Shown: positions 1 to 64,000 of the stretch, piece after piece | How the letters are laid out: each line of letters opens with the position of its first letter | Numbering within the stretch: position 1 is the first letter of the stretch | NCBI RefSeq assembly: GCF_000463015.1 | Contig: NC_022234.1 | Coordinates: 248,001 to 312,000, forward strand | Direction of reading: 5' to 3' | Length of the DNA stretch: 64,000 bases | Origin: Variovorax paradoxus B4 | GTDB taxonomy: Bacteria > Pseudomonadota > Gammaproteobacteria > Burkholderiales > Burkholderiaceae_C | Made by a program: the position numbers and the translations under genes | Notes under the pieces: model-generated | Database searches by the model: none | What the model was told of the DNA's origin: nothing | The model's input: the letters and a program-made list of their open reading frames with translations, nothing else

Positions 1-665
1 CTGAACGGACCCATGACCTCGCTCTCGGAAAAGAAGTGCGTGAACGCGTCGAGGTTGAAGTGGCACATGGCCTCCAGCATCGACACCTCGACCGCGCGCC
101 CGCGGCCGGTGCGGCCCCGGTCGACCAGCGCGCCGAGCACGCCGTAGGCGGCGTAGAAGCCGGTCATGGCGTCGGCGAGTGCGGGGCCGACCACGCGCGG
201 GTTGGCCGGATTCACGAGCAGCTTGAGGAAGGCGCTGGCGGCCTGCGCCACCGTGTCGTAGGCGGGGCGCGCGGCGGCGGGGCCGGTCTGTCCGAAACCG
301 CTGATGGCGCAATACACGAGCCGTGGATTGAGCGCCCGCAGCCTGGCCTCGCCGGCGCCCAGCCGCTCGGCCGCACCGGGGCGGAAGTTCTGGATGTAGA
401 CGTCGGCGTCCTTGACCAGCTCGTCGAACACGGCCGCATCCTCGGGCAGCTTCGGGTTGAGCGTGACGCTGCGCTTGTTGCGGTTGTAGGTCTGGAAGTG
501 CGGGCTGTAGAGGCCGCCGCGAAAGGCGCGGAACGGGTCGCCCGCGCCGGGCTGCTCGATCTTGACCACCTCGGCACCCAGGTCCGCAAGGAACATGCCG
601 GCGGCCGGCCCGGTGATGAACGTGCCTTGTTCCAGCACCTTGATGCCGCTGAGGACTTTTTGCAC
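1..665 (-). CDS. CaiB/BaiF-type (family III) CoA-transferase, C-terminus beyond window
   Basis: Transfers CoA between an acyl-CoA and a free carboxylic acid, in the cytoplasm. About 221 residues are visible from a GTG start at 665, preceded by AGGAGA; the frame is still open at base 1. The N-terminal Rossmann-like part (LADLGAEVVKIEQPGAGDPF, residues 27-46) and the block around Asp165 (GPALADAMTGFYAAYG) are typical of the family, whose catalytic residue is an Asp that forms a mixed anhydride with the substrate. It diverges from the LysR gene starting at 790, which probably regulates it. The acid used cannot be told from sequence. The family call is confident. Confidence 0.9.
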   Translation of the reverse strand, partial: MQKVLSGIKVLEQGTFITGPAAGMFLADLGAEVVKIEQPGAGDPFRAFRGGLYSPHFQTYNRNKRSVTLNPKLPEDAAVFDELVKDADVYIQNFRPGAAERLGAGEARLRALNPRLVYCAISGFGQTGPAAARPAYDTVAQAASAFLKLLVNPANPRVVGPALADAMTGFYAAYGVLGALVDRGRTGRGRAVEVSMLEAMCHFNLDAFTHFFSESEVMGPF

Positions 666-728
666 CGGGAGGTCTCCTGTCGTTGTTGTCGGGGGTTGGA
701 GAAACTTTAGGTTGCATCCACGAATTCC

Positions 729-744
729 GAAAATGATTGTTTTC
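729..744. promoter_or_regulatory. possible LysR operator between CoA-transferase and lysR
   Basis: The 124-bp divergent gap holds the dyad GAAAA-N6-TTTTC, followed at 753-762 by the palindrome GCATCGATGC. LysR regulators usually bind short AT-rich dyads of the T-N11-A type in such gaps. Assignment to the neighbouring LysR is inference. Confidence 0.35.
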
Positions 745-789
745 CATCGTTAGCATCGATGCGATCGATCATTGCTCCAGAGGAAAGCC

Positions 790-1692
790 ATGGAACTCCG
801 TCACCTGCGCTACTTCATCGCCCTGTCCGGCTCGCTGAACTTCACGCGCGCGGCCGAGCGCCTGCACGTGACACAGTCGACGCTGTCGCACCAGATCAAG
901 CAGCTCGAGGAAGAGATCGGCGTTGCGCTGTTCGACCGCATCGGCAAGCGCGTGAGCCTGACCGATGCCGGCGACGAGTTCCTGCACTACTGCACCAAGG
1001 CCCTGCATGAGATCGACCTGGGGCTGGGCGCGCTGCGCCAGGACAGCTCCGACGTGACGGGCGAGTTGCGCGTCGGCTCCACGCACACCTTCAACCTCGG
1101 GTTCATCCCCGATTGCATCGCGAGCTTCCAGGGGCGGCATCCGCGCGTGAAGGTGGTGGTCGAGGAGCTGTCGGCCGACCAGATTGCCGCGCGCCTGCAG
1201 CAGGGCACGCTGGACCTTGGCATCGCCTACCGGCCGGGCGTGCCCGGGCCGCTGCAGTTCGAGCCGCTCTATAACGAGGAGATGGTGCTGGTGGTGGCCA
1301 GGAAGCATGCGCTCGCGCGGCGCAAGCGCGTGCGCATGGTGGAGCTGCATCGCCTGCCGATGGTGCTGCTGCCGGCCAGCTTCGCCACGCGCCAGATGCT
1401 GGACGAGTGCTTCCGCTCCTGCGGCGCGCAGCCGCACGTGGTGGCGGAGATCAACACGCTGGCGCCGATGATGGATCTGGTCGCCAAGACGCAGCTCGCC
1501 TCCATCGTGGCTGCGAACGTGGTCAACCCGCTCTCGGGGCTCGTGGTCATCCGGCTGGAAAGTCCCACGCCCGTGCGCACGCCCGGCATGCTGTGGTCGC
1601 CGGTGGCGCGCGACGCGGCGGCCACGCGCGCGTTCTCGACCATCGTGCGCAAGCTGGCGCTGCGCAGCAGCCTGCAAGGCGCGGCACGCTGA
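790..1692 (+). CDS. LysR-family transcriptional regulator (CynR-like)
   Basis: 300-residue transcription factor. The N-terminal winged helix-turn-helix (about residues 1-60; FTRAAERLHVTQSTLSHQIK) is followed by a periplasmic-binding-like effector domain (about 90-295). The ATG at 790 is preferred over an upstream in-frame TTG at 772 because it follows an AGAGGAAAG ribosome site and places the usual M-E-L-R-H-L-R-Y-F start first. It is divergent from the CoA-transferase ending at 665, its most likely target. Effector unknown. Confidence 0.93.
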   Translation: MELRHLRYFIALSGSLNFTRAAERLHVTQSTLSHQIKQLEEEIGVALFDRIGKRVSLTDAGDEFLHYCTKALHEIDLGLGALRQDSSDVTGELRVGSTHTFNLGFIPDCIASFQGRHPRVKVVVEELSADQIAARLQQGTLDLGIAYRPGVPGPLQFEPLYNEEMVLVVARKHALARRKRVRMVELHRLPMVLLPASFATRQMLDECFRSCGAQPHVVAEINTLAPMMDLVAKTQLASIVAANVVNPLSGLVVIRLESPTPVRTPGMLWSPVARDAAATRAFSTIVRKLALRSSLQGAAR

Positions 1693-1942
1693 CGACCTGG
1701 CTGGGATAACTGCGCATTCGTGGCGCTCTGGTAGAAAGTGGCCATGACCGTCTCGCTCGCGGCTTCCCTCATCGAACTTGCGCTCGGATCGGAACTCGGA
1801 GGCTCTGGCGATGCCGAGCGCAATCGCTGCACGCTCGAGGGCGTGAGCTGGCAATCCATGCCGGACGGTGCGATCGAACTCCGGGTCCGAGGTCAAACCC
1901 GAGGCCGAGTCGGGACCATCGAGACATACGGGAGTCCAGATC

Positions 1943-2701
1943 CTATTTCACCCCATTGCTCAATGCCTGTGCGGCGCTGCGCGAAAGCGACCGGAGGTGC
2001 GCATCGATCGAGGCAGCGACAGGCGCGAACTCTGCATTGCTCAGTCGCTTGAAGTCCCGGGGTTCGGGGAAATTGTCCAGTTGCCGGACACGGCGCGCCT
2101 GCATGGTCCGCATCGGTTCATAGGCCATGAGGTCCATCGGAGGATCCATGATGAAGACCTTTGCCTCGACGGCGGGCACTGCGAAGTACCTCGTCATTCC
2201 CAGCATGCTGCGCGTGAAAAGACCCGAGTTCGCCATGTAGCTCTCGGCGCAAGGGCCGCCGGTGCACTCGAGCCGCGCGAGCGTTCGTTTCCCTTCGACC
2301 AGGACGACCGCCGAGATCTGCTCTTCCCGGAGCTTTCGGGCCGCCCACTCCTGCTTGGGGTTCGCGATCCAGCGCCCATCCGCTGAAACAGCCAGGGCGT
2401 CGACGGTGCTCGTTGCAAAGCTCGAGAGCCTCACGACCTGAAAGCCCGCCTTTTCGAGGTCCGACGCGAAGACCTCGTAGGCTCTGGAGGTGGGCGTCCA
2501 GGGAAAGGGATAGTTCGTCGAGAAGTTGTTGAAGACGGTGGTACCCACGTGCAGGTGCTGCGCCGGCGAAGGCATGTAGACCAGCACCCCGACCTTGGCG
2601 CCTTTCGCGAGCTTGCCCGTATTGGGCGCAACCGGTGGCGCCGTGGCGGCACATCCGGCCAGTACGATCGCAATGACGAAGGCAAGCAGTCGGCTGCGCA
2701 T
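1943..2701 (-). CDS. predicted lipoprotein of unknown function
   Basis: 252 residues from the ATG at 2701, which follows a GAGAAGAGGAG-like purine stretch. The first 17 residues form a lipoprotein signal peptide with lipobox LAGC (Cys17), so the protein is probably anchored in an envelope membrane. The body (VGVLVYMPSPAQHLHVGTTV and onward) matches no family I recognise. An open frame continues upstream to 2833, but that extension would bury the signal peptide. Sixty bases separate it from the end of the MocR gene on the same strand. The 250 bases between it and the LysR stop at 1692 hold no convincing gene. Confidence 0.7.
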   Translation of the reverse strand: MRSRLLAFVIAIVLAGCAATAPPVAPNTGKLAKGAKVGVLVYMPSPAQHLHVGTTVFNNFSTNYPFPWTPTSRAYEVFASDLEKAGFQVVRLSSFATSTVDALAVSADGRWIANPKQEWAARKLREEQISAVVLVEGKRTLARLECTGGPCAESYMANSGLFTRSMLGMTRYFAVPAVEAKVFIMDPPMDLMAYEPMRTMQARRVRQLDNFPEPRDFKRLSNAEFAPVAASIDAHLRSLSRSAAQALSNGVK

Positions 2702-2762
2702 GGTTCTCTTCTCCTCTTGTATGTATGGCTGGCACGGTGGATTGTGCCCTTGCACGGGTTTT

Positions 2763-4209
2763 TCAGGGCTCGCGGCCCAAGGCCTTGTGCAGCTTCGCCG
2801 CAAGCTGCTGCGCATGCAGCGCGGAGCCGACATTGGTGAAACCCATCAGCAGCCCTTCGTCGCGGAAACGCGCCGTGCCCCGCACGGACAGCGGCTGGCA
2901 GTTCAGTCCGGCGAGTTGCGCGCGGCGGGCCAGCGCCTCGTCGCCTTCGCGCCGCCGGCCGAAGCGCGCGATCAAGTGCATGCCGCCAGCCTGCAGGTCG
3001 ATGCGCACGTCCTCGCCAAAGGCCTTCAGCAGCGCGGCCGCGAGCATGTGGCGGCGGCGCGCATAGAGCAGCCGCATCTTCTTGAGGTGGCGCGAGAAGT
3101 GGCCTTCCCGAATGAAATCGGCAACCACTGCCTGCGTGATCTGCGGACATCCGTTGGACCACGTCCGCGCGGCCTCGCCGAAGGCGTCGCGCAGCGACTC
3201 GGGCACCACCACGTAGCCCAGCGCCAACCCGGGGTACAGCACCTTCGAGAAGCTGCCGGCGTAGAGCACGCGGTCGTGGCGGTCGAGGCTCTTGAGCGCG
3301 GGCAGCGGTGGGCCGGCATAGCGGTATTCGCCGTCGTAGTCGTCCTCGACGATCCAGGCCTTTGCCTGCGAGGCCCAGTCGAGCAGCTGCAGCCGGCGCG
3401 CGAGCGACATCGAGACACCCAGCGGCGCCTGGTGCGAGGGCGTGACGACGGCCATCCTCGCCTTCGCCGCCTTGCGCACGCCGCGCGCAACGACCAGGCC
3501 TTCTTCATCCACCGGCACGGGCACCGTGCGCTGGCCGGCGCTGCGCAGCACCTCCCGTGTCGGCGGATAGCCGGGGTCTTCCACCCACACGCGCTCGTCC
3601 CTGTCGAGCAGCGTGTGCGAGATGAGCGCGAGCGATGCGCGGTACCCGCCAGTCACGAAGACCTGCGACGGATGGCACGAGACGCCGCGCGACACCCGCA
3701 GGTAGGTGGCAATGGCCGTGCGCAGCAGCGAATGGCCGGAGGGATCGCCATAGAACATGTCGGCCGCGGTCGTCGCCCTGGCGCGGCGCGCAGCCAGGCG
3801 CGCCCAGAGCTTGCGCGGGAAGGCATCGAGCGCCGGAATGCCCAGCTGCAGGGGCGGGGGTGGGGCGGCTTCGGCGAGTGCAGGGTCGAAGGCCCGCGTC
3901 TCGGCCCGCTGGGGCGTGCGGCGCGCCGACCGCGGGGAAGGGAGTGAGGGCGAGACCACCGTGCCCGCCTGGCCCTGCGGCGAGAAATAGCCTTCGCCCG
4001 CAAGCTGGTTGTAGGCCGTCTCGACGGTGCCGCGCGCCACGCCCAGTTCGCTGGCCAGGCTGCGTGCGGAGGCCACGCGGTCGCCCGGATGCAGCAGGCC
4101 CTGCTCGATGGCCGTTCTGAAGCGCTCGTAGATCTGCCGGTGCAGCGGCGTGGACGTTGCGCGGTCGATCTTCAGGAGGGCCGCGGGAGATTTTTTTTTC
4201 TTGGATCAT
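2763..4209 (-). CDS. MocR/PdxR-type regulator (GntR HTH fused to aminotransferase), frame broken at an A9 run
   Basis: GntR winged helix plus fold-type I aminotransferase domain; such MocR proteins sense PLP or amino compounds. The GSFSKVLYPGLALGYVV block carries the PLP lysine. The expected start is the ATG at 4209, but nine consecutive A residues (4191-4199 on the plus strand as T9) put it out of frame. With 8 or 11 A the protein would begin MIQEKKSPAALLKIDRATST and run straight into the HTH. As written, the HTH frame has a TGA just before the run and no ATG. The first in-frame GTG, at 4076, would lose about 40 residues of the DNA-binding domain. The cause may be sequencing error, phase variation or slippage. 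It is divergent from the epimerase gene at 4297. Confidence 0.82.
4191..4199. repeat. nine-base homopolymer (T on plus, A on coding strand)
   Basis: It lies four codons after the expected MocR start and is the only point where the frame has to change. Runs of nine A/T are long enough for polymerase slippage in replication or transcription. They are also a common site of assembly error. Confidence 0.9.
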
Positions 4210-4296
4210 GGCCCATTCATTTTGACGAATCTTGGCTCTTTGGGATGGGGCATCAAAAACCTAAGCTTTGCACAGCCAGTAGAAAAAGGACGCGCG

Positions 4297-5040
4297 ATGA
4301 GCGAGAAAATATTCGTGGCGGGTGCGGCCGGTGCCGTCGGCAGCGCGCTCGTGCCCTTGTTGGTCGACGCAGGCTACGCCGTGTACGGCAGCACCCGGCG
4401 CGCCGAGCGCGCGCATGTGCTGGAAGCGCGCGGCGCGGTCCCTGTCGTCGTCGATGTGTTCGACGCCCAGGCGCTGCGGGCGGCGCTGATGCGCATCGCA
4501 CCGGCGATCGTGATCCACCAGCTCACCGACCTGCCGCCGGACCTCGATCCCAAGCTGATGGCCGATGCCGCCCATCGCAACGCACGTGTGCGCACCGAGG
4601 GCACGCGCAACCTCGTCGCCGCGGCGCTGGCGGCCGGCAGCCGCCGGCTGGTGGCGCAGAGCATCGCCTGGGCCTATGCACCCGGGGCGACCCCGCATGC
4701 CGAAAAAGATCCGCTCGATCTCGCGGCCGAGGGCACCCGCGGCGTCAGCGTGGGCGGGGTGGCGGCGCTCGAGCGCAGCGTGCTGGGCGCGGCGGACCTC
4801 ATGGGCACGGTGCTGCGCTACGGGCAGTTCCATGGTCCGGGCACCTCGAACGCCGAGCCCAGGGGCGCGTGTCCGGTCCATGTGGAGGCCGCGGCCTGGG
4901 CCGCGGTGCTGGCGCTGCGGCATGCGCAGGGCGGTGTCTTCAACATCGCCGAGGACAACCCCGAAGTCAGCAGCGAGAAGGCCAGACGCGAGCTGGGTTG
5001 GCATGCATCGCTGCGGCTGCGTCAGGGAGTTGCCTCGTGA
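4297..5040 (+). CDS. NAD(P)-dependent epimerase/dehydratase-family protein (extended SDR)
   Basis: 247 residues. The N-terminal Rossmann fold has the nucleotide-binding loop GAAGAVG (about residues 9-15) and a following STRR that suggests NADP preference. The ATG at 4297 is used because AAAAAGGA lies just upstream; an open frame back to 4150 has no family similarity. The stop overlaps the cupin start (GTGA), so the two are probably co-transcribed. The divergent neighbour is the MocR-type regulator. Substrate unknown. Confidence 0.85.
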   Translation: MSEKIFVAGAAGAVGSALVPLLVDAGYAVYGSTRRAERAHVLEARGAVPVVVDVFDAQALRAALMRIAPAIVIHQLTDLPPDLDPKLMADAAHRNARVRTEGTRNLVAAALAAGSRRLVAQSIAWAYAPGATPHAEKDPLDLAAEGTRGVSVGGVAALERSVLGAADLMGTVLRYGQFHGPGTSNAEPRGACPVHVEAAAWAAVLALRHAQGGVFNIAEDNPEVSSEKARRELGWHASLRLRQGVAS

Positions 5041-5576
5041 AGGCGGCCCGGCTTCATCGCGGCCAACTCGGCGCCGGCATTGCGGCGCTCTCCCTGGCGC
5101 TGGCCGCCGGCTGGGCGCTGATGCCGCATGGCAACCGGCAGGAGGCGGCGCAATGGTTCGCCGACGTGTGCAGCAGCGTGGCCCGGCCGATGTTCTCGTC
5201 GGCCCCGGCGCCCGCGGGCTCGGGCGCCGATGCCAGGCCCGCGACCTCGGTCAAGGTGCTCTCGTGCGAGGCGCTGCCGAACGTGCCGGGCAAGTCGGTG
5301 ACCACCGTGCTCGTCGACTTTCCGCCGCTGGCCTATTCGCCGGCCCATCGGCATCCGGGCTCGGTGACCGCGATCATTCTCGAAGGCACGATCCGCTCGC
5401 AGCTCGGCGGCGGACCGGTGGGCACCTACAGGAGCGGCGAGACCTTCTTCGAGCCGCCGCGCACGCTGCATCTCTTTGCGGAGAATCCCGATCCGGTGCG
5501 CCCTGCGAAACTGGTGGCGGTGTTCGTTGCCGACGAGAACTGCGGCCCGCTGGTGCTGCCGCCGGATGCCGATTGA
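5037..5576 (+). CDS. membrane-anchored or exported cupin-domain protein
   Basis: 179 residues from a GTG that overlaps the preceding stop by four bases. A hydrophobic segment (about residues 11-28, GIAALSLALAAGWALMP) looks like a signal anchor. The C-terminal half is a single cupin: motif 1 around YSPAHRHPGSVTAIILEGTI supplies metal-binding histidines, and motif 2 is GETFFEPPRTLHLFAENPD. Small cupins of this type often act on or sense small molecules in the periplasm. Translational coupling to the epimerase suggests a shared role, not defined by sequence. Confidence 0.82.
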   Translation: MKAARLHRGQLGAGIAALSLALAAGWALMPHGNRQEAAQWFADVCSSVARPMFSSAPAPAGSGADARPATSVKVLSCEALPNVPGKSVTTVLVDFPPLAYSPAHRHPGSVTAIILEGTIRSQLGGGPVGTYRSGETFFEPPRTLHLFAENPDPVRPAKLVAVFVADENCGPLVLPPDAD

Positions 5577-5604
5577 GCGGGGGCCCGCCGAGGTGCAAAC
5601 GGCC

Positions 5605-6045
5605 TCAGGTGTCCCTCGTCGTTCCGAAGCCGGGCAGCGTCCGAAGCACCGCCGTCATCGACTTTGCGGCAAGCGCCGGGACGTCTGCGGTGTCCACCCA
5701 CTTGAACTGGTCCACCTCGGGCGTCATCACGCCTGAAGCGTGGTGAGGAAAGAAGCTCGTGCACTTGCACGCTGCAATGTCGCAGTCGCGCGTGTGCACG
5801 AAGGCGCGGAACAGGTGCAGGTCCTTGGCCGGACGGTAAGGCATGCGCCCGAGTTCCTCCATCGAATCCGCGGCCAGCGCGATGCCGGTCTCTTCCCGAA
5901 CCTCGCGGATGGCCGCCTCGCGCGCCGACTCGCCTGCTTCTGCGCCGCCCTTGGGGATGTCCCAGTGCTTCTGGCCCGTCGCGTGCGCCATGAGAAGCTG
6001 GCCTTGCTCGTTGACGATGAGCACGCCATAGGAGATGGTTTTCAT
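5605..6045 (-). CDS. Nudix hydrolase
   Basis: 146 residues. A complete Nudix box lies at about residues 33-55 (G-x5-E-x7-REVREETGI), which binds the divalent metals needed to hydrolyse nucleoside-diphosphate-linked compounds. The ATG at 6045 gives the usual M-K-T-I-S-Y-G-V-L-I first strand; the open frame reaches 6084 without family similarity. WDIPKGG and the C-terminal W-V-D are typical of the diadenosine-polyphosphate/NTP branch, but substrate is not determined. It is convergent with the cupin gene and 57 bp downstream of lysR at 6103-6999. Confidence 0.9.
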   Translation of the reverse strand: MKTISYGVLIVNEQGQLLMAHATGQKHWDIPKGGAEAGESAREAAIREVREETGIALAADSMEELGRMPYRPAKDLHLFRAFVHTRDCDIAACKCTSFFPHHASGVMTPEVDQFKWVDTADVPALAAKSMTAVLRTLPGFGTTRDT

Positions 6046-6102
6046 GGTCAGGCGATTGTCGCCAGACGGAGGCCGGCGTGCCACGACCGCTGCGCCCGTG
6101 CG

Positions 6103-6999
6103 TCAGATGTCGCCTGCTTGCGCCAGCAGCCATTCCCTGAAGACCTGCAGCGACTGCATCTGCGCGGACTCTTCCGGGTAGACGAGGTAGTAGCCCTTGG
6201 CGTAGCGCCATCTGCGGCGCGACAGCCGCCTGAGGCGCCCCGAAGCCATCATGTCGTCGCTCATGTAGGGCGGCAGCAGCGCCACGCCCATGCCGGCAAC
6301 GGCGGCGTTGAGGGCCATGGACATGATGTCGTAGCGCGGCCCCTCGCGTCCTGCCTCGGCCGCGATGCCCTCGCGCGCGAACCATTCGTCCCATGCGCCG
6401 GGCAGGGTTTGATGGTGGATCAAGGCCGAGCGCGGCGTGTTCGCATCGACGGCCGCGCCGTGGGCGGCGATCCATGCGGGGGCCGCGTAAGGCGAGAGGA
6501 TCAGCGGCAGCACGAACTCGCTGTGCAGGCCCGGACGCTGACCATCGCCGAACTCCAGCGATGCATCGACCGGCGTGGCGCTGAAATCCACCGGCCCCAC
6601 GCGCGTGCCGAGGTTGAGCGTGATTTCTCCATGCTCGCGCGTGAACGCAGGCAGGCGCGGAATCAGCCAGTAGCTGCCGATCGACGCACCGACCGACAGC
6701 GACAGCTCGCCCCCCCGGCCCTTGAGCGCCATGACGTTGGCCGTGGCACGTTCCAGCCGCTGCAGCAGCGGCGCGACTTCGCCCAGGTAGTAGCGGCCCG
6801 CGTCCGTCAAGGCCAGGGCCTCGCGCCGCCGTGTGAAGAGCTTGACGCGAAGACGCTCTTCCAGCGTCTGGACCTGCCGGCTCACCGCACCTTGCGTGAG
6901 GCGCAGCTCCTGCGCGGCGGCGGTGAAGGAGCGCAGGCGCGCGCTGGCTTCCAGGCACATCAAGGACATCGTCGACGGAGCGCGGACGTGATGGTTCAT
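6103..6999 (-). CDS. LysR-family regulator (GcvA-like)
   Basis: 298 residues from the ATG at 6999. The HTH is at about residues 10-55 (RSFTAAAQELRLTQGAVSRQ), with the effector domain after about 85. The C-terminus YLVYPEESAQMQSLQVFREW resembles the GcvA subgroup. It is divergent from the Bug-aldolase-deacylase operon beginning at 7161. An 11-base sequence, CATGAGAAAAG, occurs both over its start codon (6997-7007) and inside a perfect dyad in the gap (7061-7071), which suggests autoregulation together with control of the divergent operon. Confidence 0.92.
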   Translation of the reverse strand: MNHHVRAPSTMSLMCLEASARLRSFTAAAQELRLTQGAVSRQVQTLEERLRVKLFTRRREALALTDAGRYYLGEVAPLLQRLERATANVMALKGRGGELSLSVGASIGSYWLIPRLPAFTREHGEITLNLGTRVGPVDFSATPVDASLEFGDGQRPGLHSEFVLPLILSPYAAPAWIAAHGAAVDANTPRSALIHHQTLPGAWDEWFAREGIAAEAGREGPRYDIMSMALNAAVAGMGVALLPPYMSDDMMASGRLRRLSRRRWRYAKGYYLVYPEESAQMQSLQVFREWLLAQAGDI

Positions 7000-7059
7000 G
7001 AGAAAAGAGCAAGTATGGTGCGTGCGCACGCTGATTCTGCCTCTGCGCACCGGCTACGT

Positions 7060-7078
7060 GCATGAGAAAAGCTCATGC
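7060..7078. promoter_or_regulatory. probable LysR-binding dyad
   Basis: GCATGAG-AAAAG-CTCATGC has perfect 7-bp arms and contains a T-N11-A spacing typical of LysR boxes. Its left part, CATGAGAAAAG, is repeated directly at 6997-7007 over the lysR start. Binding is inferred. Confidence 0.6.
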
Positions 7079-7160
7079 TGAACCCATAAAACATGGCTTG
7101 TCCAACGAGGCTTGCAAACGGATCATGGCGTCACCGATCCTTCATTGCCGGAGTTCTGCC

Positions 7161-8132
7161 ATGCGTCCACGTGCCTTGCTGTGTACTCTCGTCCTCGCCG
7201 CGGTGGCGGTGGTTTCGATGCCGGTCCTCGCGGCCTATCCCGACAAGGCGATCCGCCTGATCGTGCCCTCGGCCCCGGGTGGCGCGCCCGACGCGCTGAT
7301 GCGCGCACTGGGCGCGCAGCTGTCGCAGCAGATGGGCGTGCCCATCGTGATCGACAACAAGCCCGGCGGCTCCTACACGATCGGCACCATGGACCTCGTG
7401 CATTCGGCGCCGGACGGCTACACGCTGGCCTACGGCAACATCGTCTCGCTGGCCACCAACCGGTCGCTGCTGCCCAACGTGCCGTACGACGTCGAGAAAG
7501 ACCTGACGCTGGTCGCCAACACGCTGCGCCTGTCCAACCTGCTGATCGTCAACAACGACCTGCCGGTGAAGAGCGTGCCCGAGCTGATCGCCTATGCGAA
7601 GAAGAACCCGGGGAAGCTGGCCTTCGCATCCGACGGCAACGGCACCACCGCGCACCTGGGCGTCGAGCTCTTCAAGTCCATGACCGGCACTGACATGCTG
7701 CACGTGCCCTACAAGGCCGCGACGGCGGCCATCACCGACCTGATCGGCGGCGGCGTGCAGCTCATGATGGTCAACACGCCGGTGTCCGGCCCGCAGGCCC
7801 AGGCGGGCAAGGTGAGGGCGCTGGGCATCTCTTCCCGCCAGCGCTCGCCCACCTATCCGGACATCCCCACCATTGCCGAAGCCGGCGTGCCGGGTTTCGA
7901 GGTGGAGGCCTGGGGCGGCATCATCGGGCCGGCCCGCATGCCCAGGGAGGTGGTGGAACGGCTCAATGCCGAGATCCGTACCGCGCTGGCCAACCCGGCG
8001 TTGCGCGAGCGCTTCAGGCTGCTCGGTGCCGAGACCGATTTCGGAACCTCGGAGCAGTTCCTCGCACTCTCACGCCGCGAAACGCTCAAGTGGGCCAGGA
8101 TCATCAAGGACTCGGGCGCGAAGATCGATTGA
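7161..8132 (+). CDS. Bug/TctC-family tripartite tricarboxylate transport receptor
   Basis: 323-residue periplasmic solute-binding protein. Signal peptide at about residues 1-25 (MRPRALLCTLVLAAVAVV followed by an A-x-A-type site), then YPDKAIRLIVPSAPGG, the classic Bug N-terminus. It binds a carboxylate or amide-bearing small molecule for delivery to TctAB-type permeases, none of which is nearby. The ATG at 7161 with GGAG upstream is chosen over open sequence back to 7062. It heads an operon with the aldolase-like and deacylase genes (gaps 38 and 23 bp), so its ligand may be an N-acyl or free D-amino acid. Confidence 0.92.
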   Translation: MRPRALLCTLVLAAVAVVSMPVLAAYPDKAIRLIVPSAPGGAPDALMRALGAQLSQQMGVPIVIDNKPGGSYTIGTMDLVHSAPDGYTLAYGNIVSLATNRSLLPNVPYDVEKDLTLVANTLRLSNLLIVNNDLPVKSVPELIAYAKKNPGKLAFASDGNGTTAHLGVELFKSMTGTDMLHVPYKAATAAITDLIGGGVQLMMVNTPVSGPQAQAGKVRALGISSRQRSPTYPDIPTIAEAGVPGFEVEAWGGIIGPARMPREVVERLNAEIRTALANPALRERFRLLGAETDFGTSEQFLALSRRETLKWARIIKDSGAKID

Positions 8133-8170
8133 AAGCGCCAGCCCATTCCTCCCACGAACCCCGCTGACTC

Positions 8171-9286
8171 ATGACTCCCTGGAAAGCCGCAAGGCCTGGC
8201 GATCACATCCACGCCATCGACACGCCCGCGCTCGTGCTCGACCTCGATGCATTCGAACGCAACCTCGCGCGCATGGCCGAGGCGCTGCGCGGCAGCGGCG
8301 TGCGCCTGCGCGCCCATGCCAAGTGCCACAAGACGCCGGAGATCGCCCTGCGCCAGGTGGCCCTGGGGGCAGTCGGCATCTGCTGCCAGAAGGTCAGCGA
8401 GGCGGCGGTGTTCGTGGCGGCCGGCATCGACGATGTACTGGTCACCAACCAGGTGATGGGCCAGGCCAAGCTGCGCCATCTGGCCGCGCTGGCCCGCCGC
8501 GCGCGCATGGGCGTGCTGGTCGACCACCCCGAGCAGGTGCAGGCGCTGGCCGCCGCGGCGCAGGCAGAGGGCGTGACGCTGGATGTCTATGTCGAGGTCA
8601 ACGTCGGTGCCAACCGCTGCGGCGTGGCCCCCGGCGAAGAAGCCGTGCGGCTGGCGCAGCAGATCGCGGCCAGCCCGCCGCTGCGCTTCATGGGCCTGCA
8701 CTGCTACCACGGCCCGGCCCAGCATCTGCGCGCGCCGCAGGACCGCGCCGCGGCCATCGCCGGAGCCGCGGAGGCCGCACGCGCGACCCGCGCGGCCATC
8801 GAGGCCTGCGGCATCGCCGTCGAGCGCGTGACGGGGGCGGGCACCGGCAGCTTCCTGCATGAGCGTGACTCCGGCGTCTTCAACGAGATCCAGGCCGGCT
8901 CCTACGTCTTCATGGACCGCGACTACGGCGACAACCAGCGCGGCGAGAACGACATCCCTTTCGAGCATGCCCTGTTCGTGCGCACCACCGTCATGAGCCG
9001 CGCCACGCCCGAGCGCGCCGTGGTCGACGCCGGCCTCAAGGCTTCCAGCGTGGATTCGGGCCTGCCCACCGTGTGGCAGCGCAGCGACTTGCGCTACCTG
9101 AAAGCCTCCGACGAGCACGGCGTGCTGGCCACGGCCGATGCCGCCGCGGTTGCCTTGGGCGACGCGCTGATGCTGGTGCCCGGCCATTGCGACCCCACCG
9201 TCAATCTCTACGACGACCTGGTCTGCGTGCGCGGCGAGCGGGTGGAGGCCCTGTGGCCGATCGCCGCGCGCGGCGCGCTGCTTTGA
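8171..9286 (+). CDS. D-threonine aldolase / D-threo-3-hydroxyaspartate dehydratase-family enzyme
   Basis: 371 residues, fold-type III PLP enzyme. N-terminal alanine-racemase-like barrel with the PLP lysine in AHAKCHKTPE (Lys51) and TGAGTGSF phosphate binding. The C-terminal beta domain ends in PGHCDPTVNLYD, whose His339 and Asp341 are the metal ligands of this family. Such enzymes cleave D-threonine-like beta-hydroxy-D-amino acids or dehydrate D-hydroxyaspartate; the choice between these is not visible. It lies between a Bug receptor and a D-aminoacylase, consistent with use of D-amino acids released by the downstream enzyme. Confidence 0.88.
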   Translation: MTPWKAARPGDHIHAIDTPALVLDLDAFERNLARMAEALRGSGVRLRAHAKCHKTPEIALRQVALGAVGICCQKVSEAAVFVAAGIDDVLVTNQVMGQAKLRHLAALARRARMGVLVDHPEQVQALAAAAQAEGVTLDVYVEVNVGANRCGVAPGEEAVRLAQQIAASPPLRFMGLHCYHGPAQHLRAPQDRAAAIAGAAEAARATRAAIEACGIAVERVTGAGTGSFLHERDSGVFNEIQAGSYVFMDRDYGDNQRGENDIPFEHALFVRTTVMSRATPERAVVDAGLKASSVDSGLPTVWQRSDLRYLKASDEHGVLATADAAAVALGDALMLVPGHCDPTVNLYDDLVCVRGERVEALWPIAARGALL

Positions 9287-9309
9287 CCCGTTTCAACCCA
9301 AGGTATCCG

Positions 9310-10761
9310 ATGCAGGAAAAATTCGACCTTCTGATCCGCAACGCCAGCATCGTCGATGGCACCGGTGCGCCCCGCTTCACGGGCGACATCGGCATTCGCG
9401 GCGACCGCATCGCCCGCATCGGCGATCTGTCCGCCGCGCACGGCGAGGTGGAGATCGACCGGGCAGGGCGCATTGCGGCGCCCGGCTTCATCGACGCGCA
9501 CACCCACGACGACCGCCTCATGCTGTCCGCTCCCGACATGGCGCCCAAGGTCAGCCAGGGCATCACCACCGTGATCGCGGGCAACTGCGGCATCTCGCTG
9601 GCCCCGATGCCGGGCGGCATCACGCAGCCGGTCACACCGCCGTTGAACCTGCTCGACGAGGAAGGCGGCTGGTTCTCCTTTCCCACGTTCGCCTCGTACA
9701 TCGAGGAACTGCGCGCCAAGCCCGCGGCCACCAATTGCGCGCTGCTCGTCGGCCACACCACACTGCGCGTCGCGACGCTGGACGATCTGGGCCTGCCGGC
9801 CACCGGCGAGCAGATCGCCCGCATGCGCGCGCTGGTGCAGGAAGCGCTCGAGGCCGGCGCCATCGGCGTTTCCACCGGCCTCTACTACGAGCCCGCGGTC
9901 GCGGCGCCCACCGAGGAAGTGATCGAGACCTGCCGCCCGCTGAAGGCATTCAACGGCGTGTATTGCACCCACATGCGCAACGAGGCGGACCAGGTGATCG
10001 ACTCGCTGGAGGAAAGCTTCCGCGTCGGCCGCGAGGTCGGCGTGCAGGTGGTGATCTCGCACATGAAGGTGGTGGGGCCGGCGAACCACGGCCGCTCGCA
10101 GGAGGCGCTGTCCTTCATCGAGCAGAACATGGCCACGCAGCCCATCTGCCTGGACTGCTACCCCTACACGGCCGGCTCGACCATCCTCTCGTCCGACCGC
10201 GCCGCGACCTCGTCGCGCGTGATCGTGAGCTGGTCGAAACCCATGCCAGAGCATGCGGGCCAGGACCTGGACGCGATCGCGAAAGAACTGGGTGTCAGCC
10301 AGGACGAAGCGATCCGCCAGCTCAGCCCCGCTGGCGGCATCTACTTCAGGCTGGACGAGGCCGACGTGCAGCGCATCCTGAAGTTCGACAACACCATGAT
10401 CGGCTCCGACGGCCTGCCGCACGATGCGGCGCCCCATCCGCGGCTGTGGGGCAGCTTTCCGCGCGTGCTGGGGCACTACGGGCGCCTGCTCGGGCTGTTC
10501 CCGCTGGAAACCGCCATCTACAAGATGACCGGACTGACGGCGAAGAACTTCGGCCTGAAGGACCGCGGCGTGCTGAAGGAAGGCGCGTACGCCGACCTGG
10601 CGCTGTTCGACGCGGACACCGTGGACGAGGCCGCCACCTATGAAGCGCCCATGGCGCCGGCCCGCGGCATCGAGGCGGTGATCGTCAATGGCGCGATCGT
10701 GTGGCGCGACGGCGGGTCGACGGGCGCGCGGCCGGGGCGGGTGCTGGCGCGCGAGGTGTGA
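9310..10761 (+). CDS. N-acyl-D-amino-acid deacylase (D-aminoacylase)
   Basis: 483 residues, amidohydrolase superfamily. FIDAHTHDDRLM carries the metal-binding His64 and His66. GNCGISLAPM contains the conserved metal-ligand Cys of D-aminoacylases, and MIGSDGLPHD the catalytic Asp near residue 372. It hydrolyses N-acyl-D-amino acids to the free D-amino acid and a fatty or acetic acid. The ATG at 9310 follows AAGGTATCCG; open sequence upstream overlaps the previous gene. Third gene of the receptor-aldolase-deacylase operon, which makes a D-amino-acid scavenging pathway likely. Confidence 0.92.
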   Translation: MQEKFDLLIRNASIVDGTGAPRFTGDIGIRGDRIARIGDLSAAHGEVEIDRAGRIAAPGFIDAHTHDDRLMLSAPDMAPKVSQGITTVIAGNCGISLAPMPGGITQPVTPPLNLLDEEGGWFSFPTFASYIEELRAKPAATNCALLVGHTTLRVATLDDLGLPATGEQIARMRALVQEALEAGAIGVSTGLYYEPAVAAPTEEVIETCRPLKAFNGVYCTHMRNEADQVIDSLEESFRVGREVGVQVVISHMKVVGPANHGRSQEALSFIEQNMATQPICLDCYPYTAGSTILSSDRAATSSRVIVSWSKPMPEHAGQDLDAIAKELGVSQDEAIRQLSPAGGIYFRLDEADVQRILKFDNTMIGSDGLPHDAAPHPRLWGSFPRVLGHYGRLLGLFPLETAIYKMTGLTAKNFGLKDRGVLKEGAYADLALFDADTVDEAATYEAPMAPARGIEAVIVNGAIVWRDGGSTGARPGRVLAREV

Positions 10762-10855
10762 GGTTCGGGTGCCCCAGGTGATAGGCTGCGCAGTTGTGCC
10801 AACTCGGCAACGTCTCCAGTGAAGGGGGCGCCGGCCTTGCAGACGAGGTAACCGC

Positions 10856-11554
10856 TTGGACAGCCGCATCATCGTGTCGCTCGACTTCGCCACCGCTGCA
10901 TCGGCAGCAGTCCTGGTGCGGCAATTGGGCGCCGAAGCGACGTTCTACAAGGTCGGCTTGCAGTTGCTGACCGCGGCCGGGCCTTCGGTCGTGCGCTCGC
11001 TCGTGGCGGGCGACAAGCGTGTGTTCCTGGACCTCAAGCTGCTGGAGATTCCGAGTTCGGTCGCGGCGGCGGTGTCCGCAGCGGGGCAGATCGGCGCCTC
11101 GATGGTGACGGTCCATGCCTTGGGCGGTTCGGCGGTGCTTCGGTCCGCGGTCGAGGCCGCGGGCCGCTTTCCTCACCTGAAGGTACTCGCGCTCACCGTC
11201 ATCACCAGCATGGACGACGAAGCTCTGCACGAAGTGGGCGTGGGCTCGACGGTGACCGAACAGGTGCTGCGCCTTGCGCGGCTTGCTGCCGCTGCGGGAT
11301 GCCACGGCGTCGTCGCCTCGCCGCTGGAAGCGCGGCTGCTTCGCGAGACCTTGCCGCCGGGCATGCTGATCGTCGCGCCCGGCATACAGCTGGCTGGTGA
11401 CTTGGAGAAGAGCGACCATGCGCGCTTCACCACGGCGGCGCAGGCCATCGACGCGGGCGCGACGCATGTGGTGGTCGGCCGGCCGATCGCGCGTGCGCCG
11501 AATCCCGCGGAGGCCTTTGCGGCCATGCGTGCGGAGCTGTCGGCGCTGCGGTAA
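10856..11554 (+). CDS. orotidine 5'-phosphate decarboxylase-like protein with altered active site
   Basis: 232 residues from a TTG start preceded by ACGAGG. The fold is clearly that of type I OMP decarboxylase: Asp10, YKVGLQLL (Lys32), FLDLKLLEIP, APGIQ and VVGRPI in order. The normal catalytic block is D-x-K-x-x-D-I-P. Here it reads DLKLLEIP, so Asp59 and Lys61 are kept but the last Asp is Glu64 and the preceding His is Leu63. This may be a working but unusual decarboxylase or a paralogue with another phosphate sugar substrate. It lies 94 bp after the deacylase gene, convergent with the MerR-ATPase gene, and no pyrimidine gene is nearby. Confidence 0.8.
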   Translation: MDSRIIVSLDFATAASAAVLVRQLGAEATFYKVGLQLLTAAGPSVVRSLVAGDKRVFLDLKLLEIPSSVAAAVSAAGQIGASMVTVHALGGSAVLRSAVEAAGRFPHLKVLALTVITSMDDEALHEVGVGSTVTEQVLRLARLAAAAGCHGVVASPLEARLLRETLPPGMLIVAPGIQLAGDLEKSDHARFTTAAQAIDAGATHVVVGRPIARAPNPAEAFAAMRAELSALR

Positions 11555-11576
11555 CGACGCCAGCTTCGATGCGTGC

Positions 11577-12581
11577 TCAGGCCGCCTGCCGCCACGCGAC
11601 AACCCCCGCCGTTCGCGCCCGCACCTCCGGCGACGCCAGGCAGGTGGCGACGGCCTCGTAACCCGACGCGCCGGGGCAGGGTGCGACCAGGCTCGGCGGG
11701 CTGTGGTTCGCGGGGCACAGGATGATCGCCTCGTCCGGCCCGACGGCCGCCAGGTCGAGGATCGCGCAGGAGCGCGTAAGCATGAAGATCGGCAGCGCGT
11801 CCGGTCCGCGGCGGCGCAGCCGGGCAATCAGCGCCTCCTGGGTGGCCTGGTCCAAGCCGTGTTCGATCAGGTCCACGACCACGGCATCGGGCCCTTCCGC
11901 TTCTAGCCCCGCCAGAAGTGCATTCAGCGCGTCCGATGGCGTCGCGCCGTCCTCCACGAGCCAGGCCAGGGCGCGATCGACCCGAGGCTCGGACGCATCG
12001 GCGCCGCACTCCGCCCGCCGGTCCAGGCCGAGCCAGGCCGCGTTGGGTAGCACCTCGGCAATGCGCTGCGCCAGCCGGGTCTTGCCGCTGCCGAGCGGCC
12101 CGACGATGTAGTTCAGCGACCGGATGTCGCGAAGCTCGAAGCGCTCCCCGCCCCAGGGCCACGGCAGGTCGAAGGCAAGGCGCACTTCGCTGGCGGGTGC
12201 CAGCAGGCCCGCGAGTTCGCCGATGCTCGGCGTCCGGCCTTGCGCAACGCCGCTTCGCAGGCCGCGGACCTTCTCGACGGTGTGCATGAGCTGGCGAAGC
12301 TGCGCCTCCAGCGCCGCCTGGTGCGCGGCCAGCGCCTGCTCCAGGCCTTCAGGGTTGCCTGCGAGCACCCGTGCCACCTGGGCCAGGCTGAAGCCGAGCG
12401 CGCGAAGCGCGACGATCTCGCCTGCGCGCGCCATCTCCGCCGGGCCGTAGGCCCGCCATCCCGCCGCGGTCCGGCCGGGCTCGACCAGGCCGCGCTGTTC
12501 GTACAGCCGCAGGGCCTTGGCCGAAACGCCCAGCCGGCTCGCGGCTTCGGAGGATTTCAGGTGCGGGGCGGGAGATCGCAT
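11577..12581 (-). CDS. MerR-type HTH regulator fused to a P-loop ATPase domain
   Basis: 334 residues. The N-terminal MerR domain (about 10-78; SAKALRLYEQRGLVEPGRTA, then GWRAYGPAEM) is followed by a short coiled-coil linker (80-110). A nucleoside-triphosphatase domain has Walker A GPLGSGKTR at 161-169 and a likely Walker B, DAVVVDLIEHG, near 230. Ordinary MerR proteins have a small effector domain in place of an ATPase, so the arrangement is uncommon. It could couple ATP binding to promoter control. It lies 89 bp downstream of the semialdehyde dehydrogenase on the same strand and converges with the decarboxylase-like gene. No target is evident. Confidence 0.78.
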   Translation of the reverse strand: MRSPAPHLKSSEAASRLGVSAKALRLYEQRGLVEPGRTAAGWRAYGPAEMARAGEIVALRALGFSLAQVARVLAGNPEGLEQALAAHQAALEAQLRQLMHTVEKVRGLRSGVAQGRTPSIGELAGLLAPASEVRLAFDLPWPWGGERFELRDIRSLNYIVGPLGSGKTRLAQRIAEVLPNAAWLGLDRRAECGADASEPRVDRALAWLVEDGATPSDALNALLAGLEAEGPDAVVVDLIEHGLDQATQEALIARLRRRGPDALPIFMLTRSCAILDLAAVGPDEAIILCPANHSPPSLVAPCPGASGYEAVATCLASPEVRARTAGVVAWRQAA

Positions 12582-12670
12582 GAAGTGTTCCTTTCGATGG
12601 ATCTTCCCTTTTTAAAGGATGCCCCTGGGGCCGGGTCAAGCAGGAACGCTGAAAAGGCGCGATCGCCGCC

Positions 12671-14149
12671 TCAAAGCCCGCCCTGGCACAGGTACTTGGT
12701 GTGCATGTAGTCGTCGAGCCCGTGCACCGAGCCTTCGCGCCCGTAGCCCGATTCCTTCACGCCGCCGAAGGGCGCGGCCTCGGCGGCCAGCGCGCCTTCG
12801 TTGATGCCGACGATGCCGGATTCGAGTGCCTCGGCCACGCGCCAGATGCGGCGCACGTCGGTCGAGTAGAAGTAGGCGGCCAGGCCGAAGGGCGTGTCGT
12901 TGGCGGCCGCGATCACCTCGGCCTCGGTCTCGAAGCGCGTGACCGGCACCACGGGTCCGAAAGTCTCTTCGCAGCTGCAATCCATGCCTGCGTCGGCGTT
13001 CACGAGCACGGTCGGCGCGTAGTAGTTGGGGCCGTCGCAGCGCGCGGAGCGCAGCCGTTCGCCGCCCACCACGATGCGTGCGCCGCGGGCCACGGCGTTG
13101 CGCACGTGGCGCTCGATCTTGTCGACCGCGCGTGCGTTGATCATCGGGCCGATCTGCGAGTCGGGCTTCGTCGCCGGACCCACCTTGAGCGCGCCGACCC
13201 GCGCGGCCAGCTTCTCGACGAAGGCGTCGTGCACCCTGGCCTGCACGAACACGCGGTTCGGGGACACGCAGGTCTGGCCGCCGTTGCGGAACTTGGCGGC
13301 CATCAAACCCTCGACCGCGGCATCGACGTCGGCATCCTCGAACACGATGAAGGGCGCATTGCCGCCCAGTTCGAGCGACAGCTTCTTGAGCGTGTCGGCC
13401 GCGGCGCGTGCCAGGTGCTTGCCGACCGGCGTGGAGCCGGTGAAGCTGATCTTGCGCACCCGCGCATCGGCCAGCCACACGTCGACCACCTCGGGCGTGC
13501 GTTCGCGCGAAGCCGTGACGATGTTGAGCACGCCTGCGGGCACGCCGGCTTCCCGCGCGAGCCTGACGAGCGCGAGCGAGGTCAGCGGCGTGTCCTCGGC
13601 CGGCTTGCACACGACGGTGCAGCCCGCGGCCAGCGCGGGCGCGATCTTGCGCGCGATCATTGCGGCCGGAAAGTTCCACGGCGTGATAGCGGCGACCACG
13701 CCCACGGGTTCCTTCAGCGCGAGCATGCGGCGGCCGGTCACGGGGGCCGGAATCACGTCGCCGTTGGCGCGCGTGGCTTCTTCGCCGAACCATTCGACGT
13801 AGCTCGCTGCGTAGGCCACTTCGCCGCGGCCTTCGGCCAGTGGCTTGCCCTGTTCGCGCGAGATGAGGCGGGCCAGGTCTTCCTGGTGCGCGAGCATCAG
13901 GTCGTTCCAGCGCTTGAGAATCTGCGCGCGCTGCTTGGCCGGCACGGCACGCCAGGCGGGGAAGGCGGCATGTGCGGCATTCACTGCGGCGCGCGCATCG
14001 GCGGCGGTGCCGTCGGGCACGCTCGCGAAGACGCCGTCGGTGGCGGGGTCGGTCACGTCGAGGCGGCGGCCGTCGCTGGCTTCGCGCCAGTCGGCGCCGA
14101 TGAGCTGTTGGCCGGGCAGCAGGTCCTGGCGTTCAAGTGTCAGTGTCAT
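12671..14149 (-). CDS. NAD(P)-dependent succinate-semialdehyde dehydrogenase-like aldehyde dehydrogenase
   Basis: 492 residues, the usual length for GabD-type enzymes. TPWNFP at 156-161, nucleotide loop SFTGSTPVG at 235-243, general-base Glu260 (LELGGNAP) and nucleophile Cys294 (GGQTC) are all present. It oxidises a semialdehyde to the acid, in the cytoplasm. Last enzyme of the minus-strand operon that begins at 22627; 137 bp with a palindromic repeat separate it from the tartrate-dehydrogenase gene. In context it may complete oxidation of an aldehyde produced by the FAD oxidase at 20637-21929. The exact semialdehyde is inference. Confidence 0.9.
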   Translation of the reverse strand: MTLTLERQDLLPGQQLIGADWREASDGRRLDVTDPATDGVFASVPDGTAADARAAVNAAHAAFPAWRAVPAKQRAQILKRWNDLMLAHQEDLARLISREQGKPLAEGRGEVAYAASYVEWFGEEATRANGDVIPAPVTGRRMLALKEPVGVVAAITPWNFPAAMIARKIAPALAAGCTVVCKPAEDTPLTSLALVRLAREAGVPAGVLNIVTASRERTPEVVDVWLADARVRKISFTGSTPVGKHLARAAADTLKKLSLELGGNAPFIVFEDADVDAAVEGLMAAKFRNGGQTCVSPNRVFVQARVHDAFVEKLAARVGALKVGPATKPDSQIGPMINARAVDKIERHVRNAVARGARIVVGGERLRSARCDGPNYYAPTVLVNADAGMDCSCEETFGPVVPVTRFETEAEVIAAANDTPFGLAAYFYSTDVRRIWRVAEALESGIVGINEGALAAEAAPFGGVKESGYGREGSVHGLDDYMHTKYLCQGGL

Positions 14150-14195
14150 GGTCGATTCAGGGTTCGTTGAGTTCGGCAAGGAGGTCCCTTCCAGG

Positions 14196-14250
14196 AACAC
14201 CGTGGAACCGGCTTTGCCGGGCCGCTGGTGTTGCCCCCGGAGAGGGGGGG
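14196..14250. repeat. intergenic palindromic repeat element
   Basis: Outer arms AACACC (14196-14201) and GGTGTT (14227-14232) enclose a perfect inner hairpin CCGGC-TTT-GCCGG (14208-14220). A second hairpin follows (C5 at 14234-14238, loop GGAGA, G5 from 14244). I recall near-identical elements between genes in Variovorax. Here it may attenuate transcription or protect the upstream mRNA within the operon. Confidence 0.65.
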
Positions 14251-14286
14251 CGTAGCGACACGAAGTGCGTGAAGCCTGGGGGTGAG

Positions 14287-15372
14287 TCAATTCGCCACGC
14301 GCTCGGCAATGGCCATTCCAATTTCGGTGGTCGAGGCCGTGCCGCCCAGGTCGCGCGTGCGCGGTCCGTCGCGCAGCACCGCCTCGATGGCGCCGAGGAT
14401 GGCGTCGTGCGCGGCGCGGCCCGCGCCCTGGCCTTGCGTGAGGAAGTCCAGCATCAGCGCGCCCGACCAGATCATCGCGATCGGGTTGGCGATGTTCTGG
14501 CCGTAGATGTCGGGCGCCGAGCCGTGCACCGGCTCGAACAGCGAGGGAAACTTGCGCTCTGGGTTGAGGTTGGCCGAGGGCGCGAGGCCGATGGTGCCGG
14601 TGGTGGCCGGGCCGAGGTCGGAGAGGATGTCGCCGAACAGGTTGCTCGCCACCACCACGTCGAAGCGCATGGGCTGCAGCACGAAGCGCGCCGACAGGAT
14701 GTCGATGTGCTGCTTGTCGACCGTCACCTCGGGGTGGTCGCGGCCGACGGCGTCGGCGCGGCCGTCCCACCACGGCATGCTGATCGCGATGCCGTTGCTC
14801 TTGGTGGCCACCGTGAGGTGTTTTCTCTTGCGCGACTGGGCGAGCTCGTAGGCGTACTTGAGCACGCGGTCGGTGCCATGGCGCGAGAACACCGATTCCT
14901 GGATCACGATCTCGCGCTCGGTACCTTCGTACATCACGCCGCCGAGCGAAGTGTATTCGCCCTCTGTGTTCTCGCGCACCACGAGGTAGTCGATGTCGCC
15001 GGGCTTGCGTCCGGCCAGCGGGCAGGGCACGCCCTCGAACAGGCGCACCGGGCGCAGGTTGATGTACTGGTCGAACTCGCGGCGGAACTTGAGCAGCGAC
15101 CCCCAGAGCGAGACGTGGTCGGGCACGGTTTCGGGCCAGCCGACGGCGCCAAAATAGAGCGCGTCCACGCCGCGCAGCTGTTCCTTCCAGTCGTCCGGCA
15201 TCATCTGGCCGTGCTGCGCGTGGTAGTCGCAGCTGGCCCAGTCGATGGTGCGGCAGTCGAGCTCAAAGCCGAAGCGCTCGGCGGCGGCCAGCACCACGCG
15301 CAGGCCCTCGGGCATCACTTCCTTGCCGATGCCGTCGCCGGCGATCAGCGCAATGCGGAATGTGGGGGTCAT
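14287..15372 (-). CDS. tartrate dehydrogenase/decarboxylase-like (beta-decarboxylating dehydrogenase)
   Basis: 361 residues. The isocitrate/isopropylmalate dehydrogenase fold is shown by IALIAGDGIGKEV at the start, the substrate-binding VVRENTEGEYTSLGG, and the metal/NAD block NLFGDILSDLGPATTGTIGL. The family oxidises D-malate, L-tartrate or related 2-hydroxy acids with NAD, with or without decarboxylation. Its ATG overlaps the stop of the ABC ATPase gene (ATGA), so it is translationally coupled to the transporter and probably acts on a product of the imported compound. Family strong, substrate uncertain. Confidence 0.88.
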   Translation of the reverse strand: MTPTFRIALIAGDGIGKEVMPEGLRVVLAAAERFGFELDCRTIDWASCDYHAQHGQMMPDDWKEQLRGVDALYFGAVGWPETVPDHVSLWGSLLKFRREFDQYINLRPVRLFEGVPCPLAGRKPGDIDYLVVRENTEGEYTSLGGVMYEGTEREIVIQESVFSRHGTDRVLKYAYELAQSRKRKHLTVATKSNGIAISMPWWDGRADAVGRDHPEVTVDKQHIDILSARFVLQPMRFDVVVASNLFGDILSDLGPATTGTIGLAPSANLNPERKFPSLFEPVHGSAPDIYGQNIANPIAMIWSGALMLDFLTQGQGAGRAAHDAILGAIEAVLRDGPRTRDLGGTASTTEIGMAIAERVAN

Positions 15373-17024
15373 GCGAGTGCTTCCCTGGTTGGTGGCGTGG
15401 CTGCCGCGGCTGCTGCTGCGTGGTCCATGTCGTCGAGCCAGCCCTGGCGCAGCTCGGGCACGGAACGCGCCAGCAGGTCGTAGTAAGGATGGTGCGGCCC
15501 GCGTTCGTAGTCGGCGCGCGCCACCTGCGAGAGCTTGCGGCCGTGCTGCATCACCACGATCTCGTCGCACACCGAGCGCACCGTGTGCAGGTCGTGGCTG
15601 ATGAAGAGATAGGACACACCCAGCTCGCGCCGCAGCTCGGCCATGAGGTCGAGCACCGCCGCGGCCACCACGGTGTCCAGCGCCGAGGTCACTTCGTCGC
15701 ACAGGATGAGGTCGGGCTCGGCCGCCAGTGCGCGCGCCAGGTTCACGCGCTGCTTCTGCCCGCCCGAGAGCCCGCCCGGCAGGCGGTCGGCCACCGTGCG
15801 CGGCAGCTTCACGAGGTCGAGCAGGTCGAAGATGCGCTGCTTGAGCGACTCGCCGTGCAAGCCCTTGTAGAACTGCAGCGGCCGCGCCAGGATGCGCCAG
15901 ATGGTCTGCGAAGGGTTCAGCGCCGTGTCGGCCATCTGGAAGACGATCTGGATGCGGCGCAGCTGCTCGCGCTCGCGCTGCTGCAGCGTGGGCGCGAGCG
16001 CTTGCCCGTCGAACCTGGCGCTGCCGTGGCAGGGCTTGAGCAGGCCGGCGACGGCCCGTGCCAGCGTGGTCTTGCCCGAGCCCGATTCGCCGATCACGCC
16101 GATGGCCTGGCCGCGGTAGAGCTTGAGGTTGATGTCCTCCAGGATGAGCTTGGCCGGCTGGCCCTTGGCATCCACCGCGCCGTAGCCGCACGAAAGCTGG
16201 TTCACGTGAAGCAGCAGCGCGGAATCCCCCGAGGCCTGGCCCGATGCGCGCACCGCGGGCCGCGCGGCCGCCAGCAGGCACTTGGTGTAGTCGTCGGCCG
16301 GGGCGGAAAGGATCTGCCCGGTGGCGTTGAGCTCGCTCATTCTGCCGTTGCGAAGCACCAGGATGTGATCGGCCATCTGGGCCACCACGGCCAGGTCGTG
16401 GCTCACGTACACGGCGGTGGCGCGGCGCTCGCGCACCACGCGGCGGAACGCGCGCAGCACCTCGATCTGCGTGGTCACGTCGAGCGCCGTGGTCGGCTCG
16501 TCGAGGATCACGAGCTCGGGGTCGCCGATCAGCGCCATGGCCGCCATCAGCCGTTGCAGCTGGCCGCCGGAGACCTGGTGCGGATAGCGCGCGCCGATGT
16601 TCTCCGGATCGGGCAGCGCCAGCTCGCGGAACAGCTGCACCGCCTTGGCCTCGGCCTCGGCCCGCTTGCACAGGCCGTGGATGACCGTGGGCTCGACCAC
16701 CTGGTCCATGATCGTGCGCGACGGGTTGAAGGAGGCGGCCGCGCTCTGCGCGATGTAGGAGACCGTGCGGCCGCGCAGCCCGCGCTGCCGAGCCGCATCG
16801 AGTGCCAGCACGTCGGTGTCGCCGATCTGCACCCGGCCGGCCGAGATGCGGCAGCCGTTGCGTGCATAGCCCATCAGTGCCAGCGCGGTGGTGGTCTTGC
16901 CGGAACCCGATTCGCCGATCAGCGCCAGCACTTCGCCGGGCTGCACCGAGAAGCTCAGGTTGTCGACCAGCGTGTTCGCGCCCGCGCAGATGCTCAGGCC
17001 CTGGACATTGAGTGGTGCGCCCAT
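15369..17024 (-). CDS. dipeptide/nickel-type ABC transporter, fused double ATPase subunit
   Basis: 551 residues with two complete nucleotide-binding domains. The first has Walker A GESGSGKT at 37-44 and signature VSGGQLQR; the second has another GESGSGKT near 313 and signature LSGGQKQR. Each resembles DppD and DppF, here fused in one chain as in many proteobacterial peptide/opine transporters. It powers uptake through the two permeases upstream. The start overlaps the permease stop by one base and the stop overlaps the next ATG. Confidence 0.93.
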   Translation of the reverse strand: MGAPLNVQGLSICAGANTLVDNLSFSVQPGEVLALIGESGSGKTTTALALMGYARNGCRISAGRVQIGDTDVLALDAARQRGLRGRTVSYIAQSAAASFNPSRTIMDQVVEPTVIHGLCKRAEAEAKAVQLFRELALPDPENIGARYPHQVSGGQLQRLMAAMALIGDPELVILDEPTTALDVTTQIEVLRAFRRVVRERRATAVYVSHDLAVVAQMADHILVLRNGRMSELNATGQILSAPADDYTKCLLAAARPAVRASGQASGDSALLLHVNQLSCGYGAVDAKGQPAKLILEDINLKLYRGQAIGVIGESGSGKTTLARAVAGLLKPCHGSARFDGQALAPTLQQREREQLRRIQIVFQMADTALNPSQTIWRILARPLQFYKGLHGESLKQRIFDLLDLVKLPRTVADRLPGGLSGGQKQRVNLARALAAEPDLILCDEVTSALDTVVAAAVLDLMAELRRELGVSYLFISHDLHTVRSVCDEIVVMQHGRKLSQVARADYERGPHHPYYDLLARSVPELRQGWLDDMDHAAAAAAATPPTREALA

Positions 17025-17929
17025 CAGCGTGCTCCTCTTTCGCGCGCGGCACGGCCCGGCAGGTTGTCGATGACGAGGTTGACCGCGATGGTCAGGCTCG
17101 CGATGGCCAGCGCCGGCACGATCACCGAGGCGCCGCCCATGGCGAGCGCACCAATGTTCTCGCGCACCAGCGAGCCCCAGTCGGCCGCCGGCGGCTGGAT
17201 GCCCAGGCCCAGGAAGCTCAGGCTCGCCAGCAGCAGCACGACATAGACGAAGCGCAGGCCCAGGTCGGCCAGCATCGGGCCCAGGATGTTGGGCAGGATC
17301 TCGCGCAGCATGATGTAGAGCGTGCCCTCGCCGCGTGTGCGCGCCACGGTCACGTAGTCGAGCGCGTTGATGTTGACGGCCAGCGAGCGCGCCATGCGGT
17401 AGGCGCCCGGCACGTAGATGATGGCCGCCGTGACCACCAGCATTGGCACCGAGGAGCCGAAGCCCGCCACCATGATGAGGGCGAACATCTTGCTCGGAAT
17501 TGCCGTGAGCGTGTCCAGGCCGCGGCTGAGCACCGCGTCGATCCAGCGGCCGCTGGCGGCGGCCAGGAGCGCCAGCACGGTGCCGGTGCCGCTGGCCAGC
17601 AGCGTGGCCAGCAATGCCACGCCGACCGTGTAGCGCGCGCCCTCGATGATCAACGCCAGCATGTCGCGGCCAAGGTAATCGGTGCCCAGCCAGTGCTTTG
17701 CGCTGATCGGCGCGAAGACGTTCGAGGTGCCCATGGCCGCTGCGCTGTGCGAGAGCAGCCAGGGGCCGAGCAGCGTCGCGAGCAGCCAGAACAGCAGCAC
17801 CGCGAGGCCAAGCAGGCCGGAGAAGCCGAAGCCGGCGAGCCAGCGCAGCGGACCGGGCCGGCGCTCTTGCGGCACTGGCGCCAGCAAGGCCGTGGCGCTC
17901 ACGACCGGTGGAGAGGTGGACGTTTCCAT
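17024..17929 (-). CDS. ABC transporter permease (DppC/OppC-like)
   Basis: 301 residues. Hydrophobic segments include LSGLLGLAVLLFWLLATLLG-like stretches near the N-terminus and four or more later helices. The ATPase-contact loop is visible as ARTRGEGTLYIMLREILPN. OppC-type N-terminal extracellular region (SNVFAPISAKHWLGTDYLGR) is diagnostic. It pairs with the DppB-like permease 10 bp upstream in one operon. Confidence 0.93.
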   Translation of the reverse strand: METSTSPPVVSATALLAPVPQERRPGPLRWLAGFGFSGLLGLAVLLFWLLATLLGPWLLSHSAAAMGTSNVFAPISAKHWLGTDYLGRDMLALIIEGARYTVGVALLATLLASGTGTVLALLAAASGRWIDAVLSRGLDTLTAIPSKMFALIMVAGFGSSVPMLVVTAAIIYVPGAYRMARSLAVNINALDYVTVARTRGEGTLYIMLREILPNILGPMLADLGLRFVYVVLLLASLSFLGLGIQPPAADWGSLVRENIGALAMGGASVIVPALAIASLTIAVNLVIDNLPGRAARERGAR

Positions 17930-17939
17930 GAAGCTTCCT

Positions 17940-18896
17940 TCAGCGGTGCCGCAGCCGCGGGTTGGCGAGAATGCCGCAGACGTCGGCCGTCGTCACCAGG
18001 ATCAGGTAGGCGCAGCAAAAGATCATGGCGCAGGTCTGCACCAGCGGCATGTCGCGTTGCGACACGCCGTCGACCATCAGCTTGGCGATGCCCGGATAGT
18101 TGAAGATGGTCTCGACGATGATCACGCCGCCCAGCAGGTACGACAGGCTCAGCGCCACTGCGTTGGCAATCGGCCCCACCGCGTTGGGCAGCGCATGTGC
18201 CAGCACCATGCGCATCGGCGAGGCGCCTTTGAGGCGCACCATCTCGATGTAGGGCGCCTCCAGCTGGTCGATCACCGCGGCGCGCGTCATGCGCATCATC
18301 TGCGCGACGATCACGCAGCACAGCACCAGTACCGGCATGGCGAAGGCGCGCAGCAGCTGGCCCAGCGATTCGATGTCGTTGACGAAGGAGAGCGCCGGCA
18401 GCCATCGCAGCTGCACCGCGAACACCAGCACCGCCAGCGTGGCGACCAGGAACTCCGGCACCGACACCACGCCCACGGCCGTCGTCGAGGCGGCGCGGTC
18501 GAACCACGAGCCGCGCCACACCGCCGAGGCGATGCCCAGCGCTAGTGCGATCGGCACCGAGAAGAGGGCCGTGACCGCGGCGAGCAGCAGCGAGTTCGGC
18601 AGGCGGCTGGCAACGAGCTCGCCGACCGGCATCTGCGTGGTGCTCGAAGTGCCGAGATCGCCCTTCAGCAGCCCGCCAAGCCAGCGCGCATAGCGCCGCG
18701 GCGCCGGCACGTCCAGGCCCATCTGGGCGCGCAGCGCGGCCACGGCCTCGGGCGTGGCGTCCTGGCCGAGCTGCTCCTGTGCGGCATCGCCCGGCAGCAC
18801 CGCGGTGATCGAGAACACGACCACCGAGACCGCCAGCAGCGAAACGAGCGCCAGCGCGATGCGCTGGGCCAGGAGTTTCAGGATGACATGGTTCAT
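17940..18896 (-). CDS. ABC transporter permease (DppB/OppB-like)
   Basis: 318 residues. The N-terminal helix LALVSLLAVSVVVFSITAVL leads to the DppB-type LPGDAAQEQLGQDATPEAVA region, with a coupling loop around MVRLKGASPMRMVLAHALPN. Six membrane helices are expected. It forms the transport channel with the DppC-like partner downstream. The gap to the receptor gene is 40 bp. Confidence 0.93.
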   Translation of the reverse strand: MNHVILKLLAQRIALALVSLLAVSVVVFSITAVLPGDAAQEQLGQDATPEAVAALRAQMGLDVPAPRRYARWLGGLLKGDLGTSSTTQMPVGELVASRLPNSLLLAAVTALFSVPIALALGIASAVWRGSWFDRAASTTAVGVVSVPEFLVATLAVLVFAVQLRWLPALSFVNDIESLGQLLRAFAMPVLVLCCVIVAQMMRMTRAAVIDQLEAPYIEMVRLKGASPMRMVLAHALPNAVGPIANAVALSLSYLLGGVIIVETIFNYPGIAKLMVDGVSQRDMPLVQTCAMIFCCAYLILVTTADVCGILANPRLRHR

Positions 18897-18936
18897 TTCG
18901 GTGCTCTCAGGGGTGGGGCGGGCGGCTGCGGGCGCA

Positions 18937-20559
18937 TCATGTTTCCAGCCATACGTTCTCGGCGAAGTTGTAGCCCATGAGGCCGCCCAGCGGGATGGGC
19001 GACAGGCCCTTGAGCTTGGAGCTGTGGCCGTCGAGGCTCGAGAGGAACAGCGGAATGCCGATGCCGGCGTCCTGGTGGATCATGGTCTGCATGTCGGCAT
19101 ACATCTGCTTGCGCTTGGCCAGGTCGGTCTCGGCGCGCGAGGCCACGAGCAGCTGGTCGAACTTCTCGCTCTTCCAGCGCGACTCGTTCCATGCCGCACC
19201 CGACTGGAAGAACTGCGTCAGCAGCACGTCGGCGCTCGGGCGCGGGTTGACGTTGCCGAAGCCGACGTGGCTGTTGAGCCAGTGGTTCGACCAGTAGCCG
19301 TCGGCCGGCATGCGCTTGATGTCCAGCTCCAGCCCCGCGCGCTGCGCCGTCTGCTGCAGCAGCAGGGACATCTCCACCGAATAGAGCGCCGCGGGCGATG
19401 CCACCATTGGCACCTTGCCCGTGATGCCGGACTTCTGCAGGTGGAACTTCGCCTTGTCCAGGTCGAAGGGGCGCTGCGGCAGGCCGGCAAAGTAGAAGCG
19501 GTTGGTCGGGTCGATGGGCTGGTCGTTGGCGACCACCGCGTAGTCCAGCGCAATGGTCTTCTTCATCTGCTCGCGGTCGAACAGGTGCTTCATGGCGAGC
19601 ACGAAGTCCGGGTTGGCGCCGGGGCCCACGTCCTTGCGCATCACGAGGTCGGAGTACTGGCCCGACTGGGTCACGAAGATGCCGAAGCCGGGCGTTCCCT
19701 TCACGCGCTCCACCGACCGCGGATTGACCGAGCCGACCAGGTCCATGCCGCCCGACAGCAGCGCGTTGACGCGCGCACTCTCGTCGCCGATACCCACGAA
19801 CTCGATCTCGTCGAGATACGGCTTGCCGGGCTTCCAGTAGCCCTCGTTGCGCACGACCAGCGAGCGCACGCCGGGCTTGAACTCCTTGAGCTTGTAGGGC
19901 CCGGTGCCGATGCCGGCGTTGAAGTCGGTGGTGCCTTCCTTGACGATGTGGAAGTGGAAGGTGCCCAGGATCACCGGCAGGTCGGCATTCGGCGCGCTGA
20001 GCACGAAGGTCACCTCGTTGGGGCCGGTGGCCTTGGCGCTTTCGATCTGGTCGGCCAGCACCTTGGCCTTGGAGGCGACCGCCGGGTCCTTGTGGCGCAT
20101 CACAGAGAACACCACGTCGGCCGGCGCGAGCGCCTTGCCGTCGTGGAAGACCACGCCCTTGCGCAAGGTGAAGACCCAGGTCTTGGCGTCCTTGGTGGTG
20201 AACGACTCAGCCAGCGCGGGCTGCGGCGTGAGGCTGCGGTCCAGCGTGGTCAGGCCGTTGTAGACCATGTTGCAGCGCGAGTAGTCTGTCTGGTTCGACT
20301 GCTTGGCCGGATCGAGCGTGTCGGTCGCCGCCGCGGTCGCGCCCGCCACCCGGATGCGGCCGCCGCGCCGCGGCGTCTGCGCATGCGCGGACACCGCCAT
20401 GCCCGCCAGGCTGCTGGCGAGCGTGGCCTGCATGCCGCCGGCCATCAGCATTGCCAGGATGTCGCGCCGCGATGCGCCGCGTTTCAGCGAATCCATCACG
20501 CGAAGGCTTTCGCCGGGACCGACGAGGTTTTCGAACCTCTTGTTGCTACTGTCGCTCAT
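18937..20559 (-). CDS. ABC transporter substrate-binding protein, family 5 (dipeptide/opine type)
   Basis: 540 residues. The N-terminus contains a twin-arginine-like SRRDILAMLMAGGM and ends in an A-H-A-type cleavage site near residue 60, so export by Tat is plausible. The mature part has family-5 marks such as VFTLRKGVVFHDGKALAPAD and the C-terminal DAGIGIPLFLSS. It captures the substrate in the periplasm and fixes the specificity of the transporter. Neighbouring oxidase, dehydrogenase and HAD genes suggest an amine, opine or modified amino acid in place of a plain dipeptide. Confidence 0.92.
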   Translation of the reverse strand: MSDSSNKRFENLVGPGESLRVMDSLKRGASRRDILAMLMAGGMQATLASSLAGMAVSAHAQTPRRGGRIRVAGATAAATDTLDPAKQSNQTDYSRCNMVYNGLTTLDRSLTPQPALAESFTTKDAKTWVFTLRKGVVFHDGKALAPADVVFSVMRHKDPAVASKAKVLADQIESAKATGPNEVTFVLSAPNADLPVILGTFHFHIVKEGTTDFNAGIGTGPYKLKEFKPGVRSLVVRNEGYWKPGKPYLDEIEFVGIGDESARVNALLSGGMDLVGSVNPRSVERVKGTPGFGIFVTQSGQYSDLVMRKDVGPGANPDFVLAMKHLFDREQMKKTIALDYAVVANDQPIDPTNRFYFAGLPQRPFDLDKAKFHLQKSGITGKVPMVASPAALYSVEMSLLLQQTAQRAGLELDIKRMPADGYWSNHWLNSHVGFGNVNPRPSADVLLTQFFQSGAAWNESRWKSEKFDQLLVASRAETDLAKRKQMYADMQTMIHQDAGIGIPLFLSSLDGHSSKLKGLSPIPLGGLMGYNFAENVWLET

Positions 20560-20636
20560 GGTGGGGTACTCCTGTGGGCCGTTGACTGAAGGTTGAAGAA
20601 CAAACGCGGGACGAAGACTGCGGACTCGCGGGGCGC

Positions 20637-21929
20637 TCAGGCCAGCTTGTCCTTGAGCGAGTAGTAAAGGCCGATCGCCGGCAGGAACCAGGGCGGGCCG
20701 AAGTGACCGGGGATGGCGGGCCAGTCGCGGCCCTGCCAGGGGTTGGCGCCGGCATCACCGTTCATCACGGCGGCCATGCGCTCGCCCATGTGGACCGACA
20801 TCTGCGTGCCGTGGCCGCTGTAGCCCATGGCGTAGTAGAGGCCGTCGCGCTCCCCGGCGTGGGGCAAGCGGTCTTGCGTCATGTCGACCAGTCCGCCCCA
20901 GCAGTAGTCCAGCCGCACGGCGCCGAGCTGCGGGAAGGTTTCGGCCAGTCCGGCGCGCAGGATCTCGCCGCTCGCGGCATCCGACTGCGGGCTGGAGATG
21001 GCGAAGCGCGCGCGTCCGCCGAACACCAGCCGGTGGTCGGGCGTGAGCCGGAAGTAGTGGTGGATGTTGGCCACCGTCGTGTAGGTGCGCCGGGCCGCGA
21101 GCAGCGCCTGCGCGCGCTCGGCGCCGAGCGGCTCTGTGACGACGATGAAGCTGCCGATCGGCACGATGCGCCGGCGCAGCCAGCCGAAGCTGCCGTAGCC
21201 GCCATGCCGCGTGGCACCGGTGGCCAGCAGCACCTGCTGCGCAGTGACGATGCCGCCGGCGGTGTGCAGCCGGTGCGCATGGCCCTGGCCCAGGCGCTCG
21301 ATGCGGCTCACCATGGTGCCGGTGTGGATCTGTGCGCCATGCCGCTGCGCGGCCGCGGCCAGGCCCTGGGCGAAGCGGCCCATGTGCATCTGGCCGCTGC
21401 GCCTATAGAGCAGGCCGCCGTGGAAGCGCTCGCTCTGCACCTCGCTGCGCACTTGTGCTGCGTCGAGGATTTCGACATCGGTGTCCACGCCGTCTGCGAC
21501 CAGGCGCTCGGCGCTGCGTTCGAGCGCGGCCATCTGGTTGGCGCGCGTGGCGAGCTTGAGCTTGCCGTGGCGCATGAAGTCGCAGTCGATGGCTTCGTCG
21601 CGCACCAGCCGCGCCACGGTGTCGACCGCGTCGTCGTAGGCGCGGTACCAGGCGCGGGCCTTGTCGATGCCGACCCTGGCGGCCACGTCGGCATAGTCCA
21701 CCGCGAGCCCGTTGTTCACGTGCCCGCCGTTGCGGCCCGAGGCCTCGGCCGCTACGCGGCTGCCGGCCTCCAGCACCGCGACGCGGGCGCCGCGCTTGGC
21801 CAGCGCCAGCGCCGCCGACAGGCCGGTAAAGCCGCCGCCCACCACCGCAACGTCGATCTGCGCCGGCAGTGCATGCACTGCGGGAGCGAAGGCCGGCGCG
21901 GAATCGGTCCAATAGGAGTCGAGCTTCAT
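20637..21929 (-). CDS. FAD-dependent amine/amino-acid oxidase (DAO fold, PuuB-like)
   Basis: 430 residues. FAD-binding motif VAVVGGGFTGLSAALALA at about 28-45, then VLEAGSRVAAEASGRNGGHV. The C-terminal block MGYSGHGTQMSVHMGE is typical of gamma-glutamylputrescine-oxidase-like enzymes. It oxidises a C-N bond, giving an imine or aldehyde and peroxide or reduced acceptor. The gene lies between the HAD gene and the ABC receptor in one operon, so it probably performs the first oxidation of the imported compound. Substrate is inferred only as an amine. Confidence 0.9.
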   Translation of the reverse strand: MKLDSYWTDSAPAFAPAVHALPAQIDVAVVGGGFTGLSAALALAKRGARVAVLEAGSRVAAEASGRNGGHVNNGLAVDYADVAARVGIDKARAWYRAYDDAVDTVARLVRDEAIDCDFMRHGKLKLATRANQMAALERSAERLVADGVDTDVEILDAAQVRSEVQSERFHGGLLYRRSGQMHMGRFAQGLAAAAQRHGAQIHTGTMVSRIERLGQGHAHRLHTAGGIVTAQQVLLATGATRHGGYGSFGWLRRRIVPIGSFIVVTEPLGAERAQALLAARRTYTTVANIHHYFRLTPDHRLVFGGRARFAISSPQSDAASGEILRAGLAETFPQLGAVRLDYCWGGLVDMTQDRLPHAGERDGLYYAMGYSGHGTQMSVHMGERMAAVMNGDAGANPWQGRDWPAIPGHFGPPWFLPAIGLYYSLKDKLA

Positions 21930-21961
21930 GGCAGGGAGCGGTTGAATGCGTGAAAGAAAGG

Positions 21962-22627
21962 TCAGAGGCCGACGACGCCGGGCAGGCCGCCGATGTCCTG
22001 GATCTCGGTGTAGCGGTAGGCCGGATTGCCCGGGCCGTGGCCGCGGTTGACGAACACCTTGTTGGCGATGCCGATGTCGTCGGCCGACATCAGGTCGTAG
22101 CGCAGGCTGGACGACACGTGCAGCACGTCTTCGGGATTGCAGCCGAGCGAATCGAGCATGTATTCGAAGGCTTGCAGCCGCGGCTTGTAGGCCTGTGCCT
22201 GCTGCGCGGTGTAGACGCGGTGGAAGGGCGCGCCGAGCATGGCCACGTTCTTCTGGATTTGGTCGTCCGACGCGTTCGACAGGATGACCAGCGGGATTTC
22301 CTTGGCCACCTTGGCCAGGCCTGCGGCCACGTCGTCATGCGGGCCCCAGGTGGGCACTGCGTCGTAGTACGCCTGGCCGTCGCTGTCGAAATACTGGATC
22401 TTCCACTTCTTGCACAGGCGGCGCACCGCGTTCTTCAGCACCACCTCGTAGGGCTGCCAGGCGCCCAGCACTTCGTCGAAGCGGTAGGCGGTGAAATCGG
22501 TGACGAACTGCGCCATCTGCTGCGGCCGGATGCGGTCGGCGAAGAGGTCGGTGGTCAGCTCTTTCATGCGGAACCGCGTGAGGGTGCCGTAGCAGTCGAA
22601 GGTCACGTACTTGGGACGGAAGGTCAT
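21962..22627 (-). CDS. HAD-superfamily hydrolase, haloacid-dehalogenase type II-like
   Basis: 221 residues from the ATG at 22627. Nucleophile Asp11 in VTFDCYGTL, Ser/Asn motif VILSNASDD, and the catalytic Lys in AYKPRLQAFEYML are all present. The family includes L-2-haloacid dehalogenases and phosphatases. A much longer open frame upstream (to 23467) overlaps the divergent GNAT gene and is not real. First gene of the ABC-oxidase operon. Its role may be repair or hydrolysis of a pathway intermediate; dehalogenation is not shown. Confidence 0.87.
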   Translation of the reverse strand: MTFRPKYVTFDCYGTLTRFRMKELTTDLFADRIRPQQMAQFVTDFTAYRFDEVLGAWQPYEVVLKNAVRRLCKKWKIQYFDSDGQAYYDAVPTWGPHDDVAAGLAKVAKEIPLVILSNASDDQIQKNVAMLGAPFHRVYTAQQAQAYKPRLQAFEYMLDSLGCNPEDVLHVSSSLRYDLMSADDIGIANKVFVNRGHGPGNPAYRYTEIQDIGGLPGVVGL

Positions 22628-23129
22628 GGTCTCGAATCCTCTGTGAAGGGTGGCAAATGCGACAAACTCATTACGAAGCGATTGCAGCACGCCGTCGCTC
22701 GGCGCATGTAGGGAAAAACGGCGCCTGGCGAAACGAAGCTGCGGTTTGCGGGGGCGCCGACGGCATGCCGTGCGGCGTGCCCTGCGTGCGTGCGGCCATG
22801 CACCTTGGTGCGCCGTTGCGAAGCCCGCGGGCACGCTTTTGAAGCGCGGGCTGGCGTCGACGAGCCGGCGCACCGGTTCCTTGCCGATGGGTGTTTCGCG
22901 AATGGAAGGCGTGCATGGCGTGGGTCGTGGAAAGTGGCGGTCGATCCTATGCAGGTTGGCACAGCATTTGTGTGCGTATGCGGCCGCGCCGCCGCAGCGA
23001 ATTGCGAAACCGGGGTGCGCTGCAACCGAAGCTTGCAAGTTTCGAAAGAGGTCCTTTTTGTGCTGGTGCGGCGCCGCAATGTCGTCCAAGATGGATGCGC
23101 CATTCCGCCGCAACAGAGAGTTTTCCCCT
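22628..23129. other. 502-bp divergent intergenic region, no gene seen
   Basis: Open frames here lack ribosome sites and family similarity. The stretch must carry the promoters of the ABC-oxidase operon (leftward) and of the GNAT gene (rightward). A 10-bp palindrome CGGCATGCCG is at 22761-22770. No regulator gene is adjacent. Confidence 0.5.
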
Positions 23130-24008
23130 ATGCCTGAACCCACTCCGAACGCACCCGCCATGGATGGCGTGGTGCTCAGGCCGATGACGGCCGCCGATCT
23201 TCCACAGGCGCATGCGCTCTCGGCCGAACTGCGCTGGCCGCACCGTCCCGCGGACTGGGAGCAGGTGTTCCCGCATGCCGACGGCATTGCAGTGGAGCGC
23301 GACGGCGAGATCATCGCGACCGGCCTGCGCTGGCGCTGGGGCCAGCGCCACGCCACCATCGGCCTGGTGATCGTCACGCCCGCCTGCCAGGGCCGCCGCA
23401 TCGGGCATCGCCTGATGAGCGCGCTGCTCGATGGGCTCGAGGATCGCACGGTGCTTTTGCACGCCACCGCGGAAGGTCGCGGACTTTATGAGCGGCTCGG
23501 CTTTGTGCGCGCGGGCGAGGTGCGCCAGCACCAGGGCATCGCGCAGCCGGCGCCGCTGGTTGCGCTGCAGCCCGGCCGGCGGCTGCGGCCTGCGGGTCTC
23601 AACGAGCTGCCCGCGCTGCAGGCGCTCGACGCGGCCGCGCGAGGCATGCCGCGCGATGCGCTGGTCGCCGAACTGCTGCAAAGCGCCGATGCCTGCGTGG
23701 TGCTCGACCACGACAACGAGCCGAAGGGTTTTGCCATGCTGCGGCGCTTCGGCCGCGGCCATTCGATCGGTCCGGTGGTCGCGCCCGATGCCGAGGGTGC
23801 GAAGGCGCTGATCGCGCACCTTGCGGGCTTGAATGCCGGTCACTTCACGCGCATCGATATCGACTTCGACAGCGGGCTGGCCGAATGGCTCGAGAGCATC
23901 GGCCTGCTGCGCGTGGATGCGCCGACGACGATGGTGCGGGGTGAGCCGCTTGCTGTTGCTGAGCACGGGCCTTCGCTGTTTGCTCTCGTTACCCAGGCTG
24001 TTGGGTAG
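23130..24008 (+). CDS. GNAT-family N-acetyltransferase
   Basis: 292 residues from the ATG at 23130; the open frame upstream to 22650 is not conserved in character. The N-terminal GNAT domain shows LRPMTAADLPQAHALSAEL and the acetyl-CoA loop block TPACQGRRIGHRLM, then GLYERLGFVRAGE. The C-terminal half (about 150-290) looks like the second acetyltransferase-type domain found in this subgroup, including DFDSGLAEWLESIGL. It would transfer an acetyl group to an amine. It is divergent from the amine-oxidation operon, so an amine substrate or detoxification role would fit. Confidence 0.86.
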   Translation: MPEPTPNAPAMDGVVLRPMTAADLPQAHALSAELRWPHRPADWEQVFPHADGIAVERDGEIIATGLRWRWGQRHATIGLVIVTPACQGRRIGHRLMSALLDGLEDRTVLLHATAEGRGLYERLGFVRAGEVRQHQGIAQPAPLVALQPGRRLRPAGLNELPALQALDAAARGMPRDALVAELLQSADACVVLDHDNEPKGFAMLRRFGRGHSIGPVVAPDAEGAKALIAHLAGLNAGHFTRIDIDFDSGLAEWLESIGLLRVDAPTTMVRGEPLAVAEHGPSLFALVTQAVG

Positions 24009-24025
24009 CTTGCTTTTCCGGGGCG

Positions 24026-24120
24026 CGCTCCCGCCGACGGGGTACGTTGCTCCGCGAATGTCCTCCGGCCTGCGGCCTCCCCTTGATTTCGCTGCGCAAG
24101 GCACCCCATCAGCGGGAGCG
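24026..24120. repeat. large intergenic inverted repeat, first unit
   Basis: Perfect 9-bp outer arms CGCTCCCGC (24026-24034) and GCGGGAGCG (24112-24120), followed inward by GGGG/CCCC pairing. The unit lies in the 304-bp gap after the GNAT gene. It resembles dispersed palindromic units seen in Variovorax (from memory) and could fold into a long transcript hairpin. Confidence 0.6.
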
Positions 24121-24157
24121 TGATTCAGAGCAGTCGTTGATCAGCGGTACACCCGGA

Positions 24158-24263
24158 GCGTGCCCCAGTGCACAGGGCATCGGGTGCTTCCCGCAGCGAA
24201 TTAAAGGAGGAGGCGAAGCCGGGGGACGTTCGCGGAGGGGAGTACCCGGTGGCCTGGGCACGC
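24158..24263. repeat. large intergenic inverted repeat, second unit
   Basis: Perfect 8-bp arms GCGTGCCC (24158-24165) and GGGCACGC (24256-24263). Inner imperfect pairing CGGGTGCTTCCCGC against GCGGAGGGGAGTACCCG makes a long branched hairpin. It ends 50 bp before ghrA. I see no gene in this gap. Confidence 0.6.
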
Positions 24264-24312
24264 GCCCTGAACAACATCGCCAAGAACACAAGCACACCAA
24301 ATACACCTCACC

Positions 24313-25245
24313 ATGAAGACCACCTTCCTCTACAAGTCAGACCCCGTACGCGGCCGCCAGTGGGCCGAAGTATTCAGCCGCCACCGCCCCGACATCGACT
24401 TCCGCATCTGGCCCGACATCGGCGATGCGGCGCAGGTGCGCTTTCTCGCGGCCTGGGTGCCGCCGGACGACATCGCCGAGCGCTTCCCGAATCTCGAAGT
24501 ACTGTTCTCTTCTGGCGCGGGTGTCGACCAGTTCGACTTCGCAGCACTCCCGCCCGAGTTGCCCGTGGTGCGCATGGTCGAACCCGGCATCGTGCGCGGC
24601 ATGGTCGAGTACGTGACGCATGCCGTGCTCGGCCTGCACCGCGACATGCCGCAGTACCGGCGCCAGCAGAACGAAGGCCAGTGGCAGCCGCTGCCAGTGC
24701 GGCCCGCGGCGGAGCGGCGCGTGGGCGTTCTGGGGCTGGGCTCGCTCGGCCAGGCCGTGCTGGCGCAGCTTGTCGCATTGGGCTTCGACTGCGCGGGCTG
24801 GAGCCGCTCGCGGCATGAGGTCGATGGCGTGCAATGCCATGCGGGCGCCGATGAGCTGCCCGCCTTTCTCGCGCGCACCGACATCCTCGTGTGCCTGCTG
24901 CCGCTCACCGATTCGACGCGCGGCTTTCTCGATGCGAAGCTGGTCTCGATGTTGCCGATGGGCGCGGGCCTGGTGCATGTGGGCCGCGGGCCGCACCTGG
25001 TCGAGGCCGATTTTCTCGACGCACTGGCCAGCGGCCAGATCGGCGATGCCGTGCTCGACGTGACCGACCCCGAACCGCTGCCGCCCGCGCATGCCTTCTG
25101 GCGCCATCCGCGCATCCAGCTCACGCCGCACATCGCGAGCATGACGCAGCCGCTGAGCGCCGCGGAGGCCGTGCTCGACAACCTGCGCCGCTTCGAAGCC
25201 GGCGAGCCGATGGTCGGCCGCGTGGACCGCGCCAAGGGCTACTGA
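24313..25245 (+). CDS. D-2-hydroxyacid dehydrogenase (glyoxylate/hydroxypyruvate reductase A-like)
   Basis: 310 residues, the usual GhrA length. NAD(P) loop VGVLGLGSLGQAVL near residue 137, catalytic Arg in the LVHVGRGPHLVEADFL region, and catalytic His in LTPHIASMT near 272. It reduces glyoxylate, hydroxypyruvate or another 2-oxo acid. It stands alone between a palindromic repeat gap and the aminotransferase gene 152 bp downstream, so it may be transcribed separately or with it. Confidence 0.88.
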   Translation: MKTTFLYKSDPVRGRQWAEVFSRHRPDIDFRIWPDIGDAAQVRFLAAWVPPDDIAERFPNLEVLFSSGAGVDQFDFAALPPELPVVRMVEPGIVRGMVEYVTHAVLGLHRDMPQYRRQQNEGQWQPLPVRPAAERRVGVLGLGSLGQAVLAQLVALGFDCAGWSRSRHEVDGVQCHAGADELPAFLARTDILVCLLPLTDSTRGFLDAKLVSMLPMGAGLVHVGRGPHLVEADFLDALASGQIGDAVLDVTDPEPLPPAHAFWRHPRIQLTPHIASMTQPLSAAEAVLDNLRRFEAGEPMVGRVDRAKGY

Positions 25246-25397
25246 AGAAAAACCCGGCCGCATGATGTGCTGTGGCGGCGCGCATAACCGCAGCCTGCTT
25301 CGTACGGCACCCCCAAAGCAGCACCACGCTATGCGGCGCGCGGCCTAAGCTGGGGGCATCGAAAGCTCCTTTCGCTCTCGCTTTATCCGACACCGCC

Positions 25398-26801
25398 ATG
25401 ACGCATCCCACCGCATTGCCGCAACTCGCCACGCTCGACGCCATCGACCGTGCCCACCTCATTCATCCCGTCTCGCCCTGGCGCACGCACGAGCAGCGTG
25501 GCCCCGCCGTGCTGGCCTCGGCCCGGGGCGCGTGGCTCACCGATGCGAACGGGCATGAACTGCTCGACGCCTTTGCCGGCCTGTGGTGCGTGAACGTGGG
25601 CTACGGCCAGGAGAGCGTGGTGCAGGCCGCGGCCGAGCAGATGCGGCGCCTGCCGTACGCCACCGGCTACTTCCACTTCAGCAGCGAACCGGCCATTCGC
25701 CTCGCGGAGAAGCTGGTGCAGATCGCGCCCGCATCGCTGACCCGCGTGTACCTGACGCTCGGCGGCTCGGAGGCCGTCGATGCCGCCGTGCGCTTCATCG
25801 TGCAGTACTACAACGCCATCGGCAAGCCGTCGAAGAAGCAGTTCATCGCGCTGGAGCGCGGCTATCACGGCTCCTCGTCCACCGGTGCGGGCCTCACGGC
25901 CTTGCCCGCCTTCCATCGCGGCTTCGACCTGCCGCTGCCCACGCAACACTACATCCCGTCGCCCAACCCGTACCGCCATGCAGACGGCGCCGATCCGCAG
26001 GCCTTGATCGCCGCATCGGTGGCCTCGCTGCGCGCCAAGGTGGCCGAACTGGGGGCGGACAACGTGGCCGCCTTCTTCTGCGAGCCGATCCAGGGTTCGG
26101 GCGGCGTGATCGTGCCGCCCAAGGGCTGGCTCAAAGCCATGCGCGATGCTGCGCGCGAGCTCGACATCCTGTTCGTCGTCGACGAGGTCATCACCGGCTT
26201 CGGCCGCACCGGACCCATGTTCGCCTGCGAGGCCGAGGGCGTGGAGCCCGACCTGATGACCATGGCCAAGGGCCTGACCTCGGGCTATGTGCCGATGGGC
26301 GCGACGATGATGTCGGAGAAGGTCTATGCCGGCATCGCCGACGGTGCGCCGGCGGGCGTGTCGGTCGGCCACGGCGCGACCTATTCGGCCCACCCGGTGA
26401 GCGCCGCGGTCGCGCTCGAGGTGCTGCGCCTGTACGAAGAGGGCGGCGTGCTCGCCAACGGCCAGCGCGGCGCGGCCCATTTCGCGGCCGGGCTCGATGC
26501 GCTGCGCACGCACCCGCTGGTGGGCGAATCGCGCCACCGCGGCCTGCTGGGCGCGCTGGAACTGGTGAGCGACAAGCAGAGCAAGCGCGGCTTCGATGCG
26601 GCGCTCGGACTGTCGGACCGCATCTTTGCCGCCGGCTACCGCAACGGCCTGGTGTTCCGCTCCTTCGGCGACCACATCCTCGGCTTTGCGCCGGCGCTCA
26701 CCTTCACCGAGGACGAGTTCGCCCAGATGTTCGCGCGCCTGAAGAAAACGCTCGACGAGGTGCTGGACGCCGCCGATGTGCGCGCGGCTCTAGCAGCCTG
26801 A
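25398..26801 (+). CDS. class III (omega) aminotransferase
   Basis: 467 residues from the ATG at 25398. The N-terminus HPVSPWRTHEQRGPAVLASA is typical of the beta-alanine/pyruvate and putrescine aminotransferase branch. FVVDEVITGFGRTG contains the PLP-binding Asp, and MTMAKGLTSGYVPMGA the Schiff-base Lys. It moves an amino group from an amine or omega-amino acid to pyruvate or 2-oxoglutarate. An AsnC regulator gene 71 bp downstream and the three-gene dehydrogenase after it are probably part of the same pathway. Confidence 0.92.
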   Translation: MTHPTALPQLATLDAIDRAHLIHPVSPWRTHEQRGPAVLASARGAWLTDANGHELLDAFAGLWCVNVGYGQESVVQAAAEQMRRLPYATGYFHFSSEPAIRLAEKLVQIAPASLTRVYLTLGGSEAVDAAVRFIVQYYNAIGKPSKKQFIALERGYHGSSSTGAGLTALPAFHRGFDLPLPTQHYIPSPNPYRHADGADPQALIAASVASLRAKVAELGADNVAAFFCEPIQGSGGVIVPPKGWLKAMRDAARELDILFVVDEVITGFGRTGPMFACEAEGVEPDLMTMAKGLTSGYVPMGATMMSEKVYAGIADGAPAGVSVGHGATYSAHPVSAAVALEVLRLYEEGGVLANGQRGAAHFAAGLDALRTHPLVGESRHRGLLGALELVSDKQSKRGFDAALGLSDRIFAAGYRNGLVFRSFGDHILGFAPALTFTEDEFAQMFARLKKTLDEVLDAADVRAALAA

Positions 26802-26872
26802 GCGGGAAAGCACTGCCCCAGCACCGCGCCGGCAAAGCAGAATCGGATCCTCTTTCGTTTTTCAGGACTGCC

Positions 26873-27367
26873 ATGTCTGAAGCTTTCAAGATCGACCGAC
26901 TCGACCTGCGCATCCTGGCCCAGCTGCAGCAGAACGGGCGCATGACCAACGTCGACCTCGCGGATGCGGTCGGCCTGTCGCCCAGCCCCTGCCTGATCCG
27001 CGTGAAGCGGCTGGAACAGGCCGGCTACATCGCCGGCTACGGCGCACACCTGCGGCTCGAGAAGCTCGGCGACACGCTCACCGTGTTCACCGAGGTCACG
27101 CTGCAGGACCACCACCGCGAAGACTTCGTGCGCTTCGAGGCCGCCATCCGCGAGGTGGACGAGGTGCTCGAGTGCCACCTGGTGAGCGGCGGCTACGACT
27201 ACCTGCTGCGCTTCCTGACGCGCGGCGTCAACCACTACCAGGAAGTGATCGAGGAACTGCTCGAACGCAACATCGGCATCTCGAAGTACTTCAGCTACAT
27301 CGTCATCAAGTCGCCGTTCATCAAGACGCACTGCCCGATCGAACGGCTGTTTCCCCACCCGCGCTGA
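26873..27367 (+). CDS. Lrp/AsnC-family transcriptional regulator
   Basis: 164 residues. AsnC-type HTH at about 8-60 (ILAQLQQNGRMTNVDLADAV, then SPSPCLIRVKRLEQAG). C-terminal RAM/ligand domain with VLECHLVSGGYDYLLRF. Such proteins sense amino acids and regulate adjacent catabolic genes. It lies between the aminotransferase and the oxidoreductase operon, both probable targets. ATG at 26873 is the family start; open sequence further upstream belongs to the aminotransferase region. Confidence 0.93.
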   Translation: MSEAFKIDRLDLRILAQLQQNGRMTNVDLADAVGLSPSPCLIRVKRLEQAGYIAGYGAHLRLEKLGDTLTVFTEVTLQDHHREDFVRFEAAIREVDEVLECHLVSGGYDYLLRFLTRGVNHYQEVIEELLERNIGISKYFSYIVIKSPFIKTHCPIERLFPHPR

Positions 27368-27386
27368 CCGGCGCTCTCGACTGTCC

Positions 27387-27770
27387 ATGCCCGAATCCAC
27401 GCCCAGTTCCTCCCGCCCGCCGGCCCGCTTCGTGCGGCTTGCGGAAACCGACCGGCCCGCGCTGGCCTTCTTGATCGACGGCCAACCGGCCACCGCGCTG
27501 GCCGGCGACACGCTGTTGGTGGCGCTGCTGAGCCAGGGACGGCAGGTGCGGGACAGCGAGTTCGGCGACGGCGCGCGCGCAGGCTTCTGCCTGATGGGCG
27601 CCTGCCAGGACTGCTGGGTGTGGGCCGCTTCCGGCGAGCGGCTGCGCGCCTGCTCGACGACGGTGGAGGCGGGCATGTCGGTGCTCACGCGGCCGCCGGT
27701 GGGGCAGTGGCCCATGACACCCGATTTGAAGGAACTGCTGGCACGCCAGGCCGCGGAGAGCGGCGCATGA
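27387..27770 (+). CDS. small 2Fe-2S subunit of HcnA/opine-oxidase-type dehydrogenase
   Basis: 127 residues. Ferredoxin-like fold with the cluster cysteines in GFCLMGACQDCWV and RACST (pattern C-x4-C-x2-C then C). It resembles HcnA and the small subunits of octopine/proline-type dehydrogenases. It would pass electrons between the FAD subunits encoded next. The stop overlaps the following ATG by four bases (ATGA). Confidence 0.9.
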   Translation: MPESTPSSSRPPARFVRLAETDRPALAFLIDGQPATALAGDTLLVALLSQGRQVRDSEFGDGARAGFCLMGACQDCWVWAASGERLRACSTTVEAGMSVLTRPPVGQWPMTPDLKELLARQAAESGA

Positions 27771-29182
27771 GCGACACCTCTTCCGGCGCATCTTCCAGCG
27801 CACCGCGCGTGGTCGTAGTGGGTGCGGGCCCCGCGGGCATGCGCGCGGCGCAGGCACTGGTGCAGGCCGGCGTACGGCCGATCGTGGTCGACGAAGGCCG
27901 GCGCGACGGCGGCCAGATCTACCGGCGCCAGCCCGAAGGCTTCAAGCGCCCCTATGCCAAGCTCTATGGCACCGAGGCCGACAAGGCGCAGGCGCTGCAC
28001 CGCGACTTCGATGCGCTGCGCGACCAGGTCGACTACCTCGGCGACACACTGGCCTGGAACCTCAGCGAAGGCGCGCTGCACGTCGTGCGCGGCGGCGAGC
28101 CGCAGGTGCTGCCGTTCGATGCCCTGATCGTCTGTTCCGGCGCCACCGACCGGTTGATGCCGGTGCCGGGCTGGCACCGCGCCGGCTGCTATAGCCTCGG
28201 CGCCTCGCAGATTGCGCTGAAGGCGCAGGCCTGCGCCATCGGCGCGTGCACCGTGTTTCTCGGCAGCGGCCCGCTGCTGTACCTCGTCGCGTCGCAGTAT
28301 GTGCAGGCCGGCGCGCAGGTGATGGCCGTGCTCGATACCTCGCCATCGGCCAAGAGCTGGGGCGCGATGGCCGGGCTGCTCGCGCGGCCTCGGCTCGCGC
28401 TGCGCGGGCTGGCGCTGATCCGCGGCTTGCGCCGTGCCGGTATGAAGGTGCTGCAGGGCGTGACGCCGCTGCGCATCGACGGCGACGACAGCGCAGGCGT
28501 GCAGGCCGTGGTGGTGCGCGACGTTCAGGGCCATGAACAGCGCTTCGAATGCGATGCGGTGGGCCTCGGCTGGCATTTGCGCGCCGAGACGCAACTGGCC
28601 GATCTCGCGCGCTGCGAGTTCGACTTCGAACCGCTGAGCCGCCAATGGCTGCCACGCATCGATGCCGAGGGGCGCAGCAGCACGCGCGGCGTGTACCTGG
28701 CGGGCGATGGTGCCCGCATCCTCGGTGCCGATGGCGCGGAGGCCGCCGGCCGGCTCGCGGCGCTCTCGGCATTGGCCGACCTGGGCCATGCAAAGGGCCA
28801 GGCGCTCCACGGCGCCGAAGCCGCCGCGCTGCAGCGTACGCTGGCCCAGATGAACCGCTTCCGCGAAGGCCTGGCGCGCGCCTTTCCATGGCCGCATGCG
28901 CAAGCGGCGGCGCTGCCCGACGACGCGATCGTGTGCCGATGCGAAGCCGTGACAGCCGGCGAGCTGCGCCGCTGCGTCAACGAGATGGACAGCCGCGAAG
29001 TCAACCGCGCCAAGGCCTTCAGCCGTGTCGGCATGGGCCGCTGCCAGGGCCGCTTCTGCGGCCATGCCTCGGCCGAGATCGTCGCGCAGGCCAGTGGCGT
29101 GCCGATCGAACTGGTGGGCCGCCTGCGGTCGCAGGCGCCGGTCAAGCCATTGGCGATGAGCACGCGCGAGGTTCAGGCATGA
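27767..29182 (+). CDS. FAD/NAD(P)-dependent oxidoreductase subunit (HcnB/OoxA-like)
   Basis: 471 residues. N-terminal dinucleotide motif VVVVGAGPAGMRAAQALV at about 15-32, a second Rossmann motif near VFLGSGPLLYLVA, and a C-terminal 2Fe-2S domain with IVCRCEAVTAGEL and GRCQGRFCG. This arrangement matches HcnB and opine-oxidase A subunits. Translationally coupled to both neighbours. Together the three subunits oxidise a C-N bond of an amino acid or opine; cyanide synthesis is not implied, as this family is wide. Confidence 0.9.
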   Translation: MSDTSSGASSSAPRVVVVGAGPAGMRAAQALVQAGVRPIVVDEGRRDGGQIYRRQPEGFKRPYAKLYGTEADKAQALHRDFDALRDQVDYLGDTLAWNLSEGALHVVRGGEPQVLPFDALIVCSGATDRLMPVPGWHRAGCYSLGASQIALKAQACAIGACTVFLGSGPLLYLVASQYVQAGAQVMAVLDTSPSAKSWGAMAGLLARPRLALRGLALIRGLRRAGMKVLQGVTPLRIDGDDSAGVQAVVVRDVQGHEQRFECDAVGLGWHLRAETQLADLARCEFDFEPLSRQWLPRIDAEGRSSTRGVYLAGDGARILGADGAEAAGRLAALSALADLGHAKGQALHGAEAAALQRTLAQMNRFREGLARAFPWPHAQAAALPDDAIVCRCEAVTAGELRRCVNEMDSREVNRAKAFSRVGMGRCQGRFCGHASAEIVAQASGVPIELVGRLRSQAPVKPLAMSTREVQA

Positions 29183-30333
29183 GCGAAATCAAGAACACCG
29201 ATGTGCTGATCCTGGGCGGTGGCCTCATGGGCACCACCGCCGCTTTCTTCCTGCGCCAGCAGCACGGCCTGTCGGTCACGCTGCTCGAGCGCGAGCTGGT
29301 GGGCCGCCAGGCCAGCGGCTCCAACTTCGGCAATGTGCGGCGGCAGGGCCGTGTGCTGGCGCAGATGCCGCTGGCCAACCGCGCGCGCGCCGTCTGGGGC
29401 CGCGTGAAGGAGTTGCTGGGCGAAGACCTGGAGTTCGTGCCCTACGGCCACCTGCGCGTCTGCTACACCGAAAAGCAGGCCGCCACCTTGGAGCAGCATG
29501 CGAAGGACGTGAAGCCGCTCGGCCTCGACCTCGAGCTCTTCAACGCCGAGCAGCTGCGCAAGCGCTGGGGCATCTTCGCGCCCGAGGTGGTGAGTGGTTC
29601 GCTCTCGCCGAACGACGGCCATGCCAATCCGCGCCTGGCCGGTCCGGCCTTTGCGCGGGCGGCTCGCCGCGCCGGCGCGAACATCGTCGAGCAGGCCGAG
29701 GTGATGCGGGTCGAACAGGACGACGCAGGCTTCACGGCGCACACTGCCGACGGACGACGTTTTCGCGCGTCGCAGCTGCTGGTCGCCTGCGGTGCGTGGT
29801 CGAACCGCATGGCCGAACAGTTCGGCGAGGCCGTACCGATGGAGGCGCGCGGCCCGCAGATGGGCGTGACCGAGCCGCTGCCTTACGCCATCGGTCCGTC
29901 GATCGGTCTTTCTTCGCCGATTGAGCACGAAGGCCTGTACTTCCGCCAGATCGCGCGCGGCAACATCGTCTTCGGCGGCGGGCTCAAGGGGCCGGCGCAT
30001 GCGGACCGCGTGCGCGCCTACGTCAAGCCGGACAACGTGCTGCGGCAGCTGCGCGAGCTGCGCCGCTTCGTGCCGGCCTTCGAGCATGTGCAGCTGATCC
30101 GTGTGTGGAGCGGCATCGAGGGCTATACCGCCGACTGGCAACCCGTGATGGGCCCCAGCGCGCGCGTGCCGGGGCTGCACTACGCCTTCGGATTCAATGG
30201 CGAAGGCTTCGCCATCAGCCCCGGCGTGGGCGAGACCATGGCCGAGCTGATCGCCACCGGAAAGACTTCAACGCCCATCGAGAGCTTCTCGATCGGCCGC
30301 TTCGCCTCCGAGTTGGCGAAGCGGGCTGCCTGA
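29179..30333 (+). CDS. FAD-dependent oxidoreductase, catalytic subunit (HcnC/OoxB-like)
   Basis: 384 residues, DAO fold. VLILGGGLMGTTAAFFLR at about 9-26 binds FAD; QASGSNFGNVRRQGR and the C-terminal GLHYAFGFNGEGFAISPGVG are characteristic. It overlaps the preceding stop (ATGA). As the likely substrate-oxidising subunit it would form an imine hydrolysed to an oxo acid, fitting the aminotransferase and AsnC genes upstream. A 12-bp palindrome GGTCTCGAGACC (30343-30354) lies between this stop and the convergent AraC gene. Confidence 0.9.
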   Translation: MSEIKNTDVLILGGGLMGTTAAFFLRQQHGLSVTLLERELVGRQASGSNFGNVRRQGRVLAQMPLANRARAVWGRVKELLGEDLEFVPYGHLRVCYTEKQAATLEQHAKDVKPLGLDLELFNAEQLRKRWGIFAPEVVSGSLSPNDGHANPRLAGPAFARAARRAGANIVEQAEVMRVEQDDAGFTAHTADGRRFRASQLLVACGAWSNRMAEQFGEAVPMEARGPQMGVTEPLPYAIGPSIGLSSPIEHEGLYFRQIARGNIVFGGGLKGPAHADRVRAYVKPDNVLRQLRELRRFVPAFEHVQLIRVWSGIEGYTADWQPVMGPSARVPGLHYAFGFNGEGFAISPGVGETMAELIATGKTSTPIESFSIGRFASELAKRAA

Positions 30334-30359
30334 AGCGCGCAGGGTCTCGAGACCGCAGG

Positions 30360-31130
30360 TCAACAGTACTCGCTGCCTTTCAGCAGACGCCGAGGCGCCT
30401 GGCCGGTCACGGAACGGAACTCGCGGATAAAGTGCGACTGGTCGGCATAGCCAGCCTCGACAGACAGCTGTGTGAGGCTGGATGCCTCGCCGTACAGCGA
30501 CAACGCATGGCGCATGCGGATGATGGAGGCGAGTTGCTTTGGTGTCGCACCGACGGTACGGCGGAATCGTTTTGCCAGCCAGTCCACGCTGACGCCCAGA
30601 TCCGACGCAAGCGCTGCGATGCGGATCGTTCCGACGCTGTTCTCGATGGCTCGCAGGGCCTCGCTCACCAGCATGTCGGCGGGCCGCCTTCGTCGGGCGA
30701 GAAGAAAGCGCTCCAGGAAGTCCACGCGCTGCAGATCGTCCCGAGCCGCAGCCACGGCTGCGCAAAGACCTGCCAGGTCGGCGTCCGCCACCAGGGAGGC
30801 AAGATCGAGCGTGGTGCCGAACAGGCCTTCTGCGGGCAGGTCGAAGAACTGCGCAGCGCCCGCAGGACGGAAAGCAGCGAGCACGATGCCGCCGCCGGCC
30901 GAGGTGTGCATCGAACGTGCGGTGTCGCGCAGTCCCGTCAGTGTGGCTTGGGGCAGGCGGCGTGTCTTCGGTCCATCCAGTTGTTCGGCATAGCCGCCGT
31001 AGCGAATGCCGAGCAAGATGCTTGGCTCCGGCATGAGCAGGCGAGTGGCGGCCTCGGCGGTTTCGACGATCACAAAATTCCGCACCTGGTCTGCGAGGGC
31101 GGGGGTGGCTGGCAGCAAGCGCATGCGCAT
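30360..31130 (-). CDS. AraC-family transcriptional regulator
   Basis: 256 residues from the ATG at 31130. The C-terminal double HTH is clear (IAALASDLGVSVDWLAKRFR, then LTQLSVEAGYADQSHFIREF and TGQAPRRLL). The N-terminal 150 residues match the group with a DUF6597-like effector domain. It is divergent from the SnoaL-like gene at 31238 (107-bp gap), its likely target. Open frame upstream to 31640 runs antisense to that gene and is not used. Confidence 0.9.
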   Translation of the reverse strand: MRMRLLPATPALADQVRNFVIVETAEAATRLLMPEPSILLGIRYGGYAEQLDGPKTRRLPQATLTGLRDTARSMHTSAGGGIVLAAFRPAGAAQFFDLPAEGLFGTTLDLASLVADADLAGLCAAVAAARDDLQRVDFLERFLLARRRRPADMLVSEALRAIENSVGTIRIAALASDLGVSVDWLAKRFRRTVGATPKQLASIIRMRHALSLYGEASSLTQLSVEAGYADQSHFIREFRSVTGQAPRRLLKGSEYC

Positions 31131-31237
31131 TGGCCGATGGTAGCGGGGCGCCCTTTTCTTGTGTGACGCACTGATTTTGTTCAATTGCCGAACCTGCGTG
31201 CTGCCTAGCATGGAGCTCCATCCATTCAGGAGAAACC

Positions 31238-31681
31238 ATGCAAGACGATTTGAAGGCCCGAAACAGCCAACTGATCCGGGCACTCTATGAAGAGTGGCTG
31301 TCGCACGGACGCTTCGAGGAGCTGCAGGACGCGATCGCGGATGACTACGTGGGGCCCAACGGCGAGAGCGGCGCCGCGGGCTTTGCGACGACCATGAATG
31401 GCTTGCGCAGCGCCTTTCCGGACATCCGCTTCCAGGTCGAGGACCTGATCGCCGAGCCGGACAAGGTCGCAGTGCGCTGGCGCTGGCAGGCCATTCACGC
31501 TGGCGAGTTCCGCGGCCTGGAAGCGTCGCACCGCCGAGTGGAGAACACAGGCATTGCCATCTACCACTTGCGCCACGGCAAGATCGTGCGCTCCTGGCTG
31601 GAAACCGACCGGCTGGGCGCGCTGCAGCAGATTGGCGCACTTCCTGCCGGGGTGGGTGCTTCGCCCCTGCGCAGCAACTAG
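31238..31681 (+). CDS. SnoaL-like ester-cyclase-family protein
   Basis: 147 residues. Cone-shaped alpha+beta barrel family: LIRALYEEWLSHGRFEELQD at the start, DYVGPNG, then VRWRWQAIHAGEF and HLRHGKIVRSWLETDRLGA. Members range from polyketide cyclases to isomerases of small molecules. It is preceded by CAGGAGAAACC. Divergent AraC gene suggests inducible expression. No specific reaction can be assigned. Confidence 0.85.
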   Translation: MQDDLKARNSQLIRALYEEWLSHGRFEELQDAIADDYVGPNGESGAAGFATTMNGLRSAFPDIRFQVEDLIAEPDKVAVRWRWQAIHAGEFRGLEASHRRVENTGIAIYHLRHGKIVRSWLETDRLGALQQIGALPAGVGASPLRSN

Positions 31682-31733
31682 ATGCGGCCGGAACACCCGC
31701 GGGAGCGTCGATGCAGTCCTGTCGCCGTGTCCT

Positions 31734-33182
31734 TCACGCCGATTGCAGCCGGCCGGCTTGACGCCGGGTATTCGCGATCAGGGCCGCGCCGGCAAAGCAA
31801 AGGACCGCAAGCAGCACCAGCGCAGAACTGGCCCCTTGGGTGAAGGCCGCCACATCCGGGTTCGAAAGCCCCGGGCCGCCATTTCCCAGAATCATGCGTT
31901 GCGAACCGGAAGGAAGCTGTGCCATCGCCACGCTCAGCGTCAGCGCGGTTCCGATCATGATGCCCGTGTTCTGCAGCGTTGACCGGACGCCGTTGGCGAT
32001 GCCTCGACGCTGGGGCACCACGTTCTGGAGGATCGATGTGTTGTTCGGCGTCACGAAACTCCCGATGCCCAGGCCGAGCACCCAGAGGCACAGCGACAGC
32101 TGCACGGCGCCGATCGTCGGCTGCAGCAGGGCGGCCAGCAGCGCCAGGGCGCATCCCGCGAGCAGCATGCCGCCCACGCAGATGGATTCGGGCCTGAAGC
32201 GTCGCGTCAGGGCGCCTGCCACCGGCGCAGCCATCAGCATGCCGAATGCCACCGGTGCGATGCGCAGGCCCGCCTGCGATGGCTGCAGGCCCGCACAAGC
32301 CTGCAGATACAAGGCCACCAGCAGCAGCGGTGCCGTCTGCGTCATCGACAGGAGCAGGATGCCCGCGTAGGCGGTCCGGCGTCCCGGGTCGCTGAACAGC
32401 GAGGGGTCGACCAACGGGCTGGCCACACGCATCTGAACGCCGGAGAAGAGGGCGATGGCGCAAAGCCCTGCGAGCATGAATGCCCACACCGGCGTGCTGG
32501 TCCAACCGTGGGTGCCGGCCATCGAGAGTGCATAGGTCACGCATCCGATGCCGACGAGGGACAGCGCCGCGCCTGCCAGGTCGAAGCGCTCGGCCCGGGC
32601 GGCCGCGCCCCTTGGCAGCACCTTCCAGGACCACGCCAGCACGCCAAGCCCGATCGGCACGTTGAGCATGAAAAGAACGCGCCATCCCCACCACGACACG
32701 ACGAAGCCACCCGCCAGCGGGCCCACGACCTGGGCCAGCGCCGCGACCATGGCGAGCACGCCGAGCGCCAGCCCCATCTTGCGGCGGCCGAAGGCATCGC
32801 CCACCAAGGCGCTGGCGTTGGCCATGACGCCGGCCGCACCGACGGCCTGGGCGATGCGGCTCGCCAGCATCAGTTCGGCGGTGGGTGCGAAGGCGCATGC
32901 CGCACAGGCAGCCACGAAAAGCCACAGTCCCGCGAGGAAGAGCCGGCGCCGTCCCCAGAGATCGGCCAGGCGTCCGAAGCTCAGGATGCAGACGGTGCTG
33001 ACCAGCATGTAGGACAGCAGGATCCAGCTCGCCTGCGCCGGCGAGGCGTGCAGGCTCCGCGCCACGGCCGGCAGCGCGACATTGAGTGCGCTGAGATTGA
33101 GAAAGCACAGCAGTGCGCCGGAACTGGCGGCAACGAGCACCGCCCAATCGGCCCTGCCGGCGTCGGGGTCGTCATCGGCCAT
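31734..33182 (-). CDS. MFS transporter, DHA2 (EmrB/QacA) drug:proton antiporter type
   Basis: 482 residues with about 14 hydrophobic segments, as usual for DHA2. Motif A-like loop GRLADLWGRRRLFLAG (about 70-85) and antiporter motif C-like stretch GPLAGGFVVSWWGWR are visible. It would export or import a small molecule across the inner membrane. It ends the amidase-Bug-MFS operon, with a 7-bp gap to the Bug gene, so it may export or take up a compound of that pathway. Confidence 0.9.
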   Translation of the reverse strand: MADDDPDAGRADWAVLVAASSGALLCFLNLSALNVALPAVARSLHASPAQASWILLSYMLVSTVCILSFGRLADLWGRRRLFLAGLWLFVAACAACAFAPTAELMLASRIAQAVGAAGVMANASALVGDAFGRRKMGLALGVLAMVAALAQVVGPLAGGFVVSWWGWRVLFMLNVPIGLGVLAWSWKVLPRGAAARAERFDLAGAALSLVGIGCVTYALSMAGTHGWTSTPVWAFMLAGLCAIALFSGVQMRVASPLVDPSLFSDPGRRTAYAGILLLSMTQTAPLLLVALYLQACAGLQPSQAGLRIAPVAFGMLMAAPVAGALTRRFRPESICVGGMLLAGCALALLAALLQPTIGAVQLSLCLWVLGLGIGSFVTPNNTSILQNVVPQRRGIANGVRSTLQNTGIMIGTALTLSVAMAQLPSGSQRMILGNGGPGLSNPDVAAFTQGASSALVLLAVLCFAGAALIANTRRQAGRLQSA

Positions 33183-33189
33183 CGTCGAT

Positions 33190-34155
33190 TCAGTCTTCGC
33201 TCCTGAACCCCGAGGCCTTCACGATGGGGCGCCAGTACGCGCGGTCCTCGTTCATGATCCGCGTCACTTCCGCGCCGGGGAGCCCCGTCGGCTCCAGGCC
33301 CATGCGATCGACCTGCGCGCGCACCTGCGGATTGCGCATGGCGGCGAGCAGGGCGACCTCCAGCTTGGCGGCCACGTCCTTGGGCGTTCCTGCCGGCACG
33401 AAGGCGGCATAGGCGGCGTTGGCGCGGTCGAAGGCGTCGTAGCCCGACTCCTTGATCGTCGGAACGTCGGGCAGCCAGCTCAGCCGCCGGGTGCCCGCAA
33501 CGCCCAGGACCCGCAGCTTGCCCGTGCGGTGGAGTTCGAGTTGGCTGGCGAGTGCGTCGGCGCCGAGCGGTACGTGGCCTCCGACGATGTCGGTCGCGAG
33601 CGGCGCGCCGCCCTTGTAGGTGACCGGCGCGAGCGGCACGCCGATGGCCTTGGACAGCTGCAGCACGCTGAAGTGCAGTCCGCCTCCGAGGTTGGTCAGC
33701 CCCACGCTGGCGCCGGCGGGGTTCTTCCTGATCCACGCGACGTATTCGGGAACCGTCCTGAACGGCTGGTCTGCGCCGGCGGAAAGGACACTGGGCACGA
33801 TCGCCAGGTGCGCGACCGGGATGAAGTCCTTGTCGACGTCGTAGTTCAGCCGTGCATAGGTCATCGGAAAGAGAACGAAGGGCGGCGTCGAGCCCAGCAG
33901 GATGGTGCGGCCGTCGGGCCGTGCGGCCTTGACGGCCTCGATGGAAATGCGCGTCGACGCGCCGGGCCGGTTCTCCACCAGCACAGGCTCCTTGAGCGTG
34001 GTGCGCAGGTCCTCGGCCAGCGAACGCGCCAGGCTGTCGAGCGCGCCACCGGGCGGAAAGCCGATGACCAGCCGGATGGGCGCATCGGCATGCGCAGCGG
34101 CGCCGATCAGGGCGATCGACGCACCGAGAAGAAGTGTCTTGAGGAAAGAGGCCAT
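33190..34155 (-). CDS. Bug/TctC-family periplasmic receptor
   Basis: 321 residues. Signal peptide MASFLKTLLLGASIALIGAA with cleavage near AHA-DAPIRL. PIRLVIGFPPGGALDSLARS and LVENRPGASTRISIEAVKAA are diagnostic of the Bug family. No TctA/TctB permease is nearby. The adjacent amidase (43 bp upstream) suggests that an amide is the ligand. The longer open frame to 34575 is antisense or overlapping noise. Confidence 0.92.
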   Translation of the reverse strand: MASFLKTLLLGASIALIGAAAHADAPIRLVIGFPPGGALDSLARSLAEDLRTTLKEPVLVENRPGASTRISIEAVKAARPDGRTILLGSTPPFVLFPMTYARLNYDVDKDFIPVAHLAIVPSVLSAGADQPFRTVPEYVAWIRKNPAGASVGLTNLGGGLHFSVLQLSKAIGVPLAPVTYKGGAPLATDIVGGHVPLGADALASQLELHRTGKLRVLGVAGTRRLSWLPDVPTIKESGYDAFDRANAAYAAFVPAGTPKDVAAKLEVALLAAMRNPQVRAQVDRMGLEPTGLPGAEVTRIMNEDRAYWRPIVKASGFRSED

Positions 34156-34198
34156 GGTGGGGTACCTGCTGGGTTGAGAACGAAACGGAGGGGCGGAC

Positions 34199-35650
34199 TC
34201 AGAAAGCGAGGGTGGGCAGCGCGTTCGCCGGCCGGTGCGCGGCTTCGAAGAACGACGCGGCCTGCAGCAGCTGCTGGTCTTCGCGGAACCGGCCGACAAG
34301 CTGCATGCCGATGGGCAGGCCGTCGCGGCCCGCGCCGCACGGCAGGCTGATGGCGGGGTGGCCCGTGAGGTTGAAGGGCATCGTCCACGGAAACCAGTTC
34401 GCCCGCACTTCGGCATACGCCTCGCCATCGATCTCGATGCGGCCGAACAGGTCCTGGTCGATCGGCAGCGCCGTGCGGGAGAGCGTCGGCGTGAAGATGA
34501 AGTCGTGGCTCTCCAGCTGGGCCTGGACCTTGCGAAAGAGCGCGGTCCTGGCGAACATGGCCTGCTGGAAGGCAACCCCGTCGACGTGCTCCGCGAGCGC
34601 GAGCTGCTGCAGCAAGGACGGGCTCAGCTGGTCGGCATGCGCTGCGGCCAGCGGCGCGAAGCGGCCGCGCCAGCTGGTGTGGTTGATCACCCGCCACACC
34701 GGCTCGACGTCGTAGCCCTCGCCGGGCATCTGTTCGAGCTGCGCGCCCATCGAACGCAAGGTGGCAAGGGCGGCTTCGAAGGCAGCGGCGGCGTCGACGG
34801 AGATCGGGCGCCCCGCGGGTGTTGCGCAATAGAGAATCCGCTTGCCGCGCAGATCGCCGTCGGGCTGCAGTGCGTCGAAGTAGCGCTGCGCCGGCACACC
34901 CAACGACCAGGGATCGGACCCATGGGCGCCGGTCATGGCCTGCAGCATGAGCGCGGTGTCGGCCACGTTGCGCGTGGTGGGCGTCACGTAGGTGTAGTTG
35001 CCGAACGCGTCCTGCACCTGGCTGTGGGGCACCACGCCCAGGCTCTGCTTCAGGCCGACCACGCCGTTGCAGGCGGCGGGAATGCGGGTCGAGCCGCCGC
35101 CGTCGGTGGCGATGGCCAGCGGCGCGACGCCGGCCGCAATGGATGCGGCCGCCCCGCCGCTCGAGCCGCCGCTCGTGCGCGTTCCATCCCATGCGTTGCG
35201 GGTGCTTCCGAACAGCGGTGCGTCGGTCAGGCACTTGGCGCCGAATTCGGAGGTGGTCGTCTTGCCGATGAGGATGGCGCCGGCCTGGCGCATGCGCGCG
35301 ACGGCCACCGCGTCTTGCGCGGGAACATGGTCGCGATGCAGCAGGGAACCGTAGGTCGTCCTGACGTTCGCGGTGTCGACGATGTCCTTCACGGTGAAGG
35401 GCAGGCCGTGCAGCAGGCCCAGCGGCTCGCCCCTCATCACGGCGCTTTCCGCCTCGCGGGCCTGCGCCATCGCCTGCTCGTGGCAGAGCGTGATGAAGCA
35501 GTTCAGGTGTGGCTGGACGGCATCGGCACGGCGCAGGACTTCCAGGGTGATCTCCACCGGCGAGAGCTTTCGCTGCGCGACCAGCGTGCGCAGCGCCACG
35601 GCGGACAGCTCGCAGATTTCGGACTTCGGAAGACGCGGAAACTTTTTCAT
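34199..35650 (-). CDS. amidase (amidase-signature family)
   Basis: 483 residues from the ATG at 35650 (an alternative ATG is at 35677). The Ser-cisSer-Lys triad is visible: Lys in GLPFTVKDIVDTANV, the Gly/Ser-rich TRTSGGSSGGAAASIAAG, and nucleophile Ser in TDGGGSTRIPAAC. It hydrolyses an amide to acid and ammonia or amine in the cytoplasm. Operon with the Bug receptor and MFS transporter; divergent LysR 69 bp away. Confidence 0.93.
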   Translation of the reverse strand: MKKFPRLPKSEICELSAVALRTLVAQRKLSPVEITLEVLRRADAVQPHLNCFITLCHEQAMAQAREAESAVMRGEPLGLLHGLPFTVKDIVDTANVRTTYGSLLHRDHVPAQDAVAVARMRQAGAILIGKTTTSEFGAKCLTDAPLFGSTRNAWDGTRTSGGSSGGAAASIAAGVAPLAIATDGGGSTRIPAACNGVVGLKQSLGVVPHSQVQDAFGNYTYVTPTTRNVADTALMLQAMTGAHGSDPWSLGVPAQRYFDALQPDGDLRGKRILYCATPAGRPISVDAAAAFEAALATLRSMGAQLEQMPGEGYDVEPVWRVINHTSWRGRFAPLAAAHADQLSPSLLQQLALAEHVDGVAFQQAMFARTALFRKVQAQLESHDFIFTPTLSRTALPIDQDLFGRIEIDGEAYAEVRANWFPWTMPFNLTGHPAISLPCGAGRDGLPIGMQLVGRFREDQQLLQAASFFEAAHRPANALPTLAF

Positions 35651-35719
35651 GCGCAAATGATTGATGCGCCGCAACATCGAGTCCAATACTGTTTTCTTGA
35701 AAAGGCATACGACCAGCGT

Positions 35720-36619
35720 ATGGCAGCACCGGACTTCAGAACGCTCCGCTACTTCGTGGCGGTTGCCGAGGAACGCAGCGTGGGCAAGGCGGCACGCCGG
35801 CTCAACATGGCCCAGCCGCCCTTGTCGGTCCACATCAAGAACCTGGAGGCGGCGGTGGGCACGCCCCTGTTCCGCAGGGCGGCGCGCGGCATGGAGATCA
35901 CCGACGCCGGCAATGCGCTCTTCCAGCGCGCGAAGGAAGCACTGCTGCTTGCCAACGAAGGGTTCGACGCAGCGCGGGCGATCGGGTCGGGCAGCAGGGG
36001 CCGGCTCACGGTCGGAACCATGGTCGTGCTGTCCTACCTGGTGCTCCCTCGCCTGGAGAACACGCTTCGGGCGAAGCTGCCGGACGTGGAAATCCAGTAT
36101 GTGGAACTGAACGCCGTCAACAACGTCTCGGCCCTCACGGACTCGGACGTGTCGGTGGCGATCTGCATTCCGCCCATCGCCCAGCCAGGCATCGCGGTCG
36201 AACGCATCGGAACCCAGCCGCTGATGCTGGCCGTGCGCGCGGATTCGCCGTTGGCCCGCATGTCCAGCATTCCGATGGAGCGGCTTTCAGGCATGCCCCT
36301 GATCGGGCTGCCCGTGCCCGAAGGAGACGTCGACAAATCCGTCATCGCCTCGATGCTTCGGCGGCACGATGTCAGCATGCCGATCGCGCAGCGGGTCGAG
36401 ACCATGGTGTCGGCATTGGCGCTCGTCCTGGCAGGCAAGGGCGTGGCCATCCTGCCCGCCTGCGCCCGGATCGGCCGGCCTCCGGGGGTGGTGTTCAGGG
36501 CGCTTCGGAACGTCGATGCAAAGATGGACATCGCCGCCTGCTGGCGCAGCGATTGGCAGAGTCCGCTCATCGAACCCTTCCTGGCTTGCGCGCGCGCCTC
36601 GCTGCGGCAAGCTGCGTAG
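35720..36619 (+). CDS. LysR-family regulator of the amidase operon
   Basis: 299 residues. HTH SVGKAARRLNMAQPPLSVHI at about 20-39; the MAQPPLS motif is typical of the CatR/BenM-like LysR branch. Start at the ATG 35720, giving the family start FRTLRYFVAVAEE; the very long upstream open frame overlaps the amidase and is rejected. It is divergent from the amidase with only 69 bp between, so control of that operon is likely. Effector unknown. Confidence 0.92.
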   Translation: MAAPDFRTLRYFVAVAEERSVGKAARRLNMAQPPLSVHIKNLEAAVGTPLFRRAARGMEITDAGNALFQRAKEALLLANEGFDAARAIGSGSRGRLTVGTMVVLSYLVLPRLENTLRAKLPDVEIQYVELNAVNNVSALTDSDVSVAICIPPIAQPGIAVERIGTQPLMLAVRADSPLARMSSIPMERLSGMPLIGLPVPEGDVDKSVIASMLRRHDVSMPIAQRVETMVSALALVLAGKGVAILPACARIGRPPGVVFRALRNVDAKMDIAACWRSDWQSPLIEPFLACARASLRQAA

Positions 36620-36683
36620 CAGAGGGCCGGGAAGCCTGGGCGGCAGCTACGCGCGCTGCCTCCGACTCGCGCCGGCCCGGCTG

Positions 36684-37316
36684 CTAGATGTGAAACGCAG
36701 CCAGCGCCCCCACCACCAGCCCCGCGGCCGCCACGCCGAACATCGCGCGCTCGAGCCATTTCTTCTTCGTCAGCAAGGCAATGGCGGCCAGCGCAATCGA
36801 CACCTGCAGCACGGTCGTCGCCTGGGCCCAGCGATGGTGCTGGTGCATTTGCTCTTCCGACTGGGCGTCCCATTGGCTCGCCTCGGCTTCCAGCTTCTTC
36901 GCGGCGGCCTGGATGTCGGTCTTCTCCTGCTCGTAGCGCGCCACTTTGACCTGCCATCCCTGCATGCGAACGTCGTCGGTCGCGGTGTCGCGCGCGAATT
37001 CGGCGAGGGCCTGCTTGGTGCTTTTCGACTGGAAGTAATTCCACTGGTTCGACGCCTCGGTCTTCTTGATCGCGGCGTTGTTCTTGTAGAGGCCGGCGTT
37101 CGCCTGCGTGGCCCCGCCCATGTACGAGAAGATCGCGCCGACGGTGGCGATCACGGCGGTACACACGGCGATCTTGCTCGTCATGCTCATGCCACCGGAA
37201 GGCGAGGCTGCCCCGCCTTCCGCATGACCATGGCTGTCGCCATGGCCGCTGCCGGATGCCGCGTGTTCAAGTTCGTGGTCGTGCGGGCCGTGCACATGAA
37301 AGCCGTGTCCTGACAT
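36684..37316 (-). CDS. DUF4337-like membrane protein
   Basis: 210 residues from the ATG at 37316, after AAGGA. A His/Gly-rich N-terminus (about 1-45) leads to a first membrane helix (MTSKIAVCTAVIATVGAIFS), then a cytosolic or periplasmic helical region with SNQWNYFQSKSTKQALAEF and a coiled coil. Two closing helices lie near the C-terminus. The Q-W-N-Y-F-Q-S-K-S pattern is typical of DUF4337. Function unknown. It lies convergent with the LysR gene. Confidence 0.82.
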   Translation of the reverse strand: MSGHGFHVHGPHDHELEHAASGSGHGDSHGHAEGGAASPSGGMSMTSKIAVCTAVIATVGAIFSYMGGATQANAGLYKNNAAIKKTEASNQWNYFQSKSTKQALAEFARDTATDDVRMQGWQVKVARYEQEKTDIQAAAKKLEAEASQWDAQSEEQMHQHHRWAQATTVLQVSIALAAIALLTKKKWLERAMFGVAAAGLVVGALAAFHI

Positions 37317-37364
37317 GGGATCCTTGTTGAAGTGTGGTTTCTCGGAGCGCGTGCGAGTATGCCC

Positions 37365-37440
37365 GGGACCCGATGGTGCCGCCGGCCCCCTTCTGCGCAT
37401 GGCGGCGCTCGATCCAGCAGGTGGTGATCCCCAGCTGCTC
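37365..37440 (-). pseudogene. 3'-terminal remnant of a type II HAD dehalogenase gene
   Basis: On the minus strand these bases encode EQLGITTCWIERRHAQKGAG and a few further residues. The intact HAD at 49605-50303 has KQLGIATCWIERRHAQKGSG at the same place. The DNA match (37371-37437 against 49682-49748) shows 60 of 67 identical bases by eye, with an unbroken run of 32. Only the tail remains; the body of the gene is absent and the ParE toxin stop sits at the break. Confidence 0.8.
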
Positions 37441-37759
37441 AGTGGTAGTCGTCTTCACGCTGATGCCGAAGCGCCAGGATGTTGACGGTCTCAGCACCTT
37501 CAATCTCGTAAAGTGCGACGTAGCCGGCCCCGCTGCAGGGAATCACGAGTTCTCGCAAGAACGGGCTATCACTCGCTTTGCGGAAGATGAATGGTGTTCG
37601 GCTTAAGTGATTCTCTATCGCCGTGGCGAGGGTGTCGATGGTGCGTTGCGCCGCGTCGAAATCCTCGCGCGTTTTTGCACGGACGAGCAGGAAGTCGAAA
37701 AGTCGGATCAGGTCTTCACGGGCTGCGTCGGTGTATCTGACCTGGAATTCACCGTTCAA
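37439..37759 (-). CDS. ParE/RelE-family toxin
   Basis: 106 residues. The fold is shown by FQVRYTDAAREDLIRLFDFL near the start and LRELVIPCSGAGYVALYEIE with VNILALRHQREDDY at the end, as in ParE-type toxins that poison gyrase or the ribosome. The ATG overlaps the antitoxin stop by four bases, the normal order for such pairs. It lies directly against a broken HAD gene, as expected for a mobile or addiction module. Confidence 0.88.
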   Translation of the reverse strand: MNGEFQVRYTDAAREDLIRLFDFLLVRAKTREDFDAAQRTIDTLATAIENHLSRTPFIFRKASDSPFLRELVIPCSGAGYVALYEIEGAETVNILALRHQREDDYH

Positions 37760-38028
37760 CCCAGCACCTGTTTACGCCGCGCGTCGAGCCGTGCCTGGAG
37801 TTCGCCGTGCACGGCCGCCGCGGAATGATAGACGCCGGTACGCTGGGCCTCCTGGCTGGCGTGCAGGCCGCGCGCGAGGAAGTCCGCCTGCACCTGGCGG
37901 CGCTGGATGGCTTCGCGCACGGCTGTTTCGATCAGCGCGCTGAGCGTCTCACCTTCGCGGAGCACGCTCTCGGCGGCCAGGCGGAGTTCGGCCTCGACTC
38001 GAAGGGAAGGAAAGGTGGAAGTCTTCAT
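37756..38028 (-). CDS. antitoxin partner of ParE-type toxin
   Basis: 90 residues from the ATG at 38028, after AAGGTGGAAG. The N-terminus FPSLRVEAELRLAAESVLRE looks like a ribbon-helix-helix DNA-binding domain, followed by a charged helical tail that would wrap the toxin. Such antitoxins usually repress their own promoter. Open sequence up to 38295 has no ribosome site. Assignment rests on size, fold and toxin overlap. Confidence 0.82.
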   Translation of the reverse strand: MKTSTFPSLRVEAELRLAAESVLREGETLSALIETAVREAIQRRQVQADFLARGLHASQEAQRTGVYHSAAAVHGELQARLDARRKQVLG

Positions 38029-38381
38029 GGCCGTGATGCGTTGCAATTGCGACGCATCGAGTATATACCCGCGCCGGAGGCGATGCTCGGTAGCAAATCG
38101 CGATGGGGAGGGCAGGGCCCGCCAGCGGCCTGGTGATCGCACCAAGGCGGTTTCCTGATTGGTCGCCAAGTGCCGCCCGCCTGCGATCACGGCGTCAATG
38201 GCATGGCTCGGACGTCGAGGAAAACTGAAGTTCCGCACCAGGACGGAGACCTTCCATGGGCAGATCACTTCTCGGACTGGGCGAAATAAGTTCAATAAAT
38301 ATCAATTTAAATAATGTTGATTCATAAAAACAGGATTTCTAGAATTCCTCCATAGCGATTCGTCGCAGATGCGAGGCAGAG
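38029..38381. other. 353-bp region between toxin-antitoxin pair and SDH-like cluster
   Basis: No gene is seen. The last 100 bases are strikingly AT-rich compared with the rest of the window (for example 38283-38345) and should contain the promoter of the plus-strand cluster. The remaining part carries the antitoxin promoter. Confidence 0.55.
38301..38321. promoter_or_regulatory. AT-rich dyad upstream of SDH-like cluster
   Basis: ATCAA (38301-38305) and TTGAT (38317-38321) form an inverted repeat within an AT-rich tract, 61 bases before the start of the Fe-S subunit gene. It is a possible operator for the cluster's own LysR (44108-45010); this is inference. Confidence 0.4.
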
Positions 38382-39116
38382 ATGGATACCGACAACCCCA
38401 CGAAGCAGAGACAACTCACCGTACGAATCTCTCGAGGAACCGGCGATGGTTCCTTATCAACGTATCTGGTTCCCTGGCGCGAAAACCAGACCGTGCTGGA
38501 CGTCGTGACGGAGGTCCAACGGACCCAGGAGCCAGACCTTTCCTATCGATTCGCTTGTCGCGTTGGCGTGTGCGGCTCCTGTGCGATGACGGTCAACGGA
38601 AAGCCCCGCTGGACCTGCCGAACCCATGTCAGCCGCGTGGAAGAGGAGGGGGTCATCGTCATCGAGCCTCTTCGCAACATGCCGCGCATCAAGGACCTCG
38701 TGGTCGATATGCGCGAGTTCTTCCAAAAGTGGAAAAAGGCGGGCAGCACCTTTGTTGGCACGGCAACACGGAATGATCCGCCGGCACGGGTGCCTCCCCA
38801 GAGCAAGAAGCGCAGGCTGGCAGATGCCGCGATCGAATGCATCAATTGCGGCGTGTGCTATGCCGCCTGTGACGTCGTCACCTGGGACAAGGACTATCTG
38901 GGACCAGCTGCGCTCAATCGTGCCTGGACCCTCTACAACGACGAACGACATGCGGACCCCAACGACGTTTTGCACAAGGCAACGTCCGGTGGCGGCTGCA
39001 ATTCGTGCCACACGCAAGGCAGTTGCATGAAGCATTGCCCGGTCAGCCTGAGCCCGACCGGCAGCATTGCGGGACTGAAGCGAAGTGCGCTCCTGAGTTT
39101 CCTCAAGCGAGACTGA
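38382..39116 (+). CDS. succinate dehydrogenase/fumarate reductase-like iron-sulfur subunit
   Basis: 244 residues, normal SdhB/FrdB length. The 2Fe-2S cluster ligands are Cys59, 64, 67 and 79 (CRVGVCGSCAM then TCRTH). The 4Fe-4S ligands are probably Cys153, 156, 159 and 219, and the 3Fe-4S ligands Cys163, 209 and 215. A further Cys206 is extra, and the usual Pro after Cys163 is Asp. It passes electrons from the flavoprotein to the membrane anchor. First gene of a B-C-D-A cluster with 1-bp gaps and 4-bp overlaps, unlike the usual C-D-A-B order. Confidence 0.92.
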   Translation: MDTDNPTKQRQLTVRISRGTGDGSLSTYLVPWRENQTVLDVVTEVQRTQEPDLSYRFACRVGVCGSCAMTVNGKPRWTCRTHVSRVEEEGVIVIEPLRNMPRIKDLVVDMREFFQKWKKAGSTFVGTATRNDPPARVPPQSKKRRLADAAIECINCGVCYAACDVVTWDKDYLGPAALNRAWTLYNDERHADPNDVLHKATSGGGCNSCHTQGSCMKHCPVSLSPTGSIAGLKRSALLSFLKRD

Positions 39117-39117
39117 A

Positions 39118-39453
39118 ATGGAAGCTCGCCTCTTCGCTCTTCAGCGCCTCACGGCAATGGTCATGGCGCCATTTGTCTTCACGCATGTGGGACTCATCAT
39201 CTACGCGGTCCGCGGCGGACTGACCGCTGGCGAAGTCCTCTCTCGCACGCAAGGCAACTGGGTGTGGATCGCGTTCTACGGCCTCTTTGCGATCAGCGTG
39301 GCCGTCCACGTTCCGATCGGCGTGCGCAACATCCTCATCGAATGGCTGCGCCTCGGACGAAGCGCCGCGTCCCTGGTGAGCCTGGTGTTCGGCGCCGCAT
39401 TGCTGTACCTGGGCCTTCGCGCCGTCGCCGCGGTGGGGGGACTGATGCCATGA
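39118..39453 (+). CDS. SDH-like membrane anchor subunit 1 (cytochrome b-type)
   Basis: 111 residues with three hydrophobic helices. ALQRLTAMVMAPFVFTHVGL and AVHVPIGVRNILIEW follow the R-x-(S/T)...H and H-x3-G-x-R patterns of SdhC/FrdC anchors. His23 and His64 are candidate haem ligands. It starts one base after the Fe-S gene stop and overlaps the next gene by four bases. With its partner it would anchor the complex and pass electrons to or from quinone. Confidence 0.86.
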   Translation: MEARLFALQRLTAMVMAPFVFTHVGLIIYAVRGGLTAGEVLSRTQGNWVWIAFYGLFAISVAVHVPIGVRNILIEWLRLGRSAASLVSLVFGAALLYLGLRAVAAVGGLMP

Positions 39454-39794
39454 AGACCGCTCGCAGTCATCAAGCGTACTGGGCCTTCCTGGGGCATCGC
39501 CTCTCGGGCCTGGCGCTTGCACTCTTCCTACCCGCCCACTTCTACGTGCTCGGCATGGCCCTGGACGAAGCACGCCTCGACCGCTTCCTGAAGCTGTCGG
39601 AGATGCCCGCGATGAAGTTCGGCGAGTGGGGACTCGTCCTGTTACTGACACTGCACATGTTCTTTGGATCGCGCCTGCTCGCACTCGAGCTGCTTCCCTG
39701 GAGCTCCACCCGCGACGCTCGCCTGGCCTGGATTGGCTGGGGTTTTGCGGCATCGATGGCATTTGGCTTTGCGTTCATCGCGAGAGTGATTTGA
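39450..39794 (+). CDS. SDH-like membrane anchor subunit 2
   Basis: 114 residues from the ATG at 39450. GHRLSGLALALFLPAHFYVL is the characteristic first helix of SdhC-type anchors (Arg17, Ser19, His30), followed by LLTLHMFFGSRLLALELL with His69 and a third helix ending the protein. Both anchors look like SdhC-type halves, as in some fumarate-reductase/SDH variants. The longer open frame from 39264 is another gene's shadow. Confidence 0.86.
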   Translation: MKTARSHQAYWAFLGHRLSGLALALFLPAHFYVLGMALDEARLDRFLKLSEMPAMKFGEWGLVLLLTLHMFFGSRLLALELLPWSSTRDARLAWIGWGFAASMAFGFAFIARVI

Positions 39795-39795
39795 A

Positions 39796-41535
39796 ATGAA
39801 CTTCGAGACTTACAAGACCGATATCCTGGTGCTGGGAACCGGTGGTGCCGGCCTGTTTGCTGCCTTGCATGCCAAGAAGGCGAATCCTTCCCTGCGCGTC
39901 ACGGTCACGGTCAAAGGTTTGCTTGGAAAGTGCGGATGCACACGCATGGTCCAGGGCGGCTACAACGTGGCGCTGTCGGCTGGAGACTCGGTTGAGCGAC
40001 ACTTCATGGACACCATCGAGGGCGGCAAGTGGCTGCCGCGCCAGGATCTCGCATGGCGCCTCGTGGAAGGGGCCGTCGAGCGCGTGCGCGAACTCGAGAA
40101 CGAGATCGGGTGCTTCTTTGACCGCAATCCCGACGGGTCGCTCCATTCGAAGGCCTTTGCGGGCCAGAGCTTCGATCGCACGGTCCACAAGGCCGACCTG
40201 ACGGGCATCGAGATCATCAACCGCCTCATGGAGCAGGTGCGCGCGATGGACGTCGAGGAGCTCGAGGAGCATCGCGCGATCGAGCTCATTCCGGCGGCCG
40301 ATGGAGCCGGAATCGCCGGTGTCCTGTTCATTGACATGCGTGCGGGTACCTATCGCCTGGTGCAGGCAAAAGCGGTACTCCTCGCGACGGGCGCCGGGCC
40401 GACGATGTACCGCTATCACACGCCGTCCGGCGACAAGACCTGCGATGGGCTGGCCATGGCGCTGCGGTATGGCCTGAAGCTGCGGGATATGGAGATGGTG
40501 CAGTTCCATCCCACCGGACTCCTCGGTGGGCCGGATACGCGCATGACGGGCACCGTTCTCGAGGAGGGCCTGCGCGGCGCCGGGGGTTACCTGCTCAATG
40601 GGGGCGGCGACCGGTTCATGACCCACTACGACAAGCGTGGCGAGCGTGCGACCCGCGACGTCGTCAGCCGAGGCATCTACGCCGAGATGCGCGCGGGGCG
40701 CACGGGGCCCATGGGTGGCGTCTACATCCAGATGAGCCACCTCGGCCCGGAGAAGGTCGCCAAGACATTTCCGGGAATGGTCAATCGCTGCAAGGACTGC
40801 GGCTTTGATCTGGCAGGTGGCAAGGTCGAAGTGGTTCCGACAGCCCACTACCTGATGGGGGGTGTCGAGTTCAACGTCGACTGCTCGACCGCATCGCCAG
40901 GACTGTTCGCCGCGGGCGAGGACTGCGGAGGCGTCCATGGGGCCAATCGCCTTGGCGGCAACGGTGTCGCGAACTCCACCGTCTTTGGTGGCATCGCGGG
41001 AGACTCCATGGCCGCCTTCGTCGAGAGGAACGGCAAGTGGCGCGACCCCGACAGCCGAATTGTCGCCAGCGGGATCGAGCGCGCGGAGTATCCATTTTCC
41101 AGGTCGGTGGGTCGTATCCACGAGTTGCGCGACGCCCTGGCACAGACGATGTGGGATGACGTAGGCGTGCTGCGCAACCGTGAGGCGATGGAACATGGGC
41201 TCGAAGCAGTGGCCTCTCATCGAGCCGCGCTGTCGGCAATGGGCGTCGCAGATGGTGATCGCCGCTACAACGTGACCTGGCACGACTGGCTGAACCTGGA
41301 AAGCCTCGTCGATATCTCAAAGATCATTACCGTCTCCGCACTGGCGCGCGAGAACAGTCGCGGCGCTCATTTCCGCGAAGACTTCCCCGACCCGGGCGAT
41401 CTCCACTCCAGCTGCTACACGCGCGTGAGCGCCCGGGACGACGACGTACAGCTCGAAATGGTCCCCGTCTCCTTCGACATCGTGAGACCCGGTGAATCGC
41501 TCATCACCGGCGAAGCAGACACCCCCCAAACCTGA
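39796..41535 (+). CDS. succinate dehydrogenase/fumarate reductase-like flavoprotein subunit
   Basis: 579 residues. FAD loop GTGGAGL at 14-20; substrate residues His238 (VQFHPTGL), Arg287 (RATRDVVSRG), His351 (HYLMGG) and Arg385 (GANRLGGN) are all in place, so dehydrogenation of a succinate-like acid or reduction of a fumarate-like one is likely. The His that carries covalent FAD in SdhA/FrdA (S-H-T-V-A-A-Q-G-G) aligns with Cys48 in GCTRMVQGG, so FAD may be non-covalent or bound otherwise. One-base gap from the second anchor gene; the class I fumarase genes follow 12 bp later. Confidence 0.9.
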   Translation: MNFETYKTDILVLGTGGAGLFAALHAKKANPSLRVTVTVKGLLGKCGCTRMVQGGYNVALSAGDSVERHFMDTIEGGKWLPRQDLAWRLVEGAVERVRELENEIGCFFDRNPDGSLHSKAFAGQSFDRTVHKADLTGIEIINRLMEQVRAMDVEELEEHRAIELIPAADGAGIAGVLFIDMRAGTYRLVQAKAVLLATGAGPTMYRYHTPSGDKTCDGLAMALRYGLKLRDMEMVQFHPTGLLGGPDTRMTGTVLEEGLRGAGGYLLNGGGDRFMTHYDKRGERATRDVVSRGIYAEMRAGRTGPMGGVYIQMSHLGPEKVAKTFPGMVNRCKDCGFDLAGGKVEVVPTAHYLMGGVEFNVDCSTASPGLFAAGEDCGGVHGANRLGGNGVANSTVFGGIAGDSMAAFVERNGKWRDPDSRIVASGIERAEYPFSRSVGRIHELRDALAQTMWDDVGVLRNREAMEHGLEAVASHRAALSAMGVADGDRRYNVTWHDWLNLESLVDISKIITVSALARENSRGAHFREDFPDPGDLHSSCYTRVSARDDDVQLEMVPVSFDIVRPGESLITGEADTPQT

Positions 41536-41547
41536 GGGCACACCCAA

Positions 41548-42483
41548 ATGAAGATTCCGATTCAGAAAGTTGAAGAAGCCGCCTTGGAGATCACGCGACG
41601 CGCTGCGATCGAGATTCCTCCCGACTACAAGAAGGGAATTCAGGAGCTGCAGAAGACGGAGACCGGAAAACTGCCTCGGTTCGTCATCCACGCGATGGTC
41701 GACAACTGGGAGGCCGCAGATCAGGATCGCCGTCCCATGTGCGCCGATACCGGCCTGCCGCGGTATTACGTGAAGGTTGGCAACAACGCATCGGTCGAGT
41801 CGGGATTCGTTGCCGTGGAGCGAGCGCTCCGGCATGCGACGGCAGAAGGTACGGTCACGATTCCGCTTCGGCCGAATCGCGTGCATCCCTTGTGGCGCAC
41901 GGATCACAACAACAACGTCGGCATCAATGCCCCCGAAGTCGAGTGGTCGTTCGAGCCGGACGCAGACTGGCTCGACGTCACCACCGTCCACAAGGGCGGC
42001 CTCTTCGGGACCGACTACCGCATGTTGTTCCCCGGGGACGGAATCGACGGTATCAAGCGCTTTGTCCTGGACACGCTGATTGCCTTCGGAAAGCGCGGCC
42101 TGGCCTGCCAGCCCGCGATCGTCGGGATCGGCTTGGGTGGCTCCAAGGACACCTGCATGCAGCTGGGCAAACAGGCTGCGTGCCTGCGCACGGTCGGGGA
42201 CCGGAATCCCGATCCGAAGGTCGCCGAGCTCGAACTTGAGTTGATGAAGCTCGGAAACTCGATCGGGATGGGCGCCATGGGCTTTGTGGGGTCCGGGATG
42301 GTCGTGGATTGCCACATCGAGTGCGGTTACACGCACACCGGTGGCATGCCCATCAGCCTGCACACCTTCTGTCTTTCATCACGGCGTGCCACAGCGCGCA
42401 TCCATGCCAACGGCGAGATCGAGTATCGAACCGATCCCCAATGGTTCACCCCCTATCTGCGTCGGGAGACGGTCGAATGGTAA
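41548..42483 (+). CDS. class I fumarase / L(+)-tartrate dehydratase-family alpha subunit
   Basis: 311 residues. Iron-sulfur hydro-lyase; likely 4Fe-4S ligands are Cys65 (RPMCADTGLP), Cys187 (LACQPAIVGIGLGG) and Cys275 (LHTFCLSSRRA), with spacing like that of class I fumarases. The two-subunit form acts as fumarase, L-tartrate dehydratase or mesaconase. Next to an SDH-like complex it probably hydrates the unsaturated acid that complex makes. It overlaps the beta gene by seven bases (ATGGTAA). Confidence 0.9.
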   Translation: MKIPIQKVEEAALEITRRAAIEIPPDYKKGIQELQKTETGKLPRFVIHAMVDNWEAADQDRRPMCADTGLPRYYVKVGNNASVESGFVAVERALRHATAEGTVTIPLRPNRVHPLWRTDHNNNVGINAPEVEWSFEPDADWLDVTTVHKGGLFGTDYRMLFPGDGIDGIKRFVLDTLIAFGKRGLACQPAIVGIGLGGSKDTCMQLGKQAACLRTVGDRNPDPKVAELELELMKLGNSIGMGAMGFVGSGMVVDCHIECGYTHTGGMPISLHTFCLSSRRATARIHANGEIEYRTDPQWFTPYLRRETVEW

Positions 42484-43157
42484 GCAGCAACGACGACATC
42501 AAGGTCTTCCACCTGAACCTTCCGGCGAAGCGGGAAGACATTGCGAAGCTCGAGCTGGGCTGCGCGGTCTATCTGAACGGCGTGGTCTACACCGCGCGCG
42601 AGGGTGTCTACAAGAAGGTGCTGGACGAGGGATTGGCGCTACCCGTCGATCTGAAGTCGATCAGCAACGTCAACTTCCACTGCTCGCCGGCCGCCGCACC
42701 CGACGGCAAGGGAGGCTACAGGGTCGGCGCTGTGACCGCCACGGCATCCTTTCGCTTCTCGAAGTGGATTCCTCGCTGGCTCGAACAGACAGGGTGCAGC
42801 ATCCTCATCGGAAAAGGAGGCATGCCTGCCGATGACTACAAGAAGGTCCTCGCTCCGGGTGGCGCCATCTACCTGACAACCGTCGGCTACGGCACCGGTG
42901 CGCTGCTCGGTCGCGGCATCAAGCGTGTCCGGGAGGTCCACTGGCTCGATGAGCTGGGGATCGCCCAGGCCATGTGGTTGTTCGAGGTGGAGAACTTCGG
43001 TCCCTTCATCGTCGAGAGCGATCTGGAAGGCAACTCCTTGTTCGCGCAGCATGCCGAGACCATCAATGCCGGCATCGAGGCCCTGTATGCAGGTCTCAAG
43101 CCTCCAGCGCTGCATCGCTACGGCGAGACCGACAACCGCAAGGACGAGGTGATGTAG
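42477..43157 (+). CDS. class I fumarase / L(+)-tartrate dehydratase-family beta subunit
   Basis: 226 residues. C-terminal domain of class I hydro-lyases: GCAVYLNGVVYTAREGVYKK near 30-49, LIGKGGMPADDY, and LTTVGYGTGALLGRGIKRVR. It completes the active site of the alpha subunit. The ATG at 42477 overlaps the alpha stop, indicating tight coupling. Substrate could be fumarate, tartrate, mesaconate or another substituted fumarate; sequence alone does not decide. Confidence 0.9.
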   Translation: MVSSNDDIKVFHLNLPAKREDIAKLELGCAVYLNGVVYTAREGVYKKVLDEGLALPVDLKSISNVNFHCSPAAAPDGKGGYRVGAVTATASFRFSKWIPRWLEQTGCSILIGKGGMPADDYKKVLAPGGAIYLTTVGYGTGALLGRGIKRVREVHWLDELGIAQAMWLFEVENFGPFIVESDLEGNSLFAQHAETINAGIEALYAGLKPPALHRYGETDNRKDEVM

Positions 43158-43223
43158 CCGCCGGCATTGCAGGCTTGCGATGCCGCCCGGGTTCGAGTCG
43201 TTTCCATTCAAAAGGTCAGTGCC

Positions 43224-44057
43224 ATGATCATCGATTTCCGTCTGCGCCCGCCGGTCGGCGGCTTCCTCAATACGCTCATGTACTCGGCCGGCGAGCGCCG
43301 CGATGGGTTCACGCGAACGGTCGGCTTTGAACCATCGAAAGCGGCTCAGAAACAGTCGATGGAGTCGCTGCTCAAGGAGATGGACGAAGCGAAGATCGAT
43401 CGTGGCGTGGTCGTGGGCCGCCTTGCCGGCGTGCTCGGCAGCGTATCGAACGATGATGTCCTGAGGATTGTCACTGACTACCCTGGCCGCTTCATCGGCG
43501 CCGCATCCATTGATCCCACCGATCGGCGCCGAGCATGCCAGACAATCACCCAGGCGGTGAAGGATGGATTCAAGCTGATCAACATCGAGCCCGGATCGTA
43601 CCCGGTGCCGATGTACGCGGATGACCGCCGCCTCTATCCGATCTACGGCCACTGCGAGGACATCGGCGTGCCCGTCATCATGATGGCGGGTGGCACCGCA
43701 GGCCCGGACCTCAGCTATTCCGATCCCATCCGGACGGACCGGGTCCTCGCGGACTTCCCCAGGCTCAATGTCGTCGTTGCCCACGGCGGATGGCCTTGGG
43801 TCAACGAGATCCTGCACCTGGGATTTCGTCGTTCCAACCTTTGGCTCTCTCCCGACATGTATTTTTCCCGAATGCCAGGATGGGAAGAGTACGTCAAGGC
43901 GGCGGATGGCTTTCTGGCTGAGCGCATGCTGTACGCCAGCTCGTTTCCCTTTTGTCCGGTCCTTGGCTACAAGGAGTGGTTCGAGAAGCTGCCAATCAGG
44001 GAAGAAAATCTGCGCAAGGTCATGGGGGGCAACGCGCGCCGGCTGCTGGGAATCTAG
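43224..44057 (+). CDS. amidohydrolase-2 (ACMSD-like) family protein, atypical N-terminal metal site
   Basis: 277 residues from the ATG at 43224. TIM-barrel family shown by DDVLRIVTDYPGRFIGAASI, VVVAHGGWPWVNEIL and LRKVMGGNARRLLGI. The usual first metal motif D-x-H-x-H is absent: the N-terminus reads MIIDFRLRPPVGG, so metal binding must differ or be lost. Members decarboxylate or hydrolyse aromatic or lactone acids. The 66-bp gap after the fumarase beta gene keeps it in the same operon. Role in the pathway unknown. Confidence 0.83.
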   Translation: MIIDFRLRPPVGGFLNTLMYSAGERRDGFTRTVGFEPSKAAQKQSMESLLKEMDEAKIDRGVVVGRLAGVLGSVSNDDVLRIVTDYPGRFIGAASIDPTDRRRACQTITQAVKDGFKLINIEPGSYPVPMYADDRRLYPIYGHCEDIGVPVIMMAGGTAGPDLSYSDPIRTDRVLADFPRLNVVVAHGGWPWVNEILHLGFRRSNLWLSPDMYFSRMPGWEEYVKAADGFLAERMLYASSFPFCPVLGYKEWFEKLPIREENLRKVMGGNARRLLGI

Positions 44058-44107
44058 AAGCTCCACGGCTGACCCGCAGAGTCAATTTCGAAGAAGGTAT
44101 TTGCTGC

Positions 44108-45010
44108 ATGGACATCAAGACGCTGTACACCTTGGTCGCGATCGCTGATCGAGGAAGCTTCGTGGAGGCGGGCAATAGCATCGGCCTTTCACTGTCCGCG
44201 GTAAGCATGCAGATGCGTGCTCTCGAGGAAGAGCTCGAGAGCACCATCTTCGATCGCAGCCGTCGTCCACCGGTCCTGACCGATGCGGGGTTGGCCCTGG
44301 TGCATCGCGCACGCGATCTGCTCGCCCATTGGGAGAGCATGAGCGCTTCGCTCAAGAAGGGCACGGCGGTCGGGTTGCTGAAACTGGGAAGCGTTCACAC
44401 CGTTGCCTCAGGCGTATTGCCGCTGGCGCTGCGTCACCTGCAACGACAAGGCCATGGCCTTGAGGTACACGTCACCACCGGCCTGACGCATGACCTGGAG
44501 CGAGCTGTCTACCATCGGCAGTTGGATGTGGCCCTGGTCACCGAGCCGGAGCTTCCACGAAGTGGCCTTGACTTTCTACCATTCGTCGACGAGGCGCTCG
44601 TGGTCATCGCACACAAGTCCGCAAAAGGGGCGAGCGATCAGGAAGTACTCGAAGGAACGCCGTATGTCCGCTTCAATCGATTGGCCCGGGTGGGCAACCT
44701 CGTTCAAGAGGAGATCGTCCGCCGACAGATCACTGTCCGCTCGACCATGGAGATCGACAACCTTGAAGGTGTCATCGCCATGGTCGCCAATGGTCTCGGC
44801 GCGTCGGTTGTTCCGGCTCGCGGGGTGAAGAATGAATTTCCAACCACCGTTCGAGTGATTCCCTTCGGCAATCCGACAGTGACTCGTCGATTGGGAATGC
44901 TCGCCCCGAAGGAGAACCCGAGGTCGCACTTGTGTCAGCTACTTCTGGAAGCGCTGCAGGCGGTCACCACCGGTCCTGACGAACTGGTTCGAAAGGTCGG
45001 CTCCGCCTAA
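44108..45010 (+). CDS. LysR-family regulator in the SDH-like cluster
   Basis: 300 residues. HTH SFVEAGNSIGLSLSAVSMQM at about 18-37, then an effector domain from about 90. The ATG at 44108 follows GAAGAAGG; the upstream open frame belongs to the amidohydrolase region. It sits in the middle of a same-strand cluster and is not divergent, so it may respond to the pathway substrate and act on the AT-rich promoter region before 38382 as well as on the Bug gene 125 bp downstream. Confidence 0.91.
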   Translation: MDIKTLYTLVAIADRGSFVEAGNSIGLSLSAVSMQMRALEEELESTIFDRSRRPPVLTDAGLALVHRARDLLAHWESMSASLKKGTAVGLLKLGSVHTVASGVLPLALRHLQRQGHGLEVHVTTGLTHDLERAVYHRQLDVALVTEPELPRSGLDFLPFVDEALVVIAHKSAKGASDQEVLEGTPYVRFNRLARVGNLVQEEIVRRQITVRSTMEIDNLEGVIAMVANGLGASVVPARGVKNEFPTTVRVIPFGNPTVTRRLGMLAPKENPRSHLCQLLLEALQAVTTGPDELVRKVGSA

Positions 45011-45135
45011 GGCCGCCTTCAAAACCAACTCCACTCCTCATGCACCGAATCGAGCCAATGGGCTTGAGGGCGATCCATCGCCTGCCCCTAAGCAAACTGC
45101 TGCAACCCATCACGTCAATCATTAAGGAGATTACG

Positions 45136-46137
45136 ATGAAATTCTCGTTCAGATCCAAGCCGGCCCGTCGTCGAGCCCTGGAGGTTGCAGCATGCGCACT
45201 GCTCGGCGGCCCGCTGCTTTGCGGCACGGCACTCGCGGACTGGCCGGCGGACAAGCCGATTCGGATCGTGGTGCCTTTTGCCGCAGGCGGCGCCACTGAT
45301 CTGCTCGGGCGCGCGCTGGCCGTGGAACTGACCAAGAGCCTCAAGCAAAGTGTGATCGTTGAAAACAAGCCTGGTGCAGGCGGCAACCTGGGTGCCCAGG
45401 CCGTGGCAATATCGCCGCCCGATGGCTACACACTGCTGCTGGCGTCGGGGAGCATGTTCACGGTCAACCAGTTCATCTACGCCAAGCCCGGCTACACCTT
45501 GAGCAGCTTTTCCCTGATCAGCAAGGTGGCCAGCGGTCCGATGGTGGTGACGGTGAATTCGGACCTGCCGGTGAAAAGCACGAAGGAACTGATCGCCTAC
45601 GTCAAAGAGCGGCCCGCCAAGATCAGCTTCGCCTCGGCGGGGGTTGGCAGCCAGACGCACATGGCAGGCGAGTCGCTGGCAGACGCGGCAGGACTCGAGC
45701 TTCTGCATGTGCCTTACAAGGGCGAGGGCCCCGCCTATGGAGATCTGATGGCGGGCACGGTGCAACTGGCCGTTGCCAATATCAATGCGATGTCTCCGCT
45801 TCTCAAGGGCGGACGGCTCCGCGCACTTTCGGTGACGGGGAAAGAGCGGTCCCCGCTGCTTCCCAACATTCCCACCACCGCCGAGGATGGCGTCCCCGGA
45901 TTCGAGTACATGGCTTGGTTCGCTCTCGCAGCGCCGGCCGGGACGCCGAAGGCGGCCATCGACCGTTTGCTCACCGAGGTGAAAGCAGCTGTTGCCGAGC
46001 CGGGGATGAAACGATACCTGACCGAACAGGGGATGTCGGCTGCCATCGTTCCACCCGAGCCGCTGAAGGTGGAGATCCTCAGTGAAGCGAGTAAGTGGAA
46101 GGCTCTCGTCGAGAAGAAAAAGCTTTCTGCCAACTGA
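45136..46137 (+). CDS. Bug/TctC-family periplasmic receptor of the SDH-like cluster
   Basis: 333 residues from the ATG at 45136, preceded by AAGGAG. Signal peptide to about residue 37 (ACALLGGPLLCGTALA-DWP). KPIRIVVPFAAGGATDLLGR and IVENKPGAGGNLGAQAVA identify the family. These receptors commonly bind di- and tricarboxylates, fitting succinate-like chemistry upstream. No TctAB permease in the window. A TauE/SafE transporter gene follows after 70 bp. Confidence 0.92.
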   Translation: MKFSFRSKPARRRALEVAACALLGGPLLCGTALADWPADKPIRIVVPFAAGGATDLLGRALAVELTKSLKQSVIVENKPGAGGNLGAQAVAISPPDGYTLLLASGSMFTVNQFIYAKPGYTLSSFSLISKVASGPMVVTVNSDLPVKSTKELIAYVKERPAKISFASAGVGSQTHMAGESLADAAGLELLHVPYKGEGPAYGDLMAGTVQLAVANINAMSPLLKGGRLRALSVTGKERSPLLPNIPTTAEDGVPGFEYMAWFALAAPAGTPKAAIDRLLTEVKAAVAEPGMKRYLTEQGMSAAIVPPEPLKVEILSEASKWKALVEKKKLSAN

Positions 46138-46207
46138 GGCCTTGTCTTCTCCGATTGGCCGGGTGGGCAAGAGCGCAACCCAATCCTTTCCATTTCTCTA
46201 GCGAGCG

Positions 46208-46963
46208 ATGCCACTATCACCTGAACTTGTTGCAGTTGCTGCGCCCATCGTCTTCGTCGCATACGCCGTATTCGGGATGACTGGATTCGGTGCGGCAATG
46301 GTGGCCGTGCCTATGCTCGTCCAGCTCATCCCGCTTCAGGTGGCGGTGCCTCTCGTGGTCCTCTTCGACCTGGTGGCGACAGCGATGGTCGGTGGCAAGA
46401 ACTGGGGCAGCGTCTCCACGCCGGAATTGAAGTACCTGTTGCCGTCCATGCTGCTGGGGATTGCCATAGGGGTGGTATTGCTTCACAACGTAGGGCCGAG
46501 GTGGCCCCTGGTGGGACTCGGCGTCTTCGTGCTGGTTGTCAGCGTTCGCAATCTGCTGGCCGGTGAATCGGCGGCAAGGCCGCGGCTCCCCAGGGTATGG
46601 TCCTTGCCATTCGGGATGGCTGGCGGCGTGTTCAGCGCGCTGTTTGGTACCGGGGGACCGATCTATACGATCTATTTGGCCAGACGGCTATCTGATGTCG
46701 ACCACTTCAGGGCGACGATTGCCGTCGTGATCCTTCTGAGCGGAATCAGCCGAGCCGCCGCGTTTGGTGTGGCAGGTCTTTATGGAAAGGACTCCATCCT
46801 CGGATTGGCTTGCGTCCTTCTCCCGATGTCCTTGCTCGGACTCTTCGTGGGTTCGAAGGCCAGGACCCTGGTGTCGCCTGAGCGCTTGAAGCGCCTTGTC
46901 CTGCTGCTCTTGTCGGCCGCTGGCGCTGGTGCGATCTACCGTGGTTTGGTTGCAAGCGGCTGA
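46208..46963 (+). CDS. TauE/SafE (TSUP)-family membrane transporter
   Basis: 251 residues with about seven or eight hydrophobic segments. The repeated TSUP signature appears as YAVFGMTGFGAAMVAVPMLV in the first half and GMAGGVFSALFGTGGPIYTI in the second. The family moves sulfite, sulfoacetate or other organic anions, often outward. Its place after the Bug receptor of an organic-acid cluster suggests export of a by-product or uptake of the acid itself. It is convergent with the ABC receptor gene. Confidence 0.88.
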   Translation: MPLSPELVAVAAPIVFVAYAVFGMTGFGAAMVAVPMLVQLIPLQVAVPLVVLFDLVATAMVGGKNWGSVSTPELKYLLPSMLLGIAIGVVLLHNVGPRWPLVGLGVFVLVVSVRNLLAGESAARPRLPRVWSLPFGMAGGVFSALFGTGGPIYTIYLARRLSDVDHFRATIAVVILLSGISRAAAFGVAGLYGKDSILGLACVLLPMSLLGLFVGSKARTLVSPERLKRLVLLLLSAAGAGAIYRGLVASG

Positions 46964-46999
46964 TGGCTTGACTCGATCCGTTTCCGACATCTGGGCTGC

Positions 47000-47812
47000 T
47001 CAGGAGTTGGGCAGCGATGGGAAGCCAGTACCCAACCATTTCTGGTACAGCTTGTTCAGCTCGCCGTTGGCCTTGTTGCGCGTCACAAAGTCATCCACGG
47101 CCCTCTTGAGTTCCGCCTGGCCCGGGCGTACCACGATGCCCATGACCTGCTGGCGCAAGACCATCTTCTGTTCGTAAGTGTCCTGAGGCGCACGCTTGGC
47201 AATTTGCGCGGCCACGGTGGTCGAGCACCCGATCGCGTCAACCTGGCCGGAAAGCATCGCTTGCATGGCCGAAGCATCGTCGTCAAAACGGCGGATCTCG
47301 GTGCCTTCGGGCGCCATGCCTGTCAGCGTGACGTCCTGCACGCTGGCGCGGGCCACGCCCAGGCGCTTGCCCTTGAAGTCGGACGCAGCCTTGATGTCGA
47401 CCTTCTTGGCGCCGTAGAGCACGACGGTCGCTGCCGCGTAGGGAATCGAAAAATCGACCTGCTTGGCGCGCTCCGGGGTGATGGCCAGCGACGCGACCAG
47501 CAGGTCGACCTTGTTGGTCAGCAGGAAAGGAATGCGGTTCGGTCCGGTCACCGGCACGATGTTGGCCTTGACGCCCCAGTCCTTGGCCAGCAGCCTGGCC
47601 ACGTCGGCGTCGTAGCCGTCGGGCTGGTTCTGCGCATTGGTGGTGCCGTAGGGCGGAAAGTCGACCAGCATGCCGATGGTGATCTCGCCCTTCTTCTTGA
47701 TGTCGGCCACGGACTGTGCCGAGGCGAAGGGTGCGAACACGGTGAGCCCGGCGCCCAATCCCAGGGATGCGAGGGATGCCAGCGCTGCGCGGCGGGTGGT
47801 GGTACGAGTCAT
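47000..47812 (-). CDS. amino-acid-type ABC transporter substrate-binding protein (family 3), orphan
   Basis: 270 residues from the ATG at 47812. Twin-arginine-like or Sec signal MTRTTTRRAALASLASLGLG with cleavage after AQS-type residues near 34. ITIGMLVDFPPYGTTNAQNQ, then GYDADVARLLA are classic for polar-amino-acid receptors. No permease or ATPase is adjacent, so it must use a partner encoded elsewhere. It lies 123 bp downstream of the RraA-like gene on the same strand and may share its GntR control. Confidence 0.9.
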   Translation of the reverse strand: MTRTTTRRAALASLASLGLGAGLTVFAPFASAQSVADIKKKGEITIGMLVDFPPYGTTNAQNQPDGYDADVARLLAKDWGVKANIVPVTGPNRIPFLLTNKVDLLVASLAITPERAKQVDFSIPYAAATVVLYGAKKVDIKAASDFKGKRLGVARASVQDVTLTGMAPEGTEIRRFDDDASAMQAMLSGQVDAIGCSTTVAAQIAKRAPQDTYEQKMVLRQQVMGIVVRPGQAELKRAVDDFVTRNKANGELNKLYQKWLGTGFPSLPNS

Positions 47813-47935
47813 GGGTTGTGTCTCCGAAACAAAGAAAGGAAGCGACGAGGAAGATAAAAAATGAGTCAGCATGCGAGCGCGCGGTCGTGCTTGCGCATCC
47901 CAAGCACCTCGTTGGAAAGGTGCAGCACCACCACC

Positions 47936-48622
47936 TCACATCACTCCGAACGTCTTGAATGCCTCGACCGTGCTCATGCCGTTCTTGATGGCTTTTCTCA
48001 CGCTGCTTTCCGTGTCGGCCTTTTCTAGCGCGAGGCTGATCGCCTCCTTTTCCGCCTCGCGCGGAATGATCAGCACGCCGTCCTGGTCGCCGAAGACGAT
48101 GTCGCCGGGGCGAACTCGAATTCCCCGGATCTCCACCGGCACGCGATAGTCGACGACCTTGCCTCGCGGGCCCTGGTCCTGGGAGTAGCCGCCAAGCGAA
48201 AACACTGGGAGGCCCAATTCGAGAACCTCCGTCGTATCACGGGAATACCCGTCGAGAACGGCGCCGGCTGCTTTCAGATGCAGGGCTCGCGTGGTCATCA
48301 GACCTCCCCACAGCGCGAACTCGGGGGCCGACCCCGTTGCCACGTAGACCTCGTTCGGCGCGAGATCGTCCAGCGCCTCGAAAAGCAGACCGAAAGCCTG
48401 CTGGCTCAGCGGCGATTTGCCCTCGGGTTCGGAGCGCGCATAGCAGTTGGTCTCCAGCACGGGCATGGCGCGGCCCGCCACGACCATGGAGCGTTCGACC
48501 GGCTTGATGGCCGGGGGCAGGAACTGGTGCATGAAACCCAGGGTGTCGAGGATGTCGCCGACCACTGCAGGGAACAGGCGCGCGCGCATCAGGGTGAACA
48601 GTTCGTCATCGTCTTTCCACAT
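47936..48622 (-). CDS. RraA-like / HMG-oxaloacetate aldolase-family protein
   Basis: 228 residues from the ATG at 48622. The family core is clear: PAVVGDILDTLGFMHQFLPP, the glycine-rich LWGGLMTTRALHLKAAGAVL, DGYSRDT with the conserved Asp, and RPGDIVFGDQDGVLIIPRE. Members are either RNase E inhibitors or aldolases/decarboxylases of 4-hydroxy-4-methyl-2-oxoglutarate and oxaloacetate. Association with a FadR-type regulator and a receptor points to catabolism more than RNA control. The divergent GntR gene starts 91 bp away. Confidence 0.88.
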   Translation of the reverse strand: MWKDDDELFTLMRARLFPAVVGDILDTLGFMHQFLPPAIKPVERSMVVAGRAMPVLETNCYARSEPEGKSPLSQQAFGLLFEALDDLAPNEVYVATGSAPEFALWGGLMTTRALHLKAAGAVLDGYSRDTTEVLELGLPVFSLGGYSQDQGPRGKVVDYRVPVEIRGIRVRPGDIVFGDQDGVLIIPREAEKEAISLALEKADTESSVRKAIKNGMSTVEAFKTFGVM

Positions 48623-48685
48623 CGCTTCTTGCCTCCTGAAGAAATGCGGATTGGACCCATGGCGGCACGCGTGCACAACCTGTCC

Positions 48686-48700
48686 ACCTGTATGATAGGT
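48686..48700. promoter_or_regulatory. possible GntR/FadR operator
   Basis: ACCT-N7-AGGT dyad 13 bp before the GntR start and in the gap to the RraA-like gene. Position fits repression of both genes; the arms are short, so this is tentative. Confidence 0.4.
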
Positions 48701-48713
48701 TAGGAGACGACGC

Positions 48714-49451
48714 ATGACCGCACACCCCTTCGTCCTAGGCCGACTGGAGAGGACTTCCCTTGCAGAGCAGGCCGTTCAGAGCCTTCTGCAGCGCATACAG
48801 GACGCGAAGCTCGGCCCGGGATCACCGCTGCCTTCGGAAGCGCGCCTGGGTGAGTCGCTCGGGGTGAGCCGAACCGTCGTGCGCGAGGCGCTGAGAACCC
48901 TGAAGGGCTTGGGTGTGATCGACATTTCGAACGGCAAGAGCCCGACGATCCGCCGCGAACTGGACGCGACTGCGCTGGGCATCTACTTTTCGCGCGCCGT
49001 GCAGGTTCTGGACAATTCCACGGAGGACTTGATGGACGTGCGGGCAAGCCTCGAGGGTCGCGCTGCAGCATTGGCAGCGCTTCGCCGCACGCCGGAGCAA
49101 CTGGCCCGGATGTCTGATCTGGTGATCCGGATGCAAGCGCAGCTTCGCCGCCCCGCGGTGTACGCGTCGCTCGATATGGAGCTGCACCTGGAAATCTCGC
49201 GGGCGAGCGGAAACCTGCTGCTGTTCCAGATCATCGGATCGATCCGGGCCTCGCTGGAAGCGCAGTCGCGCCAGGGCATGGAACGGCGCAAGACAGAAGC
49301 AAGCCTGCAACAGGTGCAGGATGCCCACGTCGAACTCGTCGAGCGGATCGGCAACCGGGATGCAGAAGGTGCAAGCCGATGCATGCTCTCGCACATGGAG
49401 CGCGCGCTGAGGGTGCTCCAAAAGCCGCCTGGCGTGCAGGCCCGCAAGTAA
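48714..49451 (+). CDS. GntR-family regulator, FadR/FCD subfamily
   Basis: 245 residues. Winged helix at about 15-75 (PLPSEARLGESLGVSRTVVR). Helical FCD ligand domain with the expected metal/ligand residues around DLMDVRASLEGRAAALAALR and SLDMELHLEISRASGNLLLF. It usually represses a neighbouring organic-acid operon until the substrate binds. Divergent from the RraA-like gene. Ribosome site GGAG at 48702-48705. Confidence 0.92.
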   Translation: MTAHPFVLGRLERTSLAEQAVQSLLQRIQDAKLGPGSPLPSEARLGESLGVSRTVVREALRTLKGLGVIDISNGKSPTIRRELDATALGIYFSRAVQVLDNSTEDLMDVRASLEGRAAALAALRRTPEQLARMSDLVIRMQAQLRRPAVYASLDMELHLEISRASGNLLLFQIIGSIRASLEAQSRQGMERRKTEASLQQVQDAHVELVERIGNRDAEGASRCMLSHMERALRVLQKPPGVQARK

Positions 49452-49604
49452 GCGATGCGTCTTGTCGGTCCCGGGCTTGAGCACGGCCATGGGAGTCTCG
49501 TGGACGTGCAGGACGTGGTGAGCGAGATCAGCGACATCGCGGGAAAAGAACGGCCGCTCGCCGCTTCTGGGGGAAGTGCGATGACCGCAGAAGGCCGCTG
49601 TGGG

Positions 49605-50303
49605 TCAGCGGCCCGCCTCGACCGCATCCACCAGTTCGGCCAGCGTGTGGAAGTGGTAGTCGGGCTCGGTGCGTTCGGACTCGATGGTGCCCCCCGATCC
49701 CTTCTGCGCATGGCGGCGCTCGATCCAGCAAGTGGCGATGCCCAGCTGTTTGGAGATGCCGATGTCGTGGTACTGGCTTTGCGCCACGTGCAGGTTGTCG
49801 GCCTGCCTGAAGCCCCAGGCGCCCTCGAAGCGGCCGCGCGCGTAGGCGAAGTAGCGTGCGTCGGGCTTCTCGCACAGCGCATCGTCGCAGCTCAGCAGCA
49901 TGTCGAAGGGCGAGCCCAGCGTCTTGTCGAAATGGGCCAGCGCCCATTGCTGCGCGTTGGTCATCGTCACCAGCTTGAAGCGCTTGTGCAGCCGCTTCAG
50001 TGCCTCCACCGAGTCCGGGAAGGCCGGCCATTGCGCCACCGAATCGCGCAGGCCGCGGGCCAGCGCATCGCTGTCGGGCAGGCCCAGCGCGGGTGCGATG
50101 GCGTGCCAGCAGCGCTCCAGGTCGTCGGGGTACCAGCCGGCCTTGCCGTCGGCGCGTGCCTGGCGGTAGGCGCCCAGGAATTCCTCGTCGCTCACGCGTG
50201 CATCGGGCACCGCCGAGCGGAGGTAGGCGAGCATGCCGCGCTCGAAATCGATCAACGTGCCGACGACGTCGAAAGTGAGAACCTTGAAATCCTGCAGGGA
50301 CAT
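49605..50303 (-). CDS. HAD-superfamily hydrolase, haloacid-dehalogenase type II-like
   Basis: 232 residues. Nucleophile Asp12 in VLTFDVVGTLIDFERG, motif 2 LVTMTNAQQ, and the C-terminal Asp-rich part ARGRFEGAWGFRQADNLHVA with SKQLGIATCWIERRHAQKGS. It is intact, but its tail is duplicated as a remnant at 37365-37440 in the same orientation. Motif 2 has Thr in place of the usual Ser of L-haloacid dehalogenases, so phosphatase activity is equally possible. It is convergent with the GntR gene (153 bp) and 199 bp downstream of the FAD gene. Confidence 0.88.
   Translation of the reverse strand: MSLQDFKVLTFDVVGTLIDFERGMLAYLRSAVPDARVSDEEFLGAYRQARADGKAGWYPDDLERCWHAIAPALGLPDSDALARGLRDSVAQWPAFPDSVEALKRLHKRFKLVTMTNAQQWALAHFDKTLGSPFDMLLSCDDALCEKPDARYFAYARGRFEGAWGFRQADNLHVAQSQYHDIGISKQLGIATCWIERRHAQKGSGGTIESERTEPDYHFHTLAELVDAVEAGR
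49682..49748. repeat. direct repeat copy 2 (HAD tail), partner at 37371-37437
   Basis: 67 bases within the intact HAD gene match the remnant at 37371-37437 with 7 mismatches by eye and an unbroken run of 32 bases (49699-49730 and 37388-37419). Both are in the same orientation and bound a 12-kb segment. Confidence 0.8.
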
Positions 50304-50502
50304 GGGAACAGCTCCAATCGAAGTGAAAAAGGCGCGCAGCGGCGAAGAGACGACAGGGGTCGTTCGCTACGAGCATAGGAGCCTCGCTGCTCCTTTTCAG
50401 ATCGAAGTGGGCACGTGAATCGGCATGTGATTTCGCAATCGGTGCCGTGGCGGCATCTTGTTTCGCCATGGCCGGTGCCCGCGTTCCGGACCGGGCAGCC
50501 GC

Positions 50503-51927
50503 TCAGCGCGTCATCGTTCTCGCGAGCGTCTTCTGCGGCAGGTAGGCGCCGTGCTCCCGGAGCTTTTCGACCAGCACCTGCGTGTCGAGGTCGCAGGCCG
50601 GCTCGCCGCTCGCGACCGACTGCGCGGCGGCGGTGCCCACGGCCTGTCCCATCATGTAGGCGGCCGATTGCGCGCGGATCGACCCATGCACCTTGGTATC
50701 GCTCGAGTGGCAGCGCCCCGCCACCCACAGGTTCTGCGAGCCGCGCGGCACCAGGATGCTGTACGGAATGCCCACGCTGTTGCCGCGGCCCAGGTTGTCC
50801 TTGCCGTCGAAGTCGCGCAGGAAGCGTTCGTACTCGGCCTTGGAGGTATCGGTGGGGTGGACGTCCGTGGGCCGGTTGTAGACCGCGATCTGGTCGGGAA
50901 ACTCCCGCCGGTTGCGAAAGTCCTCGATGCCCAGCTCGAACTCGCCGACGACGCGCCGCGAATCGCGCACGCCCATCACCGGCGCGGTGGCCAGCAGCTC
51001 GAGATCGGCGCAGCCGGGCACGTACTTGCGAAAGAACTCCAGATATTCCACCGCCAGCTTGCGTCCGAAAACCATGCCGTCCGACAGGCTGCGGCTGGAC
51101 AGCGGATTCAGGTTGAACACGTGGCCCGCATTCAGGCTGGCCGTGCGCTCGCCGATCTTGTTCATGCCCGGCATGAAGAGGTCGGCCTGCGTGAAGTGGC
51201 CATCCGCGATGGCCCGTTCCAGCAGCTCGGTCTTGGTGCGGGCCTTGGCCGCGTCGATGCCGCGCCAGTCGTCGCCATAGGCCGGATCGTCCCAGCGCAT
51301 GCCGCCGAAGAGCGAGCACAACGTGCTCGGCGCGACGGTGTCCGTGTCACGCAGCACGACCTTGCATTCGGCGCCCGCGAGCGCGGCCAGAGCGGCGTCG
51401 CCGGTGGCGTCCACGAAGGTCCGCGCCTTGACATAGCGCAGGCCCTCGACGTTGCTGAGCACCACGCCGCGCACGCGCCCGTCCCGCACGTCCGCTTCGA
51501 TCAGCCGCGTGAAGAAGCGCAGCTCGACACCGGCCGCGACGGCGAAATCGTCGAGGATGCGCTTCAGATGCTCGGGCTTGAAGGGCACCCAGCGATTGAG
51601 CTGGCCGTCTAGGAATTCGCGAACCACGTGCGGGCCGAAAGCCTTCTGGCGCCACATCGTCTCCAGCAGCTCCTTCATGAAGCCGCCGACCAGCATGCGC
51701 TCGCCATCGGACACCGGGCCGAAGGACGCGACCAGGCCCGACGTGCCCATGCCGCCCAGGCAGCCGCCGGCCTCGACCAGCAGGGTCTTCAGGCCGAGCC
51801 GGGCCGCGCACACGGCCGCGGCCGTTCCGGCGGGGCCGCCGCCGGCCACCACCAGGTCGTAGCTTTCGTCCACGGGGATGGTGCGGCTGAAGGAATATTC
51901 GGACGGAGAGGTCATGGGCTGGGTCAT
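50503..51927 (-). CDS. FAD-dependent oxidoreductase (FAD_oxidored/pfam12831 type)
   Basis: 474 residues from the ATG at 51927 (another ATG at 51915). FAD loop VVAGGGPAGTAAAVCAARLG at about 28-47 is followed by LVEAGGCLGGMGTSGLVASF, a hallmark of this family. FVDATGDAALAALAGA and VAGRCHSSDTKVHGSIRAQS complete it. The natural substrates of the family are poorly known. It is the downstream partner of a Bug receptor (19 bp), under a probable LysR at 53082. Confidence 0.88.
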   Translation of the reverse strand: MTQPMTSPSEYSFSRTIPVDESYDLVVAGGGPAGTAAAVCAARLGLKTLLVEAGGCLGGMGTSGLVASFGPVSDGERMLVGGFMKELLETMWRQKAFGPHVVREFLDGQLNRWVPFKPEHLKRILDDFAVAAGVELRFFTRLIEADVRDGRVRGVVLSNVEGLRYVKARTFVDATGDAALAALAGAECKVVLRDTDTVAPSTLCSLFGGMRWDDPAYGDDWRGIDAAKARTKTELLERAIADGHFTQADLFMPGMNKIGERTASLNAGHVFNLNPLSSRSLSDGMVFGRKLAVEYLEFFRKYVPGCADLELLATAPVMGVRDSRRVVGEFELGIEDFRNRREFPDQIAVYNRPTDVHPTDTSKAEYERFLRDFDGKDNLGRGNSVGIPYSILVPRGSQNLWVAGRCHSSDTKVHGSIRAQSAAYMMGQAVGTAAAQSVASGEPACDLDTQVLVEKLREHGAYLPQKTLARTMTR

Positions 51928-51946
51928 CGCTGGGGGTTCTGCCGGT

Positions 51947-52936
51947 TCAGGTGGATGGCTTGTTGAGCGGCTTGGTGATCTCGGAAAACCGCCGCATCTC
52001 GGACTGGATGAAGGCCTGGAACTCGTCCGGCCCTTGCGGCCTGACCTCGATGCCCATGTCGGCCATCGCCTTGGCCACGTCGGCGGTCGCCAGCACGGCA
52101 AGGATGTCGTCGGCCAGCCTGGCCGTCACGGCGCGCGGCACGCCCGCCGGCGCGGCAAAGCCGGCCCAGTTCACGGCTTCGAAGCCCGGCAGCGTCTCGG
52201 AGATGGCGGGCCACTGCGGATAGAGCGGGCTGCGTTCCTTGCTGGTCACGCCCAGCACCTTGAGCTGTCCCGACCGGATGAAGCTCTCCGCGGAAGACGC
52301 CACCGAAAAGCCGAGCGGGATCTGCTTGCCGATCATGTCGGTGTACATCTTGGCCGCGCCGTTGTAGGGCACGTGCTGAAGCTGGATGCCCGCCATGTGG
52401 TTGAGCATCTCGCCGGCCAGCTGCGCGGATGTGCCGATGCCGTTCGATGCGAACGAAAGTGCCCCAGGGTTCTTCCTGGCCATGGCGATCAGCTCGCGCA
52501 CGTTGCTGGCGCCGAAGTCCGCCGGTGCCACGAGCACGATGGTGAAATAGCCGATGCGCGCGATCGGCCCGAGATCCCTGGCCGTGTCGTACGGCAGGTC
52601 CTTGCGCTGGGCGGCATTGATGCTGAGAGAGCTTCCGAGCAGGGCGAAGGTGTGGCCATCGGGCGCGGCGCGCGCGGTCGCCAGCGTTCCGATCACCACG
52701 CCGCCGCCCGGTTTGTTCTCCACCACCACGGACTGCTTCCACCGGGCTTCCAGCGCCTGCACAAAGATCCGCGCCAGCCGGTCGGCCGCACCGCCCGGGG
52801 GCTGCGGAACGATCAGCTTGACGGGTCGGGTCGGAAACTCCTGGGCATAGGCAGCCCGGGTTCCCGCCAGCACGCCCAGCGATGCGGCCTGCAGCAGGCG
52901 CCGGCGAGACAGCCGCCCGTACTCGTGTGCGTTCAT
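51947..52936 (-). CDS. Bug/TctC-family periplasmic receptor
   Basis: 329 residues from the ATG at 52936. The N-terminus has a twin-arginine-type SRRRLLQAASLGVLAG and cleaves near AYA-QEFP. RPVKLIVPQPPGGAADRLAR and VVENKPGGGVVIGTLATA fix the family. It delivers an unknown anion whose further oxidation may be done by the adjacent FAD enzyme. No TctAB permease nearby. Divergent LysR 145 bp away. Confidence 0.92.
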   Translation of the reverse strand: MNAHEYGRLSRRRLLQAASLGVLAGTRAAYAQEFPTRPVKLIVPQPPGGAADRLARIFVQALEARWKQSVVVENKPGGGVVIGTLATARAAPDGHTFALLGSSLSINAAQRKDLPYDTARDLGPIARIGYFTIVLVAPADFGASNVRELIAMARKNPGALSFASNGIGTSAQLAGEMLNHMAGIQLQHVPYNGAAKMYTDMIGKQIPLGFSVASSAESFIRSGQLKVLGVTSKERSPLYPQWPAISETLPGFEAVNWAGFAAPAGVPRAVTARLADDILAVLATADVAKAMADMGIEVRPQGPDEFQAFIQSEMRRFSEITKPLNKPST

Positions 52937-53021
52937 CTTTCTTTGTCTCTGGTCTTGTAGGAGTGCCTTCATTGTTGTGAGGCTCGCCCGGCCCCGCAAA
53001 TGAAAAGAATTGGCGAGGGCT

Positions 53022-53034
53022 TAACCTTTGGTTA
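53022..53034. promoter_or_regulatory. probable LysR operator dyad
   Basis: TAACC-TTT-GGTTA, a perfect 5-bp-arm palindrome, lies in the divergent gap 48 bp before the LysR start. It is a good candidate for LysR binding; untested. Confidence 0.5.
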
Positions 53035-53081
53035 TGTACTGCCGATTCCTGGCCGGCGGCATGCGATGGAGAATCCAAGGC

Positions 53082-54029
53082 ATGAACCTGCGCCACATGG
53101 AAGTATTTCGTGCCGTGATGCTCACGGGCGGCGTCGTCGGCGCCGCGGAACTGCTGCATGTTTCGCAGCCGGCCGTGAGCAAGCTGCTCGGGCAGATCGT
53201 GCGCCAGACCGGCCTGATCCTGTTCGAGAGGATCAAGGGCCGGCTGATCCCGACCCCCGAGGCCCATCTGCTGCACCAGGAGATCGAGACCCTGTGGCGC
53301 GGCGTGGACCGGGTGCGGGACGTCACGCGCAGCCTGGCGCAACCCGACACCGGCATGCTGCGCATCGCGGTGTCCGCCAGTCTGGCGCCTTACCTGGTGC
53401 CACAGGCCATGGCGCTTCTCCATGCGCAATACCCGCGGCTCAAGTGCCGGGTCGAGGTGCTTGTCGCGCCGATCATGGTCGATGCACTGCTCGATCGCTC
53501 GATGGACCTGGCGATCGGCCTGCTGCCCAACGACCATCCGAACCTCATCGTCGTCAAGCGCTACCAGTGCACGCTCGCCTGCGTCATGCGCAGCGACCAT
53601 CCCGTCGCCGGGCGCAAGATCGTCCGTCCGGCGGACCTGCGAGGCCACCGCATCATCACGTCCCCCGAAAGCAGCGCCTACGGCCGCAGCCTGCACCGGG
53701 CCTACGGCAAGGAAGCCGAGGAGCTCAACCTGGATGTCGAGGTGCGTTCGTCGACGACCGCCTGCTGGTTCGCGCAGGCCGGCGTCGGCATCGCGGTGGT
53801 GGACCGCGCCGCCATCGCGGGGCAGAACTTCCATGGCCTCGCGGTGCGGCCCTTCGGCAGCAGCGAGCGGCTCGATATCCACGTCATCCGCAACCGGTAC
53901 CGCCCGATGTCGGTCGTGCAGCGCGCCTTCTGCGAAGCTTTCGACAAGGTCTGGACTCGGACGCCGGGCCTGGGCGGGCGGTCCGTCAGCCGGCCGCGGG
54001 CTCGTCTGGAAGCTTCGCGATCACCTTGA
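53082..54029 (+). CDS. LysR-family regulator divergent from Bug/FAD operon
   Basis: 315 residues. HTH GVVGAAELLHVSQPAVSKLL at about 15-34. The ATG at 53082 gives the family start MNLRHMEVFRAV; in-frame codons back to 53028 lack a ribosome site. The effector domain runs from about 95. Its last 44 bases overlap the end of the opposite-strand Rid-family gene (53986-54029), an unusual convergent overlap. Confidence 0.91.
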   Translation: MNLRHMEVFRAVMLTGGVVGAAELLHVSQPAVSKLLGQIVRQTGLILFERIKGRLIPTPEAHLLHQEIETLWRGVDRVRDVTRSLAQPDTGMLRIAVSASLAPYLVPQAMALLHAQYPRLKCRVEVLVAPIMVDALLDRSMDLAIGLLPNDHPNLIVVKRYQCTLACVMRSDHPVAGRKIVRPADLRGHRIITSPESSAYGRSLHRAYGKEAEELNLDVEVRSSTTACWFAQAGVGIAVVDRAAIAGQNFHGLAVRPFGSSERLDIHVIRNRYRPMSVVQRAFCEAFDKVWTRTPGLGGRSVSRPRARLEASRSP

Positions 54030-54393
54030 TCTCGAACTGGAAGCCGTAGAGCCAGGTCACGCCGATGCCCGTCAGCGTCGGGTGCGGCGCCTCGCCCCAG
54101 TACTCCGCGACCACCTTCCAGATGGTTTCGAACTTCGATTCGGGATCGACGATGAAGACCGTCACGTCGACCACGTCGTCGAAGGTGCAGCCCGCGGCCG
54201 AGAGGATCGCGTTGAGGTTGTCGAACGCGAGCCGGACCTGCGCCTCCAGGTCGGGCTCCGGCGAGCCGTCGGGCCGGCTGCCGACCTGCCCCGACACGAA
54301 GAGAAAGCCGTTGGAGCGGATGGCGGGCGAATAGCGGTTGCGCTCGTAGAGCGCCTGGCGGCCGGCGGGAAAGACAACGTTGCGTGCGGACAT
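53986..54393 (-). CDS. Rid-family (YjgF/YER057c) protein without the canonical arginine
   Basis: 135 residues. Family core FLFVSGQVGSRPDGSPEPDL and VRLAFDNLNAILSAAGCTFD, then VVDVTVFIVDPESKF. RidA enzymes use an Arg in a P-x-R-S block to bind the carboxylate of the imine. Here the block reads APHPTLTGIGVTWL, with no Arg, as in the Rid subgroups that lack imine deaminase activity. It may act on another imine or enamine. It is divergent from LysR at 54524. Confidence 0.88.
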   Translation of the reverse strand: MSARNVVFPAGRQALYERNRYSPAIRSNGFLFVSGQVGSRPDGSPEPDLEAQVRLAFDNLNAILSAAGCTFDDVVDVTVFIVDPESKFETIWKVVAEYWGEAPHPTLTGIGVTWLYGFQFEIKVIAKLPDEPAAG

Positions 54394-54484
54394 GGATCGG
54401 CTTTCTTTCTTGGAAAGGGAGGTTGCGATCGGTGGACTCTAGGAGTGTGCGGCCGATGGATAAACAGGCAGGACGCACAATGAC

Positions 54485-54503
54485 TGTTTGCACAGGACAA
54501 ACA
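54485..54503. promoter_or_regulatory. strong LysR operator dyad
   Basis: TGTTTG-N7-CAAACA, a perfect 6-bp-arm palindrome containing T-N11-A, 20 bp before the LysR start and 91 bp from the Rid gene start. Likely site for autoregulation and control of the Rid gene. Confidence 0.55.
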
Positions 54504-54523
54504 ATCGACCCCGAGACACAGAG

Positions 54524-55450
54524 ATGGACCGATTCGATGCGCTGCAGGCCTTCGCCCGCGTGGTGGAAGCGGGCAGCTTCACCAAGGCGGCGCAGACGCT
54601 CCACATGAGCAAGACCACCGTGACCCAGCTGGTCCAGCAACTGGAGGCGCGGCTGCGCGTGAGGCTCCTGAACCGCACGACGCGCCAGGTCAAGGTCACG
54701 GCCGATGGCGCCGCCTACTACGACCGCGTGGTGCGGCTGCTCGCCGACCTGGAGGATGCAGACGCCAGCCTGTCAGGCGCCTCGGCCTCGCCAAGGGGGC
54801 GCTTGCGCGTGGACGTGCCCACCCCGTTCGCCCGCATGATCCTGGTGCCCGCATTACCGGCGTTCCATGCGCGCCATCCCGAGATCCAGCTCGACCTCGG
54901 CGTGAGCGACCGGATGGTCGACCTGATCGGGGACAACGTCGACTGCGTGCTGCGCGGCGGCGAACTCACCGATTCGTCGCTGACGGCGCGTCGCGTGGGC
55001 GAGCTGCGGCTCGGCGTCTATGCGGCGCCGTGCTACCTGGAACGCGCCGGCACACCCGCACACCCGAGCGAGCTCGAAGACACGCACCACCGCATCGTGG
55101 GCTACCTGAGCGCGCGCAGCGGCAAGGTCGCTGCGCTGCGCATGCAGCGCGGCGGCGAGCACATCGAACTGCAGGGCCGCCACGTGGTCGCGGTCGACGA
55201 CGGCAATGCCTACCTCGCGGCCGGCGTGGCGGGCATGGGCGTTCTCTGGCTGCCGCACTACATGGCCGCGCCCCACGTGGCCCAGGGCGAGCTGGTGCCG
55301 CTGTTCGAGGGCTGGCACTTCGGCGCGATGCCGATGTACGTGGTGTTCCCGCCGAACCGGCATGTCGGCGCGAAGCTGCGGGTGTTCATCGATTGGATCG
55401 ACGAGCTGATGGCACGCCATGCGCCGATTGCTGCGCTGGGCGATGCGTGA
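54524..55450 (+). CDS. LysR-family regulator (DmlR/AaeR-like group)
   Basis: 308 residues from the ATG at 54524. HTH SFTKAAQTLHMSKTTVTQLV at about 18-37, followed by LEARLRVRLLNRTTRQVKVT. The effector domain includes VPTPFARMILVPALPAFHAR and DCVLRGGELTDSSLTARRVG, typical of the large group that regulates single divergent genes. Divergent from the Rid-family gene. The open frame starting at 54488 crosses the dyad and is not chosen. Confidence 0.92.
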   Translation: MDRFDALQAFARVVEAGSFTKAAQTLHMSKTTVTQLVQQLEARLRVRLLNRTTRQVKVTADGAAYYDRVVRLLADLEDADASLSGASASPRGRLRVDVPTPFARMILVPALPAFHARHPEIQLDLGVSDRMVDLIGDNVDCVLRGGELTDSSLTARRVGELRLGVYAAPCYLERAGTPAHPSELEDTHHRIVGYLSARSGKVAALRMQRGGEHIELQGRHVVAVDDGNAYLAAGVAGMGVLWLPHYMAAPHVAQGELVPLFEGWHFGAMPMYVVFPPNRHVGAKLRVFIDWIDELMARHAPIAALGDA

Positions 55451-55492
55451 AGCATGGATGGCTCGGGGGTCAGCCTGCAGGCGCAATCTTCC

Positions 55493-56242
55493 TCATCTGC
55501 GCAGGCGCATCGAAACCGAAAACCGGTCCGCCGGATGCACCGAGACTGAAATCTCGAACACCTCGCCCTGGGCATCGAAGTAGCGCCGGACGATCTTCAG
55601 CGCAGAAGCGCCGGCCTTGACCTGAAGCGATCGCGCCACGGCCCCGTCCTCCATGGTGACCGCCCGGACATCCTGGTGGATCTCGGCAATGTGCCGGCCA
55701 TGGTGCTCCTCGATGAGCGAGCTGATCAGCGTGTCGGGCGATGCCTTCACGAGGTCGGCGATGTCCGCGTAGCTCGGGTCGATGTACACGTCGGTCCACC
55801 CGATGGGCGCTGCCGCATCGTTTTCTTCCATGCGCAGGCTCGAAATGCGCAGCCACGGCACGCCTTCGTCGCAACCCAGTTCGGTGGCCAGATCGCCGGC
55901 GGCGTTCACCGTTTCGATCGATTGCACGACGCGCACGTGCTCCGCGCCGAACTGAAGCAGATCGTCCACCGACGCCAATGACGGCCTGAAGCTGGCGCGC
56001 GGCTTCGCGGACTCGACCCGCGTGCCCACGTTCTTGCGCCGCGACACCAGACCCATCTGCTGCAGTTCGGCCAGCGCGGCGCGCACGGTGTGCCGGCTGG
56101 TGCCGTAGTGCTTGCAGAGCTCGAGTTCGGTGGGCAGCAGCGCACCCACAGCGAAATGTCCCGACGTGATGGCCTCGGTCAGGTGGCGCGCGATGTTGGA
56201 GAAATTGGCCTTCTGCGGCGCGGGTTCGAGGGTCGTGTTCAT
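55493..56242 (-). CDS. GntR-family regulator, HutC/UTRA subfamily
   Basis: 249 residues. Winged helix at about 15-80 with LLPTELELCKHYGTSRHTVR, the usual HutC-type recognition region. The UTRA ligand domain follows (VDDLLQFGAEHVRVVQSIET, then VARSLQVKAGASALKIVRRY). It is divergent from the lyase-Bug-fumarase operon. Two near-identical palindromes between its start and that operon (56271-56308) are its probable operators. Confidence 0.93.
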   Translation of the reverse strand: MNTTLEPAPQKANFSNIARHLTEAITSGHFAVGALLPTELELCKHYGTSRHTVRAALAELQQMGLVSRRKNVGTRVESAKPRASFRPSLASVDDLLQFGAEHVRVVQSIETVNAAGDLATELGCDEGVPWLRISSLRMEENDAAAPIGWTDVYIDPSYADIADLVKASPDTLISSLIEEHHGRHIAEIHQDVRAVTMEDGAVARSLQVKAGASALKIVRRYFDAQGEVFEISVSVHPADRFSVSMRLRR

Positions 56243-56270
56243 GACTTCAGGGTAAACCCCGTGTTGCGAT

Positions 56271-56308
56271 TATGTCCGGACATATAAAGTCGGATATGTC
56301 CGAACATA
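56271..56308. promoter_or_regulatory. tandem GntR operators, TATGTCCGRACATA
   Basis: Site 1 TATGTCCGGACATA at 56271-56284 is a perfect 14-bp palindrome. Site 2 TATGTCCGAACATA at 56295-56308 differs by one base. Centre-to-centre distance is 24 bp, and a third half-site, ATGTCC, follows at 56312. Symmetry, spacing and position between the divergent GntR and lyase genes make these strong operator candidates. Confidence 0.8.
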
Positions 56309-56359
56309 TTAATGTCCAGCTTCAGCAAACCAGTATCCATGCCGATTCCTTCGCTCCCC

Positions 56360-57715
56360 ATGGCCAGCACCGTTGTTGATTCCATCCTGTTCCGCGATGC
56401 ATTCGGCACCCGGAAGATGCGCGAGATTTTCTCAGACAGCACGCTGATCCGGCGCTACATCGATGCGGAGATCGCCCTGGCCAAGGCCGAGGCCCGCTGC
56501 GGCGTCATTCCGCAAGAGGCTGCCGAAGCGATTGCGCGCGAGTCCAAGATCGAGCGTATCGACTTCGACCACATGCGGGAAGAGACGGACATCGTCGGCT
56601 ATCCCATCCTGCCGCTGGTGCATCAGCTGGTCGAGATGTGCGGAGAAGCAGGCCGCTTCGTGCACTGGGGCGCGACGACGCAGGACATCATGGACACCGC
56701 CGTCGCCCTGCAGGTGCGCGACGCGCTCGACAGCGTCGAAGCCGACATCCGCGAGTTGCGCGGCATCCTGGCCGCGCTGGCCAAAAAGCACCGCGATACG
56801 CCGATGGCCGGCCGCACCCATCTGCAGCAGGCACTGCCGGTGACCTTCGGCTACAAGGCTGCGATCTGGCTGGCGATGTTCGACCGGCACCAGCAGCGCC
56901 TTGCCGAGCTGCGCCCGCGCGTGGCGGTGGTCGAGTTCGCCGGCGCCGCCGGCACGCTGGCTTCTCTGGGTGACAAGGGCTTCGAAGTCCAGAAGGCGAT
57001 GGCCGAGGAACTGGGGCTCGGCGTGCCCGCCACCACCTGGCATGTGGCGCGCGATGGTTTTGCGGAAGCAGTGAACCTGCTGGCGCTCGTGACCGGCTCG
57101 CTCGGCAAGATCGCGCTCGACATCATGATCATGGCGTCGACGGAGTTCGCCGAGGTCTACGAGCCCTTCGTGAAGGGACGCGGTGCATCGAGCACGATGC
57201 CGCAAAAGCGCAACCCGATCTCCAGCGAGTTGATGCTCGCGGCATCGAAGGCGGTGCGGCAGCACGCAGGCCTGATGGTCGATGCGATGGTGCAGGACTT
57301 CGAACGTGCCACCGGCCCCTGGCATGCCGAGTGGATCGCCATTCCCGAAAGCTTCATCCTGACCTCGGGCGCCTTGCACCAGGCGAAGTTCGCGCTCGGC
57401 GGACTGATCGTCGATGAAGCCCGCATGGCCCACAACCTGGGCATCAGCCGGGGACTGATCGTGGCCGAGGCCGTGATGATGGGCATGGCCCCGCACATCG
57501 GCCGCCAGCAGGCGCACGACGTGGTCTATGACGCCTGCCGCACCGTGAACGAGAAGGGCGGCACCCTGGCCGAGGCGCTGGCAGCACTGCCGGAGGTCAC
57601 CCGGCATCTCGACCGCACCACCATCGATCGGCTCACCGATCCCGCCAACTACCTCGGCCTCGCGCCGCAGATGGTGGACCGCGCGCTGGCGCTGTCGGCC
57701 GAAGTCGGTGCCTGA
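56360..57715 (+). CDS. class II fumarase/aspartase-superfamily lyase (PcaB/adenylosuccinate-lyase-like)
   Basis: 451 residues from the ATG at 56360. Earlier in-frame ATGs at 56339 and 56312 are possible, but 56312 lies inside the operator region and none has a clear ribosome site. VHWGATTQDIMDTAVALQVR, GRTHLQQALPVTFGYK and the flexible signature loop GRGASSTMPQKRNPISSE show the clade of 3-carboxymuconate cycloisomerase and adenylosuccinate lyase. Such enzymes eliminate or add across a fumarate-like unit. No protocatechuate or purine genes are near, so the substrate is probably another amino- or carboxy-succinate derivative. Heads an operon with Bug and fumarase genes. Confidence 0.88.
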   Translation: MASTVVDSILFRDAFGTRKMREIFSDSTLIRRYIDAEIALAKAEARCGVIPQEAAEAIARESKIERIDFDHMREETDIVGYPILPLVHQLVEMCGEAGRFVHWGATTQDIMDTAVALQVRDALDSVEADIRELRGILAALAKKHRDTPMAGRTHLQQALPVTFGYKAAIWLAMFDRHQQRLAELRPRVAVVEFAGAAGTLASLGDKGFEVQKAMAEELGLGVPATTWHVARDGFAEAVNLLALVTGSLGKIALDIMIMASTEFAEVYEPFVKGRGASSTMPQKRNPISSELMLAASKAVRQHAGLMVDAMVQDFERATGPWHAEWIAIPESFILTSGALHQAKFALGGLIVDEARMAHNLGISRGLIVAEAVMMGMAPHIGRQQAHDVVYDACRTVNEKGGTLAEALAALPEVTRHLDRTTIDRLTDPANYLGLAPQMVDRALALSAEVGA

Positions 57716-57749
57716 GGCGTCCGGAATCCGAATCAACCAAGGAATCAAG

Positions 57750-58724
57750 ATGAAGCCGACCTGGAAGTGTGCCGCGCTGGCATTGGCGCTTGTCGCGGGT
57801 ACCGCGCTCGCCCAGACCTATCCCGCCAAGCCTGTCACCTGGATCGTGCCGTTCGCGGCGGGTGGCCCGACCGATGCGCTGGCGCGCACCATCGCGGAAC
57901 GCGTGGCCCGCGAGATCGGCCAGCCGATCGTCATCGACAACGCGCCCGGCGCGGGAGGAACGGTGGGCGCCGCCAAGGCGGCGCGAGCCGCACCGGATGG
58001 CTACACGATGCTCGTCGGCCACATGGGCTACATGGGCGCCGCGCCCGCGCTGTACAAGAAGCTGAACTACGACCCCGTGAAAGACTTCGCGCCGGTGTTC
58101 CGCTTCCCCGACACGCCGCTGGTGCTGATGGTGCGCAAGGAGCATCCGGCCAAGGACATCAAGGCGCTGGTCGAATTTGCCAAAGCCAACCCCGACAAGA
58201 TGTTCATCAGCAACGCGGGCGTGGGTTCCAGCTCGCACCTGATCGCGGCGTTGTTCGCCTCTTCGGCCGGCATCAAGATCTCGCAGGTGCCCTACAAGGG
58301 CGCCGGCCCGGCCCTGATCGACGTGATCGGCGGACAGGTCGACGGGATATTCGATCAAACCAATACCGCGCTGCCCCAGATCAGGGAAGCCAAGGTGCGG
58401 CCGCTGGCCGTGACGTCGAGAGTGCGTCTCACGCAATTGAAAGACGTCCCCACGCTGGCCGAGACCGTGCTGCCGAACTTCGAGGCCTCGACCTGGTATG
58501 GAATCTACGCGCCGAAGGGCACGCCGCAGGCGGTGCTCGACAAGGTGCAGGCCGCCTACCAGAAGGTCATGACGGACAAGGCGTTCACCGACCGCATGGC
58601 GGAGCAGGCCATTCAGCTGCTGCCGGCCGAGCAGTACACCGGCGCGGCGCTGGCGAAGCACACCCAGGCCGAGGTCGCTCGCTGGAAGGCCGTGGCGGCC
58701 AAGACAAATATCTCTCTGGACTGA
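57750..58724 (+). CDS. Bug/TctC-family periplasmic receptor
   Basis: 324 residues. Signal peptide MKPTWKCAALALALVAGTAL with cleavage after ALA, then YPAKPVTWIVPFAAGGPTDA and IVIDNAPGAGGTVGAAKAAR. It lies between the two fumarase-superfamily enzymes (gaps 34 and 2 bp), so its ligand is probably their substrate, a succinate or aspartate derivative. No permease genes are adjacent. Confidence 0.93.
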   Translation: MKPTWKCAALALALVAGTALAQTYPAKPVTWIVPFAAGGPTDALARTIAERVAREIGQPIVIDNAPGAGGTVGAAKAARAAPDGYTMLVGHMGYMGAAPALYKKLNYDPVKDFAPVFRFPDTPLVLMVRKEHPAKDIKALVEFAKANPDKMFISNAGVGSSSHLIAALFASSAGIKISQVPYKGAGPALIDVIGGQVDGIFDQTNTALPQIREAKVRPLAVTSRVRLTQLKDVPTLAETVLPNFEASTWYGIYAPKGTPQAVLDKVQAAYQKVMTDKAFTDRMAEQAIQLLPAEQYTGAALAKHTQAEVARWKAVAAKTNISLD

Positions 58725-58726
58725 GC

Positions 58727-60154
58727 ATGCGCAGCAGCACTCGCTTCGAGCGTGATGCATTCGGTCCGGTCGAGATTGCCGCCGATCGCTACTGGGGCGC
58801 GCAGACACAGCGCGCGCTCGGCGTGTTCGACATCGGCGTAGAGCGCTTTCCGTCCTGCCTGATCCACGCCTTCGGCTTGCAGAAGATGGCGGCGGCCCGT
58901 GCGAACCTGCGGTGCGGCGCCCTCGACCCTGTGCTGGCGGAGCCGGTCGTCGCAGCGGCGAGCGAGCTGCGCGACGGGCGCCTCGACGCGCATTTTCCGT
59001 TGACCATCTGGCAGACCGGCTCCGGTACGCAGACCAACATGAATGCGAACGAGGTGATCGCGAACCGGGCGAATGAAATGCTCGGACAGCCGCTGGGCAG
59101 CAAATTTCCGGTGCATCCCAACGACCACGTCAACGCATCCCAGTCGTCGAACGACAGCTTCCCGACGGTGATGCATCTGGTCACGGTGCTGGAACTCGAG
59201 GAGCGGCTGAAGCCGTCGCTCGTCCTTCTGCAGGAAGGCCTGCGCGCGCGCGCCGATGCCTTTGCCGACGTCCTGAAGATCGCGCGCACGCACCTGATGG
59301 ACGCCGTACCCATGACGATGGGACAGGCCTTCGACACCTTTGCCCGCCAGGTCGCACACGGGGTCGATCGAATCGACGCCACGATGCTAAGGCTTATGTC
59401 GCTGCCACAGGGCGGAACCGCGGCCGGCACCGGCTTGAATGCACCACCCGGATTCGACGTGTTCTTCTGCGAGGAGATCCGTGCGCTCACGGGGCGGAAC
59501 TTCTCGCCCAATCCATCGAAGTTCGAAGGCATGGCCGCGCACGATGCCCTGGTCGAGGTGTCCGGCGCACTCAATGTGATCGCGACTTCGTTGATCAAAA
59601 TGGCCAACGACCTGCGCTGGCTCGGGTCCGGTCCGCGCTGCGGCCTGGGGGAACTGAAGATTCCGGACGACGGCCTGACGAGTTCGATCATGCCGGGCAA
59701 GCGCAATCCGACGATCGCGGAGGTGTTGGCGCAAGCCTGCATGCAGGTCACCGGAAATCACGCGACCATCACCATGGCCAACGCATCAGGCAACTTCGAA
59801 CTCAACGTGGCCAAGCCTGTACTGATTGCCAACCTGCTTCAATCGATCCGCGTGCTTGCGGATGCATCGCGCGTCTTTGCCCAGCGCCTGGTCCGGGACG
59901 TCGAGGTGAACGGTGCGCAACTGGCCCGCAATGTCGAGAACGCGTTGCTGCTGGTGACGGCGCTGAATCCGATCCTTGGCTACGACAAGGTCGCGCAGAT
60001 CACCGCTGCGGCGCTCGAACAGGGCGTCACCCCGCGAGCGGCGGCGTTGTCACTCGGGTTGCTGGACGAAGCAACCTACGACCGTGTGGTGGATGCCCGA
60101 ACCTTGGCTGGGCGCCCGGCGCATCGACCAGAGGGTTTCAGCGAGCGGTCATGA
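58727..60154 (+). CDS. class II fumarate hydratase-like enzyme (FumC/aspartase family)
   Basis: 475 residues from the ATG at 58727, two bases after the Bug stop; a far longer open frame upstream is in a different reading frame from the Bug gene. GSGTQTNMNANEVIANRA, HPNDHVNASQSSNDSFPT and ARTHLMDAVPMTMGQ match FumC, including the active-site His. The signature loop is SSIMPGKRNPTIAE, with Arg where FumC normally has Val, so the substrate may not be plain malate/fumarate. Its end overlaps the convergent racemase-like gene by six bases. Confidence 0.9.
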   Translation: MRSSTRFERDAFGPVEIAADRYWGAQTQRALGVFDIGVERFPSCLIHAFGLQKMAAARANLRCGALDPVLAEPVVAAASELRDGRLDAHFPLTIWQTGSGTQTNMNANEVIANRANEMLGQPLGSKFPVHPNDHVNASQSSNDSFPTVMHLVTVLELEERLKPSLVLLQEGLRARADAFADVLKIARTHLMDAVPMTMGQAFDTFARQVAHGVDRIDATMLRLMSLPQGGTAAGTGLNAPPGFDVFFCEEIRALTGRNFSPNPSKFEGMAAHDALVEVSGALNVIATSLIKMANDLRWLGSGPRCGLGELKIPDDGLTSSIMPGKRNPTIAEVLAQACMQVTGNHATITMANASGNFELNVAKPVLIANLLQSIRVLADASRVFAQRLVRDVEVNGAQLARNVENALLLVTALNPILGYDKVAQITAAALEQGVTPRAAALSLGLLDEATYDRVVDARTLAGRPAHRPEGFSERS

Positions 60155-60823
60155 GGGCCTGCCGCGCCAGGCCTTCAGGATCAGCGTCTCGATGTCGTGC
60201 ACTTCGCGTCGGACAGCCGCGGCCACGGCCTCGCGGTACGGCGGCATGTTCGTGCATTCGAGCACGATGCTCTCGACGGAAGGGGAGGCTTGCACCAGGC
60301 GCACCGCCGCTTCGACAACATTGCGCTGCGCCTCGGCAAGATCGAGCACGGTGTCGTTGTCCAGGATGCGGCGATGGAACTCGCAGCCCGGGCGCACGCC
60401 CATGACAGGTGTTCCCGCGGGCACGCCGGCAGCCTGCAGGATCTGCGGTGTCAGCGATTGCGCATCGAAGGTGACGATGCCTGGATGAGTGCAGTGCCGC
60501 ACCTGCAGCAGGCTCGAGGTCAGCACCGGTACCGGAACTGCCTGCGAGAGCACGTCCTGGTAGGCGGCCAGGAAACCGCAGCTGGTGGTGATCATCGACG
60601 CGCCTTCCGCGGCCAGTCGCATCGCGGCGTCGACGAAAGGCTGGACCAGGCGCGGATCGGCTTCTTCGACGATGCGCCTGGGCGATGCACCTTCCACCGT
60701 GAAAAAGCGCACCGGGATGCCGGCCCGCGCATAGGTCTGCGCGTTGCCGACATCGCCCGGCGGCCGCGGAAAGCGCGTGTCGAGCATCAGCACACCGAGA
60801 AAGCCAGGCGCAGCGTCGTTCAT
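60149..60823 (-). CDS. aspartate/glutamate/hydantoin racemase-like protein
   Basis: 224 residues from the ATG at 60823 (a TTG at 60832 is also in frame). The two-Cys arrangement of the Asp/Glu racemase superfamily is present: ITTSCGFLAAYQDVL and IVLECTNMPPYREAV. Members racemise amino acids or hydantoins, or isomerise maleate to fumarate. Being next to a fumarase-superfamily operon makes aspartate-like or maleate-like substrates attractive, as inference. The gene lies 13 bp downstream of the AsnC gene and is probably co-transcribed with it. Confidence 0.86.
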   Translation of the reverse strand: MNDAAPGFLGVLMLDTRFPRPPGDVGNAQTYARAGIPVRFFTVEGASPRRIVEEADPRLVQPFVDAAMRLAAEGASMITTSCGFLAAYQDVLSQAVPVPVLTSSLLQVRHCTHPGIVTFDAQSLTPQILQAAGVPAGTPVMGVRPGCEFHRRILDNDTVLDLAEAQRNVVEAAVRLVQASPSVESIVLECTNMPPYREAVAAAVRREVHDIETLILKAWRGRPS

Positions 60824-60836
60824 GTCAAACAAAAAC

Positions 60837-61298
60837 TCAGGAGACCGAGGGAAGGGCGCTGCGGCGGTCGATCTTCCGGCTCAGGACGATGGAGGTCTGC
60901 GTCTGGTTGATGCCCTCCAACTGGCCAAGCTGGTCCAGCAGGACATCGAGCTTTTCCGGTGTGTCGCAGCGCAGGAAGACCATGTAGTCGAACTGGCCGC
61001 TCACGGCCGAGAGCTCTTCCACTTCGGGCACGCGCTCGAGCGCCCGGATCACCGCGGGCGCGTTCTTCGCATTGACGCTGAGCCCGCAGATCGCGCGAAC
61101 GGCCGCATGCTCGAGCTTGTGGCCCAGGCGCACGCCGTAGCCCGCCACGACGCCTTCGCGCTCGAGCCGGGCGATGCGCGCGACCACGGTGGTGCGCGCG
61201 ATCTTGAGCTTTCGCGCCAGGTTGGCGGCGGGCTCCCTGGCGTTGGCCTGGAGCAGGCTCAGCAGGTGGCGGTCGAGGTCGTCAAGTCTTCCATCCAT
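60837..61298 (-). CDS. Lrp/AsnC-family transcriptional regulator
   Basis: 153 residues. HTH at about 5-55 (LSLLQANAREPAANLARKLK, then IARTTVVARIARLEREG); C-terminal ligand domain with VEELSAVSGQFDYMVFLRCD. It probably senses an amino acid and controls itself, the racemase-like gene and perhaps the saccharopine-dehydrogenase-like gene 94 bp upstream. Start at ATG 61298. Confidence 0.93.
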   Translation of the reverse strand: MDGRLDDLDRHLLSLLQANAREPAANLARKLKIARTTVVARIARLEREGVVAGYGVRLGHKLEHAAVRAICGLSVNAKNAPAVIRALERVPEVEELSAVSGQFDYMVFLRCDTPEKLDVLLDQLGQLEGINQTQTSIVLSRKIDRRSALPSVS

Positions 61299-61392
61299 CG
61301 GGCAGCCTCGTGAAAGTGGGATTCGAGCGGCATGCTAAAGCACTGCGCGCACGAGGCTGCCGGATCCTGGCGCCCGCGGGGCCGCGAAGCGC

Positions 61393-62523
61393 TCAGGCTT
61401 CAGCGAGTTCCTGCTGCGAAGGGCTGGACGCGGTCACGCCGAGCCCCTGATAGTAGTGGCCCACGCGTGTCGAGAGCAACGCCTCGAGCGGCACCTGCTC
61501 CTGCCCGACGAAGCCGGACCGGGGCAGCTTGCCCTGCTGCAGCAGCTCGAACACGCCGACCACGCCGGCCGCGGTGGTGAGCTCGATCGCGGTGCGGTCC
61601 TTGCCGCGAAGCTTCGCGCCGAACACGCGGCCCAGGCGGGTTTCCTGCTCGAAGCGGCCGCCCCGCATGCCCGAGGCCGAGGCGAACACGATCACCACGT
61701 CTTCGCGGCTGTGCGGCACCGCATGCTCGAGCACCTGGCGCAGCAGGTCACGGCGCTCGATCAGGCGCAGGTCGTGCAGCAGGAAGTTCATCGCATCGCG
61801 ATGGCCCGGATAGCGGATGGTCTTGTAGTCGAGGTTGCGCACCTTGCCGCGCAGCGTCTCGCAGAGCGTGCCCAGTCCGCCCGATGTGTTGAAGGCCTCG
61901 AAGGCCTCCGCATCGAGCGTGAAGGTCTCGTGGCCCTCGAGTGCCTGCACCGACACGAGCTGGCCGTTCACGATTGCGTCACAGGCGTTGCAGTATTCGT
62001 TGATGACGCCGTCGATGCTCCAGGTGAAGTTGTATCGAAGGCTGTTGGTGGCGTTGCGTGTCAGCGCGCCGACGCGCAGGCGCAGGTCGTAGAGCTCGTC
62101 GAAGTGCCCCGCCAGGTGGCCGCCGAGCATGCCGATCACGCCCGGCGCGAGGCCGCTTTGCGGCATCAGCACCGACGTGGCTTCATGGGAAAGCTGGCGG
62201 ATGGCATGGGTGGCTGCCACGTCTTCCGTCAAGTCGAAATAATGGACGCCCAACCGGGCCGCCTGCGTGGCCACGCGCGCGGCCAGGAAGAAGGGCAGCG
62301 CGTTGATGACCACCGTGTGCGAGGCCAGTTCACCGGCCAGCGCTGCCTCGTCTTCCACGTTCAGCGTGATCTGCCGCACCAGCGGATCGCTGGACGGCTT
62401 GCCGGCGCGCTGGTCGGCCAGCGTCACGGGAATGCGGTGGTATTCGGCGATCATGTCCGCCACCGTGCTGCCCACCTTGCCCGCACCCAGCACCAGAACA
62501 CTCTTGACTTGCAGCTTCGACAT
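61393..62523 (-). CDS. saccharopine-dehydrogenase-family oxidoreductase
   Basis: 376 residues. N-terminal NAD(P) fold VLVLGAGKVGSTVADMIAEY at about 9-28; GVHYFDLTEDVAATHAIRQL and LMPQSGLAPGVIGMLGGHLA are typical of the lysine 6-dehydrogenase/saccharopine dehydrogenase group. It would oxidise or reduce a C-N bond of lysine or a similar amino acid. Same strand as AsnC and the racemase-like gene, so these may form one amino-acid catabolic unit. Confidence 0.9.
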   Translation of the reverse strand: MSKLQVKSVLVLGAGKVGSTVADMIAEYHRIPVTLADQRAGKPSSDPLVRQITLNVEDEAALAGELASHTVVINALPFFLAARVATQAARLGVHYFDLTEDVAATHAIRQLSHEATSVLMPQSGLAPGVIGMLGGHLAGHFDELYDLRLRVGALTRNATNSLRYNFTWSIDGVINEYCNACDAIVNGQLVSVQALEGHETFTLDAEAFEAFNTSGGLGTLCETLRGKVRNLDYKTIRYPGHRDAMNFLLHDLRLIERRDLLRQVLEHAVPHSREDVVIVFASASGMRGGRFEQETRLGRVFGAKLRGKDRTAIELTTAAGVVGVFELLQQGKLPRSGFVGQEQVPLEALLSTRVGHYYQGLGVTASSPSQQELAEA

Positions 62524-62658
62524 TTTGTTTCTCCAGAAAGGAGCTACGGCTCCATGGAGAAAATGTAGAAGCGAAGGCTGGCAGGCGGTAGAGAGCAGAA
62601 CGGCGAAGGCGGCAGTCTTCTCGACGTTTCGACGAAGCCGCGTGACGTTTCGGAGGAC

Positions 62659-63585
62659 TCAGGCTCCGCGCCGCCCGCGGTGCAGCATCAATCCCGGCGC
62701 GTCCAGCTGCGCCATCAGAATGTTCCCATGGGTCGAATCGGTCACGTAGAGCGTGCTGCGGTCCTTGCCGCCGAAGGCAAGGTTGGTCGTGGAAGCCTCC
62801 GCCGGTCCCCGAAGAACGATGACCGGCTCGGCACGGGCGTTCAGCAGCCAGACATAGCCCAGGCCCGGATTGGCGACGACCACGCGTCCTTTCGCATCGA
62901 CCGCCAGGCCGTCGGGTCCACTCGGACCGTACGAGGTGAAGAACTGGCTCACCTTGGCGACGCTGCCATCGGCCAGCAGCGGCACGCGCCACACGCAGTT
63001 GCCGCGCGTCACCGCCAGGTAGAGCAGCTTGCCGTCGGGCGAGAGCGCCACGCCGTTCGGGCTGGGCACGTTGCCCAGCAGCAGATCGAGCTGCCCGTCC
63101 GGCCGCAGCCGGTAGAGGCGGCCCGTGGGGTCGTGCAGCCCGGTCTGGCCCTGGTCGGTGAAGTAGACGTTGCCCTGCGCGTCCAGCACCAGGTCGTTCA
63201 CGCCCTTGAAGCGCTCGGTGTTGCGCCGCTGCAGGTGAGGCGTGACGGCGCCGGTGCGCACGTCGATGCGCATCAGGCCATTCTTGTAGTCGGTGACGAG
63301 CAGCGTGTGCGCGTCCAGGAACTTCATGCCGTTCGGCTCGCCGTCGTATTCGGCCACCAGGGTCCACGCACCGGCCGGATCGATGCGGAAGACGCGGCCG
63401 AACGGGATGTCCGCCACGTAGAGGTTGCCGGCCTCGTCGAACACCGGCCCCTCGAGAAACGAGTCGGTGGCCTGGCCGCCGCGGTTGGCGTCGGCCCAGG
63501 CGCTGGGCTCGCGCCGGCGCAGGGCGCCGGGCATGCGCGTGAACACTTCGAGTTCTCGGACTTCGGGGGGCTGCAGAAGGAACAA
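62659..63585 (-). CDS. SMP-30/gluconolactonase-family lactonase
   Basis: 308 residues from a TTG start at 63585 with GGAG seven bases upstream. Six-bladed propeller family with FLEGPVFDEAGNLYVADIPF (metal Glu), NGMKFLDAHTLLVTDYKNGL (Asn/Asp) and SPDGKLLYLAVTRGN, VWRVPL (Asp). It hydrolyses sugar-acid or other lactones. It lies 64 bp downstream of an amidohydrolase of the PDC-lactonase type on the same strand, and the two may act in one lactone pathway. Confidence 0.88.
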   Translation of the reverse strand: MFLLQPPEVRELEVFTRMPGALRRREPSAWADANRGGQATDSFLEGPVFDEAGNLYVADIPFGRVFRIDPAGAWTLVAEYDGEPNGMKFLDAHTLLVTDYKNGLMRIDVRTGAVTPHLQRRNTERFKGVNDLVLDAQGNVYFTDQGQTGLHDPTGRLYRLRPDGQLDLLLGNVPSPNGVALSPDGKLLYLAVTRGNCVWRVPLLADGSVAKVSQFFTSYGPSGPDGLAVDAKGRVVVANPGLGYVWLLNARAEPVIVLRGPAEASTTNLAFGGKDRSTLYVTDSTHGNILMAQLDAPGLMLHRGRRGA

Positions 63586-63649
63586 GGGTGTCTCCGTCGC
63601 GGCGCCGGCGCCGCAGGGTGTGAAGGAAGGTGCGGCGTGTTGGTGGCGG

Positions 63650-64000
63650 TCAGGCCTCGCCGAAGCCGTAGAGCCGTGCCGGGTTGTCGACGAGGATACG
63701 GTCCATCACGCCGTCATCGCCGCACCAGGCGCGCAGCACGTCCACCAGGCCGGCGTCGTCGACCGTGCCCGGTGCCTCTGTGGTGTGGGGCCAGTCGCTG
63801 CCCCAGAGCATGCGCTCCGGCGCGGCCTGCACCAGCGCGCGCCCCAGCGCATGGGTGTCGCCATAGGCCGGCGCGCCCTCCCGCGAGCGCATGTAGACGC
63901 CGGACAGCTTCACCCAGGTGTTGCCCCTGTCGAGCAGCCGGCGCAGCGTGGCGAAGGCGGCGCCGGCCGGCCCTTCGGCGGGATCGATGCGCGCCATGTG
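63650..64000 (-). CDS. amidohydrolase (PDC-lactonase-like), N-terminal part beyond window
   Basis: C-terminal 116 residues of a TIM-barrel amidohydrolase. The catalytic Asp lies in ERMLWGSDWPHTTEAPGTVD, followed by the usual RILVDNPARLYGF ending. The codons at the window edge read H-M-A-R-I-D-P, so the frame continues past base 64000 and the ATG at 63997 is internal. Relatives hydrolyse 2-pyrone-4,6-dicarboxylate or sugar lactones. It probably precedes the SMP-30 gene in one operon. Confidence 0.88.
   Translation of the reverse strand, partial: HMARIDPAEGPAGAAFATLRRLLDRGNTWVKLSGVYMRSREGAPAYGDTHALGRALVQAAPERMLWGSDWPHTTEAPGTVDDAGLVDVLRAWCGDDGVMDRILVDNPARLYGFGEA

Follow-up and report, generated by a model that had tools for sequence, protein, structure and literature searches.

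A variant complex II and class I hydro-lyase operon of Variovorax paradoxus B4 as a candidate module for 3-sulfopropanoate catabolism

What is a succinate dehydrogenase (SDH)-like complex for when its genes are packed together with those of a fumarase-like hydro-lyase (HL) and followed by a regulator, a periplasmic receptor and an exporter? We addressed this question in a window of 64,000 nt, the whole stretch analysed here, from contig NC_022234.1 of Variovorax paradoxus B4, in which all positions are given. On the basis of the genes and their neighbours, we propose, with about an even chance of being right, that the operon serves the catabolism of 3-sulfopropanoate (3-SP), which is succinate with a sulfonate in place of one carboxylate.

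Gene set and housekeeping counterparts

A preliminary description of the locus had listed a variant SDH with a two-subunit hydro-lyase and amidohydrolase, LysR, Bug and TauE/SafE proteins. The list of open reading frames and Pfam and NCBIfam profile searches bear this out, as 38382-46963 holds ten intact genes, all on the + strand:

38382..39116, +, SdhB-like Fe-S subunit (TIGR00384, 178 bits versus a cut-off of 88; PF13085)
39118..39453, +, SdhD-like membrane anchor (PF01127 above cut-off; TIGR02968, 29 bits, below its cut-off of 41.8)
39450..39794, +, SdhC-like membrane anchor (PF01127 above cut-off; TIGR02970, 39.9 bits, below its cut-off of 52.3; HRxSG motif)
39796..41535, +, flavoprotein, proposed 3-sulfopropanoate dehydrogenase (PF00890 and PF02910)
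41548..42483, +, class I Fe-S hydro-lyase alpha subunit (HLa), proposed sulfoacrylate hydratase (PF05681)
42480..43157, +, class I hydro-lyase beta subunit (HLb; PF05683)
43224..44057, +, amidohydrolase_2 family protein (PF04909)
44108..45010, +, LysR-family regulator (PF00126 and PF03466)
45136..46137, +, TctC/Bug periplasmic receptor (PF03401)
46208..46963, +, TauE/SafE (TSUP) transporter, proposed to export sulfite (PF01925, 103 bits versus a cut-off of 32.6)

The six leading genes are packed: three junctions are gaps (1, 1 and 12 bases) and the other two are 4-base overlaps, one of them between the GTG start of HLb and the stop of HLa. This packing had been described correctly; the B-C-D-A order given with it had not, since the best NCBIfam types, both below cut-off, make the first anchor SdhD-like and the second SdhC-like, and the order is sdhB-D-C-A-HLa-HLb. 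The amidohydrolase matched PDB 3irs (uncharacterized BB4693; E 6e-97) and has the N-terminus DFRxRPP; an HxH motif was looked for in this protein and is absent.

The earlier proposal of a dedicated path had been staked beforehand on the genome holding another SDH. A canonical sdhC-D-A-B was found at C2:1.655-1.660 Mb, with an SdhA of 925 bits (cut-off 727) and, read by eye, an SdhE-like ORF beside it. A single-chain class I hydro-lyase of 517 aa is encoded at C2:3.20 Mb, above the cut-offs of TIGR00722 and TIGR00723 and at 269.5 versus a cut-off of 276 for the fumarate hydratase model, and nadB lies at C2:4.51 Mb. The operon is thus not the housekeeping set, as proposed, and within its genus it occurs in 1/61 genomes, which marks it as accessory.

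Altered catalytic sites

The complex has the four-subunit plan of complex II, with its Fe-S cysteines, the HRxSG motif in an anchor and the superfamily's domains (FAD_binding_2 with Succ_DH_flav_C, Fer2_3/Fer4 and Sdh_cyt). Across 66/66 aligned homologues, the flavoprotein also keeps the substrate-binding His/His/Arg and the catalytic Arg, corresponding to H232, H355, R390 and R287 of E. coli QFR (in the alignment, FrdA numbering includes the initial residue and so runs one higher; roles are taken from passages of PMC10238741). In contrast to complex II, Cys replaces the FAD-binding His (covalent FAD), Glu replaces the catalytic Thr (T244 in QFR) and a new Arg stands in an inserted loop, each in 66/66 homologues; C48, R249, E256 and R284 of the window flavoprotein are family-specific. 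The protein scored below the cut-off of every one of the 25 models listed, including the curated SdhA and FrdA models (427 bits for TIGR01812, cut-off 567, where the housekeeping SdhA reaches 778), and by residues and scores alike it lies outside succinate dehydrogenase and fumarate reductase proper. One replacement counts against oxidation of 3-SP: with the FAD-binding His lost, the flavin potential should drop, and succinate oxidation needs a raised one, according to a passage of a review (PMC10238741).

The hydro-lyase has the alpha and beta domains (Fumerase and Fumerase_C) common to fumarase, TtdAB and mesaconase, and the three cluster cysteines occupy positions shared with FumA and TtdA, which places it in class I. 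It differs from fumarase and L-tartrate dehydratase proper in carrying CADTG where these have CQDTG (80 loci) and TATASFRF in place of PTTxxRM (77 loci). HLa passed the cut-off of TIGR00722, yet fell below the fumarase and TtdA models, and HLb reached the cut-off of none of the 8 NCBIfam models matched.

Distribution and sulfonate-gene neighbourhood

Beyond the genus the operon is widespread, and we compared 126 distinct loci, counts over which are not phylogenetically independent. HLa relatives on 577 stretches span many Alpha-, Beta- and Gammaproteobacteria, and the best 80 of the 577 were kept and examined. The sdh/HL gene order recurs in distant genomes, so the arrangement is not chance. 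Two of the best 80 of 577 (L036 and L041) gave no SdhA-like match within the fetched stretch, a finding that counts against the 3-SP reading. Conservation reaches at least 98% for the Fe-S cysteines of the SdhB-like subunit (110 loci), the HRxSG motif of the SdhC-like anchor (109 loci) and further anchor His residues (99-110 loci matched). The Bug cluster is represented in 49/126 loci and the amidohydrolase cluster in 23/126. At present, proteins of the family are labelled 'L-aspartate oxidase' or 'fumarate hydratase'.

The surroundings of the homologues are rich in genes of sulfonate and sulfite metabolism. TauE/SafE genes were found in 25/49 loci versus 1.54 copies expected (three TSUP clusters, one member of each confirmed as PF01925), a sulfate exporter is annotated at 6 of the 8 annotated plasmid loci and a cluster with PF03601 occurs in 3 loci (the L026 member was scanned). 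Sulfite enzymes above cut-off were found at the Methylobacterium nodulans plasmid locus (SorA 696 versus 600; soxC 607 versus 420) and the Pseudomonas MPC6 locus (SorT 667 versus 570). Cysteate sulfo-lyase and racemase genes are also present, with CuyA (551, cut-off 450) and CuyB (293, cut-off 190) in L045; three further CuyA-like proteins (L194, L177 and L172) scored below the CuyA cut-off. L111 encodes sulfopyruvate decarboxylase alpha and beta, both above cut-off. In Paracoccus, a gene of the Ldh family that matches the L-sulfolactate dehydrogenase model best adjoins a 2-hydroxyacid dehydrogenase gene, and NT-26 has a sulfolactaldehyde-3-reductase-like gene below cut-off (324 versus 348) and a semialdehyde dehydrogenase (TIGR01780, 691 versus 646). 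Xsc was found in 41/46 operon carriers versus 9/29 non-carriers.

Such genes also occur elsewhere in the genome of the window, in a cluster with suyB-like (GD_AH domains), slcC-like, comC-like, acetate kinase and xsc genes. Its Xsc scored 1048 (cut-off 676) and its ComC- and SlcC-like proteins fell below cut-off; a dedicated model was absent among the profile matches of SuyB, and the profile search for SuyA returned zero model matches. Genes of the kind found in sulfolactate, DHPS and cysteate clusters (suyAB, slcC, comC, comDE, cuyAB, xsc and tauE) occur next to the operon at several loci and elsewhere in the genome of the window; to our knowledge, the known clusters contain neither an SDH-like complex nor a fumarase-like hydratase.

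These neighbours suggest a sulfonate substrate. The preliminary description had proposed an alkyl- or sulfo-substituted succinate; its sulfonate part gains support, whereas a substituted succinate is no longer the best fit, since the nearby C3-sulfonate genes (sulfolactate dehydrogenase-like, sulfopyruvate decarboxylase, cysteate sulfo-lyase/racemase, sulfolactaldehyde reductase-like and semialdehyde dehydrogenase) favour 3-SP. The only neighbours that possibly speak for alkylsuccinates are MmsA, a ThDP enzyme and a TtuC-like enzyme. The earlier suggestion that the TSUP protein exports an anionic by-product is consistent with the neighbourhood, and that by-product may be sulfite.

Candidate pathway and alternatives

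From sequence, we infer the substrate, the direction, all reactions and the transporter cargo as follows. The Bug-type receptor, with membrane parts encoded elsewhere, would take up 3-SP or a precursor. The complex-II-like, quinone-reducing SdhB-D-C-A would convert 3-SP to 3-sulfoacrylate and deliver the electrons to the respiratory chain, and the two-subunit [4Fe-4S] class I hydro-lyase would hydrate sulfoacrylate to 3-sulfolactate. Sulfolactate would be desulfonated by the products of the suyB-like, slcC/comC-like and xsc genes at another place in the genome, and TauE/SafE would export the sulfite.

Conversion of 3-SP through sulfoacrylate to sulfolactate in Roseovarius nubinhibens is described in the thesis of J. 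Mayer, cited in PMC11489063, and its two reactions would be exactly an SDH-like and a fumarase-like step. There, however, homotaurine was the growth substrate, and the cited passages name no genes; we found no published genes for 3-SP breakdown and met the route solely through this citation. One homologue is labelled 'Roseovarius sp.' (P0168), and R. nubinhibens ISM is not named among the matches listed (120 of 3667). The same paper, in the parts consulted, names one TSUP protein as a probable 3-SP exporter, so the family is not solely one of sulfite exporters. The 3-sulfinopropionate and mercaptosuccinate pathways of Advenella and Variovorax likewise handle organosulfur C3/C4 acid analogues with sulfite release in Betaproteobacteria, but use, according to passages of PMC5373536, a CoA ligase and desulfinase, or a thiol dioxygenase and spontaneous hydrolysis.

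Several neighbours are explained by the 3-SP route only in part or not at all: the ThDP enzyme (38/126 loci), MmsA, the amidohydrolase and a SorA-like enzyme. The last adjoins HLb in six loci (L110, L170, L174, L176, L182 and L189) and is absent from the window; all six proteins share LLxHFDVP and lack the substrate-binding Arg of sulfite dehydrogenase, and in the L189 protein Leu aligns with the sulfite-binding Arg of SorA and plant sulfite oxidase. These proteins count against the 3-SP reading, as do two further arrangements: 3 loci have a homocysteine methyltransferase gene separating HLa from HLb, and 2 loci have a CuyA-like gene separating sdhB from sdhC. In L204 and L193, MmsA follows HLb directly, and this, like the ThDP enzyme, fits poorly with a simple sulfolactate route.

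It is possible, though doubtful, that C-S cleavage is the work of the hydro-lyase: water would be added to the carbon that bears the sulfonate in sulfoacrylate (or in sulfofumarate), the unstable alpha-hydroxysulfonate giving sulfite and malonate semialdehyde (or oxaloacetate). If true, the complex II paralogue and the [4Fe-4S] fumarase paralogue would jointly make up a desulfonation route not assigned before, with a novel chemistry for cleaving sulfonates and a direct link to the quinone pool. The sulfosuccinate form of this reading, in which sulfosuccinate would be dehydrogenated to sulfofumarate and hydration at the sulfonated carbon would yield oxaloacetate and sulfite spontaneously, is unlikely. 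It would account for TSUP and sulfite enzymes with a gene set as minimal as that of the window, the flavoprotein keeps the residues that hold both carboxylates, mandelate-racemase-family genes (4/126 loci, one member scanned) would suit a chiral substrate, and the strain is one we take to be a mercaptosuccinate degrader. Sulfosuccinate would, on the other hand, have no need of the nearby C3-sulfonate genes, and the literature searched contained no paper with 'sulfofumarate'.

Equally improbable is the form that starts from 3-SP, in which MmsA would turn malonate semialdehyde into acetyl-CoA. On the Pseudomonas MPC6 plasmid the last base of HLb is the first of MmsA (TIGR01722, 695 versus 448), MmsA also follows HLb in L193, its cluster occurs in 21/126 loci, and the carbanion would be stabilized by the carboxylate rather than the sulfonate. 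Against this, MmsA was not found in 105/126 loci, none was recognized by eye among the listed ORFs that flank the operon of the window, the sulfolactate-type genes would be left unexplained, and the sole reported chemistry that we found runs via sulfolactate (cited in PMC11489063).

A non-sulfonated substituted succinate such as methylsuccinate, converted via mesaconate and methylmalate to propionyl-CoA by the ThDP enzyme and MmsA or by a TtuC-like dehydrogenase, is quite improbable. The ThDP and MmsA genes co-occur (14/33 ThDP loci versus 7/59 others; Fisher 0.0015, a value that relatedness inflates), L063 has a TtuC-like dehydrogenase above its cut-off (548 versus 470) and class I fumarases accept mesaconate (a passage of PMC4682846); the co-occurrence of Xsc, as well as TSUP, the sulfate exporter, SorA/SorT, CuyAB and sulfopyruvate decarboxylase, would be left unexplained, and the title of PMC12290011 places methylsuccinate use by Pseudomonas in an itaconate cluster, a different gene set. 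A redundant TCA-cycle SDH and fumarase for special conditions, as the domain architecture of complex II plus class I fumarase might imply, is highly improbable given the separate canonical SDH and the class I fumarase-like gene elsewhere in the genome, the replaced Thr and His in all 66 homologues and the patchy occurrence.

According to passages of PMC11489063, 3-SP arises from homotaurine (papers cited there report it as a by-product in Cupriavidus necator H16) and, via fermenting bacteria, from sulfoquinovose and DHPS; Bilophila uses it as an electron-acceptor source, and its bacterial degradation had not previously been reported, the thesis excepted. If our 3-SP reading is right, many Alpha-, Beta- and Gammaproteobacteria would gain candidate genes for the missing aerobic 3-SP step, and the labels of a protein family would be corrected. 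The operon would also be a case in which the TCA-cycle pair of SDH and fumarase has been duplicated and adapted to a sulfonate analogue, its complex II having neither the catalytic threonine nor the FAD-binding histidine.

A ten-gene operon distinct from the housekeeping SDH and fumarase

Reading frames and family models identified ten intact genes on the + strand of the window. The preliminary description had captured their content and arrangement correctly, but had inverted the two anchors, of which the SdhD-like one comes first.

Features of the operon and its surroundings (window positions)
33190–36619: separate upstream unit of a Bug-receptor reading frame with amidase-like and LysR-like genes, by eye from ORFs
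37439–37759 and 37756–38295, − strand: overlapping small genes upstream of the operon, type II toxin–antitoxin-like (ParE/RelE-like plus antitoxin), by eye
38382–46963, + strand: operon; a tight block of Fe-S subunit, SdhD-like anchor, SdhC-like anchor, flavoprotein and class I hydro-lyase alpha and beta subunits (HLa, HLb), then amidohydrolase_2 protein, LysR regulator, Bug receptor and TauE/SafE (TSUP) transporter
43224–44057, + strand: the amidohydrolase gene
47936–49451: RraA-like gene downstream of the operon, divergent from a GntR-like regulator, by eye

The HxH metal motif is usual in the amidohydrolase superfamily. The family of the operon protein starts with DFRxRPP instead (31 loci matched) and so may not be a metal enzyme; a relative, BB4693 (PDB 3irs), is an uncharacterized protein on which we found no paper.

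Elsewhere in the genome (7,148,516 bases in two contigs, with the window on the smaller) lie nadB, a class I fumarase-like gene encoding a single chain, and a canonical sdhC-D-A-B set accompanied by an SdhE-like ORF. This separate SDH bears out the earlier proposal that the operon is not the housekeeping SDH and, together with the fumarase-like gene, led us to reject a housekeeping SDH/fumarase function. Among the matches listed, public records name relatives of the flavoprotein ‘L-aspartate oxidase’ or ‘fumarate reductase’; the window protein falls under the model cut-offs of both families and of every one of the 25 NCBIfam models shown, including SDH, FRD and NadB. The literature matches listed for the gene set included no related paper. 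The operon is real, dedicated to catabolism and unannotated.

Conserved changes in the substrate site

Of 80 loci bearing HLa relatives, 66 had a flavoprotein match spanning 540 columns or more; these were aligned with SdhA, FrdA and NadB of E. coli, and the other 14 were excluded. All 66 retain the two substrate His, the binding Arg, the catalytic Arg and the Glu adjoining the catalytic Thr position. Equally invariant are a Cys (C48 in the window protein) for the FAD-binding His of complex II, a Glu (E256) for the catalytic Thr and a Gly for a Ser, residue roles being those given in PMC10238741. Two arginines, Arg249 within an inserted loop and Arg284, are likewise specific to the family. Loss of the FAD-binding His may leave the flavin with a low potential, provided that Cys48 does not bind FAD. 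An AlphaFold model of the flavoprotein had a mean pLDDT of 74.7, falling below 50 in segments including 41–57, 238–254 and 281–285, and carries none of our conclusions.

Compared with FumA and TtdA, the hydro-lyase keeps three cysteine positions but has CADTG for CQDTG and TATASFRF for PTTxxRM (3 of the 80 loci were excluded from the beta-subunit alignment). Fe-S cysteines and anchor motifs are retained in at least 98% of 99–110 loci, a count that includes the duplicates L161, L191 and L104. Judged from these motifs, the complex is predicted to be intact and quinone-linked with a changed substrate site, and the change may sit at one end of the substrate.

Distribution and sulfonate genes around the operon

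Searched at E ≤ 1e-60, the genus (61 genomes) yielded the alpha subunit in the window’s own genome alone; the order yielded it in 3 of 389 genomes and the phylum in 10 of 398, both counts again including that genome. Hits also came from one other family (34 of 295 genomes) and from the order of a further genome, G047 (21 of 249). Twelve plasmid records also matched, from Cupriavidus, Paracoccus, Sulfitobacter, Methylobacterium, Pseudorhizobium and Pseudomonas. The operon is an accessory, patchy trait.

We compared the neighbourhoods of 129 loci (80 and 49 from separate searches), or 126 once the three duplicates were removed; the 92 of these flanked on each side by over 6 kb entered gene-pair tests. 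Near the operon were Bug (49 of 126), TSUP (47), ThDP enzyme (38), amidohydrolase (23), MmsA (21), nitroreductase (12), Liv-type transporter (11), zinc alcohol dehydrogenase (8), Arg-less SorA-like (6), CuyA-like (6) and TtuC-like (5) genes, under names mostly based on scanning one or a few members per cluster and with L063 added manually to the TtuC-like, and L170 and L182 to the SorA-like, counts. TSUP genes occurred in 25 of 49 loci against 1.54 copies expected from genome-wide counts, by a Poisson figure that ignores relatedness; each TSUP cluster had one member confirmed as PF01925. The hydro-lyase stands without an SdhA-like match in 2 of the 80 loci (L036, L041).

Several loci place sulfonate genes beside the operon. 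In L111, both sulfopyruvate decarboxylase subunits exceed cut-off, adjoining HisD-like and LldD-like genes; in L045 the same holds for the D-cysteate sulfo-lyase CuyA and the cysteate racemase CuyB, and L163 has a member of the CuyB cluster. A YeiH-type cluster, publicly annotated as putative sulfate exporter (PF03601 in the L026 member), adjoins HLb in L163 and L186 and lies farther away in L026.

Ten of the 12 plasmid records were examined, two of them without annotation. TauE/SafE and YeiH/putative sulfate exporter genes were each present in 6 of the 8 annotated loci, two of which are near-identical Paracoccus loci; YeiH lies ~7 kb downstream in L206, and L207 has neither gene. The M. nodulans locus reads sdhBDCA-HLab-amidohydrolase-symporter-sulfate exporter-SorA-cytochrome c-TauE, with soxC upstream; that of Pseudomonas MPC6 reads HLab-MmsA-NIPSNAP-sulfate exporter and has SorT with cytochrome c. 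These two plasmid loci contain true SorA/SorT proteins. The NT-26 locus encodes a semialdehyde dehydrogenase and a protein resembling sulfolactaldehyde-3-reductase, and the Paracoccus loci carry an Ldh-family gene that the L-sulfolactate dehydrogenase model matches best (204, cut-off 500), adjoining a 2-hydroxyacid dehydrogenase. In locus L208, from the Sulfitobacter sp. THAF37 plasmid, a gene from locus position 20742 onward, ~9 kb downstream of the operon, is annotated 3-sulfinopropanoyl-CoA desulfinase.

Xsc exceeded cut-off in 41 of 46 carriers against 9 of 29 non-carriers (29 of 33 against 7 of 16 within one family), the 46 coming from 61 carriers, where the 15 excluded were mostly, not all, incomplete or contaminated, and the non-carriers being drawn from genomes listed in the survey rather than at random.

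In the window’s own genome, outside the window, lies a putative sulfolactate-type cluster.

Genes of the cluster at 4.167–4.175 Mb of contig C2
SuyA-like ORF: 93 aa, no model matched
SuyB-like gene: passes cut-off for PF04295 and GD_AH_C; scores 144 against 731 with the galactarate dehydratase model
Ldh-family gene: matched best by the L-sulfolactate dehydrogenase model (195, cut-off 500)
Xsc: 1048 against a cut-off of 676
2-hydroxyacid dehydrogenase, Bug gene and acetate kinase

The suy/slc/com-type names are our reading of these sequences, and presume that the suyAB/slcC/comC arrangement of sulfolactate clusters applies here.

Candidate substrates and routes

3-Sulfopropanoate (3-SP) is succinate with a sulfonate in place of one carboxylate. 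The SDH-like step would convert 3-SP to sulfoacrylate and the fumarase-like step would hydrate this to sulfolactate, which the C2 cluster might desulfonate. PMC11489063 describes 3-SP as a by-product, of homotaurine in C. necator H16 and of SQ and DHPS in anaerobes; it shows that Bilophila can obtain electron acceptor from 3-SP, and states that degradation of 3-SP by bacteria was unreported until then. A thesis cited there traces the breakdown of homotaurine by Roseovarius nubinhibens through 3-SP to sulfoacrylate and sulfolactate, by analogy the chemistry predicted for this enzyme pair. The same source names a TauE protein a probable 3-SP exporter; hence the operon transporter may carry sulfonate rather than sulfite. 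Other papers among the matches listed for this route were unrelated by title.

We consider a sulfonate substrate, over all sulfonate readings, quite probable; 3-SP via sulfolactate is our best single guess, with chances about evenly balanced. The ThDP enzyme (closest protein in the window’s genome 31% identical, with no close copy found), amidohydrolase, nitroreductase, homocysteine S-methyltransferase family gene (between HLa and HLb in L107, L108 and L172; PF02574 in L107) and CuyA/D-cysteine-desulfhydrase-like gene (between sdhB and sdhC in L194 and L196) are not explained by 3-SP.

Sulfosuccinate and direct desulfonation remain as alternatives. Sulfosuccinate ceased to be the leading substrate after the plasmid loci and PMC11489063; the word was absent from the papers among the matches listed for SDH, fumarase, TSUP or sulfonate contexts and appeared in one surfactant review (PMC5445686), and no paper on ‘sulfofumarate’ was found. 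Direct desulfonation, in which the hydratase step yields malonate semialdehyde and sulfite, is suggested by two loci with MmsA directly after HLb. In six loci (L110, L170, L174, L176, L182, L189) a sulfite-oxidase-family Mo enzyme lies just downstream of HLb (six copies at most 4 kb from HLa among 70–71 Mo-co_dimer places in 61 genomes, ~0.14 expected); because Leu replaces the sulfite-binding Arg in all six, this SorA-like enzyme is not counted as proof of sulfite release.

MmsA, the ThDP enzyme and the TtuC-like gene prompted a further reading, retained as an alternative, in which methylsuccinate or another alkylsuccinate would be the substrate. The Thr-to-Glu change and the homocysteine methyltransferase also raised the idea that the substrate is a cation, either quaternary ammonium or sulfonium, for which we found no further support.

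The novelty would be that complex II and a class I fumarase are used as a pair for a sulfonate, rather than any new fold.
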